DNA from: Lentisphaerae bacterium GWF2_49_21
GTDB taxonomy: Bacteria > Verrucomicrobiota > Lentisphaeria > Victivallales > GWF2-50-93
Length of the DNA stretch: 64,000 nucleotides
Direction of reading: 5' to 3'
Assembly (NCBI GenBank): GCA_001804805.1
Contig: MHBH01000077.1
Location: 1-64,000, forward strand
Below, piece after piece: positions 1 to 64,000 of this stretch (the stretch's first letter is position 1; each line of letters opens with the position of its first letter). The notes beneath the pieces were generated by a model. The model did no database searches, was not told the DNA's origin, and saw only the letters and a list, made by a program, of their open reading frames with translations. The position numbers were made by a program, and so were the translations under genes.

Positions 1-162
1 TATATATCTGTAAAAATTGCAATAAATCATTTAGATTTAAGCTCTAACTATATGGCATTATGCGAACGGAGTACCGTCGCAGATGCCTGAGCGTTCGGCC
101 AATGACTCCAATTGAAGTTTTATTATTTGGAATTAGATTATTCTAAAATTCTAGAGGTTCCA

Positions 163-384
163 ATGACAGTTTTACAGGAAATAGAAAACAAGGCGTTTAC
201 ACTCACCCTGCCGGAAAGAGGCCAGCTGATCCATGACCTTATCGTAGGCATGGACGGAAAAACTAAATATTCCGGAGACTTTGAAAAGGAGATTCAGAAA
301 AGGATCAAGAAGATCAAGTCTGGAAAAGCAGTTGGAATACCTGCCGTTGATGTTTTCTCCAGGATAGAGGCAAAGCACAGATGA
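163..384 (+). CDS. Addiction-module antitoxin component, RelB/ParD-like
   Basis: A 73-residue protein resembling the putative addiction module component family (TIGR02574), whose members neutralise a ParE/RelE-type toxin encoded just downstream. It has the typical start with an acidic helix, the LPERGQLIHDLI segment and a basic C-terminal half. I start it at ATG 163, which has AGAGG six bases upstream; the frame is open further upstream but without family similarity. The stop overlaps the ATG of the toxin gene by four bases, as expected for translational coupling. The region is AT-rich compared with the genes that follow. The family call is by recognition of pattern and context, not by a search. 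Confidence 0.7.
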   Translation: MTVLQEIENKAFTLTLPERGQLIHDLIVGMDGKTKYSGDFEKEIQKRIKKIKSGKAVGIPAVDVFSRIEAKHR

Positions 385-669
385 GAAAAGTGCTCTTCCT
401 GGAGGAGGCTGACATTGAGCTTTCAGAAGCTGTATTTTGAGCACATCTACCCCGGCCTGGGACTTGATTTAGAGCGTGAAATCAAAGAAGATGTATTTAA
501 GATTGCAGAGAATCCTGAGATATGGTCATTACGAGATGACGGGACAAGAAGATTTTCAACCAAAAGATTTCCCTACCAAATAGTCTATTCCATTCATGAA
601 GATTTCATTTGGATTATTGCCATAGCCCACCATAAGAGATTTCCCGAATATTGGAAAGAGCGATTATAA
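381..669 (+). pseudogene. Frameshifted ParE/RelE-family toxin
   Basis: Reading from ATG 381 gives 19 residues ending ELSEAVF and then a stop. The rest of a ParE/RelE-type toxin (YFEHIYPGLGLDLEREI onward, about 80 residues, ending near FPEYWKERL) continues in the next frame from about 430 to 669. The break lies around 429-437 and would fit loss of about five bases (or a net -2/+1 change) in the conserved EAVxYFE segment. Joined, the product would be about 97 residues, normal for the family. Either the toxin is dead while the antitoxin persists, or this is an assembly error. An internal TTG at 415 could start an N-truncated product but is an unlikely natural start. Confidence 0.72.
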
Positions 670-701
670 TTTGAACGATTTCCATGCATCCAACCCCGCA
701 T

Positions 702-720
702 CCCTTCGACAAGCTCAGGG
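702..720. repeat. Dispersed intergenic word CCCTTCGACAAGCTCAGGG
   Basis: A short word in the 670-893 gap recurs in inverted orientation at 52558-52575 with one mismatch. It is a partial inverted repeat (CCCT...AGGG ends). I recognise it as a word found between genes in many unrelated bacteria. No gene is visible in this gap. Confidence 0.6.
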
Positions 721-893
721 CAGGCCGCAGGGTGGATGACAGATGAGCGTTAAGCGCAGATTGAAACTGGGAAACCATTGTTCTTTGTCGTGGCCGGCTT
801 GATTTATGCCTCATTTCTGACTATCTTCCCGACTGTATTTCTTAAGGGAACCTTAACCATAATTGACCACTGTCTCAAGAATGCAGGAGTACT

Positions 894-3200
894 GTGATCG
901 CTGAGCATTTTCAATGGAACTTCCCCGGGGGGGTTGTCGGGCTTCTGGCGACAGTCCTGGGAATGCTGTTGCTCACAGGACTGTCCTACCGGTACACTCT
1001 CCGGCAGATGCCCCAGATTCCGAAGCTCCTCCTCTCTGCCCTGAGAGGCGCCTTCCTGCTGCTTCTTCTCTTCTGCCTCTGTGCACCAAGTTCGGTAAAG
1101 GAGGAAAAGATCAGGGAGGACGCCAAGACAAAGCTGGCAGTGGTCTTCGACGAGTCGGCAAGCATGAAGATCAACGGCTCAAAAACTGGCAGCCGTATCG
1201 ACGAATCGATAAGGTCCTTCCGGGAATCCGTGCTTCCGCAGCTGAAAAACTGCGAGCTGAAGTATTACGCCTTCGCCGAAGGGCTGCGTCCTCTTAAAAT
1301 ACCCGAAGAGATATCCCCCGCAAACGTTGATGCCGCACCGCTCTCCACCGCGTTCTACCAGAACCTTTCAACGTGGTCGAAGCAGTTCGCGGCGGACGGT
1401 GTCCAGGCTGTGATCTGCATGACGGACGGCATTGACACCGGCGGCGAATCGATCGATCTTGCGGCCGAGGCACTCAACAACGGAGCTCCGCCCCATCTCT
1501 TTGTCCCGGCGGCGATGCCTCTCAAGTCCAAGGAGTCCTTTGAGTTTATCAGGGTGGAGGCGCCTCCCGCGGTCCGTGCAGGTTCGAGCGTTCCAGTGAC
1601 ACTAGTTGCGAAATACGCAGGCCTGGAAGCCACACAGCCGCTTGAAGTGAGCATCAAGGAAGGCGACAAAGTACTGTGGCAGGAAAAAATGGCGCACAGC
1701 TCAAGCAGCGGCGCAGGCAGAACTGTCAGCTGCGAGCTTCCTATAAAGGACAAGGGGCCCCATGTATTCGAGGCGACTGCAAGCTATGGAGGGAAAAAGG
1801 CGGCGTCCGTGATCTGGAGCGTATACGGAGTCAGCAAGGAACGCACGAAGGTTCTCCTGTTCATGGGATCGCTCGATTTCGGGGCGCGCTATCTCAAGAG
1901 CGCATTCGAGCGTAGCGAGCACGCAGAGATAGCTGTGCGATTCGCCCCCGACGTGCTGGGCTCTAAGACCGGAGTGCCATCGAAGATAAAGGCGCAGTTT
2001 GTTTCTCCAGAGGAACTCGCGGAGTATGACGTTGCGATCCTCATGAACTTGCGCAGGCATCAGATCACCCCGGAGATGGAGGCCCAGCTCAAATACTACA
2101 TCTCCGGCGGCGGTTCGGTCCTCTTCATCATCGCAAACACCGAGGCGGCCTCGGAATATGTCAACAGCCCCGTGGAAAAATTCCTGCCGGTGAGCTTCGT
2201 GGATCCAAATACGGGCAACAGCGGACAGCTCGACGGGAAGACCCGGAGCTTCCTTGACAAGATGAGCCGTTACAGGGCCAACCTCGCGATGGAAAAGAAT
2301 GTGCAGGCGGCACGCGGCAGCATGGACGTACCACCCATGACAAGGCTTCTGGCTACGGCGGCAGGCGCGGAATCCCCTCTCTTCGAGTACGCCCGGTTCG
2401 AAGGCAAATTCAATGCAAAGATGCTTCCGCTCTTCGAGGACTGCGCACTGGTGGAGAAAGCCAAGCCCGGCGCGACAGTCCTGGCTGTGCATCCCGAGTT
2501 CTCCACGCCGGAAAACGGACCGCGCGTCCTTCTGGCCGTACAGCCTTTCGGGCATGGGCGCTCTGCAATACTTGCGACCGATCCTCTCTGGCGCTGGCGC
2601 CTCTCGATAAGCTCCAAGAGCAAGGACTTCGACAGGTTCTGGGAGAATTTCGTGTCATGGCTCGGTGGAGGGCACATGCGCCAGCCGCATTGGCGCCTGG
2701 CATCCTCGCTTGTTCCGGCGAACACTCCTGTGCCCATCTATTTTTTCATTCCTCCGGGAACTGTCAAATTCGAGGAGATCTCGTTCAGCTCCGAACGCAA
2801 TGGCAAGCAGCAGGCCCTGATCCTAAGTCCGTCAGGCAAGCCCGGTGAATACAAGGGCGAAGTCGCACTGACGCCAGGTTCGCGCTGCATCCTGAAGGCC
2901 TTTAAGGGAAAAGAGCTGATAGCCGAATCATCGCTCGCCGGAGGCGAAGCTCCTGCATTGAGGGAAATGGCGATATTGAAACCGGATCTTGCGGGACTCA
3001 AGTATCTTGCCTCCCTCAACAACGGACTCTGCGCCGACAACCTTTCCGGGCTGAAGCTTGCGGGCTGGCTGCCTGAACCCGGAGAACAGCTGCTCAAGAA
3101 GGACGAGCGTCCGCTCTGGCACGAGGCATGGATCTTTGCAGCCCTTATTGGTTTCCTGTGCGTGGAATTCTGTGTCCGCAGATTTTACAGGCTTGTTTAA
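894..3200 (+). CDS. VWA / GATase-like membrane protein of the MoxR-BatA cluster
   Basis: A 768-residue membrane protein. Two transmembrane segments lie near residues 14-33 and 45-64, then a von Willebrand factor A domain begins with an intact MIDAS motif DESAS at 86-90. A class I glutamine-amidotransferase-like fold follows around 300-430 (VLLFMGSLDFGARYL, later GGGSVLFIIANTE), and the protein ends with a last membrane helix near 742-762. This architecture is typical of large proteins found next to MoxR/DUF58/BatA genes in Planctomycetes and Lentisphaerae. The start is GTG 894, preceded by GGAG. It opens a long same-strand cluster that runs to 16368. The VWA domain probably binds partners in a metal-dependent way on the periplasmic side. 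The biochemical role is unknown. Confidence 0.75.
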   Translation: MIAEHFQWNFPGGVVGLLATVLGMLLLTGLSYRYTLRQMPQIPKLLLSALRGAFLLLLLFCLCAPSSVKEEKIREDAKTKLAVVFDESASMKINGSKTGSRIDESIRSFRESVLPQLKNCELKYYAFAEGLRPLKIPEEISPANVDAAPLSTAFYQNLSTWSKQFAADGVQAVICMTDGIDTGGESIDLAAEALNNGAPPHLFVPAAMPLKSKESFEFIRVEAPPAVRAGSSVPVTLVAKYAGLEATQPLEVSIKEGDKVLWQEKMAHSSSSGAGRTVSCELPIKDKGPHVFEATASYGGKKAASVIWSVYGVSKERTKVLLFMGSLDFGARYLKSAFERSEHAEIAVRFAPDVLGSKTGVPSKIKAQFVSPEELAEYDVAILMNLRRHQITPEMEAQLKYYISGGGSVLFIIANTEAASEYVNSPVEKFLPVSFVDPNTGNSGQLDGKTRSFLDKMSRYRANLAMEKNVQAARGSMDVPPMTRLLATAAGAESPLFEYARFEGKFNAKMLPLFEDCALVEKAKPGATVLAVHPEFSTPENGPRVLLAVQPFGHGRSAILATDPLWRWRLSISSKSKDFDRFWENFVSWLGGGHMRQPHWRLASSLVPANTPVPIYFFIPPGTVKFEEISFSSERNGKQQALILSPSGKPGEYKGEVALTPGSRCILKAFKGKELIAESSLAGGEAPALREMAILKPDLAGLKYLASLNNGLCADNLSGLKLAGWLPEPGEQLLKKDERPLWHEAWIFAALIGFLCVEFCVRRFYRLV

Positions 3201-3215
3201 AATGGAGGTTTTCAT

Positions 3216-3971
3216 ATGGGATTTACAAATGTTTTAGTCCGCATCCGGATGGTATTGCTGTTCACTGCAGTGCTGGCGTTGTGCTGTTTCCTGCAGGCGC
3301 AGAATCCCAGGCAGGATTCGAAGAACAGCGCCATCAAGGCCGCCGCGCCTTTCCACTGGGGCAGGGTGAAGTTTGGAACCGAGGAGAAGGTTGGCGACGT
3401 ATGGGACGCCCATCCGTGGGCCGATGCGCATTTCCTGACAGCGCTCGAGAAATACACGAACATCAATGTCGACAAGCTCTGGCGCGAGGTCCCTCTCGAA
3501 GACCTTGATGAGATGGTGAAGTTTCCGTTCCTGTTCATAACAGGTGAGGGCTGGTTCAATCTCAGTCCATTGCAGAAGAAAAACATCAAGGAGTATCTTG
3601 AGCGCGGAGGATTCCTCTTCGGCGACGACTGCGTGATCGGCAACACCGGAGACCATTTCTATATTTCATTCAGGAAGGAGATCGAGCAGAGCTTCAACAC
3701 CGAAATGGTGAAGCTGCCGGCGGATCACGCGATCTACCACTCGCTCTACGACTTCAACGGTCTGCCATATATGCAGGGGCAGAACCATGGAGGGCACGCC
3801 CTCTTCATCGGCAAGCGCATGGCGATCTTTCTTTCACCGTCGGATCTCCACTGCGGCTGGGGGAGCCAGTACCTGCGCACGACCAAAGGCAATGGATGGT
3901 TTACACTTGAGAAAGAAGAAGCCGCTGTCAAAATGGGTATCAACGTAATAGTTTATGCAATGACAAACTGA
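3216..3971 (+). CDS. DUF4159 domain-containing exported protein
   Basis: A 251-residue protein with an N-terminal hydrophobic signal segment (about residues 9-29, ending near LQAQ). One DUF4159 domain follows, marked by FHWGRVKFGTEE, HPWADAHFL, FLFITGEGWF and YLERGGFLFGDDC. DUF4159 is a GATase-like fold that regularly sits beside MoxR-VWA clusters. It lies 15 bp behind the VWA/GATase gene with GGAGG before the ATG, so the two are almost certainly co-transcribed. Its enzymatic activity, if any, is not known. The intact start, signal peptide and domain boundaries argue for a functional gene. Confidence 0.85.
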   Translation: MGFTNVLVRIRMVLLFTAVLALCCFLQAQNPRQDSKNSAIKAAAPFHWGRVKFGTEEKVGDVWDAHPWADAHFLTALEKYTNINVDKLWREVPLEDLDEMVKFPFLFITGEGWFNLSPLQKKNIKEYLERGGFLFGDDCVIGNTGDHFYISFRKEIEQSFNTEMVKLPADHAIYHSLYDFNGLPYMQGQNHGGHALFIGKRMAIFLSPSDLHCGWGSQYLRTTKGNGWFTLEKEEAAVKMGINVIVYAMTN

Positions 3972-4045
3972 GGCGGGCTCTGCCCGAAATACAAAAGAAA
4001 AACAAGTTGCAAACAATATAAAATAACATGAATAAACTAAGAAGA

Positions 4046-4168
4046 ATAACAGCCCTCACGGGCTTAATCCTCCTTCGCCAAATGAGCTACGGAGGACAGG
4101 CTACGAACGGGTGCAATTCGACATGGATTGAAATTCGTTTGTAGTTAATGCCGTAAGGCATGTTCTTG
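4046..4168. repeat. Hairpin-modular intergenic repeat, copy 1
   Basis: Copy 1 of a roughly 110-125 bp dispersed element. Its ends are small hairpins with GTAA or TCAC-type loops (AGCCC...GGGCT at 4051-4064 and ATGCC-GTAA-GGCAT near 4148-4161). Its centre has the CCTCC/GGAGG stem (about 4070-4095) followed by CTACGAACG and, after a variable stretch, TTCGTTTGTAGTTAA. It is the reverse complement of the copy at 35297-35416 and is related to 39336-39442. It fills most of the 226 bp gap inside the VWA cluster between the DUF4159 and transglutaminase genes. Confidence 0.75.
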
Positions 4169-4197
4169 GATTATAAATTAGCAAGGAACATATAAAC

Positions 4198-6852
4198 ATG
4201 ACAAAGTTCAGGCGCATAATTTTCTGTCTGCTGCTGCTGGGCATAGCCATTCTTCCATCTTTCTCCCAGGCGCAGTCTCCAGCCAGGCACGCAGTTGTAA
4301 TCGGAGCCAAGTCAGGGGAGCAGGAGCTCTTCGACGAAAACCTTTCCTATTGCAAACGGACCTCCGAGCTGCTGCTCAAGAACGGTTTCGCCAAAGATCG
4401 CGTACTCGTATTCTTCGAGTCTCCGGAATCCCTGCCGGGAAGCACGGAGGCGAGTTCAGATGCGATCCTCTCCTCCCTTGCAAAGCTGGCCGGAAGCGTG
4501 CGCGAAGGTGATGAGCTCTGGATCTTCATCTACGGCGATGCCAACATCAACCAGCGCGGCCTCTCGCTGGCCACGAAAGGAAAACGCCTCTACGACAAAC
4601 CGCTTGCCGAGGCACTCGACAAGATCCCCGGCAGACAGTTCGTCTTCGGCCTCTGCCGCCAGAGCGCAGGGCTCATGGACAGCATGAAAAATCACCCGCG
4701 GGTCTTGTTCACCGCCACGAGCGATCCCAATGAACTCAATCCTCCGCGCATGGCGAAACATCTCATTGACACATTTGCCGCCAATCCTTCTTCATCGCTC
4801 CTGGAAATATTGAAGTCTGCTTCAGAAAAGACAGAAGAGGAATACAAGTCGAAGGGACTCGCCATCTCCGAAACTCCTCAGCTTTTCGACGGCAAAGACA
4901 TCCTCTCCTTCCCTTATGCCGGGTCCGATGCAAAAATGCTGGCCGTAGCGATCGCCGCTCCCAAGCCGGAAAAATCCACCCTCACGGAGAGCACTCTCTC
5001 AGGAACCGCTCCGGTCCCTGCGGTGAAGACCGAAAGACCGACTGCATCTGCGAAAGTCGCAGAACCAGCAACTGAAGAGACGAAGGCGCTTCTGGCGAAA
5101 GGACAGGCCCTCGCCGCAAAGCATCCCGGCTTCAAGGCTGTCTTCCTCTGGGAAAAGAAATCAATGACCGTAAGCCAGGACAATGCGGTGCAGACCACCT
5201 CCGATACCGCCATCTTTCTTGCGGACGGATCCGCCTCGGAAATTTTCGGTTCGTTAATATTGGAAGACTCGCCTCCATTCGTCGAGAAGGAACTCCTTTC
5301 CGCAAGGATTATCCTCCCCGATGCAAGTTTTCTGAATGTGTCTCCTGAACCTTCCATCACCGACACAAAGATGCGCCGCCGGCTTGTCCGACTGAAATTC
5401 CCTGGCGCCTGCGCCGGTGCGTTGCTCGAGCTCAAATCAAAGACCTCTGAGAAGCCTGAGAACCAGATGCCCATGTTCGAGGAGGAGTTCCAGATCCAGC
5501 ATGAATTTCCTGTAGGGGAGGCTGAACTCGTCATCCAATATCCGAAGGACAAGCCATGCCGCATCAAGGTCTACGGTTCGGAATTCAAGCCCGTACAGAC
5601 GCAGACGCCCTACAGCGCAGTGAGCACTTTCAAGTTCGGTGAAGTTCCGGCATTCGAGCCGCTCGCAGGAGATCCGCCGATCGCCGATTGCGTAGTGCGC
5701 ATGAGGATAAGTTCGTTACCCTCCTGGGATGAGTTCCTGAAATGGGCGCTGCGGATCACTGAAAAGAGCATGGAGCTGGACGATCCCGTCAAGGCGCTTG
5801 CCGTCAAGCTGACATCAGAAGCAAAGACCGACACGGAAAAGGTGAAGTCGATCTACGAATTTCTCTGCGAACTTCGCTACGAGACGACTCCGGTGGGTGT
5901 CCGTTCATTCCGTCCGCGTCTGCCATCCGAGGTCTGTTCCTCGAAGTACGGCGACTGCAAGGACAAGGCTAACGCGCTCGCCGCGATGTCTCGCTCGCTC
6001 GGTATCGACGCCTATCTTGTGCTGCTCAACCGCGGTGGTTTCTCCGACGTATCCTTCCCATGCTGGCAGTTCAACCACGCGATTGCATTCTTCCCGAAGC
6101 TCGAGGGCTATCCTAACGGACTCTGGTGCGACGCCACCGACGGTTCGACGCCTTTCGGCACATTGCCTCCAGGGGACATCGGCCGCGCGGCATTAATTGT
6201 AAAGCCGGGCAATTTCGAATTCAAGACTGTCACGCTTCCCTCAGGCGCGGAAAATATACTGAAGCAGATCGTCTCGCTTGAGGAGCAGACTGATGGTACC
6301 GTCAAGGGCTCGATGGTTGTTTCAGCGCTTGGTCTTGCCGACTACGAGTTAAGACAGCAGTTCAAGAGGCTCAGCCCGAAACAGGCGGAATCGCTGGCAC
6401 AGCACATCACCAATGATTCCTTTTCAGGGCTCTCTGCAAGCAAGCTGCAATTGAGTCCGTTGCACGAACTGTCAAAGCCATTCGAACTGCGCGCCGTACT
6501 TGCAGGAAAGTCTGCCAGGCTCAGTTTCCGCAGCATAAATTTCCCGGTTCCGCTCTGGGCCATGGTCGCCGCCGAGACGAGGGACCGTCCGCTGCTGATC
6601 AACGACGGCCAGCCTTTGAAGGTCGCGCAGGAACTGAGCTGCAAAAGCACATTGCCTGAGCCTGCCCTTCCAGCACCGTTCAAGACCGAAGCGCCGGGAT
6701 TCAAAGCCAGTGTTGTTTTCTCGAACAAAGGCGGCGTGCGGGAGCGCATCGCCACCATAGAACTGAGCCAGCCGATGCTGAGTCCATCCGACTATCCGGC
6801 CTTCCGTCAGGCGGTGCTCGAAGTGCTCAAGGCTCTTGACACGGATTTTTGA
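4198..6852 (+). CDS. Caspase-like (C13/C14 fold) plus transglutaminase-like exported protein
   Basis: An 884-residue exported protein with a signal peptide at 1-25. Residues 28-240 resemble a caspase/legumain-type fold (ARHAVVIGAKSGEQELF at the start, a GDELWIFIYGD strand, GLCRQSAG). The usual His-Gly after the strand is replaced by YGDAN, so this part is probably not an active peptidase. A Pro/Thr-rich linker follows. A jelly-roll-like region then leads into a transglutaminase-like core with the triad Cys587 (YGDCKDK), His627 (FNHAIAFF) and Asp645 (WCDATDG). A beta-rich C-terminal domain follows. Transglutaminase-like proteins are regular partners of MoxR-DUF58 clusters. It probably acts in the periplasm; its substrate is unknown. 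Confidence 0.75.
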   Translation: MTKFRRIIFCLLLLGIAILPSFSQAQSPARHAVVIGAKSGEQELFDENLSYCKRTSELLLKNGFAKDRVLVFFESPESLPGSTEASSDAILSSLAKLAGSVREGDELWIFIYGDANINQRGLSLATKGKRLYDKPLAEALDKIPGRQFVFGLCRQSAGLMDSMKNHPRVLFTATSDPNELNPPRMAKHLIDTFAANPSSSLLEILKSASEKTEEEYKSKGLAISETPQLFDGKDILSFPYAGSDAKMLAVAIAAPKPEKSTLTESTLSGTAPVPAVKTERPTASAKVAEPATEETKALLAKGQALAAKHPGFKAVFLWEKKSMTVSQDNAVQTTSDTAIFLADGSASEIFGSLILEDSPPFVEKELLSARIILPDASFLNVSPEPSITDTKMRRRLVRLKFPGACAGALLELKSKTSEKPENQMPMFEEEFQIQHEFPVGEAELVIQYPKDKPCRIKVYGSEFKPVQTQTPYSAVSTFKFGEVPAFEPLAGDPPIADCVVRMRISSLPSWDEFLKWALRITEKSMELDDPVKALAVKLTSEAKTDTEKVKSIYEFLCELRYETTPVGVRSFRPRLPSEVCSSKYGDCKDKANALAAMSRSLGIDAYLVLLNRGGFSDVSFPCWQFNHAIAFFPKLEGYPNGLWCDATDGSTPFGTLPPGDIGRAALIVKPGNFEFKTVTLPSGAENILKQIVSLEEQTDGTVKGSMVVSALGLADYELRQQFKRLSPKQAESLAQHITNDSFSGLSASKLQLSPLHELSKPFELRAVLAGKSARLSFRSINFPVPLWAMVAAETRDRPLLINDGQPLKVAQELSCKSTLPEPALPAPFKTEAPGFKASVVFSNKGGVRERIATIELSQPMLSPSDYPAFRQAVLEVLKALDTDF

Positions 6853-6861
6853 AAAGTGTCA

Positions 6862-6912
6862 TCCCGGAGGATGACGGATGAATGGATTGATGGATGTATG
6901 GATGATTGGGTT
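6862..6912. repeat. Degenerate ATGG/GGAT tetranucleotide tract with small hairpin
   Basis: Behind the transglutaminase gene, GTCATCC-CGGA-GGATGAC can form a 7 bp stem. It runs into a degenerate tract of GGATGAATGG-like units to about 6910. A similar GGAT/ATGG tract lies at 52362-52402, also directly behind a stop codon. No U-run follows, so I do not call a terminator. Confidence 0.45.
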
Positions 6913-6972
6913 TGGGTTAAAAAACACAAACAATTTATAAATAGCAAGAAATAAAGAACAGCGAGGTAAACG

Positions 6973-7971
6973 ATGTCTGGAAAAATTGCGGCGAAGGAAG
7001 CGGCTCTCCTGAAGGGGATGCCTGAAAAACTCAAGCTGATCAACAACGAGATACACAAGAGGATCATCGGCCAGGACGAACTGATCGCCGGACTCATGGC
7101 GGCCCTGCTCTGCCGTGGCCACTGCCTGCTGATCGGTGTGCCCGGACTGGCGAAGACACTTCTCGTGCACACGATCGGTGAGATCGCCGAACTGCAGTTC
7201 AGCAGGATACAGTTCACGCCCGACATGATGCCGAGCGACATCACCGGCAGCGAGATTCTCGAGGAGGACCACGCCACCGGCAAACGCCAGTTCATGTTCA
7301 TGAAGGGGCCGGTCTTCGCACAGCTCGTGCTGGCGGATGAGATCAACCGTACTTCACCGAAGACACAGTCGGCCCTGCTCGAGGCGATGCAGGAGCACCG
7401 CGTGACAGTCGCCGGCAAGAAGTACCAGCTGCCCGATCCGTTCTTCGTGCTCGCAACGCAGAATCCCATTGAGCAGGAAGGGACCTATCCGCTGCCCGAA
7501 GCACAGCTCGATCGTTTCATGTTCTGTCTCAATGTCAGCTATCCAAAATTCGACGAGGAGGTGGATGTCCTGCTCTCGACGACACAGGACGGACAGCAGG
7601 AACTTTCGAAGGTCGTGACCGGCGAAGAGTTTATCGCGCTCCAGGCCGCGGTGCGACAGGTGCCAGTGCCGAAGTCCGTGGCGGAGTATGCGGCGAAACT
7701 TGTCCGCGCAACGCGTCCCGGCGAAGGAAGTGCGCCTGAATTCGTGGAGAAGTACCTGCGCTGGGGCGCGGGTCCCCGTGCGTGCCAGTATCTGGCGCTC
7801 GCTGGAAAAGTCTTCGCAGTTCTCGACGGACGCCTCAACGTGGCGATTGATGACATCAAGAGGGCGGCCCATCCGGTACTGCGGCACCGAATCATATTGA
7901 ACTACCGCGCCGAGGCCGACAAGCGCAGTCCCGACGATCTCATAACTGAACTCATGGAAGGAATCAAGTAG
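6973..7971 (+). CDS. MoxR-family AAA+ ATPase
   Basis: A 332-residue ATPase of the MoxR group. It has Walker A GVPGLAKT at residues 55-62, Walker B LVLADEIN near 119-126 followed by RTSPKTQSALLEAM, the sensor segment FFVLATQNPIEQEGTY and a C-terminal lid domain. MoxR proteins use ATP hydrolysis to remodel or activate partners, usually VWA-domain proteins encoded alongside. Length and motifs are complete. The ATG is preceded by GAGG. Its last base is shared with the GTG of the DUF58 gene, so the two are tightly coupled. It most likely drives the whole cluster's machine from the cytoplasmic side. Confidence 0.93.
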   Translation: MSGKIAAKEAALLKGMPEKLKLINNEIHKRIIGQDELIAGLMAALLCRGHCLLIGVPGLAKTLLVHTIGEIAELQFSRIQFTPDMMPSDITGSEILEEDHATGKRQFMFMKGPVFAQLVLADEINRTSPKTQSALLEAMQEHRVTVAGKKYQLPDPFFVLATQNPIEQEGTYPLPEAQLDRFMFCLNVSYPKFDEEVDVLLSTTQDGQQELSKVVTGEEFIALQAAVRQVPVPKSVAEYAAKLVRATRPGEGSAPEFVEKYLRWGAGPRACQYLALAGKVFAVLDGRLNVAIDDIKRAAHPVLRHRIILNYRAEADKRSPDDLITELMEGIK

Positions 7972-8882
7972 TGCGCACAGGCCTCTCCATATCTTCTGAA
8001 TTCCTCGATTCGGAACTGCTGAGCAGGCTGCCCAGCCTGGAGCTTCAGGCGAAATTCCTCGTGGGCGGATTCCTCAGCGGCCTGCACCGGAATCCGCTCA
8101 GGGGAGGCAGCATAGAGTTCAAGGAGTACCGCGAATACCAGATCGGCGACGAACTCAAGCTTATCGACTGGAAGGCCTACGCACGCAGCGACCGCCTCCA
8201 CGTCCGCCTCCACGAGGAGGACACGGACATGACAGTCTATCTGCTTCTCGACCGCAGCGCATCGATGAACTACAAGAGCCGCAGCGCATCAATGAACAAA
8301 TGGGATTATGCACGAGCACTCGCGGCCGCACTCGTGTTCTTCCTGCATCGGCAGAGGGATTCAGTCGGGATGGGATTCATCGGTGCGGATCTCGAGGATT
8401 TCACCAAGGGCGGTTCGAAGGCGTCCCATATACATCAGCTCATGACGCAGCTCCACTGCGACGCGGACACCAAATCCTCGGGAATCGCCGAATCGCTTGA
8501 AACCATCATAGGACTTGTCCGCAGGCGCTCGATCGTAATTGTGATCTCCGACTTCTACAGCGATCCTGACAAGATCGCGAAACCGATAAGCAGGCTCAAG
8601 CATCTCCACTGCGAAACAATCCTGATGCACGTCCTCGATCCACGCGAGCTCGAGCTGGACTTCGACGAACCGGTCATACTGGACGAACTCGAGAGCCAGG
8701 CACGCCTGCCTCTGAGCCCGGATCTGATCCGCAAGGACTACCAGGCGAAACTTGCCGCGCACATAGAGGGGGTCACAGTCGCGGCCGGACAGAGCGGCGG
8801 CGACTACATACTCCTCTCGACGGCGGAGGTGCCATTGCGCGCGATCGGAGCATATCTTCACAGGAGGGACCTGATGCTATGA
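7971..8882 (+). CDS. DUF58 (VWA-like) protein
   Basis: A 303-residue cytoplasmic DUF58 protein, the standard partner of MoxR. It shows FKEYREYQIGDELKLIDWKAYARSD followed by a VWA-like MIDAS motif DRSAS at 94-98. A short internal duplication gives RSASMN twice (96-100 region and 104-109), inserting about eight residues just behind the MIDAS loop. It begins at GTG 7971 within the MoxR stop codon and ends overlapping the next gene by four bases (ATGA). The duplication is visible in the DNA at about 8251-8295 and may be lineage-specific. Function is inferred from the family: metal-dependent scaffold or target of the ATPase. Confidence 0.88.
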   Translation: MRTGLSISSEFLDSELLSRLPSLELQAKFLVGGFLSGLHRNPLRGGSIEFKEYREYQIGDELKLIDWKAYARSDRLHVRLHEEDTDMTVYLLLDRSASMNYKSRSASMNKWDYARALAAALVFFLHRQRDSVGMGFIGADLEDFTKGGSKASHIHQLMTQLHCDADTKSSGIAESLETIIGLVRRRSIVIVISDFYSDPDKIAKPISRLKHLHCETILMHVLDPRELELDFDEPVILDELESQARLPLSPDLIRKDYQAKLAAHIEGVTVAAGQSGGDYILLSTAEVPLRAIGAYLHRRDLML

Positions 8883-10828
8883 TACAGCTCGCGTTTGCAG
8901 GTTTTCTCACAGGTCTTCTGGCGCTTTCGGTGCCGCTGATCCTGCATCTGCTGCGGCGCAAACCTGTCGAAGTCGCGCCATTCCCGTCGCTGATGCTGCT
9001 TGGTGCGTCCATCGCGCGGCTGCAGAACCGCAACAACATCCGCAAGTGGATCATCCTGCTGCTGCGCTGCCTTGCGCTTGCCCTCCTCGCGCTTGCATTC
9101 GCCTGGCCCTACATACCAAATTTCTCGAAGCAGCCGGACAGCGCGACGGTCCTACTCTGGGACGACTCATTCAGCACGAAGTCCCGATCCTGTGCAGCAG
9201 AACTCAGCAATGCATTATTCGATGTGATATCGAGAGCCGGAGAAAAGAATCCGGTGCTCGCGGGCTCGGTCTCGAACACCGTGAAGTGGAGCGGGAATTT
9301 TACTGGCGACTCCGTTGCCCTGGCCCAATGGCTGAAGGCAAACATGGACGGTGAAGGTTCAAGCTCGTTTGAACGGGCCATTCGCGAAGCGGACATCAGG
9401 CTCCAGGCGATCCCGGTGAAGAAGCGGAAGATCGTCATTGTGAGCGACCGTCAGGCGCTGCCATGGAAGAGCGTGCGTCTCAATACTCAGCTTTCTCCTG
9501 GCACCGAGCTCGAGATGATATGCCCCGAGACTCCGCTTCCCGGCAACGTGGCGGTCACATCCGCAAAACCTGTCACGCGCTTCACTGCGCCGGGAAACAA
9601 GATAGGCTTAGATGCCAGCATCACGAACTTTGGCGCAAAGGACGCAAACGGTGAACTGATAGTCAAACTCGGTGATTTTATAACCGAGAAGAAGCAGGTG
9701 ACAATAAAGGCCGGACAGAAAGAAGACTTCAAGTTTACGTTGGTTCCGAGACTGCTGAAGCCTATAGAATGCTCCGTGGAATTCGAGGTATACGACGACA
9801 TCGCCCTCGACAACCGCCGTTTCTTCGCGTTGAATCCGTCCGATCCACCGCTGGTGCTCATGACCGCGCTGCCGCCCAGGCAGGAGGATTTCATCAGGGA
9901 TGCCTTCGAGCCTTCGCCGGAACGCAGTGCTGCGCGCGTGAACTACTGCGACATCAGGAATTTCAAGGGCGAACTCGCCCAGGCTTCCTTGATTGTGCTG
10001 CGGGAAGGGACGTCCATGAACTCTCCGTTCGGAAAGGAATTCGAGAAATATCTCCAGGACGGCGGTGCAGCCGTGCTGGTCTGGCGCGACAGCGCCGAGA
10101 TGCGCGGAATGCTATTGCGCTTCGGCGTCAAGGCGGCTATCAGCGGGAAGAAAGGCAAGCAGCGCTTCGGCGAGATAGACTTCGAGCATCCGGTCTTCAA
10201 GAAATTCATGCAGGCGAAAGTGGGCGGGCTCTTCAACATATCCTTCTTCAATCCGCCGACGCTGGTGCCTCCGGAAGAGGCGCGCGTGCTTGCGTCATTT
10301 GGCGACGGCCGGCCGGCCCTGCTTGAGATCTCATGTGGAAAAGGAAAAGTATTTGTCTGCGCAACTTCGATGGAACGCTCCGGAAGCGACTGGCCTGTCA
10401 ATCACAGCTTCCTGCCATTCTGGCGTGAACTTCTGACATACTGTTCCAAGGCAGGGAATGACGAGCTGCTGGAGCTTGAAGCCGGGAACAAGCCCTCCAA
10501 GCTGTCTGAGCCGCAGAAAAAGAATTTGACAGGAGGAAAGCCTCGCGCATTTGTACCGCGGAAGTGCGGAGTCTTCCCTGTTTCCCTTGACGGCAAGGAA
10601 ATACTCGCCAGCGTAAATCCTCCGGAGGATGAGTCAAACCCGGCGCGGCTGCAGAAGAATTTTCCGCTGCAGAATCTGGTGAACAAGGACAAGGAACCGC
10701 AGAAGGCGGTGGCCGGCCTTTCGTTCTTCAGCGGTGAACAGGGCCGCAGCTTCTGGCGGATATTGCTTGCACTAGCGCTCTTCTGCGCCTTGTGCGAACT
10801 TGCTCTGGCAAACAGGACGGCATTATGA
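8879..10828 (+). CDS. BatA-type VWA membrane protein
   Basis: A 649-residue protein opening with the BatA N-terminal domain. This has a membrane helix near 5-23, the LLRRKPVEVAPFPSL segment, and a second helix near 57-78. A VWA-like domain follows with DDSFS at 95-99, which satisfies DxSxS. The middle is beta-rich, the GATase-like part around 330-480 contains LQDGGAAVLVW, and a terminal membrane helix ends the protein (about 625-645). The BatA architecture places the bulk of the protein in the periplasm. It overlaps its upstream and downstream neighbours by four bases each. It is probably the membrane platform acted on by MoxR and DUF58. Confidence 0.85.
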   Translation: MIQLAFAGFLTGLLALSVPLILHLLRRKPVEVAPFPSLMLLGASIARLQNRNNIRKWIILLLRCLALALLALAFAWPYIPNFSKQPDSATVLLWDDSFSTKSRSCAAELSNALFDVISRAGEKNPVLAGSVSNTVKWSGNFTGDSVALAQWLKANMDGEGSSSFERAIREADIRLQAIPVKKRKIVIVSDRQALPWKSVRLNTQLSPGTELEMICPETPLPGNVAVTSAKPVTRFTAPGNKIGLDASITNFGAKDANGELIVKLGDFITEKKQVTIKAGQKEDFKFTLVPRLLKPIECSVEFEVYDDIALDNRRFFALNPSDPPLVLMTALPPRQEDFIRDAFEPSPERSAARVNYCDIRNFKGELAQASLIVLREGTSMNSPFGKEFEKYLQDGGAAVLVWRDSAEMRGMLLRFGVKAAISGKKGKQRFGEIDFEHPVFKKFMQAKVGGLFNISFFNPPTLVPPEEARVLASFGDGRPALLEISCGKGKVFVCATSMERSGSDWPVNHSFLPFWRELLTYCSKAGNDELLELEAGNKPSKLSEPQKKNLTGGKPRAFVPRKCGVFPVSLDGKEILASVNPPEDESNPARLQKNFPLQNLVNKDKEPQKAVAGLSFFSGEQGRSFWRILLALALFCALCELALANRTAL

Positions 10829-13224
10829 GAATGGAAAGAATATTGTATAAGAAGATTCATATGATGATGGCTCTCGTCATGGGGCTGGTGTTTTTTGCCT
10901 CAGCAGGAAGCATTGCCGCCGATGGAGAAGCTCCTGTCCTGCCAAACGGCCAGGATCTGAAAACAGAAAAGGACTACTCGAAGATTGCGCTGGCCTGGAT
11001 CAAGCGTAACACGCTGGAATACTTCCCCGGCAAGGACAGCAGCCTCGATCCGGTACAGATTCAGTTCGGGCAGCAGTTCCTCTACGAATCCTGCCTGAAA
11101 TTCGCCGATGACAAGAATGCACTCTCTGACACAGAGCTTGACAATAAGACACGTTCTCTTTTTACTATTGCTGGACTGAAACATCCTGTCTTGCAGGCGT
11201 GGACGGGACGCACGCTCGTAAAGAGCAGGAAATACAAAGATGCCGAACCCTCGCTGGCCTCGGCGGTGCAGGAATTCAACAAGGGAGACTTTCCCCTCAT
11301 CCATAAAATCACCGCGTGCATGGCCTATGTCAAGAGCCTTGAGGAGCAGCGCAAAGGGAAAAGCAAAGAATGCCAGCAGGCGTTGTCCGCAATCCCGGAA
11401 TCCTTTGCAGAATCTGTTTCCAAGGGAGATTTTGGCAAGGATGAGCTCTCCATTGCATTCAGGCTGATGGACGAATGGGTCAACGATGACATAAAAGGGC
11501 ACGGATGGAAGGATGTCTTCAAGGCCCTCAAGTCCCGCTCGAAGATCGATCCATGGCTGATGAAGACGATCGAGGGCAAGACCGAGATCGAACTTGCCTG
11601 GGATGCACGAGGCGGAGGATATTCCGGCTCTGTGACAAAGGACGGATGGAAGGGGTTCGAGGAGCATTTGTCCAAGGCCCGTGCCGTCTTGCAGGAGGCA
11701 TGGAAGCTGCGGCCGGACCTCCCTGAGGCACCCGCATCCATGATCACCGTGATCATGGGCGGAAAAAACGGCAATGGTGAAACGGAAATGCTCTGGCTTT
11801 CCAGGGCGGCCAGCGCCCAGCTCGACTACATGCCAGCTTACAGGAAGGCCAGCCTGGCCCTTATGCCAAAGTGGGGAGGCAGCATCAGGAAGCTCCACGA
11901 GCTCGGACAGGCCTGCCTGGCGACAGGACGCTTTGACACCGATGTTCCCGTCTTCCTCCTCTACTGTCTCAAAAGCATATGCACCGAAGCACCTCCCCGG
12001 CAATGGCGCTCGGTATTCGCGCAGAAGGTTGTACAGGACGAACTGGACGACCTCTGGCAGGGAATGATCGACGAACCCGGCCGGGCCAAGGAACGCAACA
12101 GGATTTTGACGCAGTGGGCCATTTGCAAGATGTGGGGCGGAAACTACGAAAGGGCGCAGGAGCTTATGTCGGATGCCGACCTGACTCTGAACCTCAACAA
12201 CGGTTTTGCGCACATGAGCATCACCCGCTATAACAATACTCCGAGGGAAAGGATAATGGCGGAACTCCGCCTCTTTACCGGCCCGTCGAAGGAGTCCGCA
12301 GTCAAGTGGGCTGCAGCTGTCGCAACGGGTAGCGAGAGCGATGCGGTGGACGCCGCAAAAGTGCTTCTCGGGAAGAACAAGGACGACGTGGATGTCAGGA
12401 AACTCATACTGGCGGATACCGCATTAATGGTCCTTGATGATGCCAAACATTCGCCGGACATCACCGATCCCCTCCTCTTTTCCCTAGGAAACGGCAAACG
12501 CAACGTGCTCAATTTCATTGCTGACAACGGCTGGCCTCTTGATGACGCCAGTACAAGCGGCTGGAACGCGCTTACAACTTCCCTGTACTATAAGAAATTT
12601 GACGATGCGAAGATGCTCCTCTCAAAAGGCGCCGACATAAACTACAAGAACAAGTCGGGGGAAGCCCCCCTGCACCTGCTGGGCCGCATGGGCAGCCTGG
12701 AGGCAGTCACCTTCCTTGTTGAAAACAAAGCCGATCTGGAAAGCATCGTCCCCCCTCACAATACAACGCCTCTCCTGGCCACCATATATGGGAACAAGGA
12801 GGCCAGCGCGTTGTATCTCATCGACAATGGAGCCGGGCTGGATGCCGCCGATGTAGACGGAGACACGCCATTCCATAATGCATGCAACATGAGGCTTTTC
12901 TCAGTGGCGAAACATCTGGTTGAAAAGGGGGCAAATCCCGGCAAGGCAAACAAGAACGGCAGCACCCTCATCTTTTATGCGATAAATTTCAAACAGACTG
13001 AGATTGTTGCGCTGCTGATTGAAAAGGGCGCGGAGCTCTCAGTGAAAAACCAAAACGGCGATACTCCCCTCCATGCCGCGGCGATGCAGGACAACCCGGA
13101 TGTAGTTTCCCTCCTGCTTGAGAAGGGCGCGGACAGGAACGCCGTCAACAACAACGGCAGGACACCGCTTGCGCTCGCCAAGGAAAAGAAGTTTGAATAT
13201 AACATAAGACTCCTGTCTAAATAG
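10825..13224 (+). CDS. Exported ankyrin-repeat protein
   Basis: A 799-residue protein with a signal peptide (positive start, hydrophobic MMMALVMGLVFFASAG, cleavage near AADGE at about 32-33). The N-terminal 500 residues are helical and Trp-rich, possibly TPR-like, with no family I can name. The C-terminal 270 residues are about seven ankyrin repeats, recognisable by GWNALTTSLYYKKFDDAKMLL, GEAPLHLLGRMG, GDTPFHNACNMR and GDTPLHAAAMQDNPDVV. Ankyrin repeats mediate protein binding, here probably in the periplasm. I use ATG 10825, which overlaps the BatA stop; the open frame reaches 33 bases further upstream but only inside the BatA gene. This is an unusual member for a MoxR cluster. Confidence 0.82.
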   Translation: MRMERILYKKIHMMMALVMGLVFFASAGSIAADGEAPVLPNGQDLKTEKDYSKIALAWIKRNTLEYFPGKDSSLDPVQIQFGQQFLYESCLKFADDKNALSDTELDNKTRSLFTIAGLKHPVLQAWTGRTLVKSRKYKDAEPSLASAVQEFNKGDFPLIHKITACMAYVKSLEEQRKGKSKECQQALSAIPESFAESVSKGDFGKDELSIAFRLMDEWVNDDIKGHGWKDVFKALKSRSKIDPWLMKTIEGKTEIELAWDARGGGYSGSVTKDGWKGFEEHLSKARAVLQEAWKLRPDLPEAPASMITVIMGGKNGNGETEMLWLSRAASAQLDYMPAYRKASLALMPKWGGSIRKLHELGQACLATGRFDTDVPVFLLYCLKSICTEAPPRQWRSVFAQKVVQDELDDLWQGMIDEPGRAKERNRILTQWAICKMWGGNYERAQELMSDADLTLNLNNGFAHMSITRYNNTPRERIMAELRLFTGPSKESAVKWAAAVATGSESDAVDAAKVLLGKNKDDVDVRKLILADTALMVLDDAKHSPDITDPLLFSLGNGKRNVLNFIADNGWPLDDASTSGWNALTTSLYYKKFDDAKMLLSKGADINYKNKSGEAPLHLLGRMGSLEAVTFLVENKADLESIVPPHNTTPLLATIYGNKEASALYLIDNGAGLDAADVDGDTPFHNACNMRLFSVAKHLVEKGANPGKANKNGSTLIFYAINFKQTEIVALLIEKGAELSVKNQNGDTPLHAAAMQDNPDVVSLLLEKGADRNAVNNNGRTPLALAKEKKFEYNIRLLSK

Positions 13225-13240
13225 GAATAGTCGGCTCATT

Positions 13241-14506
13241 ATGGCAACTGAGAAATACAGCTTGTTCAAGAGACTGGAAGTGGAGCATCAGGCAAGGAAC
13301 TGGCGCAGGCCCCTGCTCTGCTTTGCGCTCTGGCTTGTGCTTGGCTCCATAGCCGCAATCGCAATATCCTGTTTCGCACCTCAGTCGCAGTCCTTCAAAC
13401 TCTGCCTGCAGGTGCTCTGCTCCACTTTTGCGGCGGGATTATTGAGCTTTGCACTAATGGCGTTTTTATCGCGGCAGGAAAAGCCGGCCACCGCGAAGCA
13501 GCTCGACAGCGAAACCAAGGCGAAGAACCGTCTCGAGGCGTCTCTGGAAATGCTCGACGGAGCAAATCCGCTGCGCGAAGCACAGGCCGAGGAGGCCTCT
13601 GGGTTCTATTCACGGCAGAGGGCGCCGATATGGCCTCTCCTGCTTGTCCTGCTGCTTGCGATCATAATCTTCCTGCTTGCGGGCCAGACGGCGCTGCTGG
13701 TCAAGCAGTATGGCGTTTCCAAAAAAGCCATCGCAAAGGAGCAGGAGGAAAAGAAGAAAGTGGAAGAGGAGAAGAAGCTCAAGGATAAAGCTCCGGATTT
13801 CGCGGAGATGGCGCTGAGTGCGCCGGAGTCCGAAATCCGGGCGAAGCCCATCGACGAAATCATCTGGGAGGGGAGCACCAACAGTTCATGCGGCTTCACC
13901 TCGATTTGCCTGGAGGCGTCGGTAAACGGCGCCAAGCCTGTCTCCCTGGCCATGGAGAACGCACCGCTGAAGAAGACAGGGGAAAGCCAGGTGACAGGTG
14001 AAATGCTTCTTGAAGAGCTGAAGGTTGTCCCCTTCGACGTAGTCAGCTACAACCTGCGCGGCACCGCACCGCTTGACGGCAGGCCGGACGTGGAGATCGT
14101 CAGCGTACCGCAGTTCATCGAGGTGCGCCCGTTCCGCGAGGAGGCGATAATCATGTCGGCACAGATGACCGGAGAAGGAGCCAAGCTGATGAAGATGCTG
14201 AACATGCTCTCGCATTTCCTCCGCATGCAGCTTGCCTTGAACAAGGCTGTGTTCGTAGCACGTGCATCGGGACTTCCAAGCGACAGCCCGGTGCTGCGCG
14301 AGCAAGTCGAGCTCATTGCCGGCGAACAGCAGGACCTCCGCAAGGAACTCGATAAATTCCTGACAGAGACTCCCGCCGAGGAGATAAGCGCCAACGCATT
14401 CGACTGCCTGAAACAGAGCCTTGCTGCGATGGACGAGGCTTGCCGACGCTTCGGAGTTACGCCCAAGCCGGCTTCAACCACAAAAGGAAAGGCCAACAGC
14501 CCATGA
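13241..14506 (+). CDS. Membrane-anchored coiled-coil protein of unknown function
   Basis: A 421-residue protein with two N-terminal membrane helices (about 27-48 and 53-76), a third near 129-151, and a charged coiled coil (KEQEEKKKVEEEKKLKDK) at about 163-185. A globular region follows, mostly beta then helical, ending in a helical tail. The layout implies that the C-terminal 250 residues lie on one side of the membrane, tethered by the coiled coil. I recognise no domain. It lies 16 bp behind the ankyrin gene, and its stop overlaps the ATG of the following gene, which puts it in the same transcription unit. Confidence 0.75.
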   Translation: MATEKYSLFKRLEVEHQARNWRRPLLCFALWLVLGSIAAIAISCFAPQSQSFKLCLQVLCSTFAAGLLSFALMAFLSRQEKPATAKQLDSETKAKNRLEASLEMLDGANPLREAQAEEASGFYSRQRAPIWPLLLVLLLAIIIFLLAGQTALLVKQYGVSKKAIAKEQEEKKKVEEEKKLKDKAPDFAEMALSAPESEIRAKPIDEIIWEGSTNSSCGFTSICLEASVNGAKPVSLAMENAPLKKTGESQVTGEMLLEELKVVPFDVVSYNLRGTAPLDGRPDVEIVSVPQFIEVRPFREEAIIMSAQMTGEGAKLMKMLNMLSHFLRMQLALNKAVFVARASGLPSDSPVLREQVELIAGEQQDLRKELDKFLTETPAEEISANAFDCLKQSLAAMDEACRRFGVTPKPASTTKGKANSP

Positions 14507-16368
14507 AAATCAAAATGACAGTTTTTTTCCTGCTTGCACTTCCACTGTTCTATATTCCTTCAGAGAGCATGGGGGCGGATCCGGAACTCAAACAGGCAGG
14601 TGAATCCCAGCAGCAGGCGATCAGCGGAATAGTCGCCGCGATGAAGGACGTGCAGAAGGCCATCATGGACATGAAGGGACAGGGCACCCCTCCCCCAAAG
14701 GAGGAGAAAAATCCATTCGACGACAAGCAGAAATATAAGAAACCCCCGATGCCGCCCGAGGAAAATCCCGAAAACCAGCTGGCCGCACTCAGCAAGAAGG
14801 AGACCGAACTTCTGAAACAGCTGGATGAAGCGGAGAAAGAATCAGGAGAAGGAGAAGATCAGCAGCAGTCGGATTCAGGCGGCCAGCAGCAAAAAGATGG
14901 CAAGGAAAATAAACCACAGCAGGGATCTGGACAGCAGAAGGAGTCCGGCAAAAAGCAGGAGTCTGGACAGGGACAGGGTTCCGGAGAACAGAAAGATTCC
15001 GGCAAGAAACAGGAATCTGCCCAGGGTTCTGGACAGCAGAAGGAATCTGGCAGCCAGTCGCAAAAAGATGAAAAGGAAAAGAAATCACAGCAGGGATCTG
15101 GACAGCCGAAGGAATCCGGGAAGAAGCAGGAGTCTGCACAGGGAACTGCTCAACAAAAAGATCCTGGCAAGCAACAGGCCGGACAGCAGGAGTCCGGGAA
15201 CGAAAAGTCGGAAGGCGAGTCTGAAGGAGGAAAGCAGTCTTCGGGCAAGGAATCCGACCAGTCTTCCTCAAAGAAGGGAGGAGGCAAGCCCTCCATGAAA
15301 GATCTGGTTCAGCGTCAGGGGGAGATCTCACAGGGCATCCAGAAGCTGGCTAAGAATGAGGACCTCGCGCCGGAGGTAAAACAGGATCTCGACCAGGCTT
15401 TACAGTCGAGTGCCCAGGCCGAAAGCGCTTTGGACTCGAACAATGAACGCGAGGCCAAGGCGAAGGCGTCAAAGACCAAGGCGAACCTGCAGGAAGCCGC
15501 GAAAAAACTTCGGGAGAAGAGTGAAGAGGCCGCCGAACAATCCCTCGCCGACTCCCAGAAGGATCTCAACGAGACCAGCGCACAGCTTGAGGCGGGCAAG
15601 AATGAGAAGGCTGCTCAGAAGCTCAAGGAAGCCATGTCCCAGATTGAAAAGGAGGCCGCGCAGCAGCACAAGGCCGGCAGCCAGAAGACCGCTGAAAATC
15701 TTGCGGATCTCGCAGAGAAGATGAACAAGGATGCGCCCAAGGGCGAGGAGATGAAGGCTGGAGACCAGAAGAGCCGCGAGAAGGCCGAGGCAGGTATTGA
15801 GAAACTGCGCGAGGAGGTCGCCACTGCCCGTGAAAAGGGAAAGGACGAACGCGCAAAACTCACTGAAGCGGTTGAGAAACTGGAAAAGCTGGGTAAGGAA
15901 TTTGAATTCGTCAAGAAGAACCCGGATGCGGCACGGGCGGAGGAGAAAAAGGCGATGATGTCCGATGCCGAACTTGCCATGCAAGATGCGGCGAAGGCAA
16001 TCTCCGAGTCAAGCCGCGAGTCTTCTGAAGGCTCGGAACCCGGAACGGCCAAGGGCAAGAATCCGGGCGGCAATGTTCAGGCTGGCGGTGAAACCTCCCC
16101 GAAGAAGGCCGCGCAGAAACTCATGACACAGGTCGGATCCGTCTATAAAGAGCACGTCGAGGAGTCTCCGGACGCCAAGGATATCGACACCGTACTTTCA
16201 GGGATGCGGAGCATGCTGGAGCTTGCGCGCGGCGTGCTCAACGGACTGCAGAAGGAATTCCTGGTGCACAGCTTCGATCCGGAAGAGGTTCCTGAGGCCT
16301 ATCGCGAGGATGTTTCAGAATATTTCAAGCGACTCTCGGAAGGCTCGAAGAAGGAACGGCCAAAATAA
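14503..16368 (+). CDS. Exported low-complexity Q/G/S/K-repeat coiled-coil protein
   Basis: A 621-residue exported protein. The true start is ATG 14503, overlapping the previous stop; it gives a clean signal peptide (MKIKMTVFFLLALPLFY, cleavage near SMGAD). After a short conserved region, residues about 115-265 are degenerate repeats of GSGQQKESGKKQES type. The following 250 residues are a long charged coiled coil rich in Ala/Lys/Glu. The last 90 residues (RSMLELARGVLNGLQKEF, HSFDPEEVPEAYREDVSEYF) look globular and conserved. Similar Gln/Lys-rich proteins close MoxR-VWA clusters in related bacteria. The repeat tract probably acts as a flexible, wall-penetrating or self-associating linker. Confidence 0.75.
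   Translation: MKIKMTVFFLLALPLFYIPSESMGADPELKQAGESQQQAISGIVAAMKDVQKAIMDMKGQGTPPPKEEKNPFDDKQKYKKPPMPPEENPENQLAALSKKETELLKQLDEAEKESGEGEDQQQSDSGGQQQKDGKENKPQQGSGQQKESGKKQESGQGQGSGEQKDSGKKQESAQGSGQQKESGSQSQKDEKEKKSQQGSGQPKESGKKQESAQGTAQQKDPGKQQAGQQESGNEKSEGESEGGKQSSGKESDQSSSKKGGGKPSMKDLVQRQGEISQGIQKLAKNEDLAPEVKQDLDQALQSSAQAESALDSNNEREAKAKASKTKANLQEAAKKLREKSEEAAEQSLADSQKDLNETSAQLEAGKNEKAAQKLKEAMSQIEKEAAQQHKAGSQKTAENLADLAEKMNKDAPKGEEMKAGDQKSREKAEAGIEKLREEVATAREKGKDERAKLTEAVEKLEKLGKEFEFVKKNPDAARAEEKKAMMSDAELAMQDAAKAISESSRESSEGSEPGTAKGKNPGGNVQAGGETSPKKAAQKLMTQVGSVYKEHVEESPDAKDIDTVLSGMRSMLELARGVLNGLQKEFLVHSFDPEEVPEAYREDVSEYFKRLSEGSKKERPK
14870..15265 (+). repeat. In-frame degenerate repeats encoding Q/G/S/K-rich segments
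   Basis: The reading frame contains many near-copies of units such as CAGGGATCTGGACAGCAG and AAGGAATCTGGC. They yield GSGQQKESGKKQES-like peptides with varying lengths of 10-16 residues. Such tracts tend to vary in copy number between strains and assemble poorly from short reads. Confidence 0.7.
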
Positions 16369-16683
16369 AAATGGCTCTTTCCCAGATCGAGCGGGTAACT
16401 CGATTAGAAAGACTGAATATCCAATATCCAACAAGGAATATCCAACCGATGAAGGGAAGAAAAGACGAACTCATCCAACAGTCAGAGAAAATTAAGTTTT
16501 CCTTAAAAAAATAACTAATTGAGCTCAATATTATTCAAAAGCACAGATGCGGCTAAAAAGAAGAATCCGATAATTTCCTTGGACATTGGACATTCCGTGT
16601 TGGATATTGGACATTCAATTATTTTATATTTTGTGTGTTTCCCCACTCAAAATGTAAACGAACCATAAAAATCACAGGCGTTT
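16369..16683. repeat. Gene-free gap with inverted ATATCCAA/TTGGACATT repeats
   Basis: This 315 bp AT-rich gap separates the VWA cluster from the convergent ArfB-like gene. At 16415-16445 lies a double unit of GAATATCC-AATATCCAAC type. At 16579-16616 lies its inverted, slightly diverged partner (TTGGACATTGGACATTCC, then GTGTTGGATATTGGAC). The two arms could pair over about 30 bases across roughly 130 bases. I see no gene in between. It may form a bidirectional termination region. Confidence 0.6.
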
Positions 16684-17103
16684 TCAATCATCGCTGTCGA
16701 AGCGCCTGTTCCTTTTGATTTCGGATCTCCTGTGCTTGGATTCCATGCGGATCCTTTTTGCGGACATTTTGATCCTTGTCTTTTTGCGGAATTTCGGTTT
16801 GATCGTGGCCGCCCTTATGAGCTCCACGAATCTGTTCATTGCCTCCTCTCGGTTCTGGAGCTGGGTCCTGTGGATGTCGGAGTTCACGGCAATGAAACCC
16901 TCATTGCTTATCCTGTTGCCGTAAAGCTGGAAAATCCTGTGCTTGACATCGCCTGGGACGGACGGGGAACTCCTGACATTGAACCTTATCTGGACGGCGG
17001 TGGAGACTTTGTTGACGTTCTGTCCGCCCGGGCCGGAAGCCCTGACAAACTTCTCCTCTATCTCGCACTCAGGTATGCGGATCCTGTCAGTTACGTAAAT
17101 CAT
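16684..17103 (-). CDS. arfB: Peptidyl-tRNA hydrolase ArfB-like, GGQ-domain release factor homologue
   Basis: A 139-residue protein with the RF-1 domain. It has FVRASGPGGQNVNKV with the catalytic GGQ (about residues 27-29), VQIRFNV, then a basic Lys/Arg-rich C-terminal tail (RKKTRIKMSAKRIRMESKH). This tail matches ArfB/YaeJ, which hydrolyses peptidyl-tRNA on stalled ribosomes and inserts its tail into the mRNA channel. The internal ATG at 17103 starts the protein at MIYVTDRIRIPE, which fits the family N-terminus. The frame is open to 17175, but the extra residues have no family counterpart. It is divergent from the phosphatase gene that starts at 17178. Confidence 0.87.
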   Translation of the reverse strand: MIYVTDRIRIPECEIEEKFVRASGPGGQNVNKVSTAVQIRFNVRSSPSVPGDVKHRIFQLYGNRISNEGFIAVNSDIHRTQLQNREEAMNRFVELIRAATIKPKFRKKTRIKMSAKRIRMESKHRRSEIKRNRRFDSDD

Positions 17104-17177
17104 GTCATTTGAGCTTGTTATGCTTGTTTTATTTCTACCGTAAAATATAGTTTTCTTCATATAATGAAAGCTCATTT

Positions 17178-19088
17178 ATGAAATTATCCATCCGGAGCAA
17201 ACTTTTCATAGGCATCTGCACGCCGATCGCGGTCATCTACCTCTTCATCCTGTTCGTCGAATACAGGATAAGGAGCAATGAGGCGGCCGGTTCCATGCAG
17301 ACATATTTGAAGGGAGTCACGGAAAGCGAGGCCGCGGAAATCGATGTACAGCTTTCATCCATCGCCCAGACCTGCCAGACGGCCGTAGAAATATTCGCTT
17401 ACTACCATCCTGACACCCCCGAGGACACCACGGAGTACCTTCGCAAGTGCATCACAAGCAACAAGAACATCTACGGAATGGCGATCGCCTACGAACCTAA
17501 TGCCGTCTTCAAGGACAAGAAATATTTCTCCCCCTATTTCTGCCGCGATGCGGCAAATGGAAAGCTGAAGTTCGTCGATTCAAGCCTGGAGAACTACAAC
17601 TACACTGCCGACAAATGGTTCTCCCTGCCGAAGGAAAAGGGACATGCTGTCTGGACCGATCCTTACTTCGATGCGATATATGGAAAAGTCCTGATGTGCA
17701 CCTACAGCGTCCCTATCTTCCGGGACGGTTCATTCATCGGAGTCCTGACAGCTGATATTTCCCTGGAGAAATTCGCCGATGATGTCGAGGAGCTCAAGAT
17801 AATCGGCGGATATTGCACAATTGTGAGCAATACAGGCATGATCATTTCCCATCCTGAAAGATCATATATCATGAGCGAGACCGTCTTTTCACTTGCGAAA
17901 AAAAACAATAACAAGGATCTCATTGAGGTGGGAAGGAAAATGACAGCAGGCGAAAAGGGTTTCTTGAAGTTCAAGGACTTCAATACCGGCATGACGAAAT
18001 GGATTGTCTTTTGCCCCATACAGTCTCCCGAGTGGTCGATCGCCGCCGTGATATCCGAGGACACCGTAATGTCTCCTATCTATGCACATATAAAAAGAAA
18101 CCTGATCTTCTTCCTCTCCGGACTCGGGATAATCGTCGTCATCATCTTCATCATGTCATCAAGAATCACCCGTCCGATCGGAGTGCTCGCGGAGGCGGTC
18201 GACAGGCTTGGCAAAGGGGATCTTGAAGCAAAAGTCACCGGATTGAAGAACACCGACGAGATAGGAGTCCTGGCAAGAGCCTACAACAAGATGCTTGGAG
18301 ATCTCAAGGAGAATGTCGAGTCCAGGATCAGGGAGGAGACGGCCAGGAAGTCGGTCGAGGCCGAACTTAATGTCGCAAGGGAGATACAGCTGTCGCTCCT
18401 TCCCCGCAAGTTCCCTCCGTTCCCGGACAGGAAGGAGTTCGAACTACATGCGCTCAACCTGCCGGCAAAATTCATGGCTGGAGACTTCTTCGATTTCTTC
18501 ATGCTTGATGACAGCACGCTCGCGTTTGTGATCGCCGATGTATCAGGCAAAGGAGTCCCGGCTGCCATGTTCATGGCCGTCACGAGGACCATGCTGAGGA
18601 ATATCTCCATCTCCCGGAAAAACCCTTCAGCCATAATAAAAAATGTCAATGATCTGATCGTGATGGACAACGACAAGCTGATGTTCGTAACCATATTCTA
18701 CGGGCACTACAGTTTCCGCACCGGCGAACTCTGCTATGTCAACGCCGGGCACAATCCACCATACCTGATACGCAGGGACGGAAAGATGGAGGAGCTTGGA
18801 CCTACCGGCCCTCTGGCGGCTGTCTTCCCTGAAGCCGGCTACACGGAGAGAACGGTCCGCCTTCAGCCCGATGACACGCTTGTATGCTTCACGGACGGCG
18901 TAACCGAGGCGTATTCGGACGAAGGCGAGCTTTTCGGAGAAGACAGATTTACAAAACTTCTTTCAGGGATTTATTCCGATGAAGTCGAAAAGGTTAATTC
19001 AAGGATATCGGACGAAGTGATGAAATACAGCGCCAATGACCTGAAGGATGATGTTACACTGCTGGTGTTGAGAAGAAAGACTGCGTGA
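17178..19088 (+). CDS. Cache-HAMP-SpoIIE (PP2C) sensor phosphatase
   Basis: A 636-residue membrane sensor. It has a transmembrane helix near 8-28, a periplasmic double-Cache-like sensor (about 35-300), a second helix (about 308-328) and a HAMP domain (ITRPIGVLAEAVDRLGKGDL). A PP2C phosphatase of SpoIIE/RsbU type follows, with AKFMAGDFFDFF, IADVSGKGVPAAMF, NAGHNPPYLI, FTDGVTEAYS and a final DDVTLLVL. Such enzymes dephosphorylate STAS anti-anti-sigma factors in response to an external signal. A matching STAS protein and RsbW-like kinase are encoded convergently 250 bp downstream, so the three probably form one pathway. Cache domains usually bind small organic acids, amino acids or similar ligands. 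Confidence 0.9.
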   Translation: MKLSIRSKLFIGICTPIAVIYLFILFVEYRIRSNEAAGSMQTYLKGVTESEAAEIDVQLSSIAQTCQTAVEIFAYYHPDTPEDTTEYLRKCITSNKNIYGMAIAYEPNAVFKDKKYFSPYFCRDAANGKLKFVDSSLENYNYTADKWFSLPKEKGHAVWTDPYFDAIYGKVLMCTYSVPIFRDGSFIGVLTADISLEKFADDVEELKIIGGYCTIVSNTGMIISHPERSYIMSETVFSLAKKNNNKDLIEVGRKMTAGEKGFLKFKDFNTGMTKWIVFCPIQSPEWSIAAVISEDTVMSPIYAHIKRNLIFFLSGLGIIVVIIFIMSSRITRPIGVLAEAVDRLGKGDLEAKVTGLKNTDEIGVLARAYNKMLGDLKENVESRIREETARKSVEAELNVAREIQLSLLPRKFPPFPDRKEFELHALNLPAKFMAGDFFDFFMLDDSTLAFVIADVSGKGVPAAMFMAVTRTMLRNISISRKNPSAIIKNVNDLIVMDNDKLMFVTIFYGHYSFRTGELCYVNAGHNPPYLIRRDGKMEELGPTGPLAAVFPEAGYTERTVRLQPDDTLVCFTDGVTEAYSDEGELFGEDRFTKLLSGIYSDEVEKVNSRISDEVMKYSANDLKDDVTLLVLRRKTA

Positions 19089-19126
19089 CCATAATCGTGG
19101 CTTTGCAATTACTTGAATTATGTCGC

Positions 19127-19316
19127 CATCCTGCGGAGGCTTTTCTAAATTATTAATTTCTAATTTACCCCACGCTTTCGCATGGGGCTAAAATATGCCA
19201 GCCACTGCGTGGCCTCCATAAAGGATCAATCTTCAAATTCGACTGAAGATGCAAAAACACAAGGTTTTTACTCTTAGCCCTCGAAGAGGGCGGTATATTG
19301 TAGCCACATTTTAAAA
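19127..19316. repeat. Modular hairpin repeat between convergent genes
   Basis: The gap between the phosphatase and the anti-sigma gene is made of consecutive hairpins. These are CGCCATCCTGCGGAGGC, CCCCACGC-TTTCGCA-TGGGG, GCCAGCCACTGCGTGGCC, TCAATCTTCA...TGAAGATGCA and AGCCCTCGAAGAGGGCGG. The same modules, in a different order and orientation, make up the element at 31205-31457. Lying between convergent genes it could also stop transcription from both sides. Confidence 0.7.
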
Positions 19317-19323
19317 CTTGTCT

Positions 19324-19737
19324 TCAACCTGTCTTCACCGTCATTTCCAGATGGTTCTTTCCGTTCCTGCGGCAGTATGACATGTTCTGGACCATCTTTC
19401 TCACAAGATGGATGCCGAGACCGCCGATTTCCCTTTCATGTATCGGCGCGTCTGTTTTCTTTTCCGGCACGGAAAGGGGATTGAATTCAACACCTCCGTC
19501 CTCGATGGAGATCTTCAGCTTTTTCTTTTCCACGGATATTCCCAGGGCTATGTCATGGTTGGCGAAGTCCTTGAATGCATATTTTATGACATTCGAAAGC
19601 ATTTCCTCAAGAACAAGGTGGACCGTGAAGACGACATCCTCGGAGATTCCCTTGTTCTCCAGGAAAAGTTCCACCCCTTCAGAAATCCTCTGAAGTTCCT
19701 CCATGTCATTCTTGAAGATTATATTGAGTTTATTCAT
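19324..19737 (-). CDS. RsbW-like anti-sigma serine kinase / ATP-binding protein
   Basis: A 137-residue GHKL-fold ATPase of the HATPase_c_2 (RsbW/SpoIIAB) type. It has the N-box EEMLSNVIKYAF, G1 box EDGGVEFNP and G2 box GGLGIHLVRKM. These proteins bind and inhibit a partner (often a sigma factor) and phosphorylate a STAS protein. Its ATG overlaps the stop codon of the upstream STAS gene by four bases (19734-19737), the usual arrangement for this pair. No sigma factor gene is seen nearby, so the regulated target is elsewhere or is not a sigma factor. Confidence 0.88.
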   Translation of the reverse strand: MNKLNIIFKNDMEELQRISEGVELFLENKGISEDVVFTVHLVLEEMLSNVIKYAFKDFANHDIALGISVEKKKLKISIEDGGVEFNPLSVPEKKTDAPIHEREIGGLGIHLVRKMVQNMSYCRRNGKNHLEMTVKTG

Positions 19738-20027
19738 TGAACTGACAAGAACTGATCCATTCCGGCGATCTTGAAGACCTTTTTGATCTGAGGGGAGGCG
19801 TTTGCAACCTGGAATTTTCCAGGTCCCGTCTTTTTTGCGGCGGATATGCAGAGCCTGAGGAAGGCGGAGGATACGAAATCCACGCCAGTGAGATCGAATA
19901 CGACTGGCTGTCCGGCCTTCTCAACCTGACCGGCCACCTCGTTTTCGATGCCCGAGCAGGCGGACGTGTCCATCCTGCCTTGAAAATTGAAAACCTTCTT
20001 CCCTTCTTTCTCTTCCATCTTATACAT
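19734..20027 (-). CDS. STAS-domain anti-sigma factor antagonist
   Basis: A 97-residue STAS protein with the fold's typical order: FNFQGRMDTSACSGIENEV, VVFDLTGVDFVSSAFLR, then the C-terminal helix. The conserved phosphorylatable serine pair is Ser53-Ser54. In its unphosphorylated form such a protein binds the RsbW-like kinase and frees that kinase's target. ATG 20027 is supported by GGAG seven to eight bases upstream. It is followed with overlap by the RsbW-like gene and lies 39 bp behind the aldehyde dehydrogenase gene, so the three may share a transcript. Confidence 0.88.
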   Translation of the reverse strand: MYKMEEKEGKKVFNFQGRMDTSACSGIENEVAGQVEKAGQPVVFDLTGVDFVSSAFLRLCISAAKKTGPGKFQVANASPQIKKVFKIAGMDQFLSVQ

Positions 20028-20043
20028 ATTATTCTCTCCTGTT

Positions 20044-20069
20044 TAATTTTTTGCATGTGCAAAAAATTA
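20044..20069. repeat. 26 bp palindrome at the stop codon of the aldehyde dehydrogenase gene
   Basis: TAATTTTTTGCA-TG-TGCAAAAAATTA is a perfect inverted repeat that starts at the TAA stop (20067-20069 on the minus strand). It sits just before the ribosome binding site of the STAS gene. The AT-rich stem could weaken read-through or separate expression of the two genes; no downstream U-run makes it a standard terminator. Confidence 0.6.
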
Positions 20070-21506
20070 GAAATTGCGGTTATAGATCTTTTCAATGGCC
20101 CCTGCATCCAGCGATTCGTCGAAATATAGCGACTTGTCGAATTTCTCGAGGCGCTGGTTCTCCCTGCGGCGCGCTATGCGCTGGATGTTCAGCAGGTGCT
20201 TTGCGGTGACATTGTCCGTCGTGATGTTCTTCCCTCCAGTTCCGCAACCGAGGGTCAATGACGGGCTGAGCATGTTGTAGATCCCGCCTACCGCGCCCTG
20301 GGAGGAAGGCGTGTTCACTACGATTCGTCCTGCATTCATCAGCGTCGAGAACTGCTTTATCTTTTCATCGTCGTTGGAGAACATGCTGGCGGTATGCCCT
20401 ATTCCTCCATGGTAGTTCAGATCGATGCAGATGTTCACGGCATGTTCAAAATCGTCGGCGACGTAATACGCAAGCACAGGAGCCAATATCTCCGAGGAGA
20501 TCGGGTATTCATTCCCCACGCCCTTGAGAGGGGCGATAAGGAGCTGGGTGTCAGGAGGAACATCAAGTCCGGCCTTCTTTGCGATGGTCATGGCGGGCTG
20601 GCCTACAATATCCGCGTTCATCAGCTTCTTCTCGCTGTCATAGACCGCCTTTTCAAGCAGTTTGACCTGCTCCGCCGTGAGGATGCAGGCCTTGCGCCTA
20701 CGGAATTCCTCCTCGACCTTGGAGGCGACGCTCTTCTCGGCGACGATCGCCTGTTCGCTGGCGCAGATCGTACCGTTGTCGAAAAGCTTCGAGATGCAGA
20801 TCTGCTCCACGGCAAACGGGATGTCGGCAGACTTCTCTATGAAGACCGGGACGTTGCCCGCCCCTACTCCGAGCGTCGGCGTTCCCGAGCTGTATGCACT
20901 TTTGACAAGGCCTGTTCCGCCGGTCGCGAGGATGAGAGAGAGGGACTTGTGGACCATCATCGCCTGGGTTGTTTCACGGCTGGTGTCCTCAACCCACTGG
21001 ATGCAGTTTTCCGGGGCGTCCATCTTGAGAGCTGCCTCATAGCATATCTTCGCGGCTTCGCAGCTGCATTTGCGCGCCTTCTTCGAAGGGCTGATGATTA
21101 TCGGGTTGCGCGTCTTCAGGGCTATCAGGATCTTGAAGAGAACCGTGGACGTGGGGTTGGTGACTGGAATTATCGCAAGGATCGGCCCCATGGGCTGTGC
21201 TATTTCAGTTATGCCGGTCACATGGTCCTCATGTATGATTCCGACTGTCTTGAGATCCTTGATATCCTCGTAGACGAACTGGGTGGCGACGACATTCTTG
21301 ATCACCTTGTCCTGCCATTTCCCGAGCCCTGTCTCCTCCGCAGCCATTTTTGCGAGCATTATCCTGTTCTTGAATCCCGCCTCATAGACGGCCTTTACGA
21401 TGGCGTCCGTCTGCTGCTGATCGAGCTGGCTGAAGACTGCCGCAGCGTTTTTTGCATTGGTGAAATACTCGTCAACCTTCTCGGTAAAAGTGTTTTTTTC
21501 TTCCAT
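20067..21506 (-). CDS. Acylating (CoA-dependent) aldehyde dehydrogenase, AdhE N-terminal type
   Basis: A 479-residue aldehyde dehydrogenase closest in pattern to the N-terminal half of AdhE and to stand-alone acetaldehyde dehydrogenases. It has IIPVTNPTSTVLFK, IISPSKKARKC, ATGGTGLVKSAYSSGTP, GVGAGNVPVFIE and the catalytic Cys in FDNGTICASEQ (about residue 247). It would interconvert acetyl-CoA and acetaldehyde with NAD(H), a fermentative step that disposes of reducing power. There is no fused iron-dependent alcohol dehydrogenase domain, so a separate alcohol dehydrogenase would be needed. GAGGGG precedes the ATG. No microcompartment genes are nearby. Confidence 0.88.
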   Translation of the reverse strand: MEEKNTFTEKVDEYFTNAKNAAAVFSQLDQQQTDAIVKAVYEAGFKNRIMLAKMAAEETGLGKWQDKVIKNVVATQFVYEDIKDLKTVGIIHEDHVTGITEIAQPMGPILAIIPVTNPTSTVLFKILIALKTRNPIIISPSKKARKCSCEAAKICYEAALKMDAPENCIQWVEDTSRETTQAMMVHKSLSLILATGGTGLVKSAYSSGTPTLGVGAGNVPVFIEKSADIPFAVEQICISKLFDNGTICASEQAIVAEKSVASKVEEEFRRRKACILTAEQVKLLEKAVYDSEKKLMNADIVGQPAMTIAKKAGLDVPPDTQLLIAPLKGVGNEYPISSEILAPVLAYYVADDFEHAVNICIDLNYHGGIGHTASMFSNDDEKIKQFSTLMNAGRIVVNTPSSQGAVGGIYNMLSPSLTLGCGTGGKNITTDNVTAKHLLNIQRIARRRENQRLEKFDKSLYFDESLDAGAIEKIYNRNF

Positions 21507-21710
21507 ATGTTCCCCTCTTGTTTTGGATGTCCCCGGATTTGTTTATTTAATAAACAGTTGAATTGTGAAAGTTCCAAGCAATTTCCGGTTTTCAAGCGGA
21601 GAAAATTCCAAACATTCCCTCTATAGGCTGATTGCATTAATTTTCATCTGGATCTGTTTGTAGCTTGGAGCTTGAATATTGTTTGATTATTGGAATCTGG
21701 AACTTGGAAT

Positions 21711-22361
21711 TTAGGTTCTTCCTCCCGATATCTTATCTATGGCCCTTATCCAGGAATCCTTTTCCTTCCCGAACTTTTCGCCTGAAAAGCGGTAGTCGAA
21801 CTTCCTGATGAACTCCTTGAGCTCTGCATCAAGCTCCTTGAGCTTCACCGATTCGACTTCAAGGTAGGAGGATATTGTCTTCGAATTCCTCCATGTCCTG
21901 ACAGCCATCGCCATGTGGTTCAGGCATAAACCCTGTGATTTCTCGTATGCTGCTTTCACCTCTGGCATGTCAAAGTTTCCGGAAAAGACTTCCAGATACC
22001 GTTTCTCGATCCCTCCCACATGTTCGCAGAATATGCATTTCCTGTCTGCAAGCAGCCTGTCAAGAGCTTTCCGGGTCTTCTTCGGATCCGAAGGGGATAA
22101 ATGAATCTTGTGGAATGTCTCAACCAGATCCTGGTAGATGATCCCCTGTCCAAGACAGTTCTCGCTCTTCTGGAGCATCCAGGCATGGGCATGGCAGAAT
22201 CCGAAATTCTTCCTGATCCTGAGGCGGGTGTCAACGTCCGTCACTGTCTCGTCGAGGAAATTGTAGAGGAATTTGTCGAGTCGCTCCTTCATGATAAAGC
22301 ACAAGGGGCAGCCATTGGCATTGAAGGATTCGACAAGATTGAAATAATTCAGGTCTTCCAT
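21711..22361 (-). CDS. DUF6062-family cysteine-rich protein
   Basis: A 216-residue protein with CPLC at residues 18-21, FGFCHAHAWML around 55-65, CIFC around 114-117 and GLCLNHM around 145-151. This is the paired CxxC/CxxH layout of the DUF6062 family. The arrangement suggests two metal-binding knuckles. The function of the family is unknown. It stands alone on the minus strand between AT-rich gaps. There is no signal peptide, so it is likely cytoplasmic. The family call is from recognition of the motif pattern. Confidence 0.7.
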   Translation of the reverse strand: MEDLNYFNLVESFNANGCPLCFIMKERLDKFLYNFLDETVTDVDTRLRIRKNFGFCHAHAWMLQKSENCLGQGIIYQDLVETFHKIHLSPSDPKKTRKALDRLLADRKCIFCEHVGGIEKRYLEVFSGNFDMPEVKAAYEKSQGLCLNHMAMAVRTWRNSKTISSYLEVESVKLKELDAELKEFIRKFDYRFSGEKFGKEKDSWIRAIDKISGGRT

Positions 22362-22542
22362 ATACAGTTCCGGATTTCTTTCTTATAGTGGTTTCCACCG
22401 TATCCAGCAAATATCCGGAGAACCTATCTTCTGTGCATCGGGTTTTCAAATTTGAAGCCATTGGATTCCATGAATTCGGCAATTTGCTTGCAAGAGGCTT
22501 TTTCCGTACTAAGATATTACACCTAAATAAAGGAGCTTCGCC

Positions 22543-22818
22543 ATGAAAATTACATTTTCATTGAAACTGCCGTTCATTTCCGTACTGGTCCTGCTCGCCA
22601 TGTATTTCAATGGCTGCACCTCGGACAATTCCCAGGACTTGAAGTCATTCCGCGAGGATATCAAGAGGGAGGACAGGCTTACCAACGACATGATGGAGGC
22701 CGACCTCGATGACGAATTGAATCCCGTGGAACGCCGTGCCGTCCACTCGATATTCGAGAACAACGAGAGGTCGAAGGAAAGAATGGTCGATGACGTCTTC
22801 CAGGACGAGAAGAAGTAA
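22543..22818 (+). CDS. Small lipoprotein of unknown function
   Basis: A 91-residue protein with a lipoprotein signal peptide (KITFSLKLPFISVLVLLAMYF) and a lipobox ending in NGC, so Cys25 would be lipidated. The mature part of about 66 residues is highly charged and helical (SFREDIKREDRLTNDMMEADLDDELNPVERR in short blocks), with no known domain. AAGGAG lies seven bases before the ATG. Mono-cistronic by appearance, it is probably exposed in the periplasm on one of the membranes. Confidence 0.72.
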   Translation: MKITFSLKLPFISVLVLLAMYFNGCTSDNSQDLKSFREDIKREDRLTNDMMEADLDDELNPVERRAVHSIFENNERSKERMVDDVFQDEKK

Positions 22819-22885
22819 AAATTTTCGTCTGGTCGAAATTCATTACCGCATAGGATGAAAATTTTTACAATTGGAGGTGCTTTTT

Positions 22886-23935
22886 ATGATCAGGCTCTGC
22901 GTGCTAGGAACCGGCGGAATGGCAAATGCCCATGCCCGCGAATTCAAGAAGATCAAAGATGTGAAAATTGTCGCCTGCTGCGATATTCGCAGGGAGGCGG
23001 CTGCGAAATTCGCGGAAACCCACGGAATTCCTGCAGTATATGCCGATCTCGGAAAAATGCTCGACAAGGAAAAGCCCGACGCAGTAACGAATGTTACAAT
23101 CGATGCGGCGCATTGCCTGACAAGCCTGGAAATCATCAAAAGGAAAATCCATGTCCTCTGCGAGAAGCCGCTGGCTACAAATGCCGGTGATGCCTGGAAG
23201 ATGGTCGCTGCTGCAAAAAAGGCCCGCGTAATCAACATGGTCAACTTCTCCTACCGCGGTTCCTGTGCGCTGCAAAAGGTCTCGGAAATTGTCAGGAAGG
23301 GGACCATCGGCGAGATCAGGCATGTGGAGGCCAGCTACCTTCAATCATGGCTCTCAAGCGCCGACTGGGGAATATGGCATAAGAAACCGGGAATGCTGTG
23401 GCGCTGCTGCAAGAAGGCCGGAAGCAAGGGCGACCTCGGCGACATCGGCGTACATATCTTCGATTTCATGACCTTCGTCTGCGGTGACATCAGAAAACTC
23501 GACTGCAGGCTGAAGACTTTCGACAAGGGTATCGGTACCGACAAGATCAACGGCATGAAGCTCGATGCCAACGATTCCTTCTGCGCGCTCGTGGAATTCA
23601 AGAACGGCGCGATCGGCACCATCCATTCCTCCCGCTGGGCGACAGGCCACGCCAACAGCCTCCGTCTCCGAGTGTTCGGAACAGAAGGAGCTGTCTGCAT
23701 AGATCTCGACAAGAGCTGGGGCGAATATGAAATCTGCGCAGGTGAAAAGGATAAAACGGCGTTCAAATGGAAGACTGTGAAGGCTCCTAAGACTCCGAAC
23801 ATCTACCAGCGGTTCATCAGGAGTATCAGGACCGGCAAAAACGATCTGCCGGATTTTGCGACAGCCGCAAAAGTGCAGGACTATCTCGACAGCTGTTTCA
23901 AATCTGACGATACCGGGAAGACGATTAAAATATAG
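22886..23935 (+). CDS. Gfo/Idh/MocA-family oxidoreductase
   Basis: A 349-residue NAD(P)-dependent dehydrogenase. Rossmann motif GTGGMA lies near residues 8-13, followed by the family's CEKPLATN (about 96-103) and the catalytic-region HIFDFMTFV. The C-terminal half is an alpha/beta dimerisation domain. Members oxidise or reduce sugars, inositols and similar polyols; the substrate cannot be deduced here. I use ATG 22886 because GGAGGT precedes it; the frame is open five codons further. It has no signal peptide. It lies alone between a small lipoprotein gene and a convergent operon. Confidence 0.85.
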   Translation: MIRLCVLGTGGMANAHAREFKKIKDVKIVACCDIRREAAAKFAETHGIPAVYADLGKMLDKEKPDAVTNVTIDAAHCLTSLEIIKRKIHVLCEKPLATNAGDAWKMVAAAKKARVINMVNFSYRGSCALQKVSEIVRKGTIGEIRHVEASYLQSWLSSADWGIWHKKPGMLWRCCKKAGSKGDLGDIGVHIFDFMTFVCGDIRKLDCRLKTFDKGIGTDKINGMKLDANDSFCALVEFKNGAIGTIHSSRWATGHANSLRLRVFGTEGAVCIDLDKSWGEYEICAGEKDKTAFKWKTVKAPKTPNIYQRFIRSIRTGKNDLPDFATAAKVQDYLDSCFKSDDTGKTIKI

Positions 23936-23936
23936 C

Positions 23937-23975
23937 AGCCAGTCAGTGGCCAGTTGTCAGTGGTCAGTTGCAAGA
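23937..23975. repeat. Short CAGTGGCCAGTTGTCAGTGGTCAG repeat tract
   Basis: Just behind the oxidoreductase stop lie imperfect copies of a CAGTGGYCAGTTG unit, and at about 24060-24090 a mirrored ACTGGCAACTGTCTACTG stretch. It resembles the GGTGTCA tracts found at 35132, 39950 and 59391 and probably belongs to the same class of slippage-prone intergenic tracts. Confidence 0.45.
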
Positions 23976-24088
23976 AAAGAATGCAGAACAGGCAGAATTC
24001 TTGTGAAAGGAAAGTGGTACAGGCGTCTCGCCTGTAATTATGATATAATCCCAATTTCCTCAACTGACGACTAACTACTGGCAACTGT

Positions 24089-24799
24089 CTACTGTTTCCT
24101 CTGCGCCTTCATCTTCTCATAGGAGTTTTTCATTACAACCAGCTTGTCTTCCTTCTGCTGGAGCTCTTTTTTATCGGAGTCCAATGTCTCCTTTGTTTCC
24201 GCAGCCTCGTCAGTTATCTGCTTGATAGCTTCCTTTTTCCTGGCGGTCTGTCCGCCACCTGTGGTCAGGAATCCGCCGTTCCAGCAGAAGTTCCCTCCGG
24301 TAGAGGTCTGGTTCATTACGGCATTGTCGATCATCATCTGAGATGATTTGTTGAGCAGGCTGCTGTAGTTCTGCTCCAGTCTTGGAATCTCAGCCTTCAG
24401 ATTGGCGATCCTGTTCTGGTACTGCTGGATTTCGATGCCCAGCTTATCGAACTCCATTTCCGCAGTCCTTTTCTGCTGCTCTTCAAAAGCCTTTGCCTGC
24501 TCCACCTTGCGGCTTGCCAGTTCCTTCGCGCGCTGTTCCTTAAAGCCTGCCACATCAGCCTGGTACTGCGCAGCCTTTTCAAGGCTGTAATTGTATTTTT
24601 TCTGGATGTCCTTCGGAAGGTCCGTGAAATTAACAAATATCACACCATTTTTATGCCCGATCTCAAGCCCGTCCGGCCTTTCCGACATCACAAATGCATT
24701 TTCAAGCACTCTTCCGTCCGGAAGAGTCACATTGCCGGCGGAAACCGCAAAGCATATGACCATCGCCATTGCCAGCAGGCTGTTACGTAAGTATCTCAT
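24089..24799 (-). CDS. Exported coiled-coil protein of unknown function
   Basis: A 236-residue protein with a signal peptide (MRYLRNSLLAMAMVICFAVSAG). A short beta-rich N-terminal part (VTLPDGRVLENAFV, GVIFVNFTDLP) is often seen in PVC exported proteins. Two coiled-coil stretches follow (about 65-150 and 185-236), separated by a Gly-rich turn (GGNFCWNGGFLTTGGGQ). AAAGG precedes the ATG. It lies 21 bp behind the LolA-like lipoprotein gene on the same strand, so the two likely form an operon. I cannot assign a function. Confidence 0.75.
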   Translation of the reverse strand: MRYLRNSLLAMAMVICFAVSAGNVTLPDGRVLENAFVMSERPDGLEIGHKNGVIFVNFTDLPKDIQKKYNYSLEKAAQYQADVAGFKEQRAKELASRKVEQAKAFEEQQKRTAEMEFDKLGIEIQQYQNRIANLKAEIPRLEQNYSSLLNKSSQMMIDNAVMNQTSTGGNFCWNGGFLTTGGGQTARKKEAIKQITDEAAETKETLDSDKKELQQKEDKLVVMKNSYEKMKAQRKQ

Positions 24800-24820
24800 A
24801 TTTGAACCTTTCTTGTTTGA

Positions 24821-25564
24821 TTATTTGATTTCATCCGGAATGTCGAACGCGGTGTCGGTAAGATCCTCGTTCCAGACAATCGACTTGACAGTCAGTTCTA
24901 TGATCTTCCCTCCGACTTCTGAAATTATCTTCATAGGAAAATTGATCCCGTTGGTCTTCTCATAATTCAGGAAGTATCTAGTCACTTCTATTGGTTGTTT
25001 GTCAGGCCCGACATGGATTTCTTCAGTCTTGGCCACCAGATAAGTCTTCTTGTCGACATAGATGTTGATTGGCTCGAGGCCATAGGCCGACTTGGGTTTG
25101 CATATGAACTTGTAGCACGGCTGTTTTTTGACATTCTCTTCACCGGCAAGAGTGATTGATTCAAATATTTCCTTGGTCTTCTCTTTCGGCGAGAGGAACA
25201 TGATCTGGAACTTCAGGTTGTCAAGCTCCTTGTCTTTTATCTCGCGCAATCCTTTCTTGGTGGAGAACTCCCATCCGACTTTTCCATCGCACCCCTTCAT
25301 AAATATGGCGTCCTTGGATTCGGCCCTGATACGCATTTGATTGGGATATTTGATTTCCACGACCATGCTTCCTTCCTTGAGATCGGGCGTGTCAATCCTG
25401 GATGTAACAACCTGTGTAGTGATCTTGGCAGAGGCGCCATCTGGATCCATGGCCTTCCTCATCTTCGCAAGAATGCTGTCTACGTCCCCGTCCCCCATGG
25501 AAAGGCATCCTGTGATGAACAGAAGCCCCGACATGATTCCACCTAGTACGATTTGCCTCATCAT
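24821..25564 (-). CDS. LolA-like outer-membrane lipoprotein-sorting protein (lipoprotein)
   Basis: A 247-residue lipoprotein. Its signal peptide ends in the lipobox FITGC (Cys19). The mature part has the LolA/LolB-like half-barrel layout seen in outer membrane lipoprotein-sorting proteins of PVC bacteria: SILAKMRKAMDPDG near the start, MRIRAESKDAIF, INIYVDKKTYLVAKTEEI and a terminal DTAFDIPDE. True LolA is a soluble periplasmic carrier; a lipidated version is closer to LolB or to the broader DUF4292/LolA-like group. GAGGGAG precedes the ATG. It is the first gene of a two-gene operon. Confidence 0.78.
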   Translation of the reverse strand: MMRQIVLGGIMSGLLFITGCLSMGDGDVDSILAKMRKAMDPDGASAKITTQVVTSRIDTPDLKEGSMVVEIKYPNQMRIRAESKDAIFMKGCDGKVGWEFSTKKGLREIKDKELDNLKFQIMFLSPKEKTKEIFESITLAGEENVKKQPCYKFICKPKSAYGLEPINIYVDKKTYLVAKTEEIHVGPDKQPIEVTRYFLNYEKTNGINFPMKIISEVGGKIIELTVKSIVWNEDLTDTAFDIPDEIK

Positions 25565-25787
25565 AGTTCTCCCTCTATAGATTTAATTTACATGAATTAT
25601 CTTTTTGGCTGGAAAAGAAAACAATTTACGCTTTTTAGGCCTAAAAGCAAGGACTGACGTTAAAACATTCGCACAGGCAAAGTCCGGAATTTCCAATAGA
25701 CCTGTGGAAGAAAGAGCATAGGCAGATTATATTTGAGGGAACCTTTAGTTTTGGGTCTTAAACATTTAATTCCGGAGCTGCTGATCT

Positions 25788-26312
25788 ATGAAGACAAACG
25801 CACAGGTTGCAATAATAATGGGAAGCAAGAGCGATCTCCCCAACCTCAAACGCGCCTTTGAAATACTCAGGGATTTCGGCGTGCCTTGCACCGCAAGGGT
25901 GATGTCCGCCCACCGGACGCCCCACGATGCTGCGAATTTCGCATCGGAAGCCGAGAAGAACGGAGTCAAGGTGATCATCTGCGCCGCCGGAATGGCCGCA
26001 CACCTCGCCGGAGTCGTCGCCGCCCACACAACCCTGCCTGTCATAGGCATCCCGATGGCATGCGAGCCCTTCAACGGACTCGACGCCCTCCTCGCAATGG
26101 TACAGATGCCTCCCGGAATCCCTGTTGCCACGGTCACCGCCGGAAAATCCGGAGCCGACAACGCCGCTTTGCTCGCAGTAGCCATACTTGCGCTTTCAGA
26201 CGCCTCCCTCGCCAGGAAGCTGAAAGATTTCCGCGTCAAACAGTCGGAGAAAGTCAAAGCCGCCGATGCAGAACTCCAGGAAACATTGAAGTCCGGCGGT
26301 ATTCCACAATGA
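25788..26312 (+). CDS. purE: N5-carboxyaminoimidazole ribonucleotide mutase
   Basis: A 174-residue class I PurE, which converts N5-CAIR to CAIR in purine synthesis. It has GSKSDLPN (12-19) for phosphate binding, SAHRTPHD (40-47) with the catalytic His42, AAGMAAHLAGVVAAHT and GIPMACEPFNGLDALLAMVQMP. Length and motifs are complete. It begins a tight plus-strand unit: its stop overlaps the ATG of the S41-like gene, which in turn overlaps the Sua5/YrdC gene. No purK or other pur genes are seen nearby. No riboswitch is evident in the 223 bp upstream. Confidence 0.95.
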   Translation: MKTNAQVAIIMGSKSDLPNLKRAFEILRDFGVPCTARVMSAHRTPHDAANFASEAEKNGVKVIICAAGMAAHLAGVVAAHTTLPVIGIPMACEPFNGLDALLAMVQMPPGIPVATVTAGKSGADNAALLAVAILALSDASLARKLKDFRVKQSEKVKAADAELQETLKSGGIPQ

Positions 26313-27319
26313 AAAGACTTTTCTCTTCCATAGTCTTTTTTCTTTCTCTTGCTGTTTCCGCCGCCGATGACGACAATCCGGCAGCAGACCAGGAAAATAC
26401 CGACCAGCCCGCCGCCGTGGAAAAAACCGAACAGAAAAACGGTACTGACGAAATGCTTGGCAAGGCCACCCCGTTCCGCAAGGACGTACTCTTCAAGGTC
26501 AATGAGGCCATTTCTGAAATTGAAAAGAACTGTCCATCGGCAATAAATAAATTCTCTGCACAGGACCAGGAGAAGATCATCAAGTCCCTGATCTCCTCGA
26601 TGAACTCCGGAATGGAATATCTCCCTGCGAACACCGCCGTCCCTGAAGATGTGAAAAAGAGAGCCAAGCCTCTGCCTTCAATAATAATCTCGGCGCAGAA
26701 GATCCTCTACCTCAGGCTGGACGAGTTCAACGCCGAAACATATGCAAAGCTCAAGGATGACTGCACCAACACCTCCAAGCTCGCAAACAAGCCCGTCGGA
26801 CTTATAATCGACCTCCGGGACTGCCAAGGATTCGACTATGAAAGCTGTCTTAAATCAGTCGCCCTGTTCTGCGCACCCGAGAAACTTCCAAAGACTGAAA
26901 ATCTCGAACTGCCTATCCGGATCCTGAACATCCCGGTGATGGTGCTTGTCGGGAACAAGACAAAGGGTGACGGGGAAATCTTCACGAGGCTGATGCTGGA
27001 GAACGGCCAGTGCCTCGTATCCGGAGGCGGAACAGCGGGTTCGCCTTTCAAGAAAGTGAAAGTCGTGCTGAAATCCGGAAACATACTTCTCATCCCGGCC
27101 GTACCGGAATGTCTTTCAAGCATCCCCACCTCGCAGCTGATTCCCGCCTTGAACGTTGTGCCATATCCCCAGGTGGAATATGAAAAGCTTTCCGCAACTG
27201 CCGGAAGCGAAGATACCGACAAATGCCTTCTAAGGGCGATTGACCTCCTTATCAGTCTTGAAGCTCTTCACAGGGAACAGAAGAAACGTTCCAATGAAAC
27301 TCCTAAAAAGTCAAAATAG
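26309..27319 (+). CDS. Exported S41-peptidase-like protein lacking catalytic residues
   Basis: A 336-residue exported protein: signal peptide (KRLFSSIVFFLSLAVSAAD), an acidic Gln/Glu/Pro linker, then a fold reminiscent of the tail-specific protease (S41) core. That core shows GLIIDLRDCQGFDYESC, VMVLVGNKTKGDGEIFTRLM and ENGQCLVSGGGTAGSPF. Aligning by eye with active enzymes, the catalytic serine of the SASASE motif is Gly in TKGDGE, and the lysine of FGKG appears to be Ser in AGSPF. It is therefore probably not a protease. It starts inside the purE stop (ATGA overlap). Role unknown; perhaps a peptide-binding protein. Confidence 0.65.
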   Translation: MKRLFSSIVFFLSLAVSAADDDNPAADQENTDQPAAVEKTEQKNGTDEMLGKATPFRKDVLFKVNEAISEIEKNCPSAINKFSAQDQEKIIKSLISSMNSGMEYLPANTAVPEDVKKRAKPLPSIIISAQKILYLRLDEFNAETYAKLKDDCTNTSKLANKPVGLIIDLRDCQGFDYESCLKSVALFCAPEKLPKTENLELPIRILNIPVMVLVGNKTKGDGEIFTRLMLENGQCLVSGGGTAGSPFKKVKVVLKSGNILLIPAVPECLSSIPTSQLIPALNVVPYPQVEYEKLSATAGSEDTDKCLLRAIDLLISLEALHREQKKRSNETPKKSK

Positions 27320-27899
27320 CGCTGACCAGTCCCTGATAATCGGCGAATGCGCCGAATTGCTATCCGGCAAAGGGGTTGTCCTGCTCCTCCCGACTGAAAC
27401 CGTCTACGGCTTCATGTGCCGCTGGGACGATTCAAAGGCTCGCGACAAGATTTTCCAGATGAAGAAAAGAAATTCCGACAAGCCGTTCCAAATGCTCGTA
27501 TCTTCAATTGCACAAGCTGAAAAGGAAGGACTTGTCTTTGAGGGCGAATCCCGGAAAATAGCTGAAAAGTTCTTCCCCGGCGCAATGACGCTGGTGGTTA
27601 AAAACAAAAATGGAGGGACAACCGGACTCCGCATCCCCGACCATCCTCTTATATTGAAACTGATTGAAAAGATAAACGCCCCCCTCGCCGCGACAAGCGC
27701 AAACATTTCCGGGGAGTCTGCGGCGCTGACGCTTGAAGACGCACTGAAAAATCTAGAAATCCTCCCGGACGTCGCGGTCGACGGCGGAAAAATAGAAGCA
27801 GGTATCGCGTCGACTGTCGTCGATGCCACATCAAGCCCGTTCAAGATTTTGCGTGAAGGCCCGATAAGCGAAGAAGGAATCAGAAAGGCAATAAGATAG
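27294..27899 (+). CDS. Threonylcarbamoyl-AMP synthase, Sua5/YrdC/YciO family
   Basis: A 201-residue protein with the YrdC fold. It has VVLLLPTETVYGFMCR near the start, KKRNSDKPFQMLVSS, FPGAMTLVVKN, GLRIPDHP, TSANISGE and SSPFKILREG. The family makes threonylcarbamoyl-AMP for the t6A modification of ANN-decoding tRNAs. The KxR and SxN motifs of true TsaC/Sua5 are present in form (KKR and SAN). There is no Sua5 C-terminal domain. ATG 27294 lies within the end of the S41-like gene, giving a 26-base overlap; the frame is open further upstream, but those residues are not family-like. Confidence 0.9.
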   Translation: MKLLKSQNSADQSLIIGECAELLSGKGVVLLLPTETVYGFMCRWDDSKARDKIFQMKKRNSDKPFQMLVSSIAQAEKEGLVFEGESRKIAEKFFPGAMTLVVKNKNGGTTGLRIPDHPLILKLIEKINAPLAATSANISGESAALTLEDALKNLEILPDVAVDGGKIEAGIASTVVDATSSPFKILREGPISEEGIRKAIR

Positions 27900-27900
27900 G

Positions 27901-27927
27901 ATTTTTCACCACGAAGGTCACGAAGAA
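27901..27927. repeat. CACGAAGGTCACGAAG-type intergenic repeat
   Basis: TTCACCACGAAGGTCACGAAGA is one of several related words in this window. The others are CGCAGAGGCGCAAAGTCGCAAAG at 30055-30079, CTCTGTGCCCTCTGTGGTTGAAAG at 30403-30426, and CTTTGTGTCTTTGCGCCTCTGTGCGAG at 37556-37582. All lie between genes. They look like one dispersed family in both orientations; no function is known to me. Confidence 0.5.
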
Positions 27928-27951
27928 TAACTGCTACTATGGAGATGTACA

Positions 27952-28755
27952 ATGAAGCGGGCTCTTCTTTTCTTTTTCCTTCTAATGCCAATTACATTTC
28001 CTGCTGATCTAAAAACTGCTCCAGATGTAAAAGCCGTTGAGCAGGAACAGAAGCCCCCTCCACATCTAGAAACGGAAGCCAAGCCGACAGGGTCTGAAAA
28101 ACTCAAAGAAGTTCCTGATAAAACTAAAAAGAAAATAGAATTAATAAACAAGAAACTGGACTCAATTGTTTTCGACCTTGTAGATCTCGAAAATGTCACA
28201 CCCTTTACGGCAGTAGATTATTTTCATTCCAAGAGCTTTGGTTTTGATCCGGTAAAAACAGGAATTAATATCATGTTGCTCAATGATTTCAGTAAACCTG
28301 GCACAGTCACACCTGTAATTACCATCAGAGAAAAAAATATCTCCGTTGGCAGCCTACTGAAGAAGTTATGTGATCAAGCGTCACTGAATATGAAAATTGA
28401 ACCTTATTCTGTTGTTATAGGTCGCAACATCCCTGTATATGACATGGCTATGAGTCCCCTTTCTAAAGGTAAATGCTCAAAAATAATAATCGATGAAATT
28501 AACTTGAGAGGGGCAAAGATAAAAGACATAGTAGTTCATCTAACCGAAAGAAGCATAGAGCATGATGAAGACGAAGAGAATAAAGGTTTGAATGTATTTG
28601 TTGATGAAAAAATAGAAGTTCCGGGAGTATCATTGACTCTTGACGATATCCCTATCGGAGAAGTTATCAGGTATATATGCATTCTTCTTGATTTGAAATA
28701 TGAAGTAAAAGAAAATACCGTCATATTATACAAGGATAAAAAAACTCAGCCGTGA
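27952..28755 (+). CDS. Exported protein with two STN/secretin-N-like domains, AT-rich
   Basis: A 267-residue exported protein with a signal peptide (RALLFFFLLMPITFPAD) and a Pro/Lys-rich linker. It has two similar domains of about 85 residues: FDLVDLENVTPFTAVDYF to MKIEPYSVVIGR (about 64-164), and IIIDEINLRGAKIKDIVV to YEVKENTVILYK (about 178-262). Each has the beta-alpha-beta layout with ITIREKNISVGSLLK or VSLTLDDIPIGEVIR, typical of STN/secretin short domains in TonB transducers and secretins. No secretin barrel or TonB receptor follows. The gene is clearly richer in A+T than its neighbours, which hints at separate ancestry or relaxed expression constraints. Confidence 0.65.
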   Translation: MKRALLFFFLLMPITFPADLKTAPDVKAVEQEQKPPPHLETEAKPTGSEKLKEVPDKTKKKIELINKKLDSIVFDLVDLENVTPFTAVDYFHSKSFGFDPVKTGINIMLLNDFSKPGTVTPVITIREKNISVGSLLKKLCDQASLNMKIEPYSVVIGRNIPVYDMAMSPLSKGKCSKIIIDEINLRGAKIKDIVVHLTERSIEHDEDEENKGLNVFVDEKIEVPGVSLTLDDIPIGEVIRYICILLDLKYEVKENTVILYKDKKTQP

Positions 28756-28845
28756 TATATTACTGTAATTAAATAAAAGTTGAACGAATTTAAACATCAT
28801 GAAAATCCTGTTATCCTGTCAAAATATCCGAGCATTTAAATAAAC

Positions 28846-30054
28846 ATGCAGAACATAATAATTGACAAGCCGTACAAGTTCGTTCCGCCGAAGCATTACA
28901 GTTTCTGGGCGCGGATGATGATGCCGTTCCTGACGGGAATCGTAAAGAGGGATCATGGGATAGAATCCTCCGAGTTCATCGGTCTTGAAAAGCTCAAGGC
29001 TTCGCTGGAAACCGGACACGGCATCATCCTTACCCCGAACCACTGCCGTCCATGTGATCCAATCGTTGTCGGGCTCATGGCAAGTTCATTCTCGCAGCCT
29101 TTGTACATAATGGCGAGCTGGCACCTTTTCATGCAAAGCACGTTCATGCGAAGGCTTCTCACCCGGATGGGCGCCTTCAGCATGTACAGGGAAGGACTCG
29201 ACCGTGAAGCGATAAAATGCGCAGTGCAAATCCTCACTGAAGCAAAGCGTCCGCTGGTTATATTCCCAGAAGGCGTGGTGTCACGGACGAATGACAGGCT
29301 CAACCATCTCATGGAAGGAACAGTATTCATAGCCCGCAACGCCGCAAAGCAGAGGGCGGCACTTCCAAAGCCCGGCAAGGTTGTCATCCATCCAGTCGCT
29401 ATCAGATATCTCTTCAGGGGCGACATCGAGAAGGCACTGAAGCCAGTCCTTGAGGATATCGAACGGCGTCTTTCCTGGAGGCCACAGAACGATCTGCCCA
29501 TCAAGGAAAGGATATTCAAGGTCGGCGACGTCCTCCTTTCACTCAAGGAGATCGAATATTTCGACAAGCCACAGCCGGGGGGCATCGGAGAACGCACGAA
29601 AAGGCTTATAGACCAGATTCTCGATCCGATTGAAAAGGAATGGATTACCGGGAAGAAGGAGGAGGTTGTCACAGCAAGAGTCAAGGCATTGAGGGCCGTG
29701 ATACTTCCGGAAATGATCTCCGGCGAGATCGACGAGAACGAACGCGCGCGCCGCTGGCGCCAGCTTGCCGACCTGTATCTCGCGCAGCAGCTGTACTTCT
29801 ATCCTCCCGACTATTTCAGCGAACCGCCGACTGCAGAACAGATGCTTGAGACTGTCGAACGTTTCGAGGAGGATCTCACGGATGTCGCCAGAATCTACAG
29901 GCCTATCCATGTTGTCATCCAGGTAGGCGATGCAATTGAAGTCAGTCCGGTCAGGGATCGCAGCGCGGAAACGGATCCGGTGATGGCGAAGCTGCGCACG
30001 GACTTGGAAAGGATGCTGGAGGAGACGAAGAAAAGAGATAAGAAAGAATCTTAA
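28846..30054 (+). CDS. 1-acyl-glycerol-3-phosphate acyltransferase-like protein (PlsC family)
   Basis: A 402-residue member of the glycerolipid acyltransferase family. The catalytic NHCRPCD (NHx4D) lies at residues 65-71, with YREGLDREA and the substrate-binding FPEGVVSR at about 140. The C-terminal 180 residues extend beyond the usual 240-residue enzyme and are helical and charged. The family transfers acyl groups to lysophosphatidate or related acceptors at the inner membrane. There is no clear transmembrane helix beyond the hydrophobic segment near 24-32. It is monocistronic. The acceptor is not certain. Confidence 0.83.
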   Translation: MQNIIIDKPYKFVPPKHYSFWARMMMPFLTGIVKRDHGIESSEFIGLEKLKASLETGHGIILTPNHCRPCDPIVVGLMASSFSQPLYIMASWHLFMQSTFMRRLLTRMGAFSMYREGLDREAIKCAVQILTEAKRPLVIFPEGVVSRTNDRLNHLMEGTVFIARNAAKQRAALPKPGKVVIHPVAIRYLFRGDIEKALKPVLEDIERRLSWRPQNDLPIKERIFKVGDVLLSLKEIEYFDKPQPGGIGERTKRLIDQILDPIEKEWITGKKEEVVTARVKALRAVILPEMISGEIDENERARRWRQLADLYLAQQLYFYPPDYFSEPPTAEQMLETVERFEEDLTDVARIYRPIHVVIQVGDAIEVSPVRDRSAETDPVMAKLRTDLERMLEETKKRDKKES

Positions 30055-30440
30055 CGCAGAGGCGCAAAGTCGCAAAGAATGAATTTATTTACCACGGAGA
30101 ACTCAGAGTGAATCTTCTCCGTGATCTCGAATAAGATGAGCTGATTTCAAAAACACAATAAAACGGTTGTTGCGGAAATATGCCCGTTGGAGTCCAAACT
30201 TTAGTTTGTCTTGGCATTTCCCGACACCCGTTGGGGCCGGGATCTTCGACAACAGGTTACGCAAGCTGAAGCTTGTACTCCAACGAAAGCAATCAGCTCA
30301 ATAGAGGCAATTTTGAAATTGCCTCAAGATAATAAATGATTTATTTTTTAGTTTTTTGCGTTCACAGAGCAAAACTATTTTCTTTTGTCAAAATATTTAG
30401 CTAATCTCTGTGCCCTCTGTGGTTGAAAGAAAGAATTATA
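30055..30440. repeat. 386 bp gene-free gap with inverted repeat and dispersed words
   Basis: At about 30184-30290, CGTTGGAGTCCAAACTTTAG and CAAGCTTGTACTCCAACG-type arms (30270-30288) form an imperfect inverted repeat. It encloses smaller hairpins (CAAACTTTAGTTTG and CCCGACACCCGTTGGGGCCGGG). A CGCAAAG-type word precedes it (30055-30079) and a CTCTGTGCCCTCTGTGG word follows it (30403-30426). No credible gene is seen here on either strand. Confidence 0.6.
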
Positions 30441-31169
30441 ATGTCTAATAAAACACGTGGAAAAATTATTGTAAACCTGATTCTCCTACTGCTTCTCCTC
30501 GGGGGCATCGGCGTCTGCTTTTATTTCCTCAAATATGCCGGGGATATCTCACCGGCAAAAAGATACGGACTGCGGATTGGAATAGTCGTGCTTGCACTCA
30601 TCGCGTGGTTCAGGAGCCAGTCGATGATTTCCGGCAGGGAATGCAAGTCGGGCCTGATCGCGGACCTGATCCATGACGTCTCAGCCGGCGCCAATGCATA
30701 TCTCAAGGCTCATCCGAAAGCCGCGAACGCCCTTCTGATCACAAGTTCCATGTTCATCGACATGTTCGGGATATTCCTGATCCTGGCGAGCGTCTTCGGT
30801 CCGAGCATGAGGCCGTTCGTCGCTCTTCTGATACTTTTCATGATGCGGCAGATCTGCCAGGCCTTGTGCGCCCTCCCGATCCCTCCCGAAATGATCTGGC
30901 GGAGCCCGGGCGTGCCATCGCTGCTTGTCACTTATGGCGTAGCGAACGACTTCTTTTTTTCCGGACACACGTCGATTGCTATGCTTGGCGCAATTGAAGT
31001 CTTTCGAATGTGTCCTCTATGGCTTGGAATAATTGCGGCAGTTGTGGCCGTCTTTGAAATGGTAACGGTACTGATCCTGAGGGCACATTACACGATGGAC
31101 GTGTTCACTGCGGTAGTCGCGGCGTTCTGCGCGACATGGCTGGCTGGTTTGCTCTGCGCGGTATTGTAG
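30441..31169 (+). CDS. PAP2-like / sphingomyelin-synthase-like phosphatase, integral membrane
   Basis: A 242-residue membrane protein with about six transmembrane helices. The C-terminal part has FFFSGHTSIAMLGAIEVF and RAHYTMDVFTAVVAAF. These contain the His of SGHT and the His-x3-Asp of HYTMD found in the PAP2_C/sphingomyelin-synthase-like group of lipid phosphatases or phosphotransferases. Its role would be in membrane lipid head-group turnover. I prefer ATG 30441 to the TTG at 30423. It stands near the acyltransferase gene, which fits a lipid role, though a 386 bp repeat-filled gap separates them. Confidence 0.78.
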   Translation: MSNKTRGKIIVNLILLLLLLGGIGVCFYFLKYAGDISPAKRYGLRIGIVVLALIAWFRSQSMISGRECKSGLIADLIHDVSAGANAYLKAHPKAANALLITSSMFIDMFGIFLILASVFGPSMRPFVALLILFMMRQICQALCALPIPPEMIWRSPGVPSLLVTYGVANDFFFSGHTSIAMLGAIEVFRMCPLWLGIIAAVVAVFEMVTVLILRAHYTMDVFTAVVAAFCATWLAGLLCAVL

Positions 31170-31496
31170 TGTAATTCCAAATCTAAAACGCCTGCAGGCC
31201 AAGTATATGTCGCCACCCTGCGGGGACTTATTATTAATTTCTATCCCGTTTTCCCCACGCTCACGCCTGGGGCTACAGGATGCCGCCCTCTGCGAGGGCT
31301 AAGATTAAAAACATTGTGCCCTTGCATCTTCTGTGAATTTGAAGATTGAGCCTATTTTTTAGGCCACGCAGTGGCTGGAATATTTTAGCCCCATGCGTAA
31401 GCGTGGGGAAGATTAGAAATGAAAAATTTAAAAAGTCCCCGCAGGGTGGCGACATATGTTTATCAAGGTGCTAAAATTCCGCTTCGGAATTTTATT
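31170..31496. repeat. 327 bp gene-free gap occupied by a palindromic element with 25 bp inverted ends
   Basis: Arms at 31205-31229 and 31433-31457 (ATATGTCGCCACCCTGCGGG, continued by GACTT) are perfect 25 bp inverted repeats. Between them lie paired sub-hairpins: CCCCACGCTCACGCCTGGGG with AGCCCCATGCGTAAGCGTGGGG, GCCGCCCTCTGCGAGGGC, GGCCACGCAGTGGC and a TGCATCTTCTG...GAAGATTGA stem. The whole can fold on itself. It carries no reading frame. The element at 19127-19316 contains the same modules rearranged. It lies between convergent genes, so it could also terminate both. Confidence 0.8.
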
Positions 31497-32051
31497 TTAT
31501 TTCTTTTTCGGGATGTACAGGGTCTGGCCGACGCGGAGATTGGTATCCTTCATCCTGTTCGCAGTCATGATATCCTGCACGGAGACATTATATGCTTTGG
31601 CGATAGCACCGAGAGTATGGCCTGATTCGACCTTGTGCACTAGGAACTCGCCGGCCCCGACGGGTCCGCCGCTGGAGGAAGCCGATGCTGCGGAAGCCCT
31701 GCTGACTTCCTTTGATATCTGTTCGATCATCTTGTTGATCGTGATCTGGCGTTCCTTGCTTTCGTTGGCGATCTGCTGCTGGAGGACCGCTATGTTCTTC
31801 TCGAGATTGGCGTTTTTCTGTTCGAGGGCGGCGATCTTCTGGTTGAGGTCGTTGACGACCCTGATGATCTCGCCGTTCGTATTCTGGAGGTTGACCACGG
31901 TGGCGGAGAGCTGGTCGGTCTGCACCCTAGCCGCGTCATACTGCTGCCTCTGGTACTGCGAACTCCTGCCGCCGCTAAGTTCCTCGCATCCGCAGAGCAT
32001 CAACGAGAGCCCCGTCGCCGTCAATAGAGAAAAAATAATCTGTCTTTTCAT
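31497..32051 (-). CDS. LysM-domain lipoprotein with coiled coil
   Basis: A 184-residue lipoprotein. The signal peptide ends in the lipobox LCGC (about residues 18-21). A coiled coil follows (about 40-110, LQNTNGEIIRVVNDLNQKI and repeats of that kind), then a Ser/Ala/Gly linker and one C-terminal LysM domain (VHKVESGHTLGAIAKAYNVS, MKDTNLRVGQTLYIPKK). LysM binds GlcNAc-containing glycans, so the protein probably ties the outer membrane to peptidoglycan, like a Pal- or Lpp-style anchor. I use ATG 32051 because it gives the proper lipoprotein signal; the frame is open eleven codons further. Confidence 0.87.
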   Translation of the reverse strand: MKRQIIFSLLTATGLSLMLCGCEELSGGRSSQYQRQQYDAARVQTDQLSATVVNLQNTNGEIIRVVNDLNQKIAALEQKNANLEKNIAVLQQQIANESKERQITINKMIEQISKEVSRASAASASSSGGPVGAGEFLVHKVESGHTLGAIAKAYNVSVQDIMTANRMKDTNLRVGQTLYIPKKK

Positions 32052-32127
32052 TTTATGGCCCCATGTTATTTTATATTTCTGCATATTATATTATTATTAG
32101 AGCTAATTACAAAATATTTATCAATCT

Positions 32128-32541
32128 ATGAACGACTTAAAATTCAGAGAAGCCGTAAACCAGATCGTCAAGGAAGACCCGAGGTATTCCCCGGAAGCCT
32201 ATGAATTCATAAGCAAGGCGGTAGTCTTCACGATGCTCAATCTCGGCAGGGACAAGTCAGCCAACCACCACGTCACCGGCAGGGAACTGCTCGAAGGATT
32301 CAGGCAGTACGCCATCCAGGAGTTCGGTCCGATGGCCGGCGAGATCCTGAAGAGCTGGGGGCTGACGGACAGTACCGCCGTAGGAAATGTCGTGTTCAAC
32401 CTGGTCAACAGGCAGCTTCTGGGAAAGAGCGACAATGACACCATGTCTGATTTCAAGAACGGTTTCGACTTTGAAAAGGCTTTTTCTGAGCCTTTCAAGA
32501 CTGACAATTCAAAAAACATCACCCCACCTGTTATTGTTTAG
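32128..32541 (+). CDS. Minf_1886-family conserved protein (TIGR04138-like)
   Basis: A 137-residue soluble protein with the sequence pattern I associate with the Minf_1886 family of Planctomycetes and Verrucomicrobia. Marks are DPRYSPEAYEFISKAVVFT, HHVTGRELLEGFRQYAIQEFGPMA, WGLTDSTAVGNVVFNLV and DFKNGFDFEKAFSEPF. The function is unknown. Its distribution is a strong hint that this genome belongs to the PVC group. The stop is directly before the M16 protease gene (one base apart), so they are co-transcribed. Confidence 0.82.
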   Translation: MNDLKFREAVNQIVKEDPRYSPEAYEFISKAVVFTMLNLGRDKSANHHVTGRELLEGFRQYAIQEFGPMAGEILKSWGLTDSTAVGNVVFNLVNRQLLGKSDNDTMSDFKNGFDFEKAFSEPFKTDNSKNITPPVIV

Positions 32542-32542
32542 C

Positions 32543-35110
32543 ATGACAATCGCAACATCATCAATCGCCGCGGACAAGCCTGAAATCAAGGGCATAAAAT
32601 CGGAGACGCTTGCCAACGGCATGAAGATTTTCGTCTACGAGAACCATGAGGCTCCGACGGTCAATCTCCAGGTATGGGTCAAGACCGGCAGCATCCACGA
32701 GGGCGAATATCTCGGATGCGGCATGTCGCATTTCCTCGAGCACATGATGTTCCAGGGCTCGTCGAAGTATCCCCACGACTCAATCGTTGAGACAGTGAAC
32801 CGCCACGGCGGCGACATGAACGCCTACACCTCCCTCGGCAACACGGTCTATTACATCGACATCCTTTCCGACGCCTCGGAAAAGGCCATAGACATCCTCT
32901 GCGACGTGATCAGCACACCTAACTTTCCGGAGGAATCTTTTGCAAACGAGAAGGAAGTGATACTCCGCGAACGCGCCATGAGCTCCGACAGCCCTGAAAG
33001 ATGCCTGAGCGAAAGGCTGTGGCTGGACATGTTCCTCAACCATCCGATGCGCCATCCAATCATCGGCTACCAGGACAAGATAAAGACCGTGGACAAGGCA
33101 ATGATGGTGGATTATTACAAGAAACGTTATTCTCCTGAAAGGACTTTCTTCGTGATATCCGGCGACATCGACGCGGAAAAGGCGTTCCTCCTGATAAAGG
33201 ACAAGCTGTCAGGCTGGTCCCGCGGCCAGCTCTCCGATCCGCCCCTCCAGTCAGAACCTGAACAGGTCTGCGTCCGGAAATCCCTCTATCATTTCGAGGA
33301 TCCTCTTGCGAGAATCGCAATCGGTTTCCATATACCTGATGCGTCGCACGAGGATGTCCCTGCCCTAGACGTCCTTGCCGCAATCCTCGGTTCCGACAAG
33401 AGTTCCAGGCTGATAAGCCGGATACAGGATGAAAAAAGGCTGGCGATAAACATCGATGCCTTTTGCTACACCCCCTACTTCTCCGGTATTTTCGGAATCA
33501 GCGCGACTACGCCTCCAGAGAAGATCGAGGATCTCAAATCTGCGATATTCGCAGAAATCAAGAAGCTCTCGACCGATGACAGGGTCAGGAAGGAAGAACT
33601 CGACAGGATCGCCAACCAGATAAGCACCTCCTACTGCAGGACAATGCGTTCGAACGGCAACATATCCAGGCTCATCGGCAACGCGGTGATGACCTACGGT
33701 TCGACAGAGTATATCAACAAGTATATCGACCATATTTCCGTCCTCACTCCCGAAGACCTGATCAGGGTCGCGGGAAAATATCTTACGGAGAAGAACTGCA
33801 CCGTCGTCGAACAGCTTCCCAACGACAAAAAGGCAGACACAGTTTCAAAGGATCAGCCCTCCACCTCCACGGAAACCGCTGAGCTTGTCAAACTCAAGTC
33901 CGGACAGAAGATCATAACTTACAAGGACACGAAGCTTCCCCTTGTGGACATCTGCATTATATTCCCAGGCGGGACGATCAGGGAGGACATCAATAATGCC
34001 GGAATTACACGCATAATGGCCCAGCTGCTTACCGCCGGCACAAAGTCCTACAGTGAAAAGGAGCTTGCGCGTCTCATTGACGACAATGCCATAGAACTCG
34101 GTATAAGCGGCGGGAACAATTCACTCGCCATCTCCCTCAACTGCCACAAGAAAAGCCTGAAGCCAGCCATGCAGGCCCTGAAGTCGATCCTCTCCGAGCC
34201 GGTTTTTCCGGAAGAACAGTTTGAACGGGAAAAGGAGAACACTATAAAAATGCTCGCCAGCAGGAAACTCGCACCGCAGAACGCCGCCGAGGACAAGACC
34301 TGCGAACTACTCTACGGCAAGCATCCATATTCCCATAATGCCGCAGGCCTCGAGGAGAGCGTAAAGAACCTGACCGTCGGACAGGTCAGGGATTTTTATT
34401 TCAAGAAATGCCTCATCCCGGGAAAGGCTGTCATCGGTGTTGCCGGAGATTTCGACAAGAAAGAGATCCTGAAGGAGATCAACGGCATCATCGAAAGCAT
34501 CAAATGGAACTCTGATGGCACCGACGATATCCCTGCAAAACCGATATTCCCCTCCAAAAGACTCCGCGAGGAAGTGAAAGTCCCGAGGGAGCAGGCCGTG
34601 GTTCTTCTGAGCTTCCCCATCTGTGACAACTCGAACGAAGATCGCTTCGCCCTCAATGTCCTTTCAAAGATCCTGAACGGCCAGTCATCAAGGCTCTTCA
34701 AGTCCGTCAGGGAGGAATCAGGCCTCGCATATTATACCGGCATCTCGACATTCCTCGGCATCCACGAAGGCTTCATGTCATTCTACGCCGGCACGCGTCC
34801 GGATGCGGTTGAAAAGGTGATCTCGTTGCTCGACAAGGAACGCGTCCTTCTCCTGAAGAACAAATCCGTCACAAAGGACGAGTTTGAATCGGCGAAGGCC
34901 AGGATCCGGGAGGATCTCGCGGAACAGAAACTCGACAAGCACAGCCTGATATTCAACAGCGTGCTCGACGAATACTACGGCAACGGCTACATGGCGCCAT
35001 GGACGAACGAGAAGAAAATCATGGCTCTGTCCCTGGACCAGCTAAATGCAGTGGTCAGGAAATACTTCGAAACCGACGCCTTCGTGACCGTGGTATCAGG
35101 ACCGCAGTGA
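32543..35110 (+). CDS. M16-family zinc metalloprotease (two tandem M16 units)
   Basis: An 855-residue protein. The first half is an M16 peptidase with the inverted zinc motif HFLEH (His63, Glu66, His67) and the downstream NEKEVILRERAM glutamate. The second half is a homologous, non-catalytic M16 unit (VDICIIFPGGTIRED onward). The size fits the long two-domain exported form related to PqqL. The first ten residues (TIATSSIAAD) look like the end of a signal peptide, so the true start may lie slightly upstream at a TTG/CTG inside the Minf_1886 gene; no ATG there is convincing. It likely degrades peptides in the periplasm. Confidence 0.88.
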   Translation: MTIATSSIAADKPEIKGIKSETLANGMKIFVYENHEAPTVNLQVWVKTGSIHEGEYLGCGMSHFLEHMMFQGSSKYPHDSIVETVNRHGGDMNAYTSLGNTVYYIDILSDASEKAIDILCDVISTPNFPEESFANEKEVILRERAMSSDSPERCLSERLWLDMFLNHPMRHPIIGYQDKIKTVDKAMMVDYYKKRYSPERTFFVISGDIDAEKAFLLIKDKLSGWSRGQLSDPPLQSEPEQVCVRKSLYHFEDPLARIAIGFHIPDASHEDVPALDVLAAILGSDKSSRLISRIQDEKRLAINIDAFCYTPYFSGIFGISATTPPEKIEDLKSAIFAEIKKLSTDDRVRKEELDRIANQISTSYCRTMRSNGNISRLIGNAVMTYGSTEYINKYIDHISVLTPEDLIRVAGKYLTEKNCTVVEQLPNDKKADTVSKDQPSTSTETAELVKLKSGQKIITYKDTKLPLVDICIIFPGGTIREDINNAGITRIMAQLLTAGTKSYSEKELARLIDDNAIELGISGGNNSLAISLNCHKKSLKPAMQALKSILSEPVFPEEQFEREKENTIKMLASRKLAPQNAAEDKTCELLYGKHPYSHNAAGLEESVKNLTVGQVRDFYFKKCLIPGKAVIGVAGDFDKKEILKEINGIIESIKWNSDGTDDIPAKPIFPSKRLREEVKVPREQAVVLLSFPICDNSNEDRFALNVLSKILNGQSSRLFKSVREESGLAYYTGISTFLGIHEGFMSFYAGTRPDAVEKVISLLDKERVLLLKNKSVTKDEFESAKARIREDLAEQKLDKHSLIFNSVLDEYYGNGYMAPWTNEKKIMALSLDQLNAVVRKYFETDAFVTVVSGPQ

Positions 35111-35513
35111 GAAGAAGAATAGGTAGGAGCAGGTGTCGGGTGTCAGGTGTCGGGTAAGAACAATTTGAAGTTTTCTTTCTGAAACCTGCATTGCCCTTTG
35201 ATTCAATAATTGCTTGTAGTTAAGCCATTATTGGCTGTGGTTTACAAAGCCAAAGAAACACGCAAGAATGCGTTAACTACAAACAGGAAAAATCTTCAAG
35301 AACATGCCTTACGGTATTAACTACAAACGAATTGCATGTCCAATTGAGAATCTGTTCGTAGCATGTCCTCCGTAGCTTTTTAGCGAAGGAGGATCAAGCC
35401 CGTAAGGGCTGTGTAATCTGCCGGCTTGACCGGCAGGAACAGGAGATCGCTCAGGCTAACACAAGAGAATCCATTCACTTCTATTTCAGCAGAATAATGA
35501 TTTATGGTATGGT
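35111..35513. repeat. 403 bp gene-free gap with GGTGTCR tract and hairpin repeat copy 2
   Basis: It begins with about three GGTGTCR units (35132-35155). A GTAGTTAAGCCATTATTGGC and GCGTTAACTACAAAC arrangement (about 35216-35286) looks like a degraded relative of the next element. At 35297-35416 lies copy 2 of the hairpin-modular repeat: TGCC-TTAC-GGTA, CTACAAACGAATT, CTGTTCGTAGC, the CCTCC/GGAGG stem, then AGCCC-GTAA-GGGCT. I see no gene. Confidence 0.75.
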
Positions 35514-35987
35514 TTATGGTACTTCCATTACCAAGTCGCCATCAAATTCAAACACGTCAGACTCTGTGTATTTCTTCTTTAGCGCACTTGCTTCCACATC
35601 GTTAAATTTTGAAGAAAAGCTAATAACAGGAATTAAAATTTCAATATGTATATTAGAATCTAAATTGTATTTGACGATTTTCATCAGGGTAAATTTTGAA
35701 TTTCTTGGCACAACTCCAACGATTTCTATATTATTGATTTTGTCACCAATTCTGTTTTTATCCAATTCTTGAGGTAATCCATTTACTCCGCAAAGACGAA
35801 TAGTTGGCTCAGTACATCCAGTAAGACTTACAAAATAACAATCTTTGAGCACAACATAATGTTTCCCAATTAACTCTTTATATGGTGCTTGATCACTTAC
35901 ATCTGTATATGTTAATGATGTTCGACAGCCAGCCATTAGCATAATTATGATGGCACTAAAAAGAAAGAATGCATTCATTTTTTTCAT
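35514..35987 (-). CDS. AT-rich lipoprotein of unknown function
   Basis: A 157-residue lipoprotein whose signal peptide (AFFLFSAIIIMLMAGC) ends in a clear lipobox, giving a lipidated Cys21. The mature part is beta-rich (GKHYVVLKDCYFVSL, NIEIVGVVPRNSKFTL) and has no domain I recognise. The gene is markedly AT-rich compared with the M16 and MetF genes around it. It lies among intergenic repeats, suggesting recent arrival or rapid evolution. A second in-frame ATG three codons in would give the same mature product. Confidence 0.65.
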   Translation of the reverse strand: MKKMNAFFLFSAIIIMLMAGCRTSLTYTDVSDQAPYKELIGKHYVVLKDCYFVSLTGCTEPTIRLCGVNGLPQELDKNRIGDKINNIEIVGVVPRNSKFTLMKIVKYNLDSNIHIEILIPVISFSSKFNDVEASALKKKYTESDVFEFDGDLVMEVP

Positions 35988-36015
35988 GAATAATCACCAA
36001 TTCTAGATCTACACA

Positions 36016-37464
36016 TCAGATTTTCTCCAGCGGCTTGATGTATCTCTCCTCGAGGGAATGGAGTTCCTTCTGCCAGGCTGAGAGGCGGAAGATCTTCGCG
36101 TGGATGCACTGTTTCCCGCCGAATTCGCATGTGCCGTCGATGTGCGTCCCTCCGCACGGCCCGTTGGCGAGGCCTTTCGGGCAGGTTTCCGGACATACGA
36201 ACTGTGTGAACGGAATACGGCATGTGGAACACCTCCTGCATCCGACGAATATTTTCTTTGCAAGAAGATGTTCATTGGCCGCGTGCCGGTGCACCTTGGA
36301 GAAGAAAAGCCTGCATAGGCTGTAATGGAGCTTCTCGAATTTACCGCCCACAGGAAGATCCGCGCTCTTCATTGTTGCAAGCTCTGGATAGGCGCGGGTG
36401 AAAAGATTGTTGAACATGTAGAACCGGTACGGATACGGCGTCATGTCGGCGCGTGAAAGATAGTTGAGATATCCGTCACGCCATTCCTCGAACGATTTGA
36501 ACTCGTTCATCGCCTCGGCGACCTTGCTGCAGGCCGTAGCGATATGTTCCTGCCTCTCGATTCCCGAGATCTGTATTCCGCTATATCCAAGGAATTTTGC
36601 GCCGGCCGCGTATATCTGCAGCCTCCTCCACTGCGCCGAGGCGAACTGCGCATATCCGTACTTCGCCTCGTTAAGGAGTATCTTCCTGAGTTCGGCGGAA
36701 ATGATCATGCCCGGCTTCTTCCCGGAGAAGATCTCCTCGTAAAGCTCGATCGTGAGAAGCGAGAACCTGGCGATCGACGGGAAATGCAGTTCTCTCATCT
36801 CCAGATACCATCGCAGTTCCTGCAGCTTCATCATGTCCCACCCGCTCTGGGTGACAATGAATTCCGCGCCCTGTTTCATCTTCTTGACCATCTTGTAGTA
36901 CTGCGGAAAAATATCCGACGGCGTATATTTGAACGGATTCATCGTGCATCCGGCAAAATGGAATCCATCTTCATCGACTGATTTCAGCATGTTCAGAATA
37001 CAGACGCTGTCAACGAAATTCAGCTTGTGCCTCCGCTTATAGCCTTCCGGGAAATATCCGTCGCCGGTGACAGGTACAAGATTCTGGAAGCCCGACGACC
37101 TGCAGCGCGCTATAGTGTCGGAAACGTCCTTGATGGTTGCATTCCTTCCGCTGAGATAGAGGACATGACGGTCCCTTCCCTCCTTTGAAAGTTCGTTTGC
37201 GAAATCCGCAACGTTCCAGGTGTTCCAGCCGGCGGTCTTGTCGGTTATGGCAAGCCCGGTGCCGATGATGTCATATTTCCCGAGTGAGGATTCGACGGCC
37301 TTCAGGCGATTTGCGGCGATCGCGAAGTCCTCCTTCTTTTCGGGAGTAATGGCCTCGATGAGCACGTAGAAGGACCCCTTGTTGAGCCTCTCCCTGAAGA
37401 CATTCTCCCTCTTCTGCTTCTGGAAGTCTATTTCCATCTGTATTGTAGATTTTGATTCAGACAT
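36016..37464 (-). CDS. Methylenetetrahydrofolate reductase with fused MetV-like Cys-rich domain
   Basis: A 482-residue protein. Residues about 25-310 resemble the MTHFR TIM barrel (SFYVLIEAITPEKKEDF, NLVPVTGDG, FIVTQSGWDMMKLQ). The last 110 residues form the MTHFR C-terminal (MetV/PF12225) domain with a Cys cluster: CRRCSTC, FVCPETCPKGLANGPCGG, GTCEFGGKQC. In acetogens MetF and MetV are separate, and the Cys cluster binds metal. A single-chain MetF-MetV is consistent with a ferredoxin- or zinc-linked variant of the reductase making methyl-THF. There are no metH or folate genes adjacent. A strong hairpin sits 10 bases upstream of the ATG. Confidence 0.8.
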   Translation of the reverse strand: MSESKSTIQMEIDFQKQKRENVFRERLNKGSFYVLIEAITPEKKEDFAIAANRLKAVESSLGKYDIIGTGLAITDKTAGWNTWNVADFANELSKEGRDRHVLYLSGRNATIKDVSDTIARCRSSGFQNLVPVTGDGYFPEGYKRRHKLNFVDSVCILNMLKSVDEDGFHFAGCTMNPFKYTPSDIFPQYYKMVKKMKQGAEFIVTQSGWDMMKLQELRWYLEMRELHFPSIARFSLLTIELYEEIFSGKKPGMIISAELRKILLNEAKYGYAQFASAQWRRLQIYAAGAKFLGYSGIQISGIERQEHIATACSKVAEAMNEFKSFEEWRDGYLNYLSRADMTPYPYRFYMFNNLFTRAYPELATMKSADLPVGGKFEKLHYSLCRLFFSKVHRHAANEHLLAKKIFVGCRRCSTCRIPFTQFVCPETCPKGLANGPCGGTHIDGTCEFGGKQCIHAKIFRLSAWQKELHSLEERYIKPLEKI

Positions 37465-37474
37465 ATTTCATTTT

Positions 37475-37515
37475 AATTTTCCTTTGAGGCATGAACTATG
37501 CCTCAAAGGAAAATT
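37475..37515 (-). promoter_or_regulatory. Perfect 18 bp-arm hairpin in the leader of the MetF-like gene
   Basis: Arms 37475-37492 and 37498-37515 (AATTTTCCTTTGAGGCAT and its exact complement) flank a five-base loop. On the transcript of the MetF-like gene it ends 10 bases before the ATG, and its 3' arm holds the only AAAGGA-like ribosome-binding word. It could therefore hide the translation start, or it could be the end of the upstream transcript. There is no U-run typical of an intrinsic terminator. Confidence 0.6.
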
Positions 37516-37592
37516 TACATCAACAAATAATAGATTGCGAGTTTTTTTCAATAATGCCTTTGTGTCTTTGCGCCTCTGTGCGAGAAGGAAGC

Positions 37593-39317
37593 TTATCTTG
37601 CCAGCTTCGGGCTGTTCATCAGGATCTCCAGCAGGACAGGAAGCGTCGTCGGCCTGTCGGGCAGCGATTCGAGCTCGTCGATCCCTTCAATGAGATTTTT
37701 CACTCCGTTCGGGATGTAATCGAGATATTTGCTCTTTCCCTTGACCAGGGAAAGGAAAGTAAATGCTCCCAGCGCCTGCATGTTCCTCTGAAGCCCTGCT
37801 ATCACCGCATGCTTCCTGAACTGTTCTTCAGAAAACGTAAGCTCTTTAACTCCTGTCTCCTGTGTTCTCCTATAATAATATTCCTGCATCTCCCTCCTGA
37901 GAGGTGCAGGAATATCAACATAACCGTCCTTGAGCAAGGACATAAGATCGTATGCCACTGGACCGAATCTCGCCCCCTGGAAATCGACTATGCGCACCTT
38001 GTCATCCTTGATCATGATGTTCTGCGACTGGAAATCGCGGTGTACCAGGACCTGCGGCTGTTTCAACGCCTCCTGAGCGATCAGGTCGAAGCGCGGCTGG
38101 AGGCCTGAACATTTCTCCTCCGGAACACCAAGGTATCTCTTCAGGAAATTCTCCGTGAAATATTCCGTCTCCCAACGGAGCCCCGGATAGTCGAAAGCCC
38201 TGTCAATCTCCTTCCGGCACTCATCACCAAGCTCACAGGTCCTCTTCTGGAAATCAACGAGCCAATCTATGACCGTCCGGTAGACTTCACCTTTGTTTTT
38301 CTTCTTCAGCAGTTTATATACGGTGTCATCGCCGAGATCCTCGATTAGAACCGCAAGCTGCGCCTTGTCATGGCCAAATATCTCCGGAGTTCCGAGTCCG
38401 TTCCTGAAAAGATAAGTTCCGGCCTTTATGAACCTGTCAAAATCCTGGTCCTCAGGATAAGAGACCATGACCACCTTGGAGGAATCAGGATAGCTGAGCC
38501 TGTAGAATTTCCTGTTGGACCCCTGCTCCGCAAGCGGATAAACCCTGATCGGGGACGCAGCCGGAGTCTGCGGCTTCTGTTTCACCGGAGATGAAATCAG
38601 GGAGAAATATTTTGCCACGGTCCCGATGTCGTTCCAGAGGATTTTCTCGGGCAGATACGCGCCGACCGATCCCGGTTTCTCCCTGAGCGCATCGAGGATC
38701 GCAGTTATTATCGAACAGTTCACCGGCTTCTCAGGCAGATATTTGAAGATGTCCCTGGAGAAGACTGCAATTCCGGAATATGTAAGAAGTCTAGCTGAAG
38801 GGGAAGTCTTCCCTATTTTCCCGAGGATGTCGATCACTGTCCCGGATGTCCTTGAATCGGGATGCATCAGAACCCTGTTCTCCGGACCGTTCAGAAGCAC
38901 CATTGTCACCATCTTTCCGGAGGTCATGTGGAAATCGACGAGCTTACCGATGTCGAGATCCGAAAGAATGTCACCATTGTAGAGGACGAAGCAGTCCGTC
39001 TCCGACAGAAGATCTTTCGCATTGACCAGAGGTCCTCCGGTGCCGAGGATCTCCGTCTCATGGTAGAGGGTGGCATAGCTGGCGTACTGGGAGTTCTTCA
39101 CAAACGATTCCATGCGTTCCGCCAGATGGTGCGTGTTGACTGCGAGTTTCGCAATACCGGCGGACTTCATCTTCTGGATTATTGTTTCGAGCAGAGGCGT
39201 ACCGTTGACAGGCAGGAGAGGCTTTGGGATGAAATCGGTGACCGGCCGCAGGCGCGTCCCTATGCCGGCCGCCAAAATAATTCCATTGACTTTGAAATTT
39301 TCTTTTTCTCCGTTCAT
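37593..39317 (-). CDS. MurU-AmgK-like fusion: sugar-1-phosphate nucleotidyltransferase plus anomeric sugar kinase
   Basis: A 574-residue two-domain protein. Residues about 10-240 are a nucleotidyltransferase (GIILAAGIGTRLRPV, IPKPLLPVNGTPLLE, DCFVLYNGDILSD). After a Pro/Ala linker, residues about 255-574 form an APH-type kinase with VLVHRDFQSQNIMI (about 425) and VDFQGARFGPVAYDLMSL. Those kinase motifs match AmgK, and the first domain matches MurU. In Pseudomonas these separate enzymes turn MurNAc into MurNAc-1-P and UDP-MurNAc, bypassing de novo synthesis. I start at ATG 39317, preceded by AAGGGAAG. The sugar specificity is inferred, not proven. Confidence 0.8.
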   Translation of the reverse strand: MNGEKENFKVNGIILAAGIGTRLRPVTDFIPKPLLPVNGTPLLETIIQKMKSAGIAKLAVNTHHLAERMESFVKNSQYASYATLYHETEILGTGGPLVNAKDLLSETDCFVLYNGDILSDLDIGKLVDFHMTSGKMVTMVLLNGPENRVLMHPDSRTSGTVIDILGKIGKTSPSARLLTYSGIAVFSRDIFKYLPEKPVNCSIITAILDALREKPGSVGAYLPEKILWNDIGTVAKYFSLISSPVKQKPQTPAASPIRVYPLAEQGSNRKFYRLSYPDSSKVVMVSYPEDQDFDRFIKAGTYLFRNGLGTPEIFGHDKAQLAVLIEDLGDDTVYKLLKKKNKGEVYRTVIDWLVDFQKRTCELGDECRKEIDRAFDYPGLRWETEYFTENFLKRYLGVPEEKCSGLQPRFDLIAQEALKQPQVLVHRDFQSQNIMIKDDKVRIVDFQGARFGPVAYDLMSLLKDGYVDIPAPLRREMQEYYYRRTQETGVKELTFSEEQFRKHAVIAGLQRNMQALGAFTFLSLVKGKSKYLDYIPNGVKNLIEGIDELESLPDRPTTLPVLLEILMNSPKLAR

Positions 39318-39335
39318 AAAAACTTCCCTTGGAAC

Positions 39336-39442
39336 AAGAACAGCTCTTACGAGCTTAACTACCAACGAATTCGAATTTGTTCGTAGCCTGTCCTCCGTAG
39401 CTATTTTAGCGAAGGAGGATTAATGCCGTAAGGCATGTTCTC
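39336..39442. repeat. Hairpin-modular intergenic repeat, copy 3
   Basis: Copy 3 has the order AGCTC-TTAC-GAGCT, TAACTACCAACGAATT, TTGTTCGTAGCC, the CCTCC...GGAGG stem, then ATGCC-GTAA-GGCAT. Compared with copies 1 and 2 the terminal hairpins are different but keep GTAA/TTAC loops, which points to conservation of structure rather than sequence. It starts within 20 bases of the nucleotidyltransferase-kinase start codon, in that gene's upstream region. Confidence 0.75.
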
Positions 39443-39532
39443 AAATATCTTTGAATTAGACTCGAAACTCTTATATATTCCAAATTAATGTCTTATTCCG
39501 CCTAAAATACATTAAAAGAACGCCGGGACAAT

Positions 39533-39928
39533 ATGAATATGCCCTTATGGGTGAAGATTTATGTGACTATATATCTGCTCTTCGTGATCTCGAACATGGG
39601 GTATCTGCTTTACGTCCGCAGCAAGCTTTGGATAATCACCTATGATTTCTTCAGCGGGCTTTTCATGGCGTTCCTGATGACTGCATACTGGAACGCGAAA
39701 ATCACTCCGGCGATAGGCCTTGCACATGTACCTCTCTATGTTGCCGTCATAGCGATGGAGTTCTATCTGACGATCTGGGGGAACCTCGATGACATGGGGG
39801 TCAAGCTTCCCGAGATAGGTGAAGAGGATGCGGATATCGCAAAGACGGTGTCAATACTTTTCAGCGCTCCTGCCTATCTCTGCGGCGGACTCCTCTGTTT
39901 CGACGTGGTGATGAAGGCGGTGAAGTAG
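39533..39928 (+). CDS. Small integral membrane protein of unknown function
   Basis: A 131-residue protein with about four transmembrane helices (PLWVKIYVTIYLLFVISNMG, the YDFFSGLFMAFLMTAYW region, HVPLYVAVIAMEFYL, and a last one near residues 108-128). A charged loop EIGEEDADIAK precedes the last helix. No family is recognised. It is monocistronic, with its own AT-rich upstream gap of about 90 bp after the repeat and a GGTGTCA tract behind it. Its codon use looks like that of the core genes, so it is probably a genuine gene. Confidence 0.68.
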   Translation: MNMPLWVKIYVTIYLLFVISNMGYLLYVRSKLWIITYDFFSGLFMAFLMTAYWNAKITPAIGLAHVPLYVAVIAMEFYLTIWGNLDDMGVKLPEIGEEDADIAKTVSILFSAPAYLCGGLLCFDVVMKAVK

Positions 39929-39949
39929 GGAAAAGGTGGTCAGTGGCCA

Positions 39950-40019
39950 GGTGTCAGGTGTCAGGTGTCAGGTGTCAGGTGTCAGGTGTCAGGTGTCAGG
40001 TGTCAGGTGTCAGGTGTTA
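39950..40019. repeat. GGTGTCA heptamer tandem repeat
   Basis: Nine perfect GGTGTCA units run from 39950 to 40012, followed by the degenerate GGTGTTA-AGTGTTA. The unit length is seven, so it would not keep frame if coding. Related short arrays lie at 35132-35155 and 59391-59425, each just behind a stop codon. There are no spacers between units, so it is not CRISPR. Confidence 0.92.
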
Positions 40020-40125
40020 AGTGTTAAGTAAAGCTTTTCTGAAAATATTGTCTATTGCTTAAAACTTAACACCTGAAACTTAAAGGCATCTCAAAAGATA
40101 ATCTAATAAGCGCATGAAGGGATAT

Positions 40126-41736
40126 ATGAAAGTTAAAAATATTTTGAACGTATGGGGAGCTGGACAGCTCCTCGCTTTTTCGGGAGTCGACGGCAAGACC
40201 GACTACAATGATGGACTCCTGATGAGAACGTCGGCAGGTTCATCCGGACTTGATATAAAATTGCCCGGTGCAGGGAAAATAAAATTCACAGGAAAGCCTT
40301 CCGACATTGTCCTCGCCGGAGATTTCTTCATCTTCAATTCTGGGAAAGTGAAAGGAGCCTTCATCGATGCACACCACTTCCTGATTGAAGGCGACTGCAC
40401 GATAGATCATACGGACAATAGCACGATCAGCTTGAGGATAGGCAATAAGGCTCTCCTCGGAACAAATAAGTTCTTCAATCCCGCGCTGATAGGCAAGGAC
40501 ATTGACAGCCTGATATCAGCGCGAGCAAAATGGATCAGAAGTATTTCAATCCCTAAGGAAATATCTGGCAAGAGAAAAAGAACTCTCTTCAAGGCTTTTT
40601 CGCAGATGAAGACGCAGGTCTACAGTCCGGAAGGAGTCATCAGGCACTACTGGACTACACCCGACCGCTGGCCGCACAGGCAGATGTGGCTCTGGGACAG
40701 TGTATTCCACGCCATCGGATTCCGTCATTTTGACATAAGGCTCGCACGTGAGGCGATACTCGCCATTTTCGATACTCAGAAAAAGGATGGGATGATATGC
40801 CATATGATGAATCCGTCTTCATCCTCCAACGTTACCCAGCCGCCGGTAATCGCACTCGGAGTGAAGCTTCTAAATGATTCACATCCATCGCCCAAGTGGA
40901 TAAAATCCCTTTATCCGAAGTTGAAGAAGTATATCGAATGGGATCTGGCGAACCGCGATACCGACGGAGCCGGCCTCTGCGAATGGTTCATCGAGGGCAA
41001 TGTGAACTGCAGGTGTGGTGAAAGTGGAATGGACAATTCTTCGCGCTTCGACTGCGCAGCGCCGCTCGACGCCACCGACTTCAACGCGTATCTCGCCATG
41101 GAGTGCGAGATCCTTGCGGAATTCGCAAAAATCTGTGGTAAAGGAAAAGATGTCGGGCTCTGGAAGAAAAGGCATGCCAATATCTGCAGGCTTATCAATG
41201 AGCGGCTCTGGTCCGAAAAGAAGGGATTCTATTTTGATTATAATCTGAATGACAAGAAGCTGTCGGACATCTACGCGGTGTCAGGATTCATGCCTTTGAT
41301 CTGTGGTGCGGCTTCGAAACAGCAGGCGGAGAAGCTTGTGGCGCACATGAGGAATCCCAGGACATTTGGAACTCCGTTCAGAATCCCGAGCGTCGCGAAA
41401 TGCAACGGAAAGGAATATTCGAAGGACATGTGGCGCGGTCCGACATGGATCTCCACGAACTGGCTTATAATCCTCGGCCTGAAAAGATACGGTTACATTG
41501 CCGAAGCAAAACGGCTCGCGGACGAGACGATGAAGGAAATCGAGGATCAATATATGAAGTATGGAACATTCTTCGAGTTCTATGACGACCGCAAGAAAGT
41601 CGATCCGCCGAAGCTCCTCCGCAAAGGGCAGAACGCCCCGGAGAAAAGCCCCTATCACCAGGTGATAATGGACTACGGCTGGACCGCCACGCTGTATGTC
41701 GATCTTGCTTTCAAAGGACTGCTGGGTTCGAAATAA
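40126..41736 (+). CDS. Six-hairpin glycoside hydrolase, GH63 / MGH1-like
   Basis: A 536-residue protein. After an N-terminal beta-rich region (about 1-130), it has an (alpha/alpha)6 toroid with MWLWDSVFHAIGFRHFD (candidate catalytic Asp191), DGMICHMMNP, the substrate-site WRGPTWISTNWLI and a C-terminal SPYHQVIMDYGWTATLYV. This layout is typical of MGH1-type enzymes (GH63, mannosylglycerate hydrolase and relatives). No signal peptide is seen, so it likely acts on oligosaccharides in the cytoplasm. I prefer ATG 40126, which has GAAGGG before it, over ATG 40114. It opens the sugar-utilisation part of the window. Linkage specificity cannot be read from sequence. Confidence 0.82.
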   Translation: MKVKNILNVWGAGQLLAFSGVDGKTDYNDGLLMRTSAGSSGLDIKLPGAGKIKFTGKPSDIVLAGDFFIFNSGKVKGAFIDAHHFLIEGDCTIDHTDNSTISLRIGNKALLGTNKFFNPALIGKDIDSLISARAKWIRSISIPKEISGKRKRTLFKAFSQMKTQVYSPEGVIRHYWTTPDRWPHRQMWLWDSVFHAIGFRHFDIRLAREAILAIFDTQKKDGMICHMMNPSSSSNVTQPPVIALGVKLLNDSHPSPKWIKSLYPKLKKYIEWDLANRDTDGAGLCEWFIEGNVNCRCGESGMDNSSRFDCAAPLDATDFNAYLAMECEILAEFAKICGKGKDVGLWKKRHANICRLINERLWSEKKGFYFDYNLNDKKLSDIYAVSGFMPLICGAASKQQAEKLVAHMRNPRTFGTPFRIPSVAKCNGKEYSKDMWRGPTWISTNWLIILGLKRYGYIAEAKRLADETMKEIEDQYMKYGTFFEFYDDRKKVDPPKLLRKGQNAPEKSPYHQVIMDYGWTATLYVDLAFKGLLGSK

Positions 41737-41791
41737 AGTTTTTCTGACTTAATCAAGAGATAATTTCCAATTATCCCGGAGGAAATTGCTA

Positions 41792-42034
41792 ATGACATCC
41801 AAGGAAAGAATGGAGCTGTCGATGAGTGGTGGGAAACCCGACAGGGTTCCTGTGATGTGCCAGCTTTCCCTCGGCCACATCTACAAGCATGCCGAAATCA
41901 CTCCCGATGAATACTGGTACTCTTCCGAGGGTCTCGCAGAAGGCTATATCCTGAGTTCGGCGTGTTCCGTCTCGCCGGTCGTCCCTCCGGAGAACATTGA
42001 GATCCTGTATGAAGCGGTTGAAAATAAATATTAA
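41792..42034 (+). pseudogene. Internally deleted uroporphyrinogen decarboxylase-like protein remnant
   Basis: An 80-residue frame whose first 50 residues (MTSKERMELSMSGGKPDRVP, then MCQLSLGHIYKH) match the N-terminus of URO-D-family proteins. Its last 30 (ILSSACSVSPVVPPENIEIL to the end) match their C-terminus. The roughly 260-300 residues in between, including the barrel core, are missing, although the frame is preserved. The family is normally about 340-380 residues. GGAGG precedes ATG 41792. It stands 55 bp behind the GH63-like gene. Some URO-D-like proteins act in methyl transfer rather than haem synthesis. The remnant can hardly fold as an enzyme. Confidence 0.78.
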
Positions 42035-42300
42035 AACAGCAATAATTTAAGCGTTACTCATTAGCCAAATGCTACTTCGGTTTATCTTTACGCATGAAAT
42101 GCGTTGAATAACATAGCCTATGGTTTCAACCATAGGTATAGAATCCGTAAAAAATGATTCGCCCTGAAGGGGCGAAATATATTCCGTCCCTACAGGACGT
42201 ATCATATTTCATATATGTCCTGTGGTTGAAACCACAGGCTATATTATTCCATCCTTTCAGGATTCGCAGGAATGTTACATATACGCCATTAATGAGCAAT
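42035..42300. repeat. Gene-free gap of nested hairpins
   Basis: Six hairpins follow one another: ACGCATGAAATGCGT (42090-42105), CCTATGGTT-TC-AACCATAGG (42117-42136), TCGCCCTGAAGGGGCGA (42159-42175), CGTCCCTACAGGACG (42185-42199), CCTGTGGTT-GA-AACCACAGG (42219-42238) and ATCCTTTCAGGAT. Hairpins two and five are diverged copies of each other, and a fragment of the same word lies at 44497-44513. I see no gene. With the leader repeat that follows, the whole gap to 42466 is 432 bp. Confidence 0.7.
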
Positions 42301-42315
42301 GTCTTAAGTTAACGG

Positions 42316-42462
42316 CATTGGGCTGGAACCTTGACTTCAAGACCTCTTATGGTCTATTTTAACCGTATATGGTGACAGGCTTGAGGCTAAATACGGGACG
42401 GGGCTTATAAAATTGTATTTTCGCCCCCTTGCTTATGGGGAATCCCATAATAAGAAGTTAGA
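42316..42462 (+). repeat. Duplicated leader sequence, copy 1
   Basis: About 145 bp upstream of the small membrane-protein gene are repeated at 44806-44990 upstream of a different small gene. Shared blocks include CTGGAACCTTGA, TCTATTTTAA, CAGGCTTGAGGCTAAAT, GGGGCTTA and GGGGAATC-CATAATAAGAAGTTA. The second copy has about 35 extra bases in the middle. A C/G hairpin (CCCCCTTGCTTATGGGG) lies just before the gene. The genes downstream are unrelated, so only the leader was copied. Confidence 0.75.
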
Positions 42463-42466
42463 AAAA

Positions 42467-42811
42467 ATGATTTTTGCACAAATAAAATTACATGAGCTCT
42501 ACTATAGGATTGTTGTTCTTGGAGAACCGTACGAGAAAGCAACTCCTAAAGAAATAAAATATTGGATGTCGTTTTTATGCTCAATGTGCGTATATACATT
42601 GACAGCCTTCCATTTTTCTGATGTTTTAGAAAAATATCTCGACAAGCTTGATAAAATTAATTTATATCTGCCTGCGATTCCAGCTTTATTATTCATAGGG
42701 ATTGTTTTAGTTTTATTCTATCTCATTAACCACCGGATCTTACTTGTGATAGGACCATTGCTATTTATTATAACCATAATAGAAATAATAATAAGAAGCA
42801 TAAACATCTAA
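42467..42811 (+). CDS. AT-rich small membrane protein of unknown function
   Basis: A 114-residue protein with three transmembrane helices (YWMSFLCSMCVYTLTAFHF, then IPALLFIGIVLVLFYL and ILLVIGPLLFIITIIEIII). Short charged linkers separate them. I start at ATG 42467, the position that corresponds to the start of the gene behind the second leader copy; the frame is open to 42413. It is very AT-rich. There is no domain I recognise. It is preceded by the duplicated leader and lies far from any co-oriented gene, which suggests an acquired single-gene unit. Confidence 0.55.
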   Translation: MIFAQIKLHELYYRIVVLGEPYEKATPKEIKYWMSFLCSMCVYTLTAFHFSDVLEKYLDKLDKINLYLPAIPALLFIGIVLVLFYLINHRILLVIGPLLFIITIIEIIIRSINI

Positions 42812-42968
42812 CAAGATTTGGGTCTGGCAAATCAAATATCTTTAAGTGGAAATCCTTATATGATTATGCTCTCGAACATATAACTAACAACAGGATTTTC
42901 AAAGCTCATTGATTCCCTTATTGATGATTCGCATCGCGAATCATTTGGACTGCGGTTGCGAAGTGAAA

Positions 42969-43011
42969 CGGCCTGTCGCGCCGTAGCATCTTAGCGATGG
43001 AGGATTGAATG
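42969..43011. repeat. Fragment of the hairpin-modular repeat
   Basis: GGCCTGTCGCGCCGTAGCATCTTAGCGATGGAGGATTGAATG matches in scattered form the central part of copies 1-3 (CCTGTCCTCCGTAGC...TTAGCGAAGGAGGATTAATG). It is a degraded partial copy that ends at the stop codon of the convergent ATPase gene. The rest of this 200 bp gap holds nothing else recognisable. Confidence 0.55.
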
Positions 43012-43012
43012 T

Positions 43013-44383
43013 TTAAAAATCCAGCAGCCACAAAGGCAGCGGGATGACAGGATGCTTTTCAATTTCAGCGACAGTCTTCTGCTTTGAAAGGATGACGCCT
43101 TTAGGATATTTCAGCAGCTGTCCAAGCTCGGAGCTTCTGATCTGATTTGTCCATTTGACCTCGGCCTGGCAAACTTTCCTGTCCTTTATGTAGGCCAGAT
43201 CAACTTCCTTTTCAGCTTTGATGTAGAAAGATCTGTACTTGCGACGGCAGAGGGCGATGGCTATTCCTTCAGCCAAAAATCCCGCTTTTTCGTTGTCGGC
43301 GACAAAGGGGAGGACGGATTCCTCATAAGGTTGTCTGACCGGTTCAAGCCATGCCCTTACGCTGTGCATGATGAACGGATCCGTGAAAAATACTTTTCTT
43401 GCCTTTTTAGGAGCCGCGCAGAGCTTATGCTCAATGATTGCATGATTTACGAAAAGCACCTCCATGTCGCACAGGAGATCGATGTAGTCCGAAACCGTGG
43501 CATGATGATCAATGCTCGTCATGGAGGCAATTGAATGCCAGGTGGTCTGGCTGCCGTATTGTCTTACCAGCGCGGACAATATTTCATGGAGGAGATTTTC
43601 CTTCTTGCCCCTCTTGAGCATATCACCTCTTATCCAGTCAGAGTATGTGGAGAAGGTTGCGGGCTTTATCCTGCCATTCGAAGCGATATCGTTTATCGCT
43701 GTCATGTATCCGCCATGGATCATATAGTTCTCGAATTCAGAGAAGAGGATATCCATCTTTTTAATGTTGATATCATGGAGCCGGGCAAGCGATACCAGCT
43801 CAGGCGTAGAAAAGATTTTCTTCACGGCGAGAGTTTCCCTGAACGAAAGCGGGTGGAGAAGGAATTCCGGAGAATCCGCGACGCCATGCCGTCCGGGAAA
43901 GCGCTTCCTCGCCTCCTTTATGAAACTCAAGTCAGATCCTGTGAGTACGACAACAGCCTTGCTGATGATACCGCTGTCAGCAAGGTATTTGACGCCCTTG
44001 TCCCAGTCTTTTATGTATGTGACCTCGTCGATGAGCAGGTAAGACATCTGAGATTTTTTCCTGTCCTCGGAAAACTGTCCTGCAATCCTCACAAGCTGGT
44101 GATGATCATTGATCAGTTCCCCTGTGACATACCAGATGTCTGAAGGATTCTTCCCCTCCTCAAGAAGCTTCAGCATCCATTGCTTCAAAAGGGTGGTCTT
44201 GCCAACCTGTCTGCCTCCTCCTACCGTGTAAACTCCCGGAATGTCGGATGGGATTTCGTCAATAAGATCGCTCCTATGGACAAAAGGGCAGGACGCAAGC
44301 TTCCTCAACTGAGGATCGCTCTTCCTGAAAAGCTCAATGCTTTCATGATGAAGATTGTTTGGTGCAAATACAGTATCATCCAT
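43013..44383 (-). CDS. DUF4143/AAA_14-type ATPase with a restriction-fold-like C-terminus
   Basis: A 456-residue protein with Walker A GGGRQVGKTT at residues 55-64, Walker B SYLLIDEVTYI near 115-125 and a sensor segment VVVLTGSDLSF. The C-terminal part has SFYIKAEKEVDLAYIKDRKV and CQAEVKWTNQIRSSEL, the E-x-D...Q/E-x-K pattern of a PD-(D/E)xK nuclease-like fold. This is the common arrangement of DUF4143 ATPases, which are frequent in mobile or selfish contexts and have no settled function. AAGGGAAA precedes the ATG. A perfect 34 bp palindrome lies 40 bases upstream of the start. Confidence 0.85.
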   Translation of the reverse strand: MDDTVFAPNNLHHESIELFRKSDPQLRKLASCPFVHRSDLIDEIPSDIPGVYTVGGGRQVGKTTLLKQWMLKLLEEGKNPSDIWYVTGELINDHHQLVRIAGQFSEDRKKSQMSYLLIDEVTYIKDWDKGVKYLADSGIISKAVVVLTGSDLSFIKEARKRFPGRHGVADSPEFLLHPLSFRETLAVKKIFSTPELVSLARLHDINIKKMDILFSEFENYMIHGGYMTAINDIASNGRIKPATFSTYSDWIRGDMLKRGKKENLLHEILSALVRQYGSQTTWHSIASMTSIDHHATVSDYIDLLCDMEVLFVNHAIIEHKLCAAPKKARKVFFTDPFIMHSVRAWLEPVRQPYEESVLPFVADNEKAGFLAEGIAIALCRRKYRSFYIKAEKEVDLAYIKDRKVCQAEVKWTNQIRSSELGQLLKYPKGVILSKQKTVAEIEKHPVIPLPLWLLDF

Positions 44384-44422
44384 TGCATTTCCCTTGTGTT
44401 ATGAATATAAAATAGCATTCCT

Positions 44423-44456
44423 CCAAATTTGGTCAATGGCCATTGACCAAATTTGG
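44423..44456. promoter_or_regulatory. Perfect 34 bp palindrome, candidate operator of the ATPase gene
   Basis: CCAAATTTGGTCAATGG is followed at once by its exact reverse complement, with no loop. Each half itself contains the palindrome CCAAATTTGG. It is centred about 56 bases upstream of the ATPase start codon, where a promoter would be. A site for a dimeric or tetrameric repressor, perhaps the ATPase's own product or a partner, is plausible. Confidence 0.65.
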
Positions 44457-44805
44457 TCATAAAAGATATTTAGCCTCATTTATCTGGCTATATCACCTAT
44501 GGTTTCAACCCTACTATACGCATTTTGGCCATACTGAAAGTTGGCCTATTGCCGCTACGAAAAATTATACCAAATGTTTTTGTCGATGTTTTTAAAGTAG
44601 CTTGCGATCTTTCACCCCGTCGGATGACCCGGGGCCGAGCGCAAGAAACAGGTTGCATGCGACATCCTGGAGCATGAAATAAGATTTGGAATTGCCTATT
44701 GCGCTCCGCCGTCGCTCAAAGAGCTATGTCGGACACGGCAGGGATGTCGCAAGCTACTCCATGCGTAAAGATAGAACAATCTAAACCTCATATTTTTAAG
44801 ATGGC

Positions 44806-44990
44806 GCGCTTAAGGTCTGGAACCTTGAATTCAGGCCCTCTTGTGGTCTATTTTAAACTGCATAGGCTGTTTCACACTAAGTCTTATATACATATGGTGC
44901 CAGGCTTGAGGCTAAATCCGATGCGGGGCTTACATAATTATCATTTCATCCCCCTGCTTACGGGGAATCACATAATAAGAAGTTATAGGG
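44806..44990 (+). repeat. Duplicated leader sequence, copy 2
   Basis: The partner of 42316-42462, with about 35 extra bases (TAGGCTGTTTCACACTAAGT region) in the middle. It ends with GGGGAATCACATAATAAGAAGTTATA directly before the AGGGAGGAG ribosome-binding site of the next gene. A hairpin CCCC-CTGCTTA-CGGGG near 44950-44967 is conserved in both copies. Confidence 0.75.
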
Positions 44991-44998
44991 AGGAGAAA

Positions 44999-45307
44999 AT
45001 GAAAAAGATATTATTAATTCTAATCTTGTCAGGTTTGGTAGGAGTCAGTTTATGCTATGCAAAAAGAAATGCGTGGAAAAATACTGAAATTCCCCCGGTT
45101 AGATTGGAAGAAGCCATAAAAATTGCAAAGGGCGCCATTCCCATGAGAGAACATATTGATTATTACTGTATTAACGCATCTCTTGCGAAAACATTTTCAG
45201 AAGCTGATTGGGAATTGCATTTTTCGTCAGAGCAAGGCAAAGAAATTTGGGTCAGTGTAAGCTCAGACAAACAAGCCCGTATTTCTGAAGATGGTTTTAA
45301 ATATTAA
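44999..45307 (+). CDS. Small exported PepSY-like protein, AT-rich
   Basis: A 102-residue protein with a signal peptide (KKILLILILSGLVGVSLCYA). A single small domain follows (RLEEAIKIAKGAI, then WELHFSSEQGKEIWVSVSSD) that resembles PepSY-like domains, which bind or inhibit partners in the periplasm. AGGGAGGAG precedes the ATG, a strong ribosome-binding site. It is AT-rich and follows the duplicated leader. It is monocistronic. The PepSY link is by pattern only. Confidence 0.65.
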   Translation: MKKILLILILSGLVGVSLCYAKRNAWKNTEIPPVRLEEAIKIAKGAIPMREHIDYYCINASLAKTFSEADWELHFSSEQGKEIWVSVSSDKQARISEDGFKY

Positions 45308-45553
45308 GAAACCTATAACAATAATGCTTATCCTAACCTCGCATCCGCTCGGTAGGAGACCATAGTCGTTAATTTCACTCAGCGTGGAATCCAATCTTCT
45401 TCTTGGGCGGTGGGGGTTGCGGTTTTGCAGTCGACCCTTTCAGGAGTTTCCTTAGCGTCTTCATTATTAATCTTGCATATTTCCTTACAATCCTGCTTGA
45501 CACATTGTGCAACTGTTGCATATTATTGGCATAACAGTTGTAATAACACCTGA

Positions 45554-47713
45554 ATGGAACAGGAAATGAACAGGAATATTGAAATAATGCTGCATCCGGA
45601 CGCCCTGTACGACCAGCCATACCAAAAGTCGGCTCTGGATGTCTCCCAGTTTTCAAGACTATCTTTTGATTCCGGATTCAAAACCAGCCAAATGCCCAAC
45701 GGCATCGAGATCCGTACGACATCAGCCAGAATCAGAATAAGCTCCCCTGCCGACGGCATCCTTAGAATCCAGGCTGTCCCGGAAAACAAGGAAATCCCGG
45801 TACCGGTCACTGAAGAACTCGGACTCGTAGAAGTCCCATCACGAAAATCTGGTTTCAAATGTAAAAAGTCCGGCAGAAAAATAGAATTCGGAACTTCAAA
45901 GATGTCAGGATCCCTCGACACTGCAACTGGAAACCTTGAAATCTCCGATGCAAACGGGAAGCAGCTTCTGAAAAGCCTTGATGGCGGACTCCGCTTCAGC
46001 AAGGTTCCTGCTGAATACTCGGGCTACAGGCAGATGGCGTCATTCTCGCTCGAGGATGAAAAGATCTTTGGGTTCGGCGGACGCATCATGCCGCCCTGCC
46101 GGAACGGAACATCGGTGGACATATTCACGATGAAGGTCGGGATCGTGTCAGGCGACTACGGCGGATGTCCTGTTCCTTTCTACATCAGCTCGAAAGGATA
46201 CGGATTCTTCCTGAACAATCCCTGGCCGCATGTTTATTTCGACATGGGGAAGACGGATCCGCGCAAATGGTTCTATCACGCTCCGGGAGGGGACTGTGAC
46301 ATCTTCATCTTTGCCGGCCCTTCATTCCGTGAGATCATTGGACGCTACACCATGCTAACTGGCCGTCCTCCATCCCCTGAGAAATGGTGGTTCGGATTCT
46401 GGTGTTCGAGTCTGACATTCAAAACCGCAGCCGAAGTGATCGAGAATGCGGAAAGATTGCGCAAGGAGAAATATCCGTGCGAGGCGATCGTCCTCGACGG
46501 ACCATGGCGTGGAGGACCGGACTTCGTGAAGATCTACAGCGAGGGGAAGGATTATATCAGCAGGGATTTCGACTGGCATGCGGGATTCGGCGACGGCGCT
46601 GCCATGATCAGGAAGCTGAAAAAGATGGGATTCAAGACCATCCTGCATGTGAACTCACGCAACTTTGCACCGGACACTGCGGCTGAAGGAGTTTCAAAAG
46701 GGCTTCTGCGCCAGGAAGGAAAGGAGGTCGTAGTGAACGTGGGGAACAGGAAGGCGGAGAAATATTACGAGTCGCTGATGATGCCGCGTATCTCCGAGGG
46801 CTTGGAACTCTGGTGGACGGACCATGCGGACCGTGTAAGCGGAGAACTACGCAAAGGACTTCCTTCGAGAAATCTTTTCGGTGTCCTCTGGAACCGTCTT
46901 GTCTACAATATAATGAAGAAAAGCGGCAGGGACAGGCGTCCGTGCCTCACACGCGGCAGCGGGATTGGGGGGCAGCGCTGCGGGCTTCCCTGGCCCGGTG
47001 ATACACGTGTTGGAGTTGATGCGTTCAAGGATGACATCTGGTTCTGTCTGAACGCGGGGCTTGCGGGATTCGCATATACGAGCGCGGATCTGGCGGGATT
47101 CACGCTGCGCACGGAGAACTACAGCACATATCCTAATGAGAAAGCAAAGCTTACCGAGGCGTTGAACGATGAGAACATCTGCCGTCGTCTCTGCCAGAGC
47201 ATCATCCTGATACCGATCCCAAGAATACACAACAACTGGTCGACTGTCGCAAAATTCCCATGGAGGTGTTCCGCAAAGGCCCGGAAGCTCTACCGCGAAT
47301 CACTCGACTTCAGATATCGCCTCTCCCCATACATCTATCACTGGGCCGTCCACGCTTCGCGCACAGGCGAGCCGATACTGCGTCCGATGGCATACCATCA
47401 TCCGGATGATCCAAGATGCCTGCTTTGCGACGATCAGCTTTTCATAGGGGAGAACATAATTGCCGCACCGATATTTGAAGCGCGCGTGAATTCCAGGAAA
47501 GTCTATCTTCCGAAGGGGAAATGGCATGACTGGTGGACCGGGAAGATTTATGAAGGACCTGTCGAAATAAAGGTTGAAACCCCTCTTTATAAACTCAGCG
47601 GTCTTCCGCTTTTTGTGAAGGACGGATCTGCAATACCGATGCAGAAGAAAGTCCAGCTGCTGGGAGCTAAGGGCAAATGCGAGATTGCAACGAGAAAGTT
47701 TTCCAACAGATAG
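45554..47713 (+). CDS. Glycoside hydrolase family 31 enzyme
   Basis: A 719-residue GH31 protein. An N-terminal beta-sandwich (about 1-240) is followed by the TIM barrel with EKWWFGFWCSSLTFKT, AIVLDGPWRGG, the nucleophile region WWTDHADR (Asp423) and the acid/base region GLPWPGDTRVG (Asp483). C-terminal beta domains follow (PILRPMAYHHPDDPR, KVYLPKGKWHDWW). GH31 enzymes are alpha-glucosidases, alpha-xylosidases, alpha-galactosidases or sulfoquinovosidases; the WTDHADR context is not the common WxDMNE, so I do not assign a substrate. There is no signal peptide, so it is probably cytoplasmic. Confidence 0.9.
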   Translation: MEQEMNRNIEIMLHPDALYDQPYQKSALDVSQFSRLSFDSGFKTSQMPNGIEIRTTSARIRISSPADGILRIQAVPENKEIPVPVTEELGLVEVPSRKSGFKCKKSGRKIEFGTSKMSGSLDTATGNLEISDANGKQLLKSLDGGLRFSKVPAEYSGYRQMASFSLEDEKIFGFGGRIMPPCRNGTSVDIFTMKVGIVSGDYGGCPVPFYISSKGYGFFLNNPWPHVYFDMGKTDPRKWFYHAPGGDCDIFIFAGPSFREIIGRYTMLTGRPPSPEKWWFGFWCSSLTFKTAAEVIENAERLRKEKYPCEAIVLDGPWRGGPDFVKIYSEGKDYISRDFDWHAGFGDGAAMIRKLKKMGFKTILHVNSRNFAPDTAAEGVSKGLLRQEGKEVVVNVGNRKAEKYYESLMMPRISEGLELWWTDHADRVSGELRKGLPSRNLFGVLWNRLVYNIMKKSGRDRRPCLTRGSGIGGQRCGLPWPGDTRVGVDAFKDDIWFCLNAGLAGFAYTSADLAGFTLRTENYSTYPNEKAKLTEALNDENICRRLCQSIILIPIPRIHNNWSTVAKFPWRCSAKARKLYRESLDFRYRLSPYIYHWAVHASRTGEPILRPMAYHHPDDPRCLLCDDQLFIGENIIAAPIFEARVNSRKVYLPKGKWHDWWTGKIYEGPVEIKVETPLYKLSGLPLFVKDGSAIPMQKKVQLLGAKGKCEIATRKFSNR

Positions 47714-47901
47714 GGTAAGCGTTAAGCTGGGTGTTTTTGGGGCTGAATGTCCTTAAAAGTATGTCGGGTTTTAACCCGACGTTTGGTTGGCGGTTTAAAA
47801 ACCGCCCTACTTATGAGGCAAAAAGTTGAGCTTAACGGTAACAGGACAACTGACATCAAAAATGATTTTCACATGAAAGAGCACAGGGGAATAAAATCAG
47901 A
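47714..47901. repeat. Gap with two self-complementary words
   Basis: GTCGGGTTTTAACCCGAC (about 47763-47780) and GGCGGTTTAAAAACCGCC (about 47789-47806) are near-perfect hairpins. A third of the same type, GGCGGGTTAAAACCCACC, lies at 52691-52708. The CTTATGAGGC and CTTATAAGGC words that follow are shared between both sites, so this is another dispersed repeat family. Confidence 0.6.
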
Positions 47902-48882
47902 ATGACAGAGATAATAGACATCCGGATCCTCAGGCAAGATGTATGCAGTGAACTGCCGTATCGGCGGATCGATGAAGCCGCTGGCGTGTATTCTCAGATC
48001 AGAGGCGGCAGAGCCGAGTTATATGGCACAACTGCGGTCGTCAATATCCGTGCCATCCTGGGCATGCCGTTCAGCTCCGCATCGCAGAGGCGGAAGTGGG
48101 CTGCTGCAATACTGGGCTATCAGCGTGAGGACGGGATATTCGTGCCTGAAGGAAAGGGATTCGGCCCAGGACATGCACTCATCATGGTCCTGCAGGCGTT
48201 GAATCTCCTGTGCGAACCAATCCCCTCCAATGCAGGTCCATTGGCCCCCTTGGATCCCTCGGAACTGTCCCTCTGGCTCAAAGGCCACGACTGGAAGAGC
48301 ACCCACAAGGAACTCTGCGGGAGTGCCATGCCACTGCTGGCTGACGGAGCAGTTTCTTCAGAATGGATCCGTGTTTTTACCCGGGAAATATCCTCCAGAT
48401 TATCCGCGGAGAGGCCGTTGGAGACATGGTGTGCCGCAGATGCTCCTCCATGGCAGGTGATCAGCTGCATATATCACGTTCTCGAATCCTATGATGCCGG
48501 ATGCATATCATATCCGGAACCGGATCTTCTCCTTGACCGGCTTTTAAAGCTGGGCTGGCCCGATAGAAGGAAAGCCGAGCAGCAGACAGAATGTACAGAT
48601 GGTGACTGGGCGTGGCTTCTCATTGAGCTGTGCAAGCTCAGGCATGAACGCTACGTGAAGGCCATGCAGCAGATCCGTTCAGTCAGTGTCCAGCGCGCCG
48701 GGGAATGGAATGGCGGAAAGATCAAGCTTTCCGAGATGACCACGCACGGCATCTACTGTTTCCTGTGGGTTACAGCCCTGTTCCAGCATCAGACAAGAGA
48801 TCTGTTCAGCGGTCCCTGGATGTACGATACGCTGAACGATCCCACCCTGTTCCGGCTCGGGCGCAACATCATCGGACAATGA
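47902..48882 (+). CDS. Alpha/alpha-toroid (terpenoid-cyclase-like) protein of unknown function
   Basis: A 326-residue soluble protein without a signal peptide. Segments such as RRKWAAAILGYQREDGIFV and GHALIMVLQALNLL resemble the helix pairs and Q-x-DG motif of prenyltransferase/squalene-cyclase toroids, the fold also predicted for the next gene. The N-terminal 85 residues are nearly duplicated at 50681-50935. No catalytic DxDD or similar motif is seen. It might process linear substrates or be a structural scaffold. It lies between the GH31 gene and the membrane-anchored toroid protein, and probably shares their expression. Confidence 0.65.
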   Translation: MTEIIDIRILRQDVCSELPYRRIDEAAGVYSQIRGGRAELYGTTAVVNIRAILGMPFSSASQRRKWAAAILGYQREDGIFVPEGKGFGPGHALIMVLQALNLLCEPIPSNAGPLAPLDPSELSLWLKGHDWKSTHKELCGSAMPLLADGAVSSEWIRVFTREISSRLSAERPLETWCAADAPPWQVISCIYHVLESYDAGCISYPEPDLLLDRLLKLGWPDRRKAEQQTECTDGDWAWLLIELCKLRHERYVKAMQQIRSVSVQRAGEWNGGKIKLSEMTTHGIYCFLWVTALFQHQTRDLFSGPWMYDTLNDPTLFRLGRNIIGQ

Positions 48883-48937
48883 GTGAAAGATAATCAATTA
48901 TGGGAACCTTAAAGGAAAAACATCGGAGGGCATATAC

Positions 48938-50629
48938 ATGAACCAGGAATACCAGCAGTCGCCTGAAGAACCGCAGCTGCCGCAGGAGCAGCAGGTGATA
49001 AACGCACCGAGCTACGAGGAGATCATGGCTGCGCAGAAGATAACCTTCGAGGACATCAAGGCGCATCTCACTGGTCCCGTCCTTTCATTCATAGGCCACA
49101 TCGTAATCATATCATTGCTCTGTTCGCTGATGGTCTACAACGACAAGCCCGAAGTGCGCGAAGTGCAGGTGACAGTGATGGAGATCGACACCAAGGAGCT
49201 TGAGAAGCTTCCCGAGCCTCCGCCGCCACCGGAAGAACCTCTGCAGAACGTTGATCAGCAGATAGACGTTGAGCGGCCTACGACGAATTCGGTGTCCACC
49301 GACGTGAATGTCACCGTGGAGAGCAGCGTGGCCACCGGGCAGATCGGCGGGGATGTCATCGACGGACCCTCCGTGCAGCTGCCGAACGTGCTCATGGTCG
49401 CTCCGTCGAGCTCCTCATTGATAATGCCCGGCCTGATGGCCGGCAGGGGTACTGCTGGCAGGAGGAACGCCATTGGAAAATACAACCGCGGCGGTGCATC
49501 ATCGTCCTCGATAGAAAGATCTACGACGAAAGGTTTGAACTGGCTGAGGGACCACCAGAACTCCGACGGTTCATGGGGTGAGACTCCGGACAGGATCCCG
49601 GCGTTGACAGCGCTTGCAACGCTTGCATTTCTTGCACATGGAGAGACCCCGAGTTCCCAGGAGTACGGCACATGCGTTCTCAAGGCGATTAGGAAACTGA
49701 TCGAGTTTGCGAACAACGCAGATGCCAACGGGCTTATCAAGAACGGCGGCAGGGGATATGGACATGCGATGGTCGCATATGCCCTTTCCGAGGCATTCGC
49801 CCTGACAAAGATCCCGATGATCGAGGAGGCGATGAACAAGACTATTACAAGGGTGGTAACCGGACAGAACAGCCTTGGCGGCTATGATTACAACTACAAC
49901 AGGGATCCCGAGAAGGAAAGCGGCGGAAAACCCCGTACGGACCTGTCAATAGGCGGCTGGAACTACCAGGCCCTCAAGGCCGCGTTCGCAGCAGGCTGCA
50001 CGGTGAAGGGACTTGAGACGGCGATAGAGAGCGGAATCAGATGTCTCCAGACTGTCAGCTATCATCCGGCAAGCGGCGGATTCTCCTATACGGCAGGCGC
50101 GTCACCGTCGGGCAGGCCCGCGATGCCCCCTGTCGGAACTCTCTGTCTCCAGCTGTTCGGACAGGGCAAGTCGAAGGAGGCGCTGAGCGGACTCAAATGG
50201 ATCGAGACAACCAACAACGGGCAACACATGAAATGCGACTGGCAGGCCAACACCAAGGGGATGGAGGTGTTCCATCTGTACCAGTGGTACTACCAGACGC
50301 AGGCGATCTTCCAGGGATATTCCGGTACCGGCGCAAGCTGGGATGCCTGGAACAAGGAATTCCAGAAGGCCCTGATGAAGGAGCAGGAATCCGACGGGCA
50401 CTGGTCTTCTCCGAATGAGAAGTACGGCGACAAGAAGGGGGTTGAAGGTACGGAAGGGCATCTCAAGGGCAAGTCCCCGCTAGATCTTTATATCTACTCG
50501 ACCACGCTCTGTACGCTGATGCTCGAGGTCTACTATCGCTATCTGCCGACATTCAAGGTCACCAGCTCCGATGATGGTGGCGGTGCTGCTCCTGCAAAGA
50601 AGGACGGTGGAGATCTTAAGATAGAGTAG
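48938..50629 (+). CDS. Membrane-anchored protein with TonB-like linker and terpenoid-cyclase-type toroid
   Basis: A 563-residue protein. A cytoplasmic Gln/Pro-rich N-terminus is followed by one membrane helix (PVLSFIGHIVIISLLCSLMV, about 48-67) and a Pro-rich periplasmic segment containing EPPPPPEEP, as in TonB and its relatives. A Ser/Val linker leads to a domain of about 380 residues with GLNWLRDHQNSDGSWGE, GYDYNYNRDP and SDGHWSSP, the repeats of squalene-hopene cyclase/prenyltransferase toroids. No DxDD catalytic motif is visible, so binding rather than cyclisation is likely. GGAGG precedes the ATG. The combination is unusual and is discussed in the findings. Confidence 0.78.
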   Translation: MNQEYQQSPEEPQLPQEQQVINAPSYEEIMAAQKITFEDIKAHLTGPVLSFIGHIVIISLLCSLMVYNDKPEVREVQVTVMEIDTKELEKLPEPPPPPEEPLQNVDQQIDVERPTTNSVSTDVNVTVESSVATGQIGGDVIDGPSVQLPNVLMVAPSSSSLIMPGLMAGRGTAGRRNAIGKYNRGGASSSSIERSTTKGLNWLRDHQNSDGSWGETPDRIPALTALATLAFLAHGETPSSQEYGTCVLKAIRKLIEFANNADANGLIKNGGRGYGHAMVAYALSEAFALTKIPMIEEAMNKTITRVVTGQNSLGGYDYNYNRDPEKESGGKPRTDLSIGGWNYQALKAAFAAGCTVKGLETAIESGIRCLQTVSYHPASGGFSYTAGASPSGRPAMPPVGTLCLQLFGQGKSKEALSGLKWIETTNNGQHMKCDWQANTKGMEVFHLYQWYYQTQAIFQGYSGTGASWDAWNKEFQKALMKEQESDGHWSSPNEKYGDKKGVEGTEGHLKGKSPLDLYIYSTTLCTLMLEVYYRYLPTFKVTSSDDGGGAAPAKKDGGDLKIE

Positions 50630-50680
50630 TTGATTCCATACAATAAAATGTACTAATGGACACAGGGAAATGAAATCCAC

Positions 50681-50977
50681 ATGACAGAGATAGTAGACAT
50701 CCGGACCCTCAGGGATGCTGTATGCCGTGAGCTGTTGCACCGGCGAATCGACGAAGCTGGTGGTGCATACGCGCAGACCAGAGGTGGCAAAGCCGAATTA
50801 TACGGCACAACGGCAGCCGTCAATATCCGTGCCATCCTGGGCATGCCGTTCAGCTCTGCATCGCAGAGGCGGAAGTGGGCAAACACTATCCTGAGCTATC
50901 AGCGGAAGGACGGAATCTTCATTCCCGACGGAAAGGAGCGGAAGATGTTCACTGAAATGCTTTCATATCATAAATAA
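50681..50977 (+). pseudogene. Chimeric remnant: start of the toroid gene fused to the end of the GH4 gene
   Basis: A 98-residue frame. Its first 85 residues (MTEIVDIRTLRDAVCREL, AELYGTTAAVNIRAILGMPF) are nearly identical to the start of the gene at 47902. Its last eleven (KMFTEMLSYHK) match the end of the GH4 gene at 51003-52361 (KMFTEMLSYQK), also at DNA level. The upstream 40 bases also match those before 47902. A duplication followed by a deletion joining both ends explains it. It is unlikely to encode a functional protein, although the frame is open. Confidence 0.82.
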
Positions 50978-51002
50978 AATATAAACCGTGGAGAATTTGA
51001 AC

Positions 51003-52361
51003 ATGAATGAACATAGAGAAATAAAAATCGCATACATCGGGGGCGGAAGCAGGGGCTGGGCAAAGCATCTCATGATGGATCTGGCGCTGGCTCCGGAACT
51101 GGGAGGGGAAATTCTGCTGTACGACATCGACATGCGCGCCGCAAAGGCGAATGTAAAAGTAGCCGCAGACATTTTTGGGCACAAGGAATCGCTCACGAAA
51201 TTCAAGGTGCGGGCCGTCAAAACTCCGAAGGAGGCCTTGAAAGGCGCGGACTTCGTCGTGATGTCGATCGAACCGGGCCCGACGAGTCTAAGGTATGCAG
51301 ATCTCGAGATTCCTGCAAAATACGGGATAGTCCAGACTGTAGGAGATTCCACCGGACCCGGAGGAATATGCCGCGCGCTAAGGACAGTTCCGATCTACAC
51401 CGACTACGCCAGGAAGATTATGGAATACTGTCCGGACGCCTGGGTGATCAACTACACGAATCCAATGACGATCTGCACAGCGTCGCTCTATGCGGTCGCT
51501 CCGCGCATCAACGCCTTTGGATGCTGCCATGAAGTGTTCGGGACCCAGCGGATGCTGGCAAAACTCGTTTCGAAATGGTTCAAGGTCCCGGTTCCTGACA
51601 GGAAGGAGATCATACTTGACATTGCGGGCGTCAACCATTTCACGTTCGCGTCTTCAGCGAGATGGAAGGGCCATGATCTGTTCCCCCTGCTCCGCAAGCA
51701 TGTCTCGGCAAAGGGATTTTTCTCCGCCCGCAGCAAAAAGGCCCAATGGAGGAAAAAGAAGGAGCTCTGGTTCGAGAGCGACAATCTCATCGCATTTGAT
51801 TTCTTTGCGGGATTCGGAGTCCTTGGAGTAGCCGGTGACAGGCATCTCGCCGAATTCGTGCCCTGGTATCTGACGAGCGAGGATGACATCCACAGGTGGG
51901 GGGTCGTCCTCACACCTTTCAAATGGAGGATGGAGAGGATCCGCAGCCTGCCTTCATTCAAGCAGGAGAAGCATCTTCAGAAATCCGGTGAGGAAGGAAG
52001 CGAACAGATGATCTCCCTTCTCGGCCTCAGGAACCTGTGCATGAACGTGAATCTTCCGAACGTAGGACAGATCGCCTCGCTCCCGAAAGGTGCAGTCGTC
52101 GAGAGCTACGCAAATTTCAGCAGCGAGAGCATAAAACCTGTTGTTTCAAAGAGGCTTCCCCACATGGTGGAAAACCTTGTGAAGAGGGTTTCGGAGGTAC
52201 AGTGCATGACATTGAAGGCGGCGCTTGAAAAGAACAAGGAGCTCGCCTTCCAGGCTCTCCTGAACGATCCTCTTGTGAACATCCAGACCGACAAGGCGTG
52301 GAAGATGTTCACGGAAATGCTTTCATACCAGAAATCAATGATGCCGGGATGGAAGATTTGA
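51003..52361 (+). CDS. Glycoside hydrolase family 4 enzyme, NAD- and metal-dependent
   Basis: A 452-residue GH4 protein with the N-terminal Rossmann motif AYIGGGSRGW (about 10-19), VVMSIEPGPTSLR, NYTNPMTICTASLY, the metal-binding region FGCCHEVFGTQRM (Cys and His, about residues 172-184) and GVNHFTF. GH4 enzymes cleave alpha- or beta-glycosides, including galacturonides and glucuronides, by a redox-elimination path needing NAD+ and Mn2+. They work in the cytoplasm. I use ATG 51003, with GGAG nine bases upstream. It is next to an oligogalacturonate-lyase-like gene, which makes an alpha-galacturonidase role worth testing. Confidence 0.88.
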   Translation: MNEHREIKIAYIGGGSRGWAKHLMMDLALAPELGGEILLYDIDMRAAKANVKVAADIFGHKESLTKFKVRAVKTPKEALKGADFVVMSIEPGPTSLRYADLEIPAKYGIVQTVGDSTGPGGICRALRTVPIYTDYARKIMEYCPDAWVINYTNPMTICTASLYAVAPRINAFGCCHEVFGTQRMLAKLVSKWFKVPVPDRKEIILDIAGVNHFTFASSARWKGHDLFPLLRKHVSAKGFFSARSKKAQWRKKKELWFESDNLIAFDFFAGFGVLGVAGDRHLAEFVPWYLTSEDDIHRWGVVLTPFKWRMERIRSLPSFKQEKHLQKSGEEGSEQMISLLGLRNLCMNVNLPNVGQIASLPKGAVVESYANFSSESIKPVVSKRLPHMVENLVKRVSEVQCMTLKAALEKNKELAFQALLNDPLVNIQTDKAWKMFTEMLSYQKSMMPGWKI

Positions 52362-52734
52362 GGAATGGATTAATGGATGGGTGGGTTGATGGATGAATGG
52401 GCATTGACTCGTATTTCCTTATCAAGTTTTTCAAAGGAGACAGACTAAAGGTTTACTCTCCAAAGGAGCTTGTCGGACTTAGAAATGAGTCCAAGAAGAG
52501 CTGAATTCGTTCGTAGTAGCGCATGTTTGCGCGTTAAGTAGGTACGTGCTTTCCTGTCCTGAGCTTGTCGAAGGGAGCATGTACCATCTTAATTAATAAT
52601 GGGACAGGCTAAAGCCCGTCCCTACTTTAAGAACGCTCGAACACGAGCTAATACAAACAAAAAACCTAAGGATTTTAAAGAATATTAAACAGGCGGGTTA
52701 AAACCCACCATACTTATAAGGCTGAAAGATTATT
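52362..52734. repeat. 373 bp gene-free gap with several dispersed repeats
   Basis: It begins with a degenerate GGAT/ATGG tract (52362-52402). Next come TTCGTTCGTAGTAGCGCATGTTTGCGC-type sequence related to the hairpin-modular repeat (52507-52540), the inverted CCTGAGCTTGTCGAAGGG word (52558-52575), a GGGACAGGCTAAAGCCCGTCCC hairpin (about 52601-52622) and a GGCGGGTTAAAACCCACC hairpin (52691-52708). I see no gene. Confidence 0.6.
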
Positions 52735-53877
52735 ATGGAACAAGAAAAAGAACAGTTTTCGCAGTGTCTTGCGGGAGTGAAGATCTCGCAGGTTCTGCCT
52801 GGAACCGAATGCCATACGATACATACATATTTCAATATCTCTCCTGAGAGTCCAGATGGCCGTCATGTCCTATATTTCGCATCCTCGACTCCGGAAGGAC
52901 ATCTTGGAGAAGTGAGGATCATCGAGCGCGCCACTGGCAGGGAAAAGACTCTCGCACGGAATATAACCACCGAGGACGCGCACAGGGTCGCCTGCCAGCA
53001 ATGGTCCAACGGAGGAAAGGATGTCGTCTATCATGATTTCCGCAAAGGGCGATGGACAGTTCTGTCGGTTGACATTGGAACCTTGAATGAAACCGTGCTT
53101 GCAGAAGACCGTCAGCTTGGATTTGGTTCGGCAAAGGACAAATGGATTCCCTTATATGGCTGCCACTGGAATCCCGGTCCGCACAGGAATCTGGAGATGG
53201 TGAATGTCGAGACGCAGGAGATCAGAACTCCTCTCAAGATTGAGCAGGTCTGCGCCGAATATCCAGATTGGATCCGCAAGGAGTTCGGCGACGGGAAAGT
53301 TTCCATTTTCTTCCCGATCCTGAGTCCTGACGGGAAGAAGGCGATGTTCAAGATGGCATGTGGCGGCGGTGGAAACGATTTCAGGAGCCCAAAGGCGAGC
53401 CATCGCAACGGCAAGATAATATTTGACATGGAGAGTTCACGCCTGATCCGGCAATATGACACCTGGGGGCATCCCTCGTGGCATCCGGATTCAAGGAGGA
53501 TTTTCGGTGTTTTTCCTGATCCTGGGACAAATGAGAACCGCAATATACTCTTGGATCCGCAGACCGGTGAAGACATAGAAGTGCAACCTTCATCACCGTC
53601 GGATCATCCGTCCTACAGTCCGGACGGACGCTATTTCGTGACTGACGCCAACATCTTTTGGAGACCCTATGGCAAACCAGGTGAGAACGCCATCTTCATG
53701 GCTTCCACATCGGGAAATGAGTATGTGATGATTGACAGGTTTATAAATACCAAGGGGGCGAAATCATGGCGCAGGCCGGATCCGCATCCTGTGTTCAGTC
53801 CGGACAGTCGCAGGATCTACTATAATGTAAGTGCTGACAAGTGGACACGTCTTTATGTCGCTGAAATTCCGAAATGA
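52735..53877 (+). CDS. Oligogalacturonate-lyase-like seven-bladed propeller protein
   Basis: A 380-residue protein made of PD40/WD40-like blades: SPDGRHVLYFASS, CHWNPGPHRNLEMV, LSPDGKKAMFKMACGG, GHPSWHPDSRRIFGVF, HPSYSPDGRYFVTDAN and VFSPDSRRIYYNVS. The layout matches oligogalacturonide lyase (PF14583), a manganese-dependent propeller enzyme that splits unsaturated digalacturonate. Candidate metal-site His residues (GCHWNPG, GHPSWHPD, DHPSYSPD) are present, but I cannot verify each position. No signal peptide, so cytoplasmic. It ends nine bases before the FAD oxidoreductase gene. Confidence 0.72.
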   Translation: MEQEKEQFSQCLAGVKISQVLPGTECHTIHTYFNISPESPDGRHVLYFASSTPEGHLGEVRIIERATGREKTLARNITTEDAHRVACQQWSNGGKDVVYHDFRKGRWTVLSVDIGTLNETVLAEDRQLGFGSAKDKWIPLYGCHWNPGPHRNLEMVNVETQEIRTPLKIEQVCAEYPDWIRKEFGDGKVSIFFPILSPDGKKAMFKMACGGGGNDFRSPKASHRNGKIIFDMESSRLIRQYDTWGHPSWHPDSRRIFGVFPDPGTNENRNILLDPQTGEDIEVQPSSPSDHPSYSPDGRYFVTDANIFWRPYGKPGENAIFMASTSGNEYVMIDRFINTKGAKSWRRPDPHPVFSPDSRRIYYNVSADKWTRLYVAEIPK

Positions 53878-53886
53878 GGAGCAAGA

Positions 53887-55194
53887 ATGAAATCATATGA
53901 AGCAGATGTCCTGGTGGTCGGCGGAGGCCCTGCAGGGATCGGAGCGGCAATGGCTGCTGCGAGAACTGGCGCAAAAACTGTCATCGTCGAACAGGGCGGA
54001 ATGTTCGGGGGGACCTGGACGCAGGGTCTCCAGAACCATGTCACATGCATGCATGACCACCGGAAATTCGTCATCCGAGGGATCATGCTCGAGATCCTGA
54101 ACCGGCTCCACAAGGCCGGAGATGCGGAGAATCCCGAGGAAAAGCTGAAGACAAATCCGAGAGCCTGGTGGGTTGGTTTTGATCCCGAGGGGTTCAAATG
54201 GCTTCTTGATGCAATGCTTCTCGAATGCGGAGTAAAGCCTCTCCTGCACGCCTTCTGCATGGGGGCGCTGCTTGAAAAGGGAAAGGCAGATGGCGCTGTG
54301 ATCATGAGCAAGAGCGGAAGGCAGGAGATACATGCCAAAGTGACGATCGACTGCAGCGGGGATGCGGATGTCGCATTCCATGCCGGCGCCACAACTTTCA
54401 AGGGGCGTGAGAAGGATGGACGCATGCAGCCTGTGACAACGGCGTTCTTCCTGATGAACGTGGATTACGCGAAGGCGAATGATTATCTCAAGGCGCATCC
54501 TGGATATCTCGAACAGTGCGAAAAGGAGGCACGGACCGCCGGAAAAGTTAATATTCCGCAGAAGCTGTGGCTGGGATTCCCTTCGATAATTCCGAACGCC
54601 ACCTATCACAACATAACGCGCATCCTAAATGTCGACGCCACTGGAGTCGAGGATCTGACACGTGCCGAGATCGAGGGACGGAAACAGGCCCGGCAGATGC
54701 TTGATTTCTATCGGAAATATATTCCCGGCTATGAGAATGCCAGGATACTTTCAACCGGTTCGCATGTCGGCCTCCGCGAAACGCGCCGCATTGAAGGCGA
54801 ATATACGCTTGGCGCAGAGGACGTGATGGGATGCCGCACCTTCGAGGATGCAGTGGCGTGCCATGCGTATTACATTGACCTTCATAATCCGGACGGGCTG
54901 GGCACAGAGGAAGGATCCTCTCCTGACATGCATCCGGAGGAAGGGAAATTCTACCAGATCCCATACAGGTGCCTTGTTCCCCGGAAGATTGACAATCTAC
55001 TTGTCGCGGGCAGATGCATTTCAGCGACAAGGCATGGGCATGGTTCGACAAGGACAACGGCATGCTGTACGGCGCTCGGGCAGGCCGCAGGGATTGCGGC
55101 TGCCTTGTGCGTCAAGGACAATATAATTCCAAGACGTCTGCCATACACAGTTCTCCGCAGGGGACTGGAGAAGGCGGATGTGTTTCTGGGATGA
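53887..55194 (+). CDS. FAD-dependent oxidoreductase (PF12831-type), first copy
   Basis: A 435-residue flavoprotein. It has the dinucleotide-binding motif VGGGPAGIGAA at 11-21, FGGTWTQGLQNHV, TIDCSGDADVAFHAG, the substrate-region GSHVGLRETRRIEG and a second FAD motif NLLVAGRCISATRHGHGS near the C-terminus. FAD_oxidored-family members are common in PVC polysaccharide loci, but their reaction is mostly unknown. GAGGAG precedes the ATG. It shares the order VxGxGPAGIxAAMAAAR and the final GRCIS motif with the gene at 57233, so the two are paralogues of modest similarity. Confidence 0.85.
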   Translation: MKSYEADVLVVGGGPAGIGAAMAAARTGAKTVIVEQGGMFGGTWTQGLQNHVTCMHDHRKFVIRGIMLEILNRLHKAGDAENPEEKLKTNPRAWWVGFDPEGFKWLLDAMLLECGVKPLLHAFCMGALLEKGKADGAVIMSKSGRQEIHAKVTIDCSGDADVAFHAGATTFKGREKDGRMQPVTTAFFLMNVDYAKANDYLKAHPGYLEQCEKEARTAGKVNIPQKLWLGFPSIIPNATYHNITRILNVDATGVEDLTRAEIEGRKQARQMLDFYRKYIPGYENARILSTGSHVGLRETRRIEGEYTLGAEDVMGCRTFEDAVACHAYYIDLHNPDGLGTEEGSSPDMHPEEGKFYQIPYRCLVPRKIDNLLVAGRCISATRHGHGSTRTTACCTALGQAAGIAAALCVKDNIIPRRLPYTVLRRGLEKADVFLG

Positions 55195-55235
55195 GCAATA
55201 AAAGCAGGAGTTAATTAATGTCAAAGGAGTTTAAA

Positions 55236-57167
55236 ATGTTAAAGACAGTTTCAATCCTGTTGATATCGATATTTTTCTCTTCGATTGTCCTGGGCAACGT
55301 GAAACTTCCGGCAATCATCTCGGGCAATATGGTTCTTCAGGCGGACACGAAAGTAAAGATATGGGGAAAGGCTGAAGCAGGAGAGAACGTCACAGTGTTG
55401 TTTGCTGGACAGGAGAAGAAAACTTCCGCCGACAAGGACGGAAGATGGATGGTTGAGCTTGATCCGATGAAGGCGGATGCTGAAAGCAAAGTTTTGACAG
55501 TGCAGGGGAAAAACAAGATTGAAGTGAAAAACGTTCTGGTCGGCGAAGTGTGGATAGGATCCGGGCAGTCGAATATGGAGCTGACAGTTGCGAATTCCGC
55601 AAATCCGGACGCGGAGGCCAAGGAGGCCAATTATCCGCTCATAAGGCATTTCACGGTCACGAAGGACATTTCCGGGAAACCCAAGGATGATCTTGAAGGC
55701 AAGTGGGTGATCTGTTCGCCTGGGACAGTTAAGGGTTTTTCAGCCGTACTGTATTTTTTCGGGCGCGACCTCCACAGCAAGAGCAAGTTTCCCGTCGGAC
55801 TGATCCATTCCTCCTGGGGCGGGAGCACGATACAGCCGTGGCTGCCGAAGGAAGTAATGGCCGCCAATCCGGATTTCCCGAATGATTTCAAGGTCCCCGA
55901 GGACAAATATGCGGATCTGAAGACCTACGCCGAGTTCAAGAAGGATGAGATAAAGAAGATCTCGAAGACCGATGCCGGCAACCAGGGTGAGAAGGAAGGC
56001 TGGGAGAAGCTGGCGGATTTCAAGGACGGATGGAAGGAGACGGTATTGCCGCAGCCGCTCGAAAAAGCCGCCGGTGCCGAGATGGACGGCGCTGTATGGT
56101 TTGCGCGAAACGTTGAAATACCGGAAAAAATGGCAGGCAAGGACCTTGTCATCGAACTCGGTGCGACATATGACGCCATGACCGCATACTTCAACGGTGA
56201 GAAGATCGGCTCACGTGAGTTCACAATAGATTACGGGAAGACCAAGTTCACGGTGCCAGCCAAGACGGTCAAAATCGGAAAGAACACGCTTGTCCTGAGA
56301 TTCTTCAATCCATACGGACCCGGCGGCCTGTTGAGCAAGAACGGAGATGAGCTGATCCTGACAGGAAACGGCGGCAAGAGCGGTCTTGGGGGAAAATGGT
56401 ACTGCAGGGTCGAACAGAAATATGAGCCGGGCGAGCTTCCCATGAAGATTCCGCATCCGAGGAAAATCCCTTCCGCGCTGCATAATGCGATGATCGCGCC
56501 GCTCGACAGTTTTGCAGTCCGTGGAGTTCTCTGGTACCAGGGCGAATCAAACGCAGGCGATCAGACGTATGGGAAGATGCTCTCATCGCTCATCAGTTCC
56601 TGGCGTGAAAAGAAAGGATTGAAGGAAATGTCATTCATGATCGTCCAGCTCCCGAACCACGGTAGCAGGCCTGCAGAACCGTCCGATTCGCCGTGGGCGG
56701 TCGTGCGTGAAGGACAGAGGAGCGTACTCGTGCTGCCAAATACCGCGATGATCACGACCCTTGACATAGGCGAGGCGCACAACATCCATCCGTTGAACAA
56801 GCAGGATATAGGCAAAAGGCTTGCGCTCGCGGCACGGAACATCTGCTATGGCGAGAAGGATCTTGAATATTCCGGTCCGCTTTTCAGTTCGATGGAGATC
56901 AAGGATGGTAAGGCTCTCATAAAATTCACCCACATCAAGGGCGGACTTGCGGTGAAGGGTGGAGCAAAGCTGAAAGGCTTTGCGATAGCGGGGGCCGACG
57001 GCAAATACTTCTGGGCCGACGCTGAGATCAAGGGTGATGCTGTCGCCGTCTGGAGCGAGAAGGTGAAGGATCCCTTATCAGTCCGCTATGCCTGGGCGGA
57101 CGATCCGGACTGCAACCTATTAAACGGTGAAGGATTTCCGGCATCAACGTTCCAGTCGGGCAAGTGA
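55236..57167 (+). CDS. Exported sialate O-acetylesterase-family SGNH esterase
   Basis: A 643-residue exported protein. The signal peptide is LKTVSILLISIFFSSIVLG. A beta-rich N-terminal region leads to the first esterase block EVWIGSGQSNME (Ser about 112). A jelly-roll domain (about 280-380) is inserted into the esterase, and the second block follows with VLWYQGESNA (about 435) and DIGEAHNIHPLNKQDIGKR (catalytic His about 518). The SASA/DUF303 family removes acetyl groups from sialic acids or from plant and algal polysaccharides. I use ATG 55236, preceded by AAAGGAG, over ATG 55218. Likely periplasmic or surface-bound. Confidence 0.9.
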   Translation: MLKTVSILLISIFFSSIVLGNVKLPAIISGNMVLQADTKVKIWGKAEAGENVTVLFAGQEKKTSADKDGRWMVELDPMKADAESKVLTVQGKNKIEVKNVLVGEVWIGSGQSNMELTVANSANPDAEAKEANYPLIRHFTVTKDISGKPKDDLEGKWVICSPGTVKGFSAVLYFFGRDLHSKSKFPVGLIHSSWGGSTIQPWLPKEVMAANPDFPNDFKVPEDKYADLKTYAEFKKDEIKKISKTDAGNQGEKEGWEKLADFKDGWKETVLPQPLEKAAGAEMDGAVWFARNVEIPEKMAGKDLVIELGATYDAMTAYFNGEKIGSREFTIDYGKTKFTVPAKTVKIGKNTLVLRFFNPYGPGGLLSKNGDELILTGNGGKSGLGGKWYCRVEQKYEPGELPMKIPHPRKIPSALHNAMIAPLDSFAVRGVLWYQGESNAGDQTYGKMLSSLISSWREKKGLKEMSFMIVQLPNHGSRPAEPSDSPWAVVREGQRSVLVLPNTAMITTLDIGEAHNIHPLNKQDIGKRLALAARNICYGEKDLEYSGPLFSSMEIKDGKALIKFTHIKGGLAVKGGAKLKGFAIAGADGKYFWADAEIKGDAVAVWSEKVKDPLSVRYAWADDPDCNLLNGEGFPASTFQSGK

Positions 57168-57232
57168 ACCTCGGAACAGATTTGCGTATGACATAACAAA
57201 CAATTGCAGCACTTAAAATACAGAAAGGATCC

Positions 57233-58549
57233 ATGAATATCTTCCACGAACCATCCCGCGACATCCCATGCGTTGAACACGTTGACGTTCTTGTGGCTGG
57301 CAGCGGTCCTGCCGGTATCGCCGCCGCTATGGCTGCGGCCCGCCTCGGAGCCTCAGTCCGCCTGATCGAGCAGAACGGCTGCCTGGGCGGCATATGGACG
57401 TCCGGTCTGCTATGCTGGATACTCGATATCCGCAACAAGCAGGATGGTATCCTTCGTGAAATTGTTGATGCGCTGGATCGGCGTGGTGCGACCTGGCCGG
57501 TCAAGGTTGCCGCCTGCGCCTTTCAGCCGGAGGCGATGAAAATCCTGCTCGAAGACACATGTCTCGCCGCTGGCGTGCGTATACGTCTGCATACCCGGCT
57601 ATGTGCGGCGGCTTGCGATCCAGGCGGCCGGCTGGCCACGGTGATCACTGAGTCGACGTCCGGACGCGAGGCATGGGGGGCCACATGTTTTGTCGATGCG
57701 ACCGGCAATGGTGACCTCGCAGCCATGGCTGGATGCAGTTTCGACTACGGACGGCCGGAGGACGGCAAGGCCCAGCCGATGTCCCTGCTTGCCCTGGTTA
57801 GCGGTCCGTTGGCGTCGGAAATCCCTGAAGTGATGCACGACGGCTCTCAGCCTGGGCGGGCGGACAAGGAGCGTCTGCTGGCGCTGATCCGCGCCGGCGG
57901 ATTCGAACCATCGTCGGGAATGCCGATGCTGATACCCCTCGCACCGCGGCTATACGCGCTGGGCAACTGCAATCATATCTACGGGGCCGATGCCCTCGAC
58001 AGCCAAGCGCTGACAGATGCTACCATCCGAGCGCGCACAGAGACCCGCAACGTCGTCACCGCCCTGAGATCTCACGGCGGTCCGTGGTCGGAACTCCAAC
58101 TCGTCGCCACCGCCGAACACATCGGCGTTCGCGAGGGCCGTCGGATTCATGGGCTCCACCAGGTCGTGGTCGGCGAGATGGAAGGCGGAGTGCGGCATCC
58201 TGATCCGGTCTGCCGTGCGACCTTCGGAGTTGATGTACATGCTATAACAGGTGGTCCGGGCGCTACATGCGAACCTGGCATCAAACGGCACGTGCTGCCC
58301 TATGACATACCCTTGCGCGCGCTTATCGCTGCAGATCGCGACGGGCTGCTCCTCGCCGGGCGCTGCATCAGCGGTGATTTCCTGTCGCACTCCAGCTATC
58401 GGCAGACCGGCGATGCTGTTCCGATGGGCGAGGCTGCAGGAGCTTGCGCCGCCCTGGCCGCGCGGACAGGGCGCTTGCCACACCAGGTTGCATGGTCGGA
58501 ACTGGCCGCTGCTTTGCCGCAGCTGGGCAGGTTGATCGAGGTGCAGTGA
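57233..58549 (+). CDS. FAD-dependent oxidoreductase (PF12831-type), second copy, GC-rich
   Basis: A 438-residue flavoprotein with [19 protein letters not shown] near residues 20-38, [28 protein letters not shown], the [13 protein letters not shown] segment and a terminal [20 protein letters not shown]. It is a paralogue of the gene at 53887. By eye its DNA is richer in G+C and uses more GCC/CGC/CTG codons than its neighbours, so it may have been acquired separately. AAAGGA lies six bases before the ATG. The natural substrate is unknown; the neighbourhood suggests a sugar derivative. Confidence 0.84.
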
Positions 58550-58590
58550 AAAGACGCGTACCGTATTGGATTATCACAAGGAGTCCATAC

Positions 58591-59376
58591 ATGAACACAG
58601 GAAAAATATTTCAGATCTTCACCCTTATCGAACTGCTGATTGTAATCGCAATTATCGCGGTGCTTGTCGCATTGCTGCTGCCGGCCCTGAGCGGGGCAAA
58701 AGAGGTGGCGCACAGGCTAATCTGCGGGTCCAATATAAGACAGATGGGCATTCTGGTCCTGGCATATGCACAGGACAATGACGGCAATTTCCCCGAGCAC
58801 AGGAATTCCGAGAACAGCTGGCCATATGCGTATTCATACTGGGGGAGGAAATACACAAATTTCCATGCTGACTATGTGATTCAGAGTTCGAAAAATCCGG
58901 ACATTGCATTCTGCAAGGACTCGCTTGAGGCATATCGCTCGGATCCTGCACATGTCATCCATGAAAGCTACAAGCACTGGAGCAACACTTCCCCGGCGGC
59001 CAATTATCCTTCGCACATAGGATACTGCTATTATTATGGCGCGGATGAGACACATGGCACCAACGGACGAAGCGGATATACCATGCTGCAGAAAGTTCCA
59101 AATCCTTCCTTGTCCACAGTCCTCGCCGATTCGATGCGCTTCGGGGGCAGTTCCATGCCGTCGCCACGCATATTGAACCAGGACAAATGGCCTTGGAACC
59201 ATCGAGGACAAAACAGAACAACGTTAGGCAACCGCAGCGGGGGTAACATGTTCTACTGCGACGGGCACGTCAAATGGATGCAGGGTTTCGAGACGCTTAT
59301 GGCCCACAGGCAGTTCATGGAAGGAAGTCCGGACAACACATACGCCGCTGAACAGCCTGGAGATGCGGTCCATTGA
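58591..59376 (+). CDS. Lentisphaerae-type pseudopilin with short DUF1559-like body
   Basis: A 261-residue protein whose N-terminus is a type IV pilin/type II secretion prepilin segment ([20 protein letters not shown], residues about 9-28). The body has [32 protein letters not shown] and a C-terminal [13 protein letters not shown] block, typical of the single prepilin-like proteins that occur in many copies in Lentisphaerae. The residue before Phe-Thr-Leu is Ile, not the usual Gly, so processing by prepilin peptidase is uncertain. AAGGAG precedes ATG 58591. The frame is open to 58444 inside the flavoprotein gene, which I reject. No assembly genes are nearby. Confidence 0.85.
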
Positions 59377-59390
59377 GGAGACGGATTTCA

Positions 59391-59425
59391 GGTGTCAGGT
59401 GTCAGGTGTCGGGTGTCGGGTGTCA
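59391..59425. repeat. Short GGTGTCR heptamer array
   Basis: Five units (GGTGTCA twice, GGTGTCG twice, GGTGTCA) lie just behind the pseudopilin stop. The array is a shorter, slightly degenerate version of the nine-unit array at 39950-40012. Confidence 0.75.
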
Positions 59426-59460
59426 GTGAATTGAAAATAGAAATAAGGAAGGTTGAGTAA

Positions 59461-61749
59461 ATGTCAAAAATCAGGAACTTATTGATTATCATTGCCGTAG
59501 TGATTCTTGCTGCACAGGCACATGCCAAACCTGAAATCACCATAGAGAGACACAAGCCATGCAATCTGTTCTCCGTGGATGAAAAGGTCCTGATGAATGC
59601 GAAATTCGCAGGATTTCCGGCGGGAGATTATGAAGCCCGGGTTTCTCTCACAGACTATTTCGGAGAGAAGAAGGATTTCAAGTTCCCCTTGAAGATAGAG
59701 GAAGGGAAGGCACTGCAGCAGGCTCTTGATCTTGGTACCGCCGCACCGGGATATTATGAGCTGAAGGTTTCAGCGCAGATCAAAAAGTCGGACGGCAAGA
59801 CTTCTGATGTCTCATCGGAAACGATGAGCGTAGGCGTGGTGCATTTCGTGAACAGGACTGCGTCAGAGGCACGTAAGGAGGGATCGCGCTTCGGACTGAA
59901 GTCATTCCAGATCGGACCTCCCGGCATCTGGTGGAGGAAACCGCTGGTCTGGAATCTTGATGAGGTGGTTGACGCATGCGCTCGGCTTGGCCTACAATGG
60001 ACCAGGCATAATTTCAATATAGCAAATCCCGAAAAAGAGCCGGGCATCATCAGCACGACAGATCTGATCACCAGGCATCCGATGAATGTGCTGTTGAAGA
60101 TCGAAGGGATCCCCGAAAACGCCTATGATGCGAAGCGATACGGGCCTATCGACAAGTTCAAGGAAAACAACAAGAACAAGAAAGGATGGAGCAGGACAAC
60201 CGTCCCGCTCAAGGAACCATACCAGGAATGGCTCAGGAAAGAGATCGCGAAAATTCCTCAGGAGCAGAATGTCTTCGAGATCGGCAATGAGGTCTGGGAC
60301 TACATGTCGGGAAAGGAATTCGCCGAATGGTGCCAGATGGTCGTCCCTGTTATAAAGGAAATGCGCCCCGGTGCCGTAGTCGGGGCGGATCCGGGATCTA
60401 CTTCCAGGATGGATTTCACGGAAGCCTTTCATGAAAACGGAGGCATGAATGGAATGAATGCGGTCTTCGTCCATCCATACACTTTTGTGCCCATGCCGGA
60501 GACACGGACGCGCATGGAACTCCGGAACGAGCGCGATTATCTTCGGATGAAGACTGGCAAGGATTTCGATTTCTATGTGAGTGAATACGGCTGGTCCACG
60601 GCTCCCAAGCCAAAGAACGGCCGTTCAGTGACGGAAGTGGTGCAGGCGAAACGGACCGTACGCCAGTCCATGATGCTTTATGCCGAGGACATGAAGACTT
60701 TGGTCCCACACATGATGGGAGACCGCGAGGAGGATCCGGAGAACTGGGACCACTGGTTCGGATTCTTCCGGCTCAACGGACAGCCCAAGCCAGTATTAGT
60801 AGCCCACGCGGTTTCCGCCAGGATGATCGACAGCAGCAGGTATGTGGGCGAATTCCATTATGGATCTGGAATCGGCGCGATGCTCTTTGAAAGGAAAAAT
60901 ATATTTACTCTGGTCCTATGGTCAGGAGAAGACAAGGATCGGGAACTGACCGTAAATTTAGGAGTAAATGAAGTGACAATGGTTGATATCATGGGAAGGG
61001 AAAAGAAGCTCACAGCTGAAAATGGAAAGCTGTCATTGACCTTGACCCCGTCCGCCGTCTATCTTGTCGGTGTCAGTCCGAAGATGGAGGAGCAGGCTCT
61101 GAGCCGGGCAACGGAGCTTGATCCGGACCAGTGGTGGACGCGCAGCGGATCCTATCCGTTGCCGCAGATGAAGCAAAAACTTGAAATCGACGGGGCATTG
61201 GCCGACTGGCAGGTGACTGAGACGGTCGTGAAGAATGGTTCGCGGATATGGCTGGCATATGACAAGGATTTCCTATACATCGCAGGAGAAGTTCCTGACA
61301 CCAAGGTGATCAATGATTATGATCCTTCCGACAAGAAAAAGGATATCACCAAAGGGGATGCCATTGTCGTTCAGATCGGAGCCAGGCCTGCCCGTCAGAT
61401 CGATATGGCCGTCAGGAATATCTATGACTACGAAATCAGTCTGGCACCTGTTTCCGGCAGCGGCAAGCCAGCGCTGTTCGTAAACAACATCCTGTGGAAA
61501 TCTCCGGTATTGCATCCAGCAGGCGGTGAATCCTCGGGCATCCGCCTGGCATCAGGAAAAGCCGATTCCAAGTGGACGGTGGAAGCGGCGATCCCTCTGA
61601 AGCTGCTGTCGGGATTTCCGGCAGCAGGGGAAAAGATCTCCGGATCAATAACGCTCTGGAATGCCGATACCGCTGGAAAGTCCAAAAGTTCCATGCTGCT
61701 GGGAGATGAAGTTCCAGCACGCTGGCCATATTTTATACTGGAGAAATAA
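59461..61749 (+). CDS. Exported clan GH-A glycoside hydrolase with CBM9-like C-terminus
   Basis: A 762-residue exported protein with a signal peptide (RNLLIIIAVVILAAQAHA). A beta-rich N-terminal domain (about 20-140) is followed by a TIM-barrel region. That region holds VFEIGNEVWDY (acid/base Glu about residue 279) and FDFYVSEYGWST (nucleophile Glu about 375), the arrangement of clan GH-A (as in GH5, GH39, GH79 and others). A small beta domain follows (about 490-545). The last 170 residues are CBM9-like (LEIDGALADWQV, FLYIAGEVPD, TVEAAIPLKLL). I do not assign a family number. The tail probably binds carbohydrate. It stands before the SGNH gene with a two-base gap, so the two are co-transcribed. 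Confidence 0.8.
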   Translation: MSKIRNLLIIIAVVILAAQAHAKPEITIERHKPCNLFSVDEKVLMNAKFAGFPAGDYEARVSLTDYFGEKKDFKFPLKIEEGKALQQALDLGTAAPGYYELKVSAQIKKSDGKTSDVSSETMSVGVVHFVNRTASEARKEGSRFGLKSFQIGPPGIWWRKPLVWNLDEVVDACARLGLQWTRHNFNIANPEKEPGIISTTDLITRHPMNVLLKIEGIPENAYDAKRYGPIDKFKENNKNKKGWSRTTVPLKEPYQEWLRKEIAKIPQEQNVFEIGNEVWDYMSGKEFAEWCQMVVPVIKEMRPGAVVGADPGSTSRMDFTEAFHENGGMNGMNAVFVHPYTFVPMPETRTRMELRNERDYLRMKTGKDFDFYVSEYGWSTAPKPKNGRSVTEVVQAKRTVRQSMMLYAEDMKTLVPHMMGDREEDPENWDHWFGFFRLNGQPKPVLVAHAVSARMIDSSRYVGEFHYGSGIGAMLFERKNIFTLVLWSGEDKDRELTVNLGVNEVTMVDIMGREKKLTAENGKLSLTLTPSAVYLVGVSPKMEEQALSRATELDPDQWWTRSGSYPLPQMKQKLEIDGALADWQVTETVVKNGSRIWLAYDKDFLYIAGEVPDTKVINDYDPSDKKKDITKGDAIVVQIGARPARQIDMAVRNIYDYEISLAPVSGSGKPALFVNNILWKSPVLHPAGGESSGIRLASGKADSKWTVEAAIPLKLLSGFPAAGEKISGSITLWNADTAGKSKSSMLLGDEVPARWPYFILEK

Positions 61750-61751
61750 AC

Positions 61752-62735
61752 ATGCGCATTCTCAAACATGAAGAAATACAGTCCTGTGCGACCGGATGCC
61801 TGGACTGGAAATCCGATTCCAAAGGATTCTCAGCTGTCCGTTTTCCACAGCCGGTCATGGATTTTTACGGTCAGAGCGAAGGTTCGCGGATCAGGGCTGA
61901 ATGTCCGGCCGGCGTCGTTCTCGATTTCACCACCGACAGTCTGACGATACGGGTCTGCGGGGAATTTGGCGAAGGCGCCAGGAAATACGCCAGCATCGAT
62001 CTGATCGAGGATGAAGAACTGGTCGACATCATTGAGATTCCCGAAAATGCGCCGATGGCCGACGGCGTATTGCGCGGCAGCCGGGCTGGTCTGCGCCGTT
62101 GCCGTATATACTTGCCGCATGTCCGGTCATTCCACATCCGGTCCATTGAACTGGAGGAAGGCTCGCAGTTCAATCCTTCTGCGCACCGGCCTGTTCTTCT
62201 TGCGCTGGGGGATTCCATCACCCAGGGCATGAACGCGCTTCACCCGGCCCTGACCTATCCGGCACTCACCGCCCGTCTGATGGACATGACGCTCTACAAC
62301 GGCGGTATAGGTGGCGCACGCTTCAATGCGGCAAGCATTCCCGAAATACTTGTAGCAAATCCTGAGCTCATCCTCGTGGCATATGGGACAAATGACTGGA
62401 AGGGCGGACAGTCTCCTGAAAATGCGAAAGCCTATCTCAGGCAGCTGCGAAATCTTTATCCGCAAGTCCCAATCGTTTTGCTTGAACCAATCTTCCGGGC
62501 GATTTCCCTCCAGGCGAATCCTGAAGGCCTGACCTTGGCGGACTACCGTGCACGGCTCCGTGGGATCGCAGGGAAACTGCAAGGCGTCAGAGTAATACCG
62601 AGTGAAAAACTCCTGCCGCCTTCGGAAGAATGGCTGAGCGACGGCACTCATCCCGGCTGCGGCGGACATCTTCTGTATGGCTTGAACCTTGCAGCTCTTC
62701 TGAAGGCGTCTCCCGAAATACTGCCGGCCAGTTGA
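61752..62735 (+). CDS. SGNH/GDSL hydrolase with N-terminal jelly-roll domain
   Basis: A 327-residue esterase. An N-terminal beta domain (about 1-140) precedes the SGNH domain. This domain has ALGDSITQG (Ser about 152), the glycine of NGGIGGARF, the asparagine of AYGTNDWKGG and WLSDGTHPGCGGH (Asp/His about 296-299). The layout resembles carbohydrate esterases of the CE2/CE3-like group that act on acetylated polysaccharides. It has no obvious signal peptide, so it may act on imported oligosaccharides. It directly follows the clan GH-A gene and precedes the solute-binding protein gene. Confidence 0.85.
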   Translation: MRILKHEEIQSCATGCLDWKSDSKGFSAVRFPQPVMDFYGQSEGSRIRAECPAGVVLDFTTDSLTIRVCGEFGEGARKYASIDLIEDEELVDIIEIPENAPMADGVLRGSRAGLRRCRIYLPHVRSFHIRSIELEEGSQFNPSAHRPVLLALGDSITQGMNALHPALTYPALTARLMDMTLYNGGIGGARFNAASIPEILVANPELILVAYGTNDWKGGQSPENAKAYLRQLRNLYPQVPIVLLEPIFRAISLQANPEGLTLADYRARLRGIAGKLQGVRVIPSEKLLPPSEEWLSDGTHPGCGGHLLYGLNLAALLKASPEILPAS

Positions 62736-62783
62736 ACATGACATGATGGGAACTATATTGAATATTTTGGACTGGAATAAAAA

Positions 62784-64000
62784 ATGACAATTAAAACATC
62801 CTCCATTAAATTTAACAGGCTGATTTCATGCCTGCTGCTGTTTTTTTGCTCTCTTGCGTCTTCCGCCCTGTTCTCCGGGGAAGATGAGCCACAGAAGAAG
62901 CTCACCCTCCTCCTGTGGAACATCCCCTCAAAGGGAAGCAACGATGTAAACACGAAGGCCGACCGCGAAGTCTTTGATCTTTTCATCAAGAAACATCCCC
63001 ATATCAATGTCAAGACACTGGTGCCGCTCAAGATCCAGGGACCGGCCTCCGAAGGCAACCAGTTCATGGCCGTCGCCGGCGGAATGGCACCGGACGTCTT
63101 TGATCTCTATGGCAGGAAAGTCGGAGACTACATTGATCAGGGTTTTCTTGCACCTCTCAACGACAGGTTCATGAACGATTTCTCCGGCAAGGGCAAAAAC
63201 TATTCAGGAGTTGAAGCCCCTGACAAGATCTGGGAGATATCCGCGCGCGACGGCCTGATATACGCGGTTCCGCGGTCCTATTATTTCTTGGCGCTGATGT
63301 ACCGCAAGGATCTTTTCATCAAGGCCGGTCTTGATCCAAGCCGCGGCCCGAATGACTGGGATGAGATGTGGGAGATGGGCAAACGTCTCACGTTCATACC
63401 GGCCAAGGAGCCGGGCTCCCCACAGGACCAGATGCCTGTCTATGGATTCTCCCTCGTCAGGGGTCTTCATCAGGGCTGGCATTTCCTGCAGTTTGTCTGG
63501 TCCGGCGGCGGAGAAGTCGTGAAAAGCTTCAAGGACTGCCCTTCATGCGGGAAGACCGTTCCGGTGGAAATTCCCTGTTTTGATTACAGCAAGTTTGGGA
63601 TCAAGCTGGTAAACGAAGCGCAATACGCGGATAAATTCGCCCGGAAAAATGACGCCTGTCCGGAATGCGGAAAAAGTCTTTCAGGCGTGTCAGAAATCAA
63701 ATGGAAGCTTGTTACCAACGGTGAAGGCGGAATAGCCGCTCTTGAATTCTATAGGAAGATTGCGTCCCAGCCCTGGCTGCGCTGCCTGTCCGACCACCCG
63801 AGGCGTGAATTCGACATTACACCGGAAATGAAAAGGAGCGGAACAGCGGAATGTCCGGAATGCGGAGAAAAATATGATCTCGCCTCTGACGGGGTCAGCA
63901 ACAGGATTTATGAGGGGATAGCGCGAAGCACGATGGGAGCAGTGCGCGGGGAGAGATATGACTATGCCATGCAGATCACCCAGCTGGGCGGCGTAATCAA
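62784..64000 (+). CDS. Extracellular solute-binding protein with CxxC zinc-ribbon-like inserts (partial at window edge)
   Basis: At least 405 residues, open at the right edge. A signal peptide (about 14-35, ending near SSALFSGED) precedes a family 1 sugar-binding-protein start: LTLLLWNIPSK, FDLFIKKHPHINVKTL, NQFMAVAGGMAPDVFDLYG, FLAPLNDRF and YRKDLFIKAGLDPS. Unusually for an exported protein, the middle carries CPSCG (Cys252, Cys255), CPECG (Cys292, Cys295) and CPECG (Cys357, Cys360), plus Cys334 in LRCLSDHP, each followed by a short hairpin-like stretch. These look like zinc-ribbon knuckles inserted into the binding protein. It would deliver oligosaccharide to an ABC importer that should lie just beyond the window. 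Confidence 0.82.
   Translation, partial: MTIKTSSIKFNRLISCLLLFFCSLASSALFSGEDEPQKKLTLLLWNIPSKGSNDVNTKADREVFDLFIKKHPHINVKTLVPLKIQGPASEGNQFMAVAGGMAPDVFDLYGRKVGDYIDQGFLAPLNDRFMNDFSGKGKNYSGVEAPDKIWEISARDGLIYAVPRSYYFLALMYRKDLFIKAGLDPSRGPNDWDEMWEMGKRLTFIPAKEPGSPQDQMPVYGFSLVRGLHQGWHFLQFVWSGGGEVVKSFKDCPSCGKTVPVEIPCFDYSKFGIKLVNEAQYADKFARKNDACPECGKSLSGVSEIKWKLVTNGEGGIAALEFYRKIASQPWLRCLSDHPRREFDITPEMKRSGTAECPECGEKYDLASDGVSNRIYEGIARSTMGAVRGERYDYAMQITQLGGVI

Follow-up and report, generated by a model that had tools for sequence, protein, structure and literature searches.

Gene organization of the locus

The window, meaning the whole 64,000-nucleotide stretch of DNA analyzed here, contains an open reading frame (4198-6852, + strand) that encodes an 884-residue protein in which a legumain/metacaspase-fold domain is joined to a transglutaminase-like enzyme. 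The first-pass annotation had placed this fusion in a MoxR cluster, a setting borne out by Pfam, which identifies MoxR, DUF58, BatA-like and DUF4159 genes around it. Apart from the fusion itself, the cluster comprises the following genes:

894-3200, + strand: GATase1-like protein (GAT_vWA), cluster member (PF07090, E-value 0.00041, under the cut-off; vWA label given by eye)
3216-3971, + strand: DUF4159 protein, cluster member (PF13709, E-value 2.8e-34)
6973-7971, + strand: MoxR-type AAA+ ATPase, the gene immediately following the fusion (AAA_3, E-value 4.1e-63)
7971-8882, + strand: DUF58 protein (PF01882, E-value 1.5e-44)
8879-10828, + strand: BatA-like membrane protein (BatA, E-value 9.2e-14)
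13241-14506, + strand: p13241, conserved cluster protein (no Pfam match over cut-off; found after BatA in related loci)
14440-16368, + strand: p14440, conserved Glu/Lys-rich cluster protein (no Pfam match over cut-off; recurs in related loci)

The MoxR protein of the window scores 41.2 bits against bpMoxR (cut-off 27), compared with 211.5 bits against the general AAA_3 family, and no beta-propeller or FtsH families are present among the ten cluster proteins scanned by Pfam. In the window, an ankyrin-repeat protein (10843-13224) is encoded between BatA and p13241, a position that is empty in those related fused clusters that extend far enough, where p13241 directly follows BatA. At another locus (L079 of genome G079, 13866-17000), a p14440-like region and a GATase1/vWA-like protein share one 1045-residue frame, which suggests that the two products act together. 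At the beginning of the window, a small addiction-module-like gene (163-384; PF09720, 22.0 bits, just under the cut-off) is followed by an open reading frame (381-669) broken by several in-frame stops; judged from their sequences, the two look like a decayed toxin-antitoxin pair.

Within the fusion, the following features can be delineated, all on the + strand:

4198-4272, + strand: putative signal peptide at the N-terminus, residues 1-25 (MTKFRRIIFCLLLLGIAILPSFSQA, recognized by eye)
4273-4929, + strand: legumain/metacaspase-fold pseudo-peptidase domain, residues 26-244 (structure model, fold matches, sequence profile)
4537-4539, + strand: Asp114 at the catalytic His position (aligned with the GH His of 11 of the 18 fused proteins and with the His of metacaspase YSGHGT)
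4657-4659, + strand: Arg154 at the catalytic Cys position (alignments; Cys153 is the preceding codon)
4930-5067, + strand: low-confidence linker, residues 245-290 (pLDDT below 50 over residues 239-285 of the full-length model)
5068-6849, + strand: DUF3857-type region, transglutaminase-like core and C-terminal beta domain, residues 291-884 (Pfam, Foldseek)
5956-6132, + strand: transglutaminase-type triad Cys587/His627/Asp645 (kept in 19 of 19 aligned proteins)

On the strength of its putative signal peptide, the window protein is probably exported; its orthologues have similarly hydrophobic N-termini. Pfam searches with the whole protein return Transglut_core and a sub-threshold DUF3857 match only, and the relative placement of the domains in the full-length model (pLDDT 72.7, pTM 0.46) is tentative.

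Fold of the N-terminal domain

Modeled on its own from the window sequence and three relatives, the segment spanning residues 26-244 reaches a mean pLDDT of 90.0 and a pTM of 0.90. The caspase-like fold previously proposed for residues 25-240 agrees with this model, the top match of which in VIA-align is legumain (4nol; Z 21.1, 191 residues aligned at an rmsd of 2.5), ahead of metacaspase-4 (Z 20.0) and chain K of the GPI-transamidase (PIG-K, 8imy_K; Z 19.4); no fold of another kind emerged in its place. Foldseek returns 97 matches at an E-value of 0.001 or below, which include metacaspases, legumain, MALT1 and caspases, the best being metacaspase 7qp1 (1.9e-7). The comparison of the family sequence profile with metacaspase-4, in which no model is involved, gives an E-value of 4.7e-6 and brings the GH of the metacaspase onto the GH of the family. 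As modeled, the N-terminal domain is thus of the caspase/legumain type, with legumain (C13) first and metacaspase close behind. Gingipain is not among the best 50 matches listed by Foldseek or VIA-align, an absence that is no evidence of a difference in fold.

Legumain (4nol, 4awb) and PIG-K share the fold of the window domain over its whole length; by comparison, the window protein lacks their His-Cys dyad and is fused to a transglutaminase-like domain. The metacaspases (C14; 6w8r/6w8s, 7qp1) likewise differ from it by possessing the dyad, and their alignment at the sequence level ends at the His, covering only the N-terminal half of the domain. Searches of Pfam and NCBIfam find no family match for the N-terminal domain: the C13 family (PF01650) fails to match it even at an E-value of 10 and has no match at 0.001 or below in the genome of the window. 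The same family matches 4 of 23 members of the pseudo-peptidase family at 0.1 or below (best 1.8e-6), and a sequence search of the PDB with one free-standing relative yields no match.

Loss of the catalytic dyad

The first-pass annotation had noted that the His-Gly of the peptidases is replaced by the motif IYGDAN in the window protein and, correctly, that the catalytic His is lost; Asp114 occupies its column. It had also taken the Cys of GLCRQS for the C13/C14 nucleophile, and this assignment has to be corrected. In a MAFFT alignment with C13/C14 relatives of the same phylum that possess the Cys, this nucleophile falls on Arg154, one residue beyond Cys153, and profile-profile comparison by HHalign places it on the same residue (probability 98.5% when only the fused family is used and 99.1% with the free-standing members added). 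Both alignments set GTCHSGSF over LCRQSAGL residue by residue, and the conserved Arg168 agrees with the same ungapped register. Cys153 is thereby rejected as a surviving nucleophile, as is an apparently intact dyad in the family (a GH with a strand-4 Cys at locus L019), the Cys of which shares the column of Cys153.

The fused set consists of the window protein and 17 others, one of which had to be read in two pieces from different frames. Its nucleophile column holds Thr in nine proteins, Arg in three, Pro in two and Gly, Ala, Glu and Ser in one each; Cys is found in none. The His column holds His in 11 of these 18 proteins, Tyr in three, Asp in two and Arg and Thr in one each, and the complete His-Cys dyad occurs in 0 of 18. 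Homologues with the His, which had been named beforehand as evidence against a degenerate peptidase, do therefore exist; they do not refute a pseudo-enzyme because the nucleophilic Cys is missing from all 18 fused proteins. As aligned, this family-wide loss of the nucleophile supports the pseudo-enzyme more strongly than the argument originally made from the window protein. Having neither the catalytic His nor the Cys, the N-terminal domain of the window protein cannot use the clan CD mechanism to cleave peptide bonds. Several of its other residues are invariant or nearly so (Gly113 and Glu225, 17/17; Gly40 and Pro183, 16/17; Asn181, 15/17; Pro182, 14/17).

The transglutaminase-like half

Pfam Transglut_core (PF01841) matches residues 532-611 with 42.4 bits (cut-off 23; E-value 9.1e-11), and the triad Cys587/His627/Asp645, described at the outset as intact, is retained in every one of the 19 aligned C-terminal halves, a set that includes locus L081, in which the N-terminal domain is lacking, and the C-terminal piece of the frame-split locus L084. 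A loss of Cys587 or of another residue of the triad is thereby ruled out, and the thiol domain is apparently active, to judge from these residues. The DUF3857 match (PF12969) has an E-value of 0.015 and 15.8 bits, under the cut-off of 24.6. The best Foldseek match of the whole model is 3kd4 (2.0e-23), also the sole PDB sequence match of the whole window protein (0.00015). This structure is that of BDI_1141, a putative protease of Parabacteroides distasonis, with a chain of 506 residues; in the window protein, the match takes in residues 373-610 and nothing of the N-terminal domain. The structure has YGTPLE aligned where the window protein has YGDCKD.

L081 consists of the transglutaminase half with neither the N-terminal domain nor any detected cluster gene; the enzyme half can thus exist without the N-terminal domain. 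Elsewhere in the genome of the window (contig C5, 190234-192729), a 1266-residue open frame carries two transglutaminase cores, and several relatives covered by the search have similar large frames, in which the second transglutaminase match is the weaker one.

Distribution and history of the fusion

The family was surveyed within the phylum of the window. A profile of the N-terminal domain finds matches at an E-value of 0.001 or below in 25 of the 197 genomes of the class, and a broader profile in 44 of the 387 genomes of a phylum-wide sample. The search for the fusion in other genomes, which had been recommended beforehand, brought the total to 18 fused loci from 18 genomes, so that the fusion is neither a one-off nor an assembly artefact; 15 of them lie in the order of the window, and the families of the other three (L128-L130) are not part of the class. 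MoxR is directly downstream of the fusion in the window and at 14 other loci (15 of 18), the exceptions being L080 and L083, with DUF4159 adjacent, and L085, without any other cluster gene on a contig of 5.3 kb.

Identity to the N-terminal domain of the window ranges from 18 to 46% over 12 other N-terminal domains, and the retention of the fusion at such identities with the same neighbours is not a matter of chance. For the five nearest rows, the identity of this domain is 46, 39, 36, 37 and 40%, compared with 34-41% for the whole protein; by this measure, the N-terminal domain is conserved at the level of the remaining protein. In a tree including two Cys-bearing rows from outside the cluster (L093 and L147), the fused label takes two changes, whereas in a second tree from which they were left out a single branch (SH-aLRT 87) splits fused from free-standing members. 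A single fusion event is possible on these trees, in which some branches are long. At one locus (L040, 5361-7788, which shares its contig with L084), the reading frame of the fused gene changes inside the N-terminal domain; the two pieces were analyzed separately, and the split may be an assembly error, real decay being the alternative.

Free-standing relatives

The domain also exists as a separate gene. All 30 free-standing copies adjoin GATase1/vWA-like, DUF4159 or MoxR genes: the adjacent gene is GAT_vWA, as present in the window cluster, for 16, MoxR for seven and DUF4159 for three of the 26 copies analyzed in full, and four further strong hits (L148-L151), counted for their neighbours and not for the nucleophile column, have the same gene neighbours. 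Nine weak hits in the phylum (L152-L160; E-values from 1e-8 to 1e-3) lie outside the cluster and were not counted as family; the one exception, L156, is accompanied by a MoxR-like gene on the opposite strand.

With L093 and L147 left out, the nucleophile column of the 26 copies holds Ser in 15, Ala in six, Thr in three and Glu in two, again with no Cys, and 25 of them retain the His. In place of the C-x-S-G of clan CD peptidases, many of these His-bearing relatives have a sequence of the type SAS[AGS]PF (L132-L135, L137, L139-L143, L145, L146 and others), and they possibly represent a Ser-His version of the caspase fold. One copy, counted as Ser (L091, 7317-8624, the same gene as L065), reads TSCAG, with a Cys one place past the nucleophile column that is perhaps a shifted or surviving one. 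The genome of the window itself has such a relative at a second locus (L094, 7253-8491, - strand; contig C89, approximately 19594-20259), with the His kept and Thr in the nucleophile column, adjoining two DUF4159 genes and a GATase1/vWA-like gene.

Comparison with known systems

Bacterial pseudo-orthocaspases, in the accessible portion of their description, are p20-type domains in which both catalytic residues are replaced, commonly His by Tyr and Cys by Ser (PMC6426788). By comparison, the window protein has Asp and Arg at these positions and legumain as its closest fold; the accessible text contains no occurrence of "transglutaminase", "Lentisphaer", "Verrucomicrob" or "legumain". Inactive orthocaspases are also noted in the accessible part of PMC5756287, which makes no mention of transglutaminase.

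In the MoxR-vWA (VMAP) systems, about 70% of the caspase domains in effector position are catalytically inactive and have been proposed to act as dominant-negative regulators or peptide-binding domains, and transglutaminase-like domains are rare in the MoxR-vWA (VMAP, iSTAND) ternary conflict systems, according to the sections available of PMC7159879. These systems and the window cluster have MoxR and vWA partners and inactive caspase-fold domains in common. However, the caspase of VMAP systems is fused to VMAP or vWA, with no mention of DUF58 in the same sections, whereas the window protein carries a DUF3857-type transglutaminase fusion, is apparently exported and has DUF58, BatA and DUF4159 partners. 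The bifidobacterial PFNA operon comes close in gene content, as it brings together an AAA ATPase, DUF58 and a transglutaminase-like gene, a set also found in the window cluster; in contrast, its transglutaminase is a transmembrane protein, and a caspase-fold domain is not mentioned in the accessible part of the source (PMC8430577). A literature search, with subscription papers mostly outside its reach, returned no paper on the DUF4159 cluster, on DUF3857 in combination with transglutaminase or on the fusion. Inactive caspase domains have been described, and so have MoxR-DUF58-transglutaminase operons, but their combination was found in none of the papers retrieved.

Proposed role of the fused pseudo-peptidase

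The reading that we favor, with a probability of about 0.55, is that the exported pseudo-peptidase captures a partner, or a substrate, on behalf of the thiol enzyme to which it is attached and that it belongs to the conserved components of a MoxR envelope cluster. The inactive effector-position caspases of the VMAP systems offer a precedent. Against this reading stand the three fused loci at which MoxR is not directly downstream and L081, where the enzyme half occurs alone. The first-pass annotation had suggested that a pseudo-caspase could regulate the papain-like domain or recognize targets; its view of the two domains as fused in a MoxR cluster is supported, and either role is a conjecture. 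Its N-terminal domain, with a clan CD fold devoid of the dyad (Asp114, Arg154), would serve as a binding module, the groove of which would hold a protein or peptide partner; Gly40, Gly113, Asn181-Pro182-Pro183 and Glu225, conserved at the sequence level, may line this groove. The tethered DUF3857-type transglutaminase-like domain, with its intact triad, would act on the bound partner, probably an envelope protein handled by the adjacent MoxR-DUF58-BatA chaperone set. These neighbours suggest an envelope-assembly context. The fold, the family-wide loss of the catalytic residues, the intact triad and the constant gene neighbourhood come from the computations; export, peptide binding, delivery to the thiol enzyme and the link to MoxR-driven envelope assembly are steps that we infer.

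The location of the domain on the N-terminal side of the thiol enzyme, similar to that of a prodomain, and the approximately 45 residues of low-confidence linker between the two would also suit a structural or autoinhibitory lid, which would bind no target and keep the transglutaminase site covered as long as neither the MoxR system nor a ligand moves it aside. However, a transglutaminase of the fused type was detected beside none of the 30 free-standing copies; the domain thus has a role independent of the enzyme, and a lid is the less likely reading. Even less probable is an alternative chemistry, in which a Ser or Thr nucleophile together with the retained His would make the domain a hydrolase or transferase, the window protein belonging to a minority that lost the activity. 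The frequency of Ser and Thr in the nucleophile column of the free-standing copies (15 and three of 26), the nearly universal His of these copies and the nine Thr of the fused set fit this scheme, but even fused proteins that are closely related differ in this column (Arg, Thr, Pro, Gly or Glu), an Ala is no possible nucleophile, and the Asp and Arg of the window protein make such chemistry implausible in its own case; free-standing members may possess it.

Since both catalytic residues are missing, the domain might also be regarded as a passive relic of a former protease, retained only for being fused and harmless. This is the least credible of the explanations and at odds with a domain that is as conserved as the enzyme half over 18 fusions in several families, that keeps Gly113, Glu225 and Pro183 fixed or nearly so and that is also retained as a separate gene.

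Significance

Few substrates are known for the widespread MoxR-DUF58-BatA clusters. A dead domain lying beside genes of the MoxR cluster in every strong copy examined offers a handle for finding such substrates by pull-down, and the covalent tie of the presumed binding module to a thiol enzyme in one branch is part of that handle. The recurrence of this domain beside the MoxR set across the phylum points to a docking module kept on purpose, and the family is a further, clear example of how a protease fold can turn non-catalytic and still be kept over long evolutionary distances. More tentatively, and with odds short of even, an exported family of legumain-fold proteins without a nucleophile could be a core component of a MoxR-DUF58-BatA-DUF4159 envelope machine throughout the phylum, in which the free-standing copies, mostly with Ser-His in the active site, may be receptors or unusual serine hydrolases and the one branch fused to a transglutaminase-like enzyme would have become a self-guided envelope-modifying protein.

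Follow-up and report, generated by a model that had tools for sequence, protein, structure and literature searches.

The gene that starts close to the right-hand end of the window (the whole 64,000-nucleotide stretch of DNA analyzed here) encodes a fused importer, the solute-binding protein (SBP) of which probably carries, in two inserts, two structural zinc-ribbon-type sites that can be swapped for plain turns. Judged by its sequence, the gene belongs to a carbohydrate ABC importer, for which it supplies a membrane-tethered binding protein and a MalF-type permease in one chain. The following observations on the gene, its relatives and the redox setting of the genome describe the two sites and bear on their likely function.

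The fusion gene and its neighborhood

The window belongs to a 176.7-kb contig of a 95%-complete, 5.9-Mb genome. The stop codon of the fusion gene is at contig positions 65505-65507, 1507 bases beyond the window edge. The complete product has 907 amino acids and consists of the SBP, a transmembrane (TM) segment at residues ~573-591 and a MalF-type permease at residues ~610-895. The original prediction of a solute-binding protein with a signal peptide is borne out by the SBP_bac_1 profile (PF01547, cut-off 26), which scores 69.3 bits with the window part of the protein (the translation of 62784-63998) and 82 bits with the full protein, and by an N-terminus in which basic residues precede a hydrophobic segment and which is called an export signal heuristically. 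The same translation contains the CPSCG and two CPECG motifs, the additional Cys 334 and the His at about 338 that had been read from the DNA. A frameshift, by which the knuckles would belong to another gene, is ruled out because the frame is open to residue 907 and the orthologs agree.

The permease part scores 26.7 bits with BPD_transp_1 (PF00528), which is marginal to the cut-off of 26.4, and an ortholog scores 28.3 bits. Its matches to the UgpA, GlcT and MalF NCBIfam models, at residues 632-893, are far under the equivalog cut-offs. The next gene, starting at contig position ~65715, encodes a MalG-type permease, so that the ABC permeases anticipated to the right are present, one fused and one adjacent. 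No ABC ATPase was found near the fusion gene in a crude scan of the sampled 385 kb for the Walker A and signature-motif pattern. The surroundings include genes for GH4, a sialic-acid-specific acetylesterase (SASA), a GDSL esterase, FAD_oxidored and PD40 proteins, a LacI-type regulator and a CBM9 protein. As these are carbohydrate genes, the product of the fusion gene likely binds a carbohydrate. The fused SBP-permease layout is widespread in 100 related genomes, with open frames mostly of 830-970 amino acids.

The neighboring MalG-type permease (L005:7715-9679, contig position ~65715-67679) carries ~390-400 additional residues that separate its first TM segment from the remainder of the protein. 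This additional region gives a Pfam GH42 match of 29.4 bits, above the cut-off of 21, and the same layout is repeated in a paralog (L006:9368-11272, 34.9 bits) and in an ortholog (L046:3820-5787, 28.9 bits). Three prepilin-like proteins of the FTLIELLVVIAIIAIL type are encoded near the transporter genes, one in the window (58444-59376) and two at L005:10986-11849 and 11852-12718. A further SBP of the same family is truncated by the end of contig C27 (L008:5107-5637).

The original prediction placed knuckle-like inserts in the SBP, and two inserts were indeed found, both in its second half (Table 1). This half is probably the C-lobe. Insert 1 is missing in the clade of insert-free proteins. When an insert-free paralog is aligned to MalE3 (6dtq), the position of insert 1 corresponds to the hairpin preceding the FYxxL helix.

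Table 1. Features of the fusion gene within the window
Feature	Position	Strand	Remarks
SBP-permease fusion gene, first 405 of 907 codons	62784..64000	+	Translation, contig ORF
Signal peptide / N-terminal export segment, residues 1-31	62784..62876	+	Hydrophobic 13-31
SBP_bac_1 match, residues 59-256	62958..63551	+	Pfam profile
Insert 1, residues ~247-308	63522..63707	+	Beta-hairpin before FYRK helix, grown to ~60 residues
Knuckle 1, C252-P-S-C255 (CPSCG 252-256)	63537..63548	+	Cys invariant in orthologs
Knuckle 2, C292-P-E-C295 (CPECG 292-296)	63657..63668	+	Cys invariant in orthologs
Insert 2, residues ~332-375	63777..63908	+	Between FYRK helix and next conserved strand
Half-knuckle 3, C334 and H338	63783..63797	+	Both invariant in orthologs; H338 absent in G461
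Knuckle 4, C357-P-E-C360 (CPECG 357-361)	63852..63863	+	Cys invariant in orthologs, present in G262 and G461

The ligand sets in orthologs and remoter relatives

Two orthologs are close enough for a residue-by-residue comparison: that of the uncultured Lentisphaeria bacterium Umea_bin-02975 (G095; 68% identity over 887 residues) and that of Lentisphaeria bacterium DeMMO1_3 (G007; 65% identity). The seven cysteines at 252, 255, 292, 295, 334, 357 and 360 and H338 are invariant in both, with identical spacing and without gaps, and are thus found in three genera in all. The positions of C248 and C265 vary among the three orthologous sequences, which rules out C265 as a ligand. Synonymous sites are saturated in this comparison (pS ~0.8), and 81 of the 150 residues of the insert region are invariant. 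That the putative ligands are invariant under these circumstances shows that their conservation is beyond chance. The G007 copy (L011/L047) is out of frame past residue ~543, due either to a real break or to an assembly error.

All eight ligands are present in these three sequences only. Across several hundred genomes of the phylum, both sites occur in 3 genomes and the second site only in 2. The original prediction named a general lack of the cysteines in homologues as evidence against it. At the level of the family this is what is seen, as most homologues are without them, whereas they are conserved in the closest orthologs (65-68% identity). At ~40% identity, insert-bearing proteins in G024, G036 and G061 and a fragment in G104 have no Cys at the four knuckle positions, which are occupied by NPKTG, DPVTG or DPATG, DPDTG, and SPYSG or SPYTG, respectively. 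Remoter insert-bearers have SPTTG, APDTG and DPDSG turns. The insert-free group, to which the paralog of the same genome (contig 46, L006) belongs, has a short hairpin with a DPKTG or DPNTG turn in places.

A search of the phylum with a profile of the insert found three more proteins with collinear inserts, two from another class (G262 and G461) and one from the same class (G396). G262 has none of the four cysteines 252, 255, 292 and 295 (site 1), and has C334, H338 and a CPVCG knuckle, the counterparts of 334, 338, 357 and 360 (site 2). In G461, site 1 is likewise absent, and C334 and a CPDCG knuckle are present without the His. Neither site is present in G396. As the site-1 cysteines are missing as a unit in G262 and G461 while site-2 ligands remain, the pattern supports two separate four-ligand sites, one comprising 252/255 and 292/295, and the other comprising 334/338 and 357/360. 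The grouping of 252/255 with 292/295 into one four-Cys set, proposed originally, agrees with their joint absence, and the same coupled loss favors two sites over a single shared four-Cys site. Since G461 retains three site-2 cysteines without H338, its second site may have another fourth ligand or may be in decay.

In a tree built from the alignment columns outside the insert, the proteins with both sites form one clade (100/100), and their sister group consists of the partial and the Cys-less collinear proteins (100/99). The insert-free proteins are all on one side of a branch. The tree is unrooted and thus agrees with a single gain of the cysteines as well as with repeated losses. A collinear piece of site 1 (CPQC, 36 residues, CNAC) was also seen in G176, from another class (L057 ~3040-3290; G176:C20 ~22053-22300). 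This piece runs into GIAL*QEFRKV, with an internal stop, and is apparently a decayed copy. A search of viral contigs found no relatives.

Zinc sites, disulfides and other readings of the cysteines

By combining these observations, it is possible to propose what the inserts do. The exported binding domain has two inserts, each bearing turn-like knuckles. The CxxC...CxxC set of site 1 and the CxxxH...CxxC set of site 2 would hold one zinc each, stiffening the inserts. The role of the metal would be structural, with ordinary DPxTG-type turns filling the same insert positions in relatives. As the relatives keep both the inserts and the transporter without the cysteines, stabilization of the inserts by the metal is the most economical explanation. 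We infer the cysteines to be metal ligands, the metal to be zinc, and the pairing geometry and structural role to be as described. The stiffened surface might contribute to sugar binding or to docking on the permease.

Structure prediction gives a partial picture of the inserts. AlphaFold models of the whole SBP, made for three sequences, have a pLDDT of 41 and are uninformative. For residues 232-381 alone, the pLDDT is 62 overall and ~78-83 in the knuckle blocks. In this model, which is poor globally, strands of at least three residues are found on either side of C252/C255 and of C357/C360, and just single-residue bridges around C292/C295. A Foldseek search with the insert model against the PDB and viral structures returned no significant match. 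None of the Pfam zinc-ribbon models reaches its cut-off, the best being DUF7575 with 23.1 bits versus 28.5.

CPxC is also common as a disulfide motif. As the protein is exported, periplasmic disulfides, either inside each CxxC or between knuckles, could staple the inserts without any metal, and the three site-2 cysteines of G461, lacking the His, would allow a disulfide within the CxxC. Such disulfides are rather improbable, and the redox setting of the genome speaks against them. Searches for three families, DsbA, DsbB and VKOR, detected none of them in the 95%-complete assembly, whereas the same searches were positive in control genomes. The original prediction held CxxC pairs to be rare in exported proteins, and in this genome they occur in 0 of 57 predicted exported proteins versus 28 of 158 predicted soluble ones (273 ORFs from 385 kb, classified by crude ORF and signal-peptide rules). 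The sampled exported proteins have no bias towards even numbers of Cys either (27 odd, 30 even). These results are consistent, in an indirect way, with an envelope in which reduced Cys sites could persist. Furthermore, disulfides alone leave the invariant H338 and the CPxCG pattern of the knuckles unexplained.

Two readings that assign the cysteines an active role are both improbable. In the first, site 1 would be a rubredoxin-like Fe(Cys)4 center that serves periplasmic redox reactions or electron transfer. It resembles rubredoxin in its CPxCG...CPxCG pattern, and one weak Foldseek match, which is not significant, is a viral rubredoxin. The Cys pairs of site 1 are separated by 36 residues, those of rubredoxin by ~29. 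Yet the isolated insert of an ortholog has no match to the rubredoxin family among Pfam results up to E=5, no redox partner is evident nearby except the FAD_oxidored proteins, a link to which is not established, and relatives with the same transporter architecture lack the site. It is just as doubtful that the sites act as sensors of metal or redox state by which uptake is gated. Judging from SBP topology and the MalE3 alignment, both sites belong to a portion of the SBP that should move on ligand binding; however, the Cys-less relatives retain the insert and the transporter, and the neighbors are genes for carbohydrates (GH4, SASA and GDSL esterases, LacI regulator) rather than for metals. 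Structural zinc sites thus remain the preferred reading. As a tentative extension of it, DPxTG turns and CPxCG knuckles may interchange, and the two zinc sites may have been gained or lost independently of each other in an exported insert, in bacteria apparently without an oxidative disulfide pathway.

Known systems and significance

The fusion protein resembles the SBP_bac_1 proteins MalE3 (6dtq) and trehalose/maltose-binding protein (1eu8) in its fold family, its signal peptide and its likely carbohydrate ligand, and differs from them in its two Cys-bearing inserts and the C-terminal permease fusion. GlnPQ and OpuA are importers from different families of SBPs and transporters. Like the fusion protein, they have a binding domain covalently joined to the translocator (PMC8025302, PMC2861598). 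Here, in contrast, a MalF-type permease follows an SBP_bac_1 domain, with a TM helix as the link between them, an arrangement common among the relatives of this genome.

Zinc sites present in some members of a family and missing in others have precedents. Ribosomal protein S4 exists in zinc and zinc-free (C+ and C-) forms (PMC3087516), and Cren7 has lost zinc ligands and retained its fold (PMC5906684). The putative zinc ligands of the inserts are distributed in a similar way, with the fold retained. S4 and Cren7, however, are intracellular nucleic-acid-binding proteins, whereas the SBP fusion is an exported transport protein. In open-licence papers, neither a description of such Cys/zinc sites in a solute-binding protein nor Lentisphaerae SBP-permease fusions were found.

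If zinc is bound, metal-free and metal-bound forms of one exported insert would be directly comparable, with natural intermediates on hand that are devoid of one site and retain the other. The family would then allow the functional exchangeability of the DPxTG turn and the CPxCG knuckle to be tested directly, and would bear on the question of which cell envelopes tolerate reduced-thiol zinc sites.
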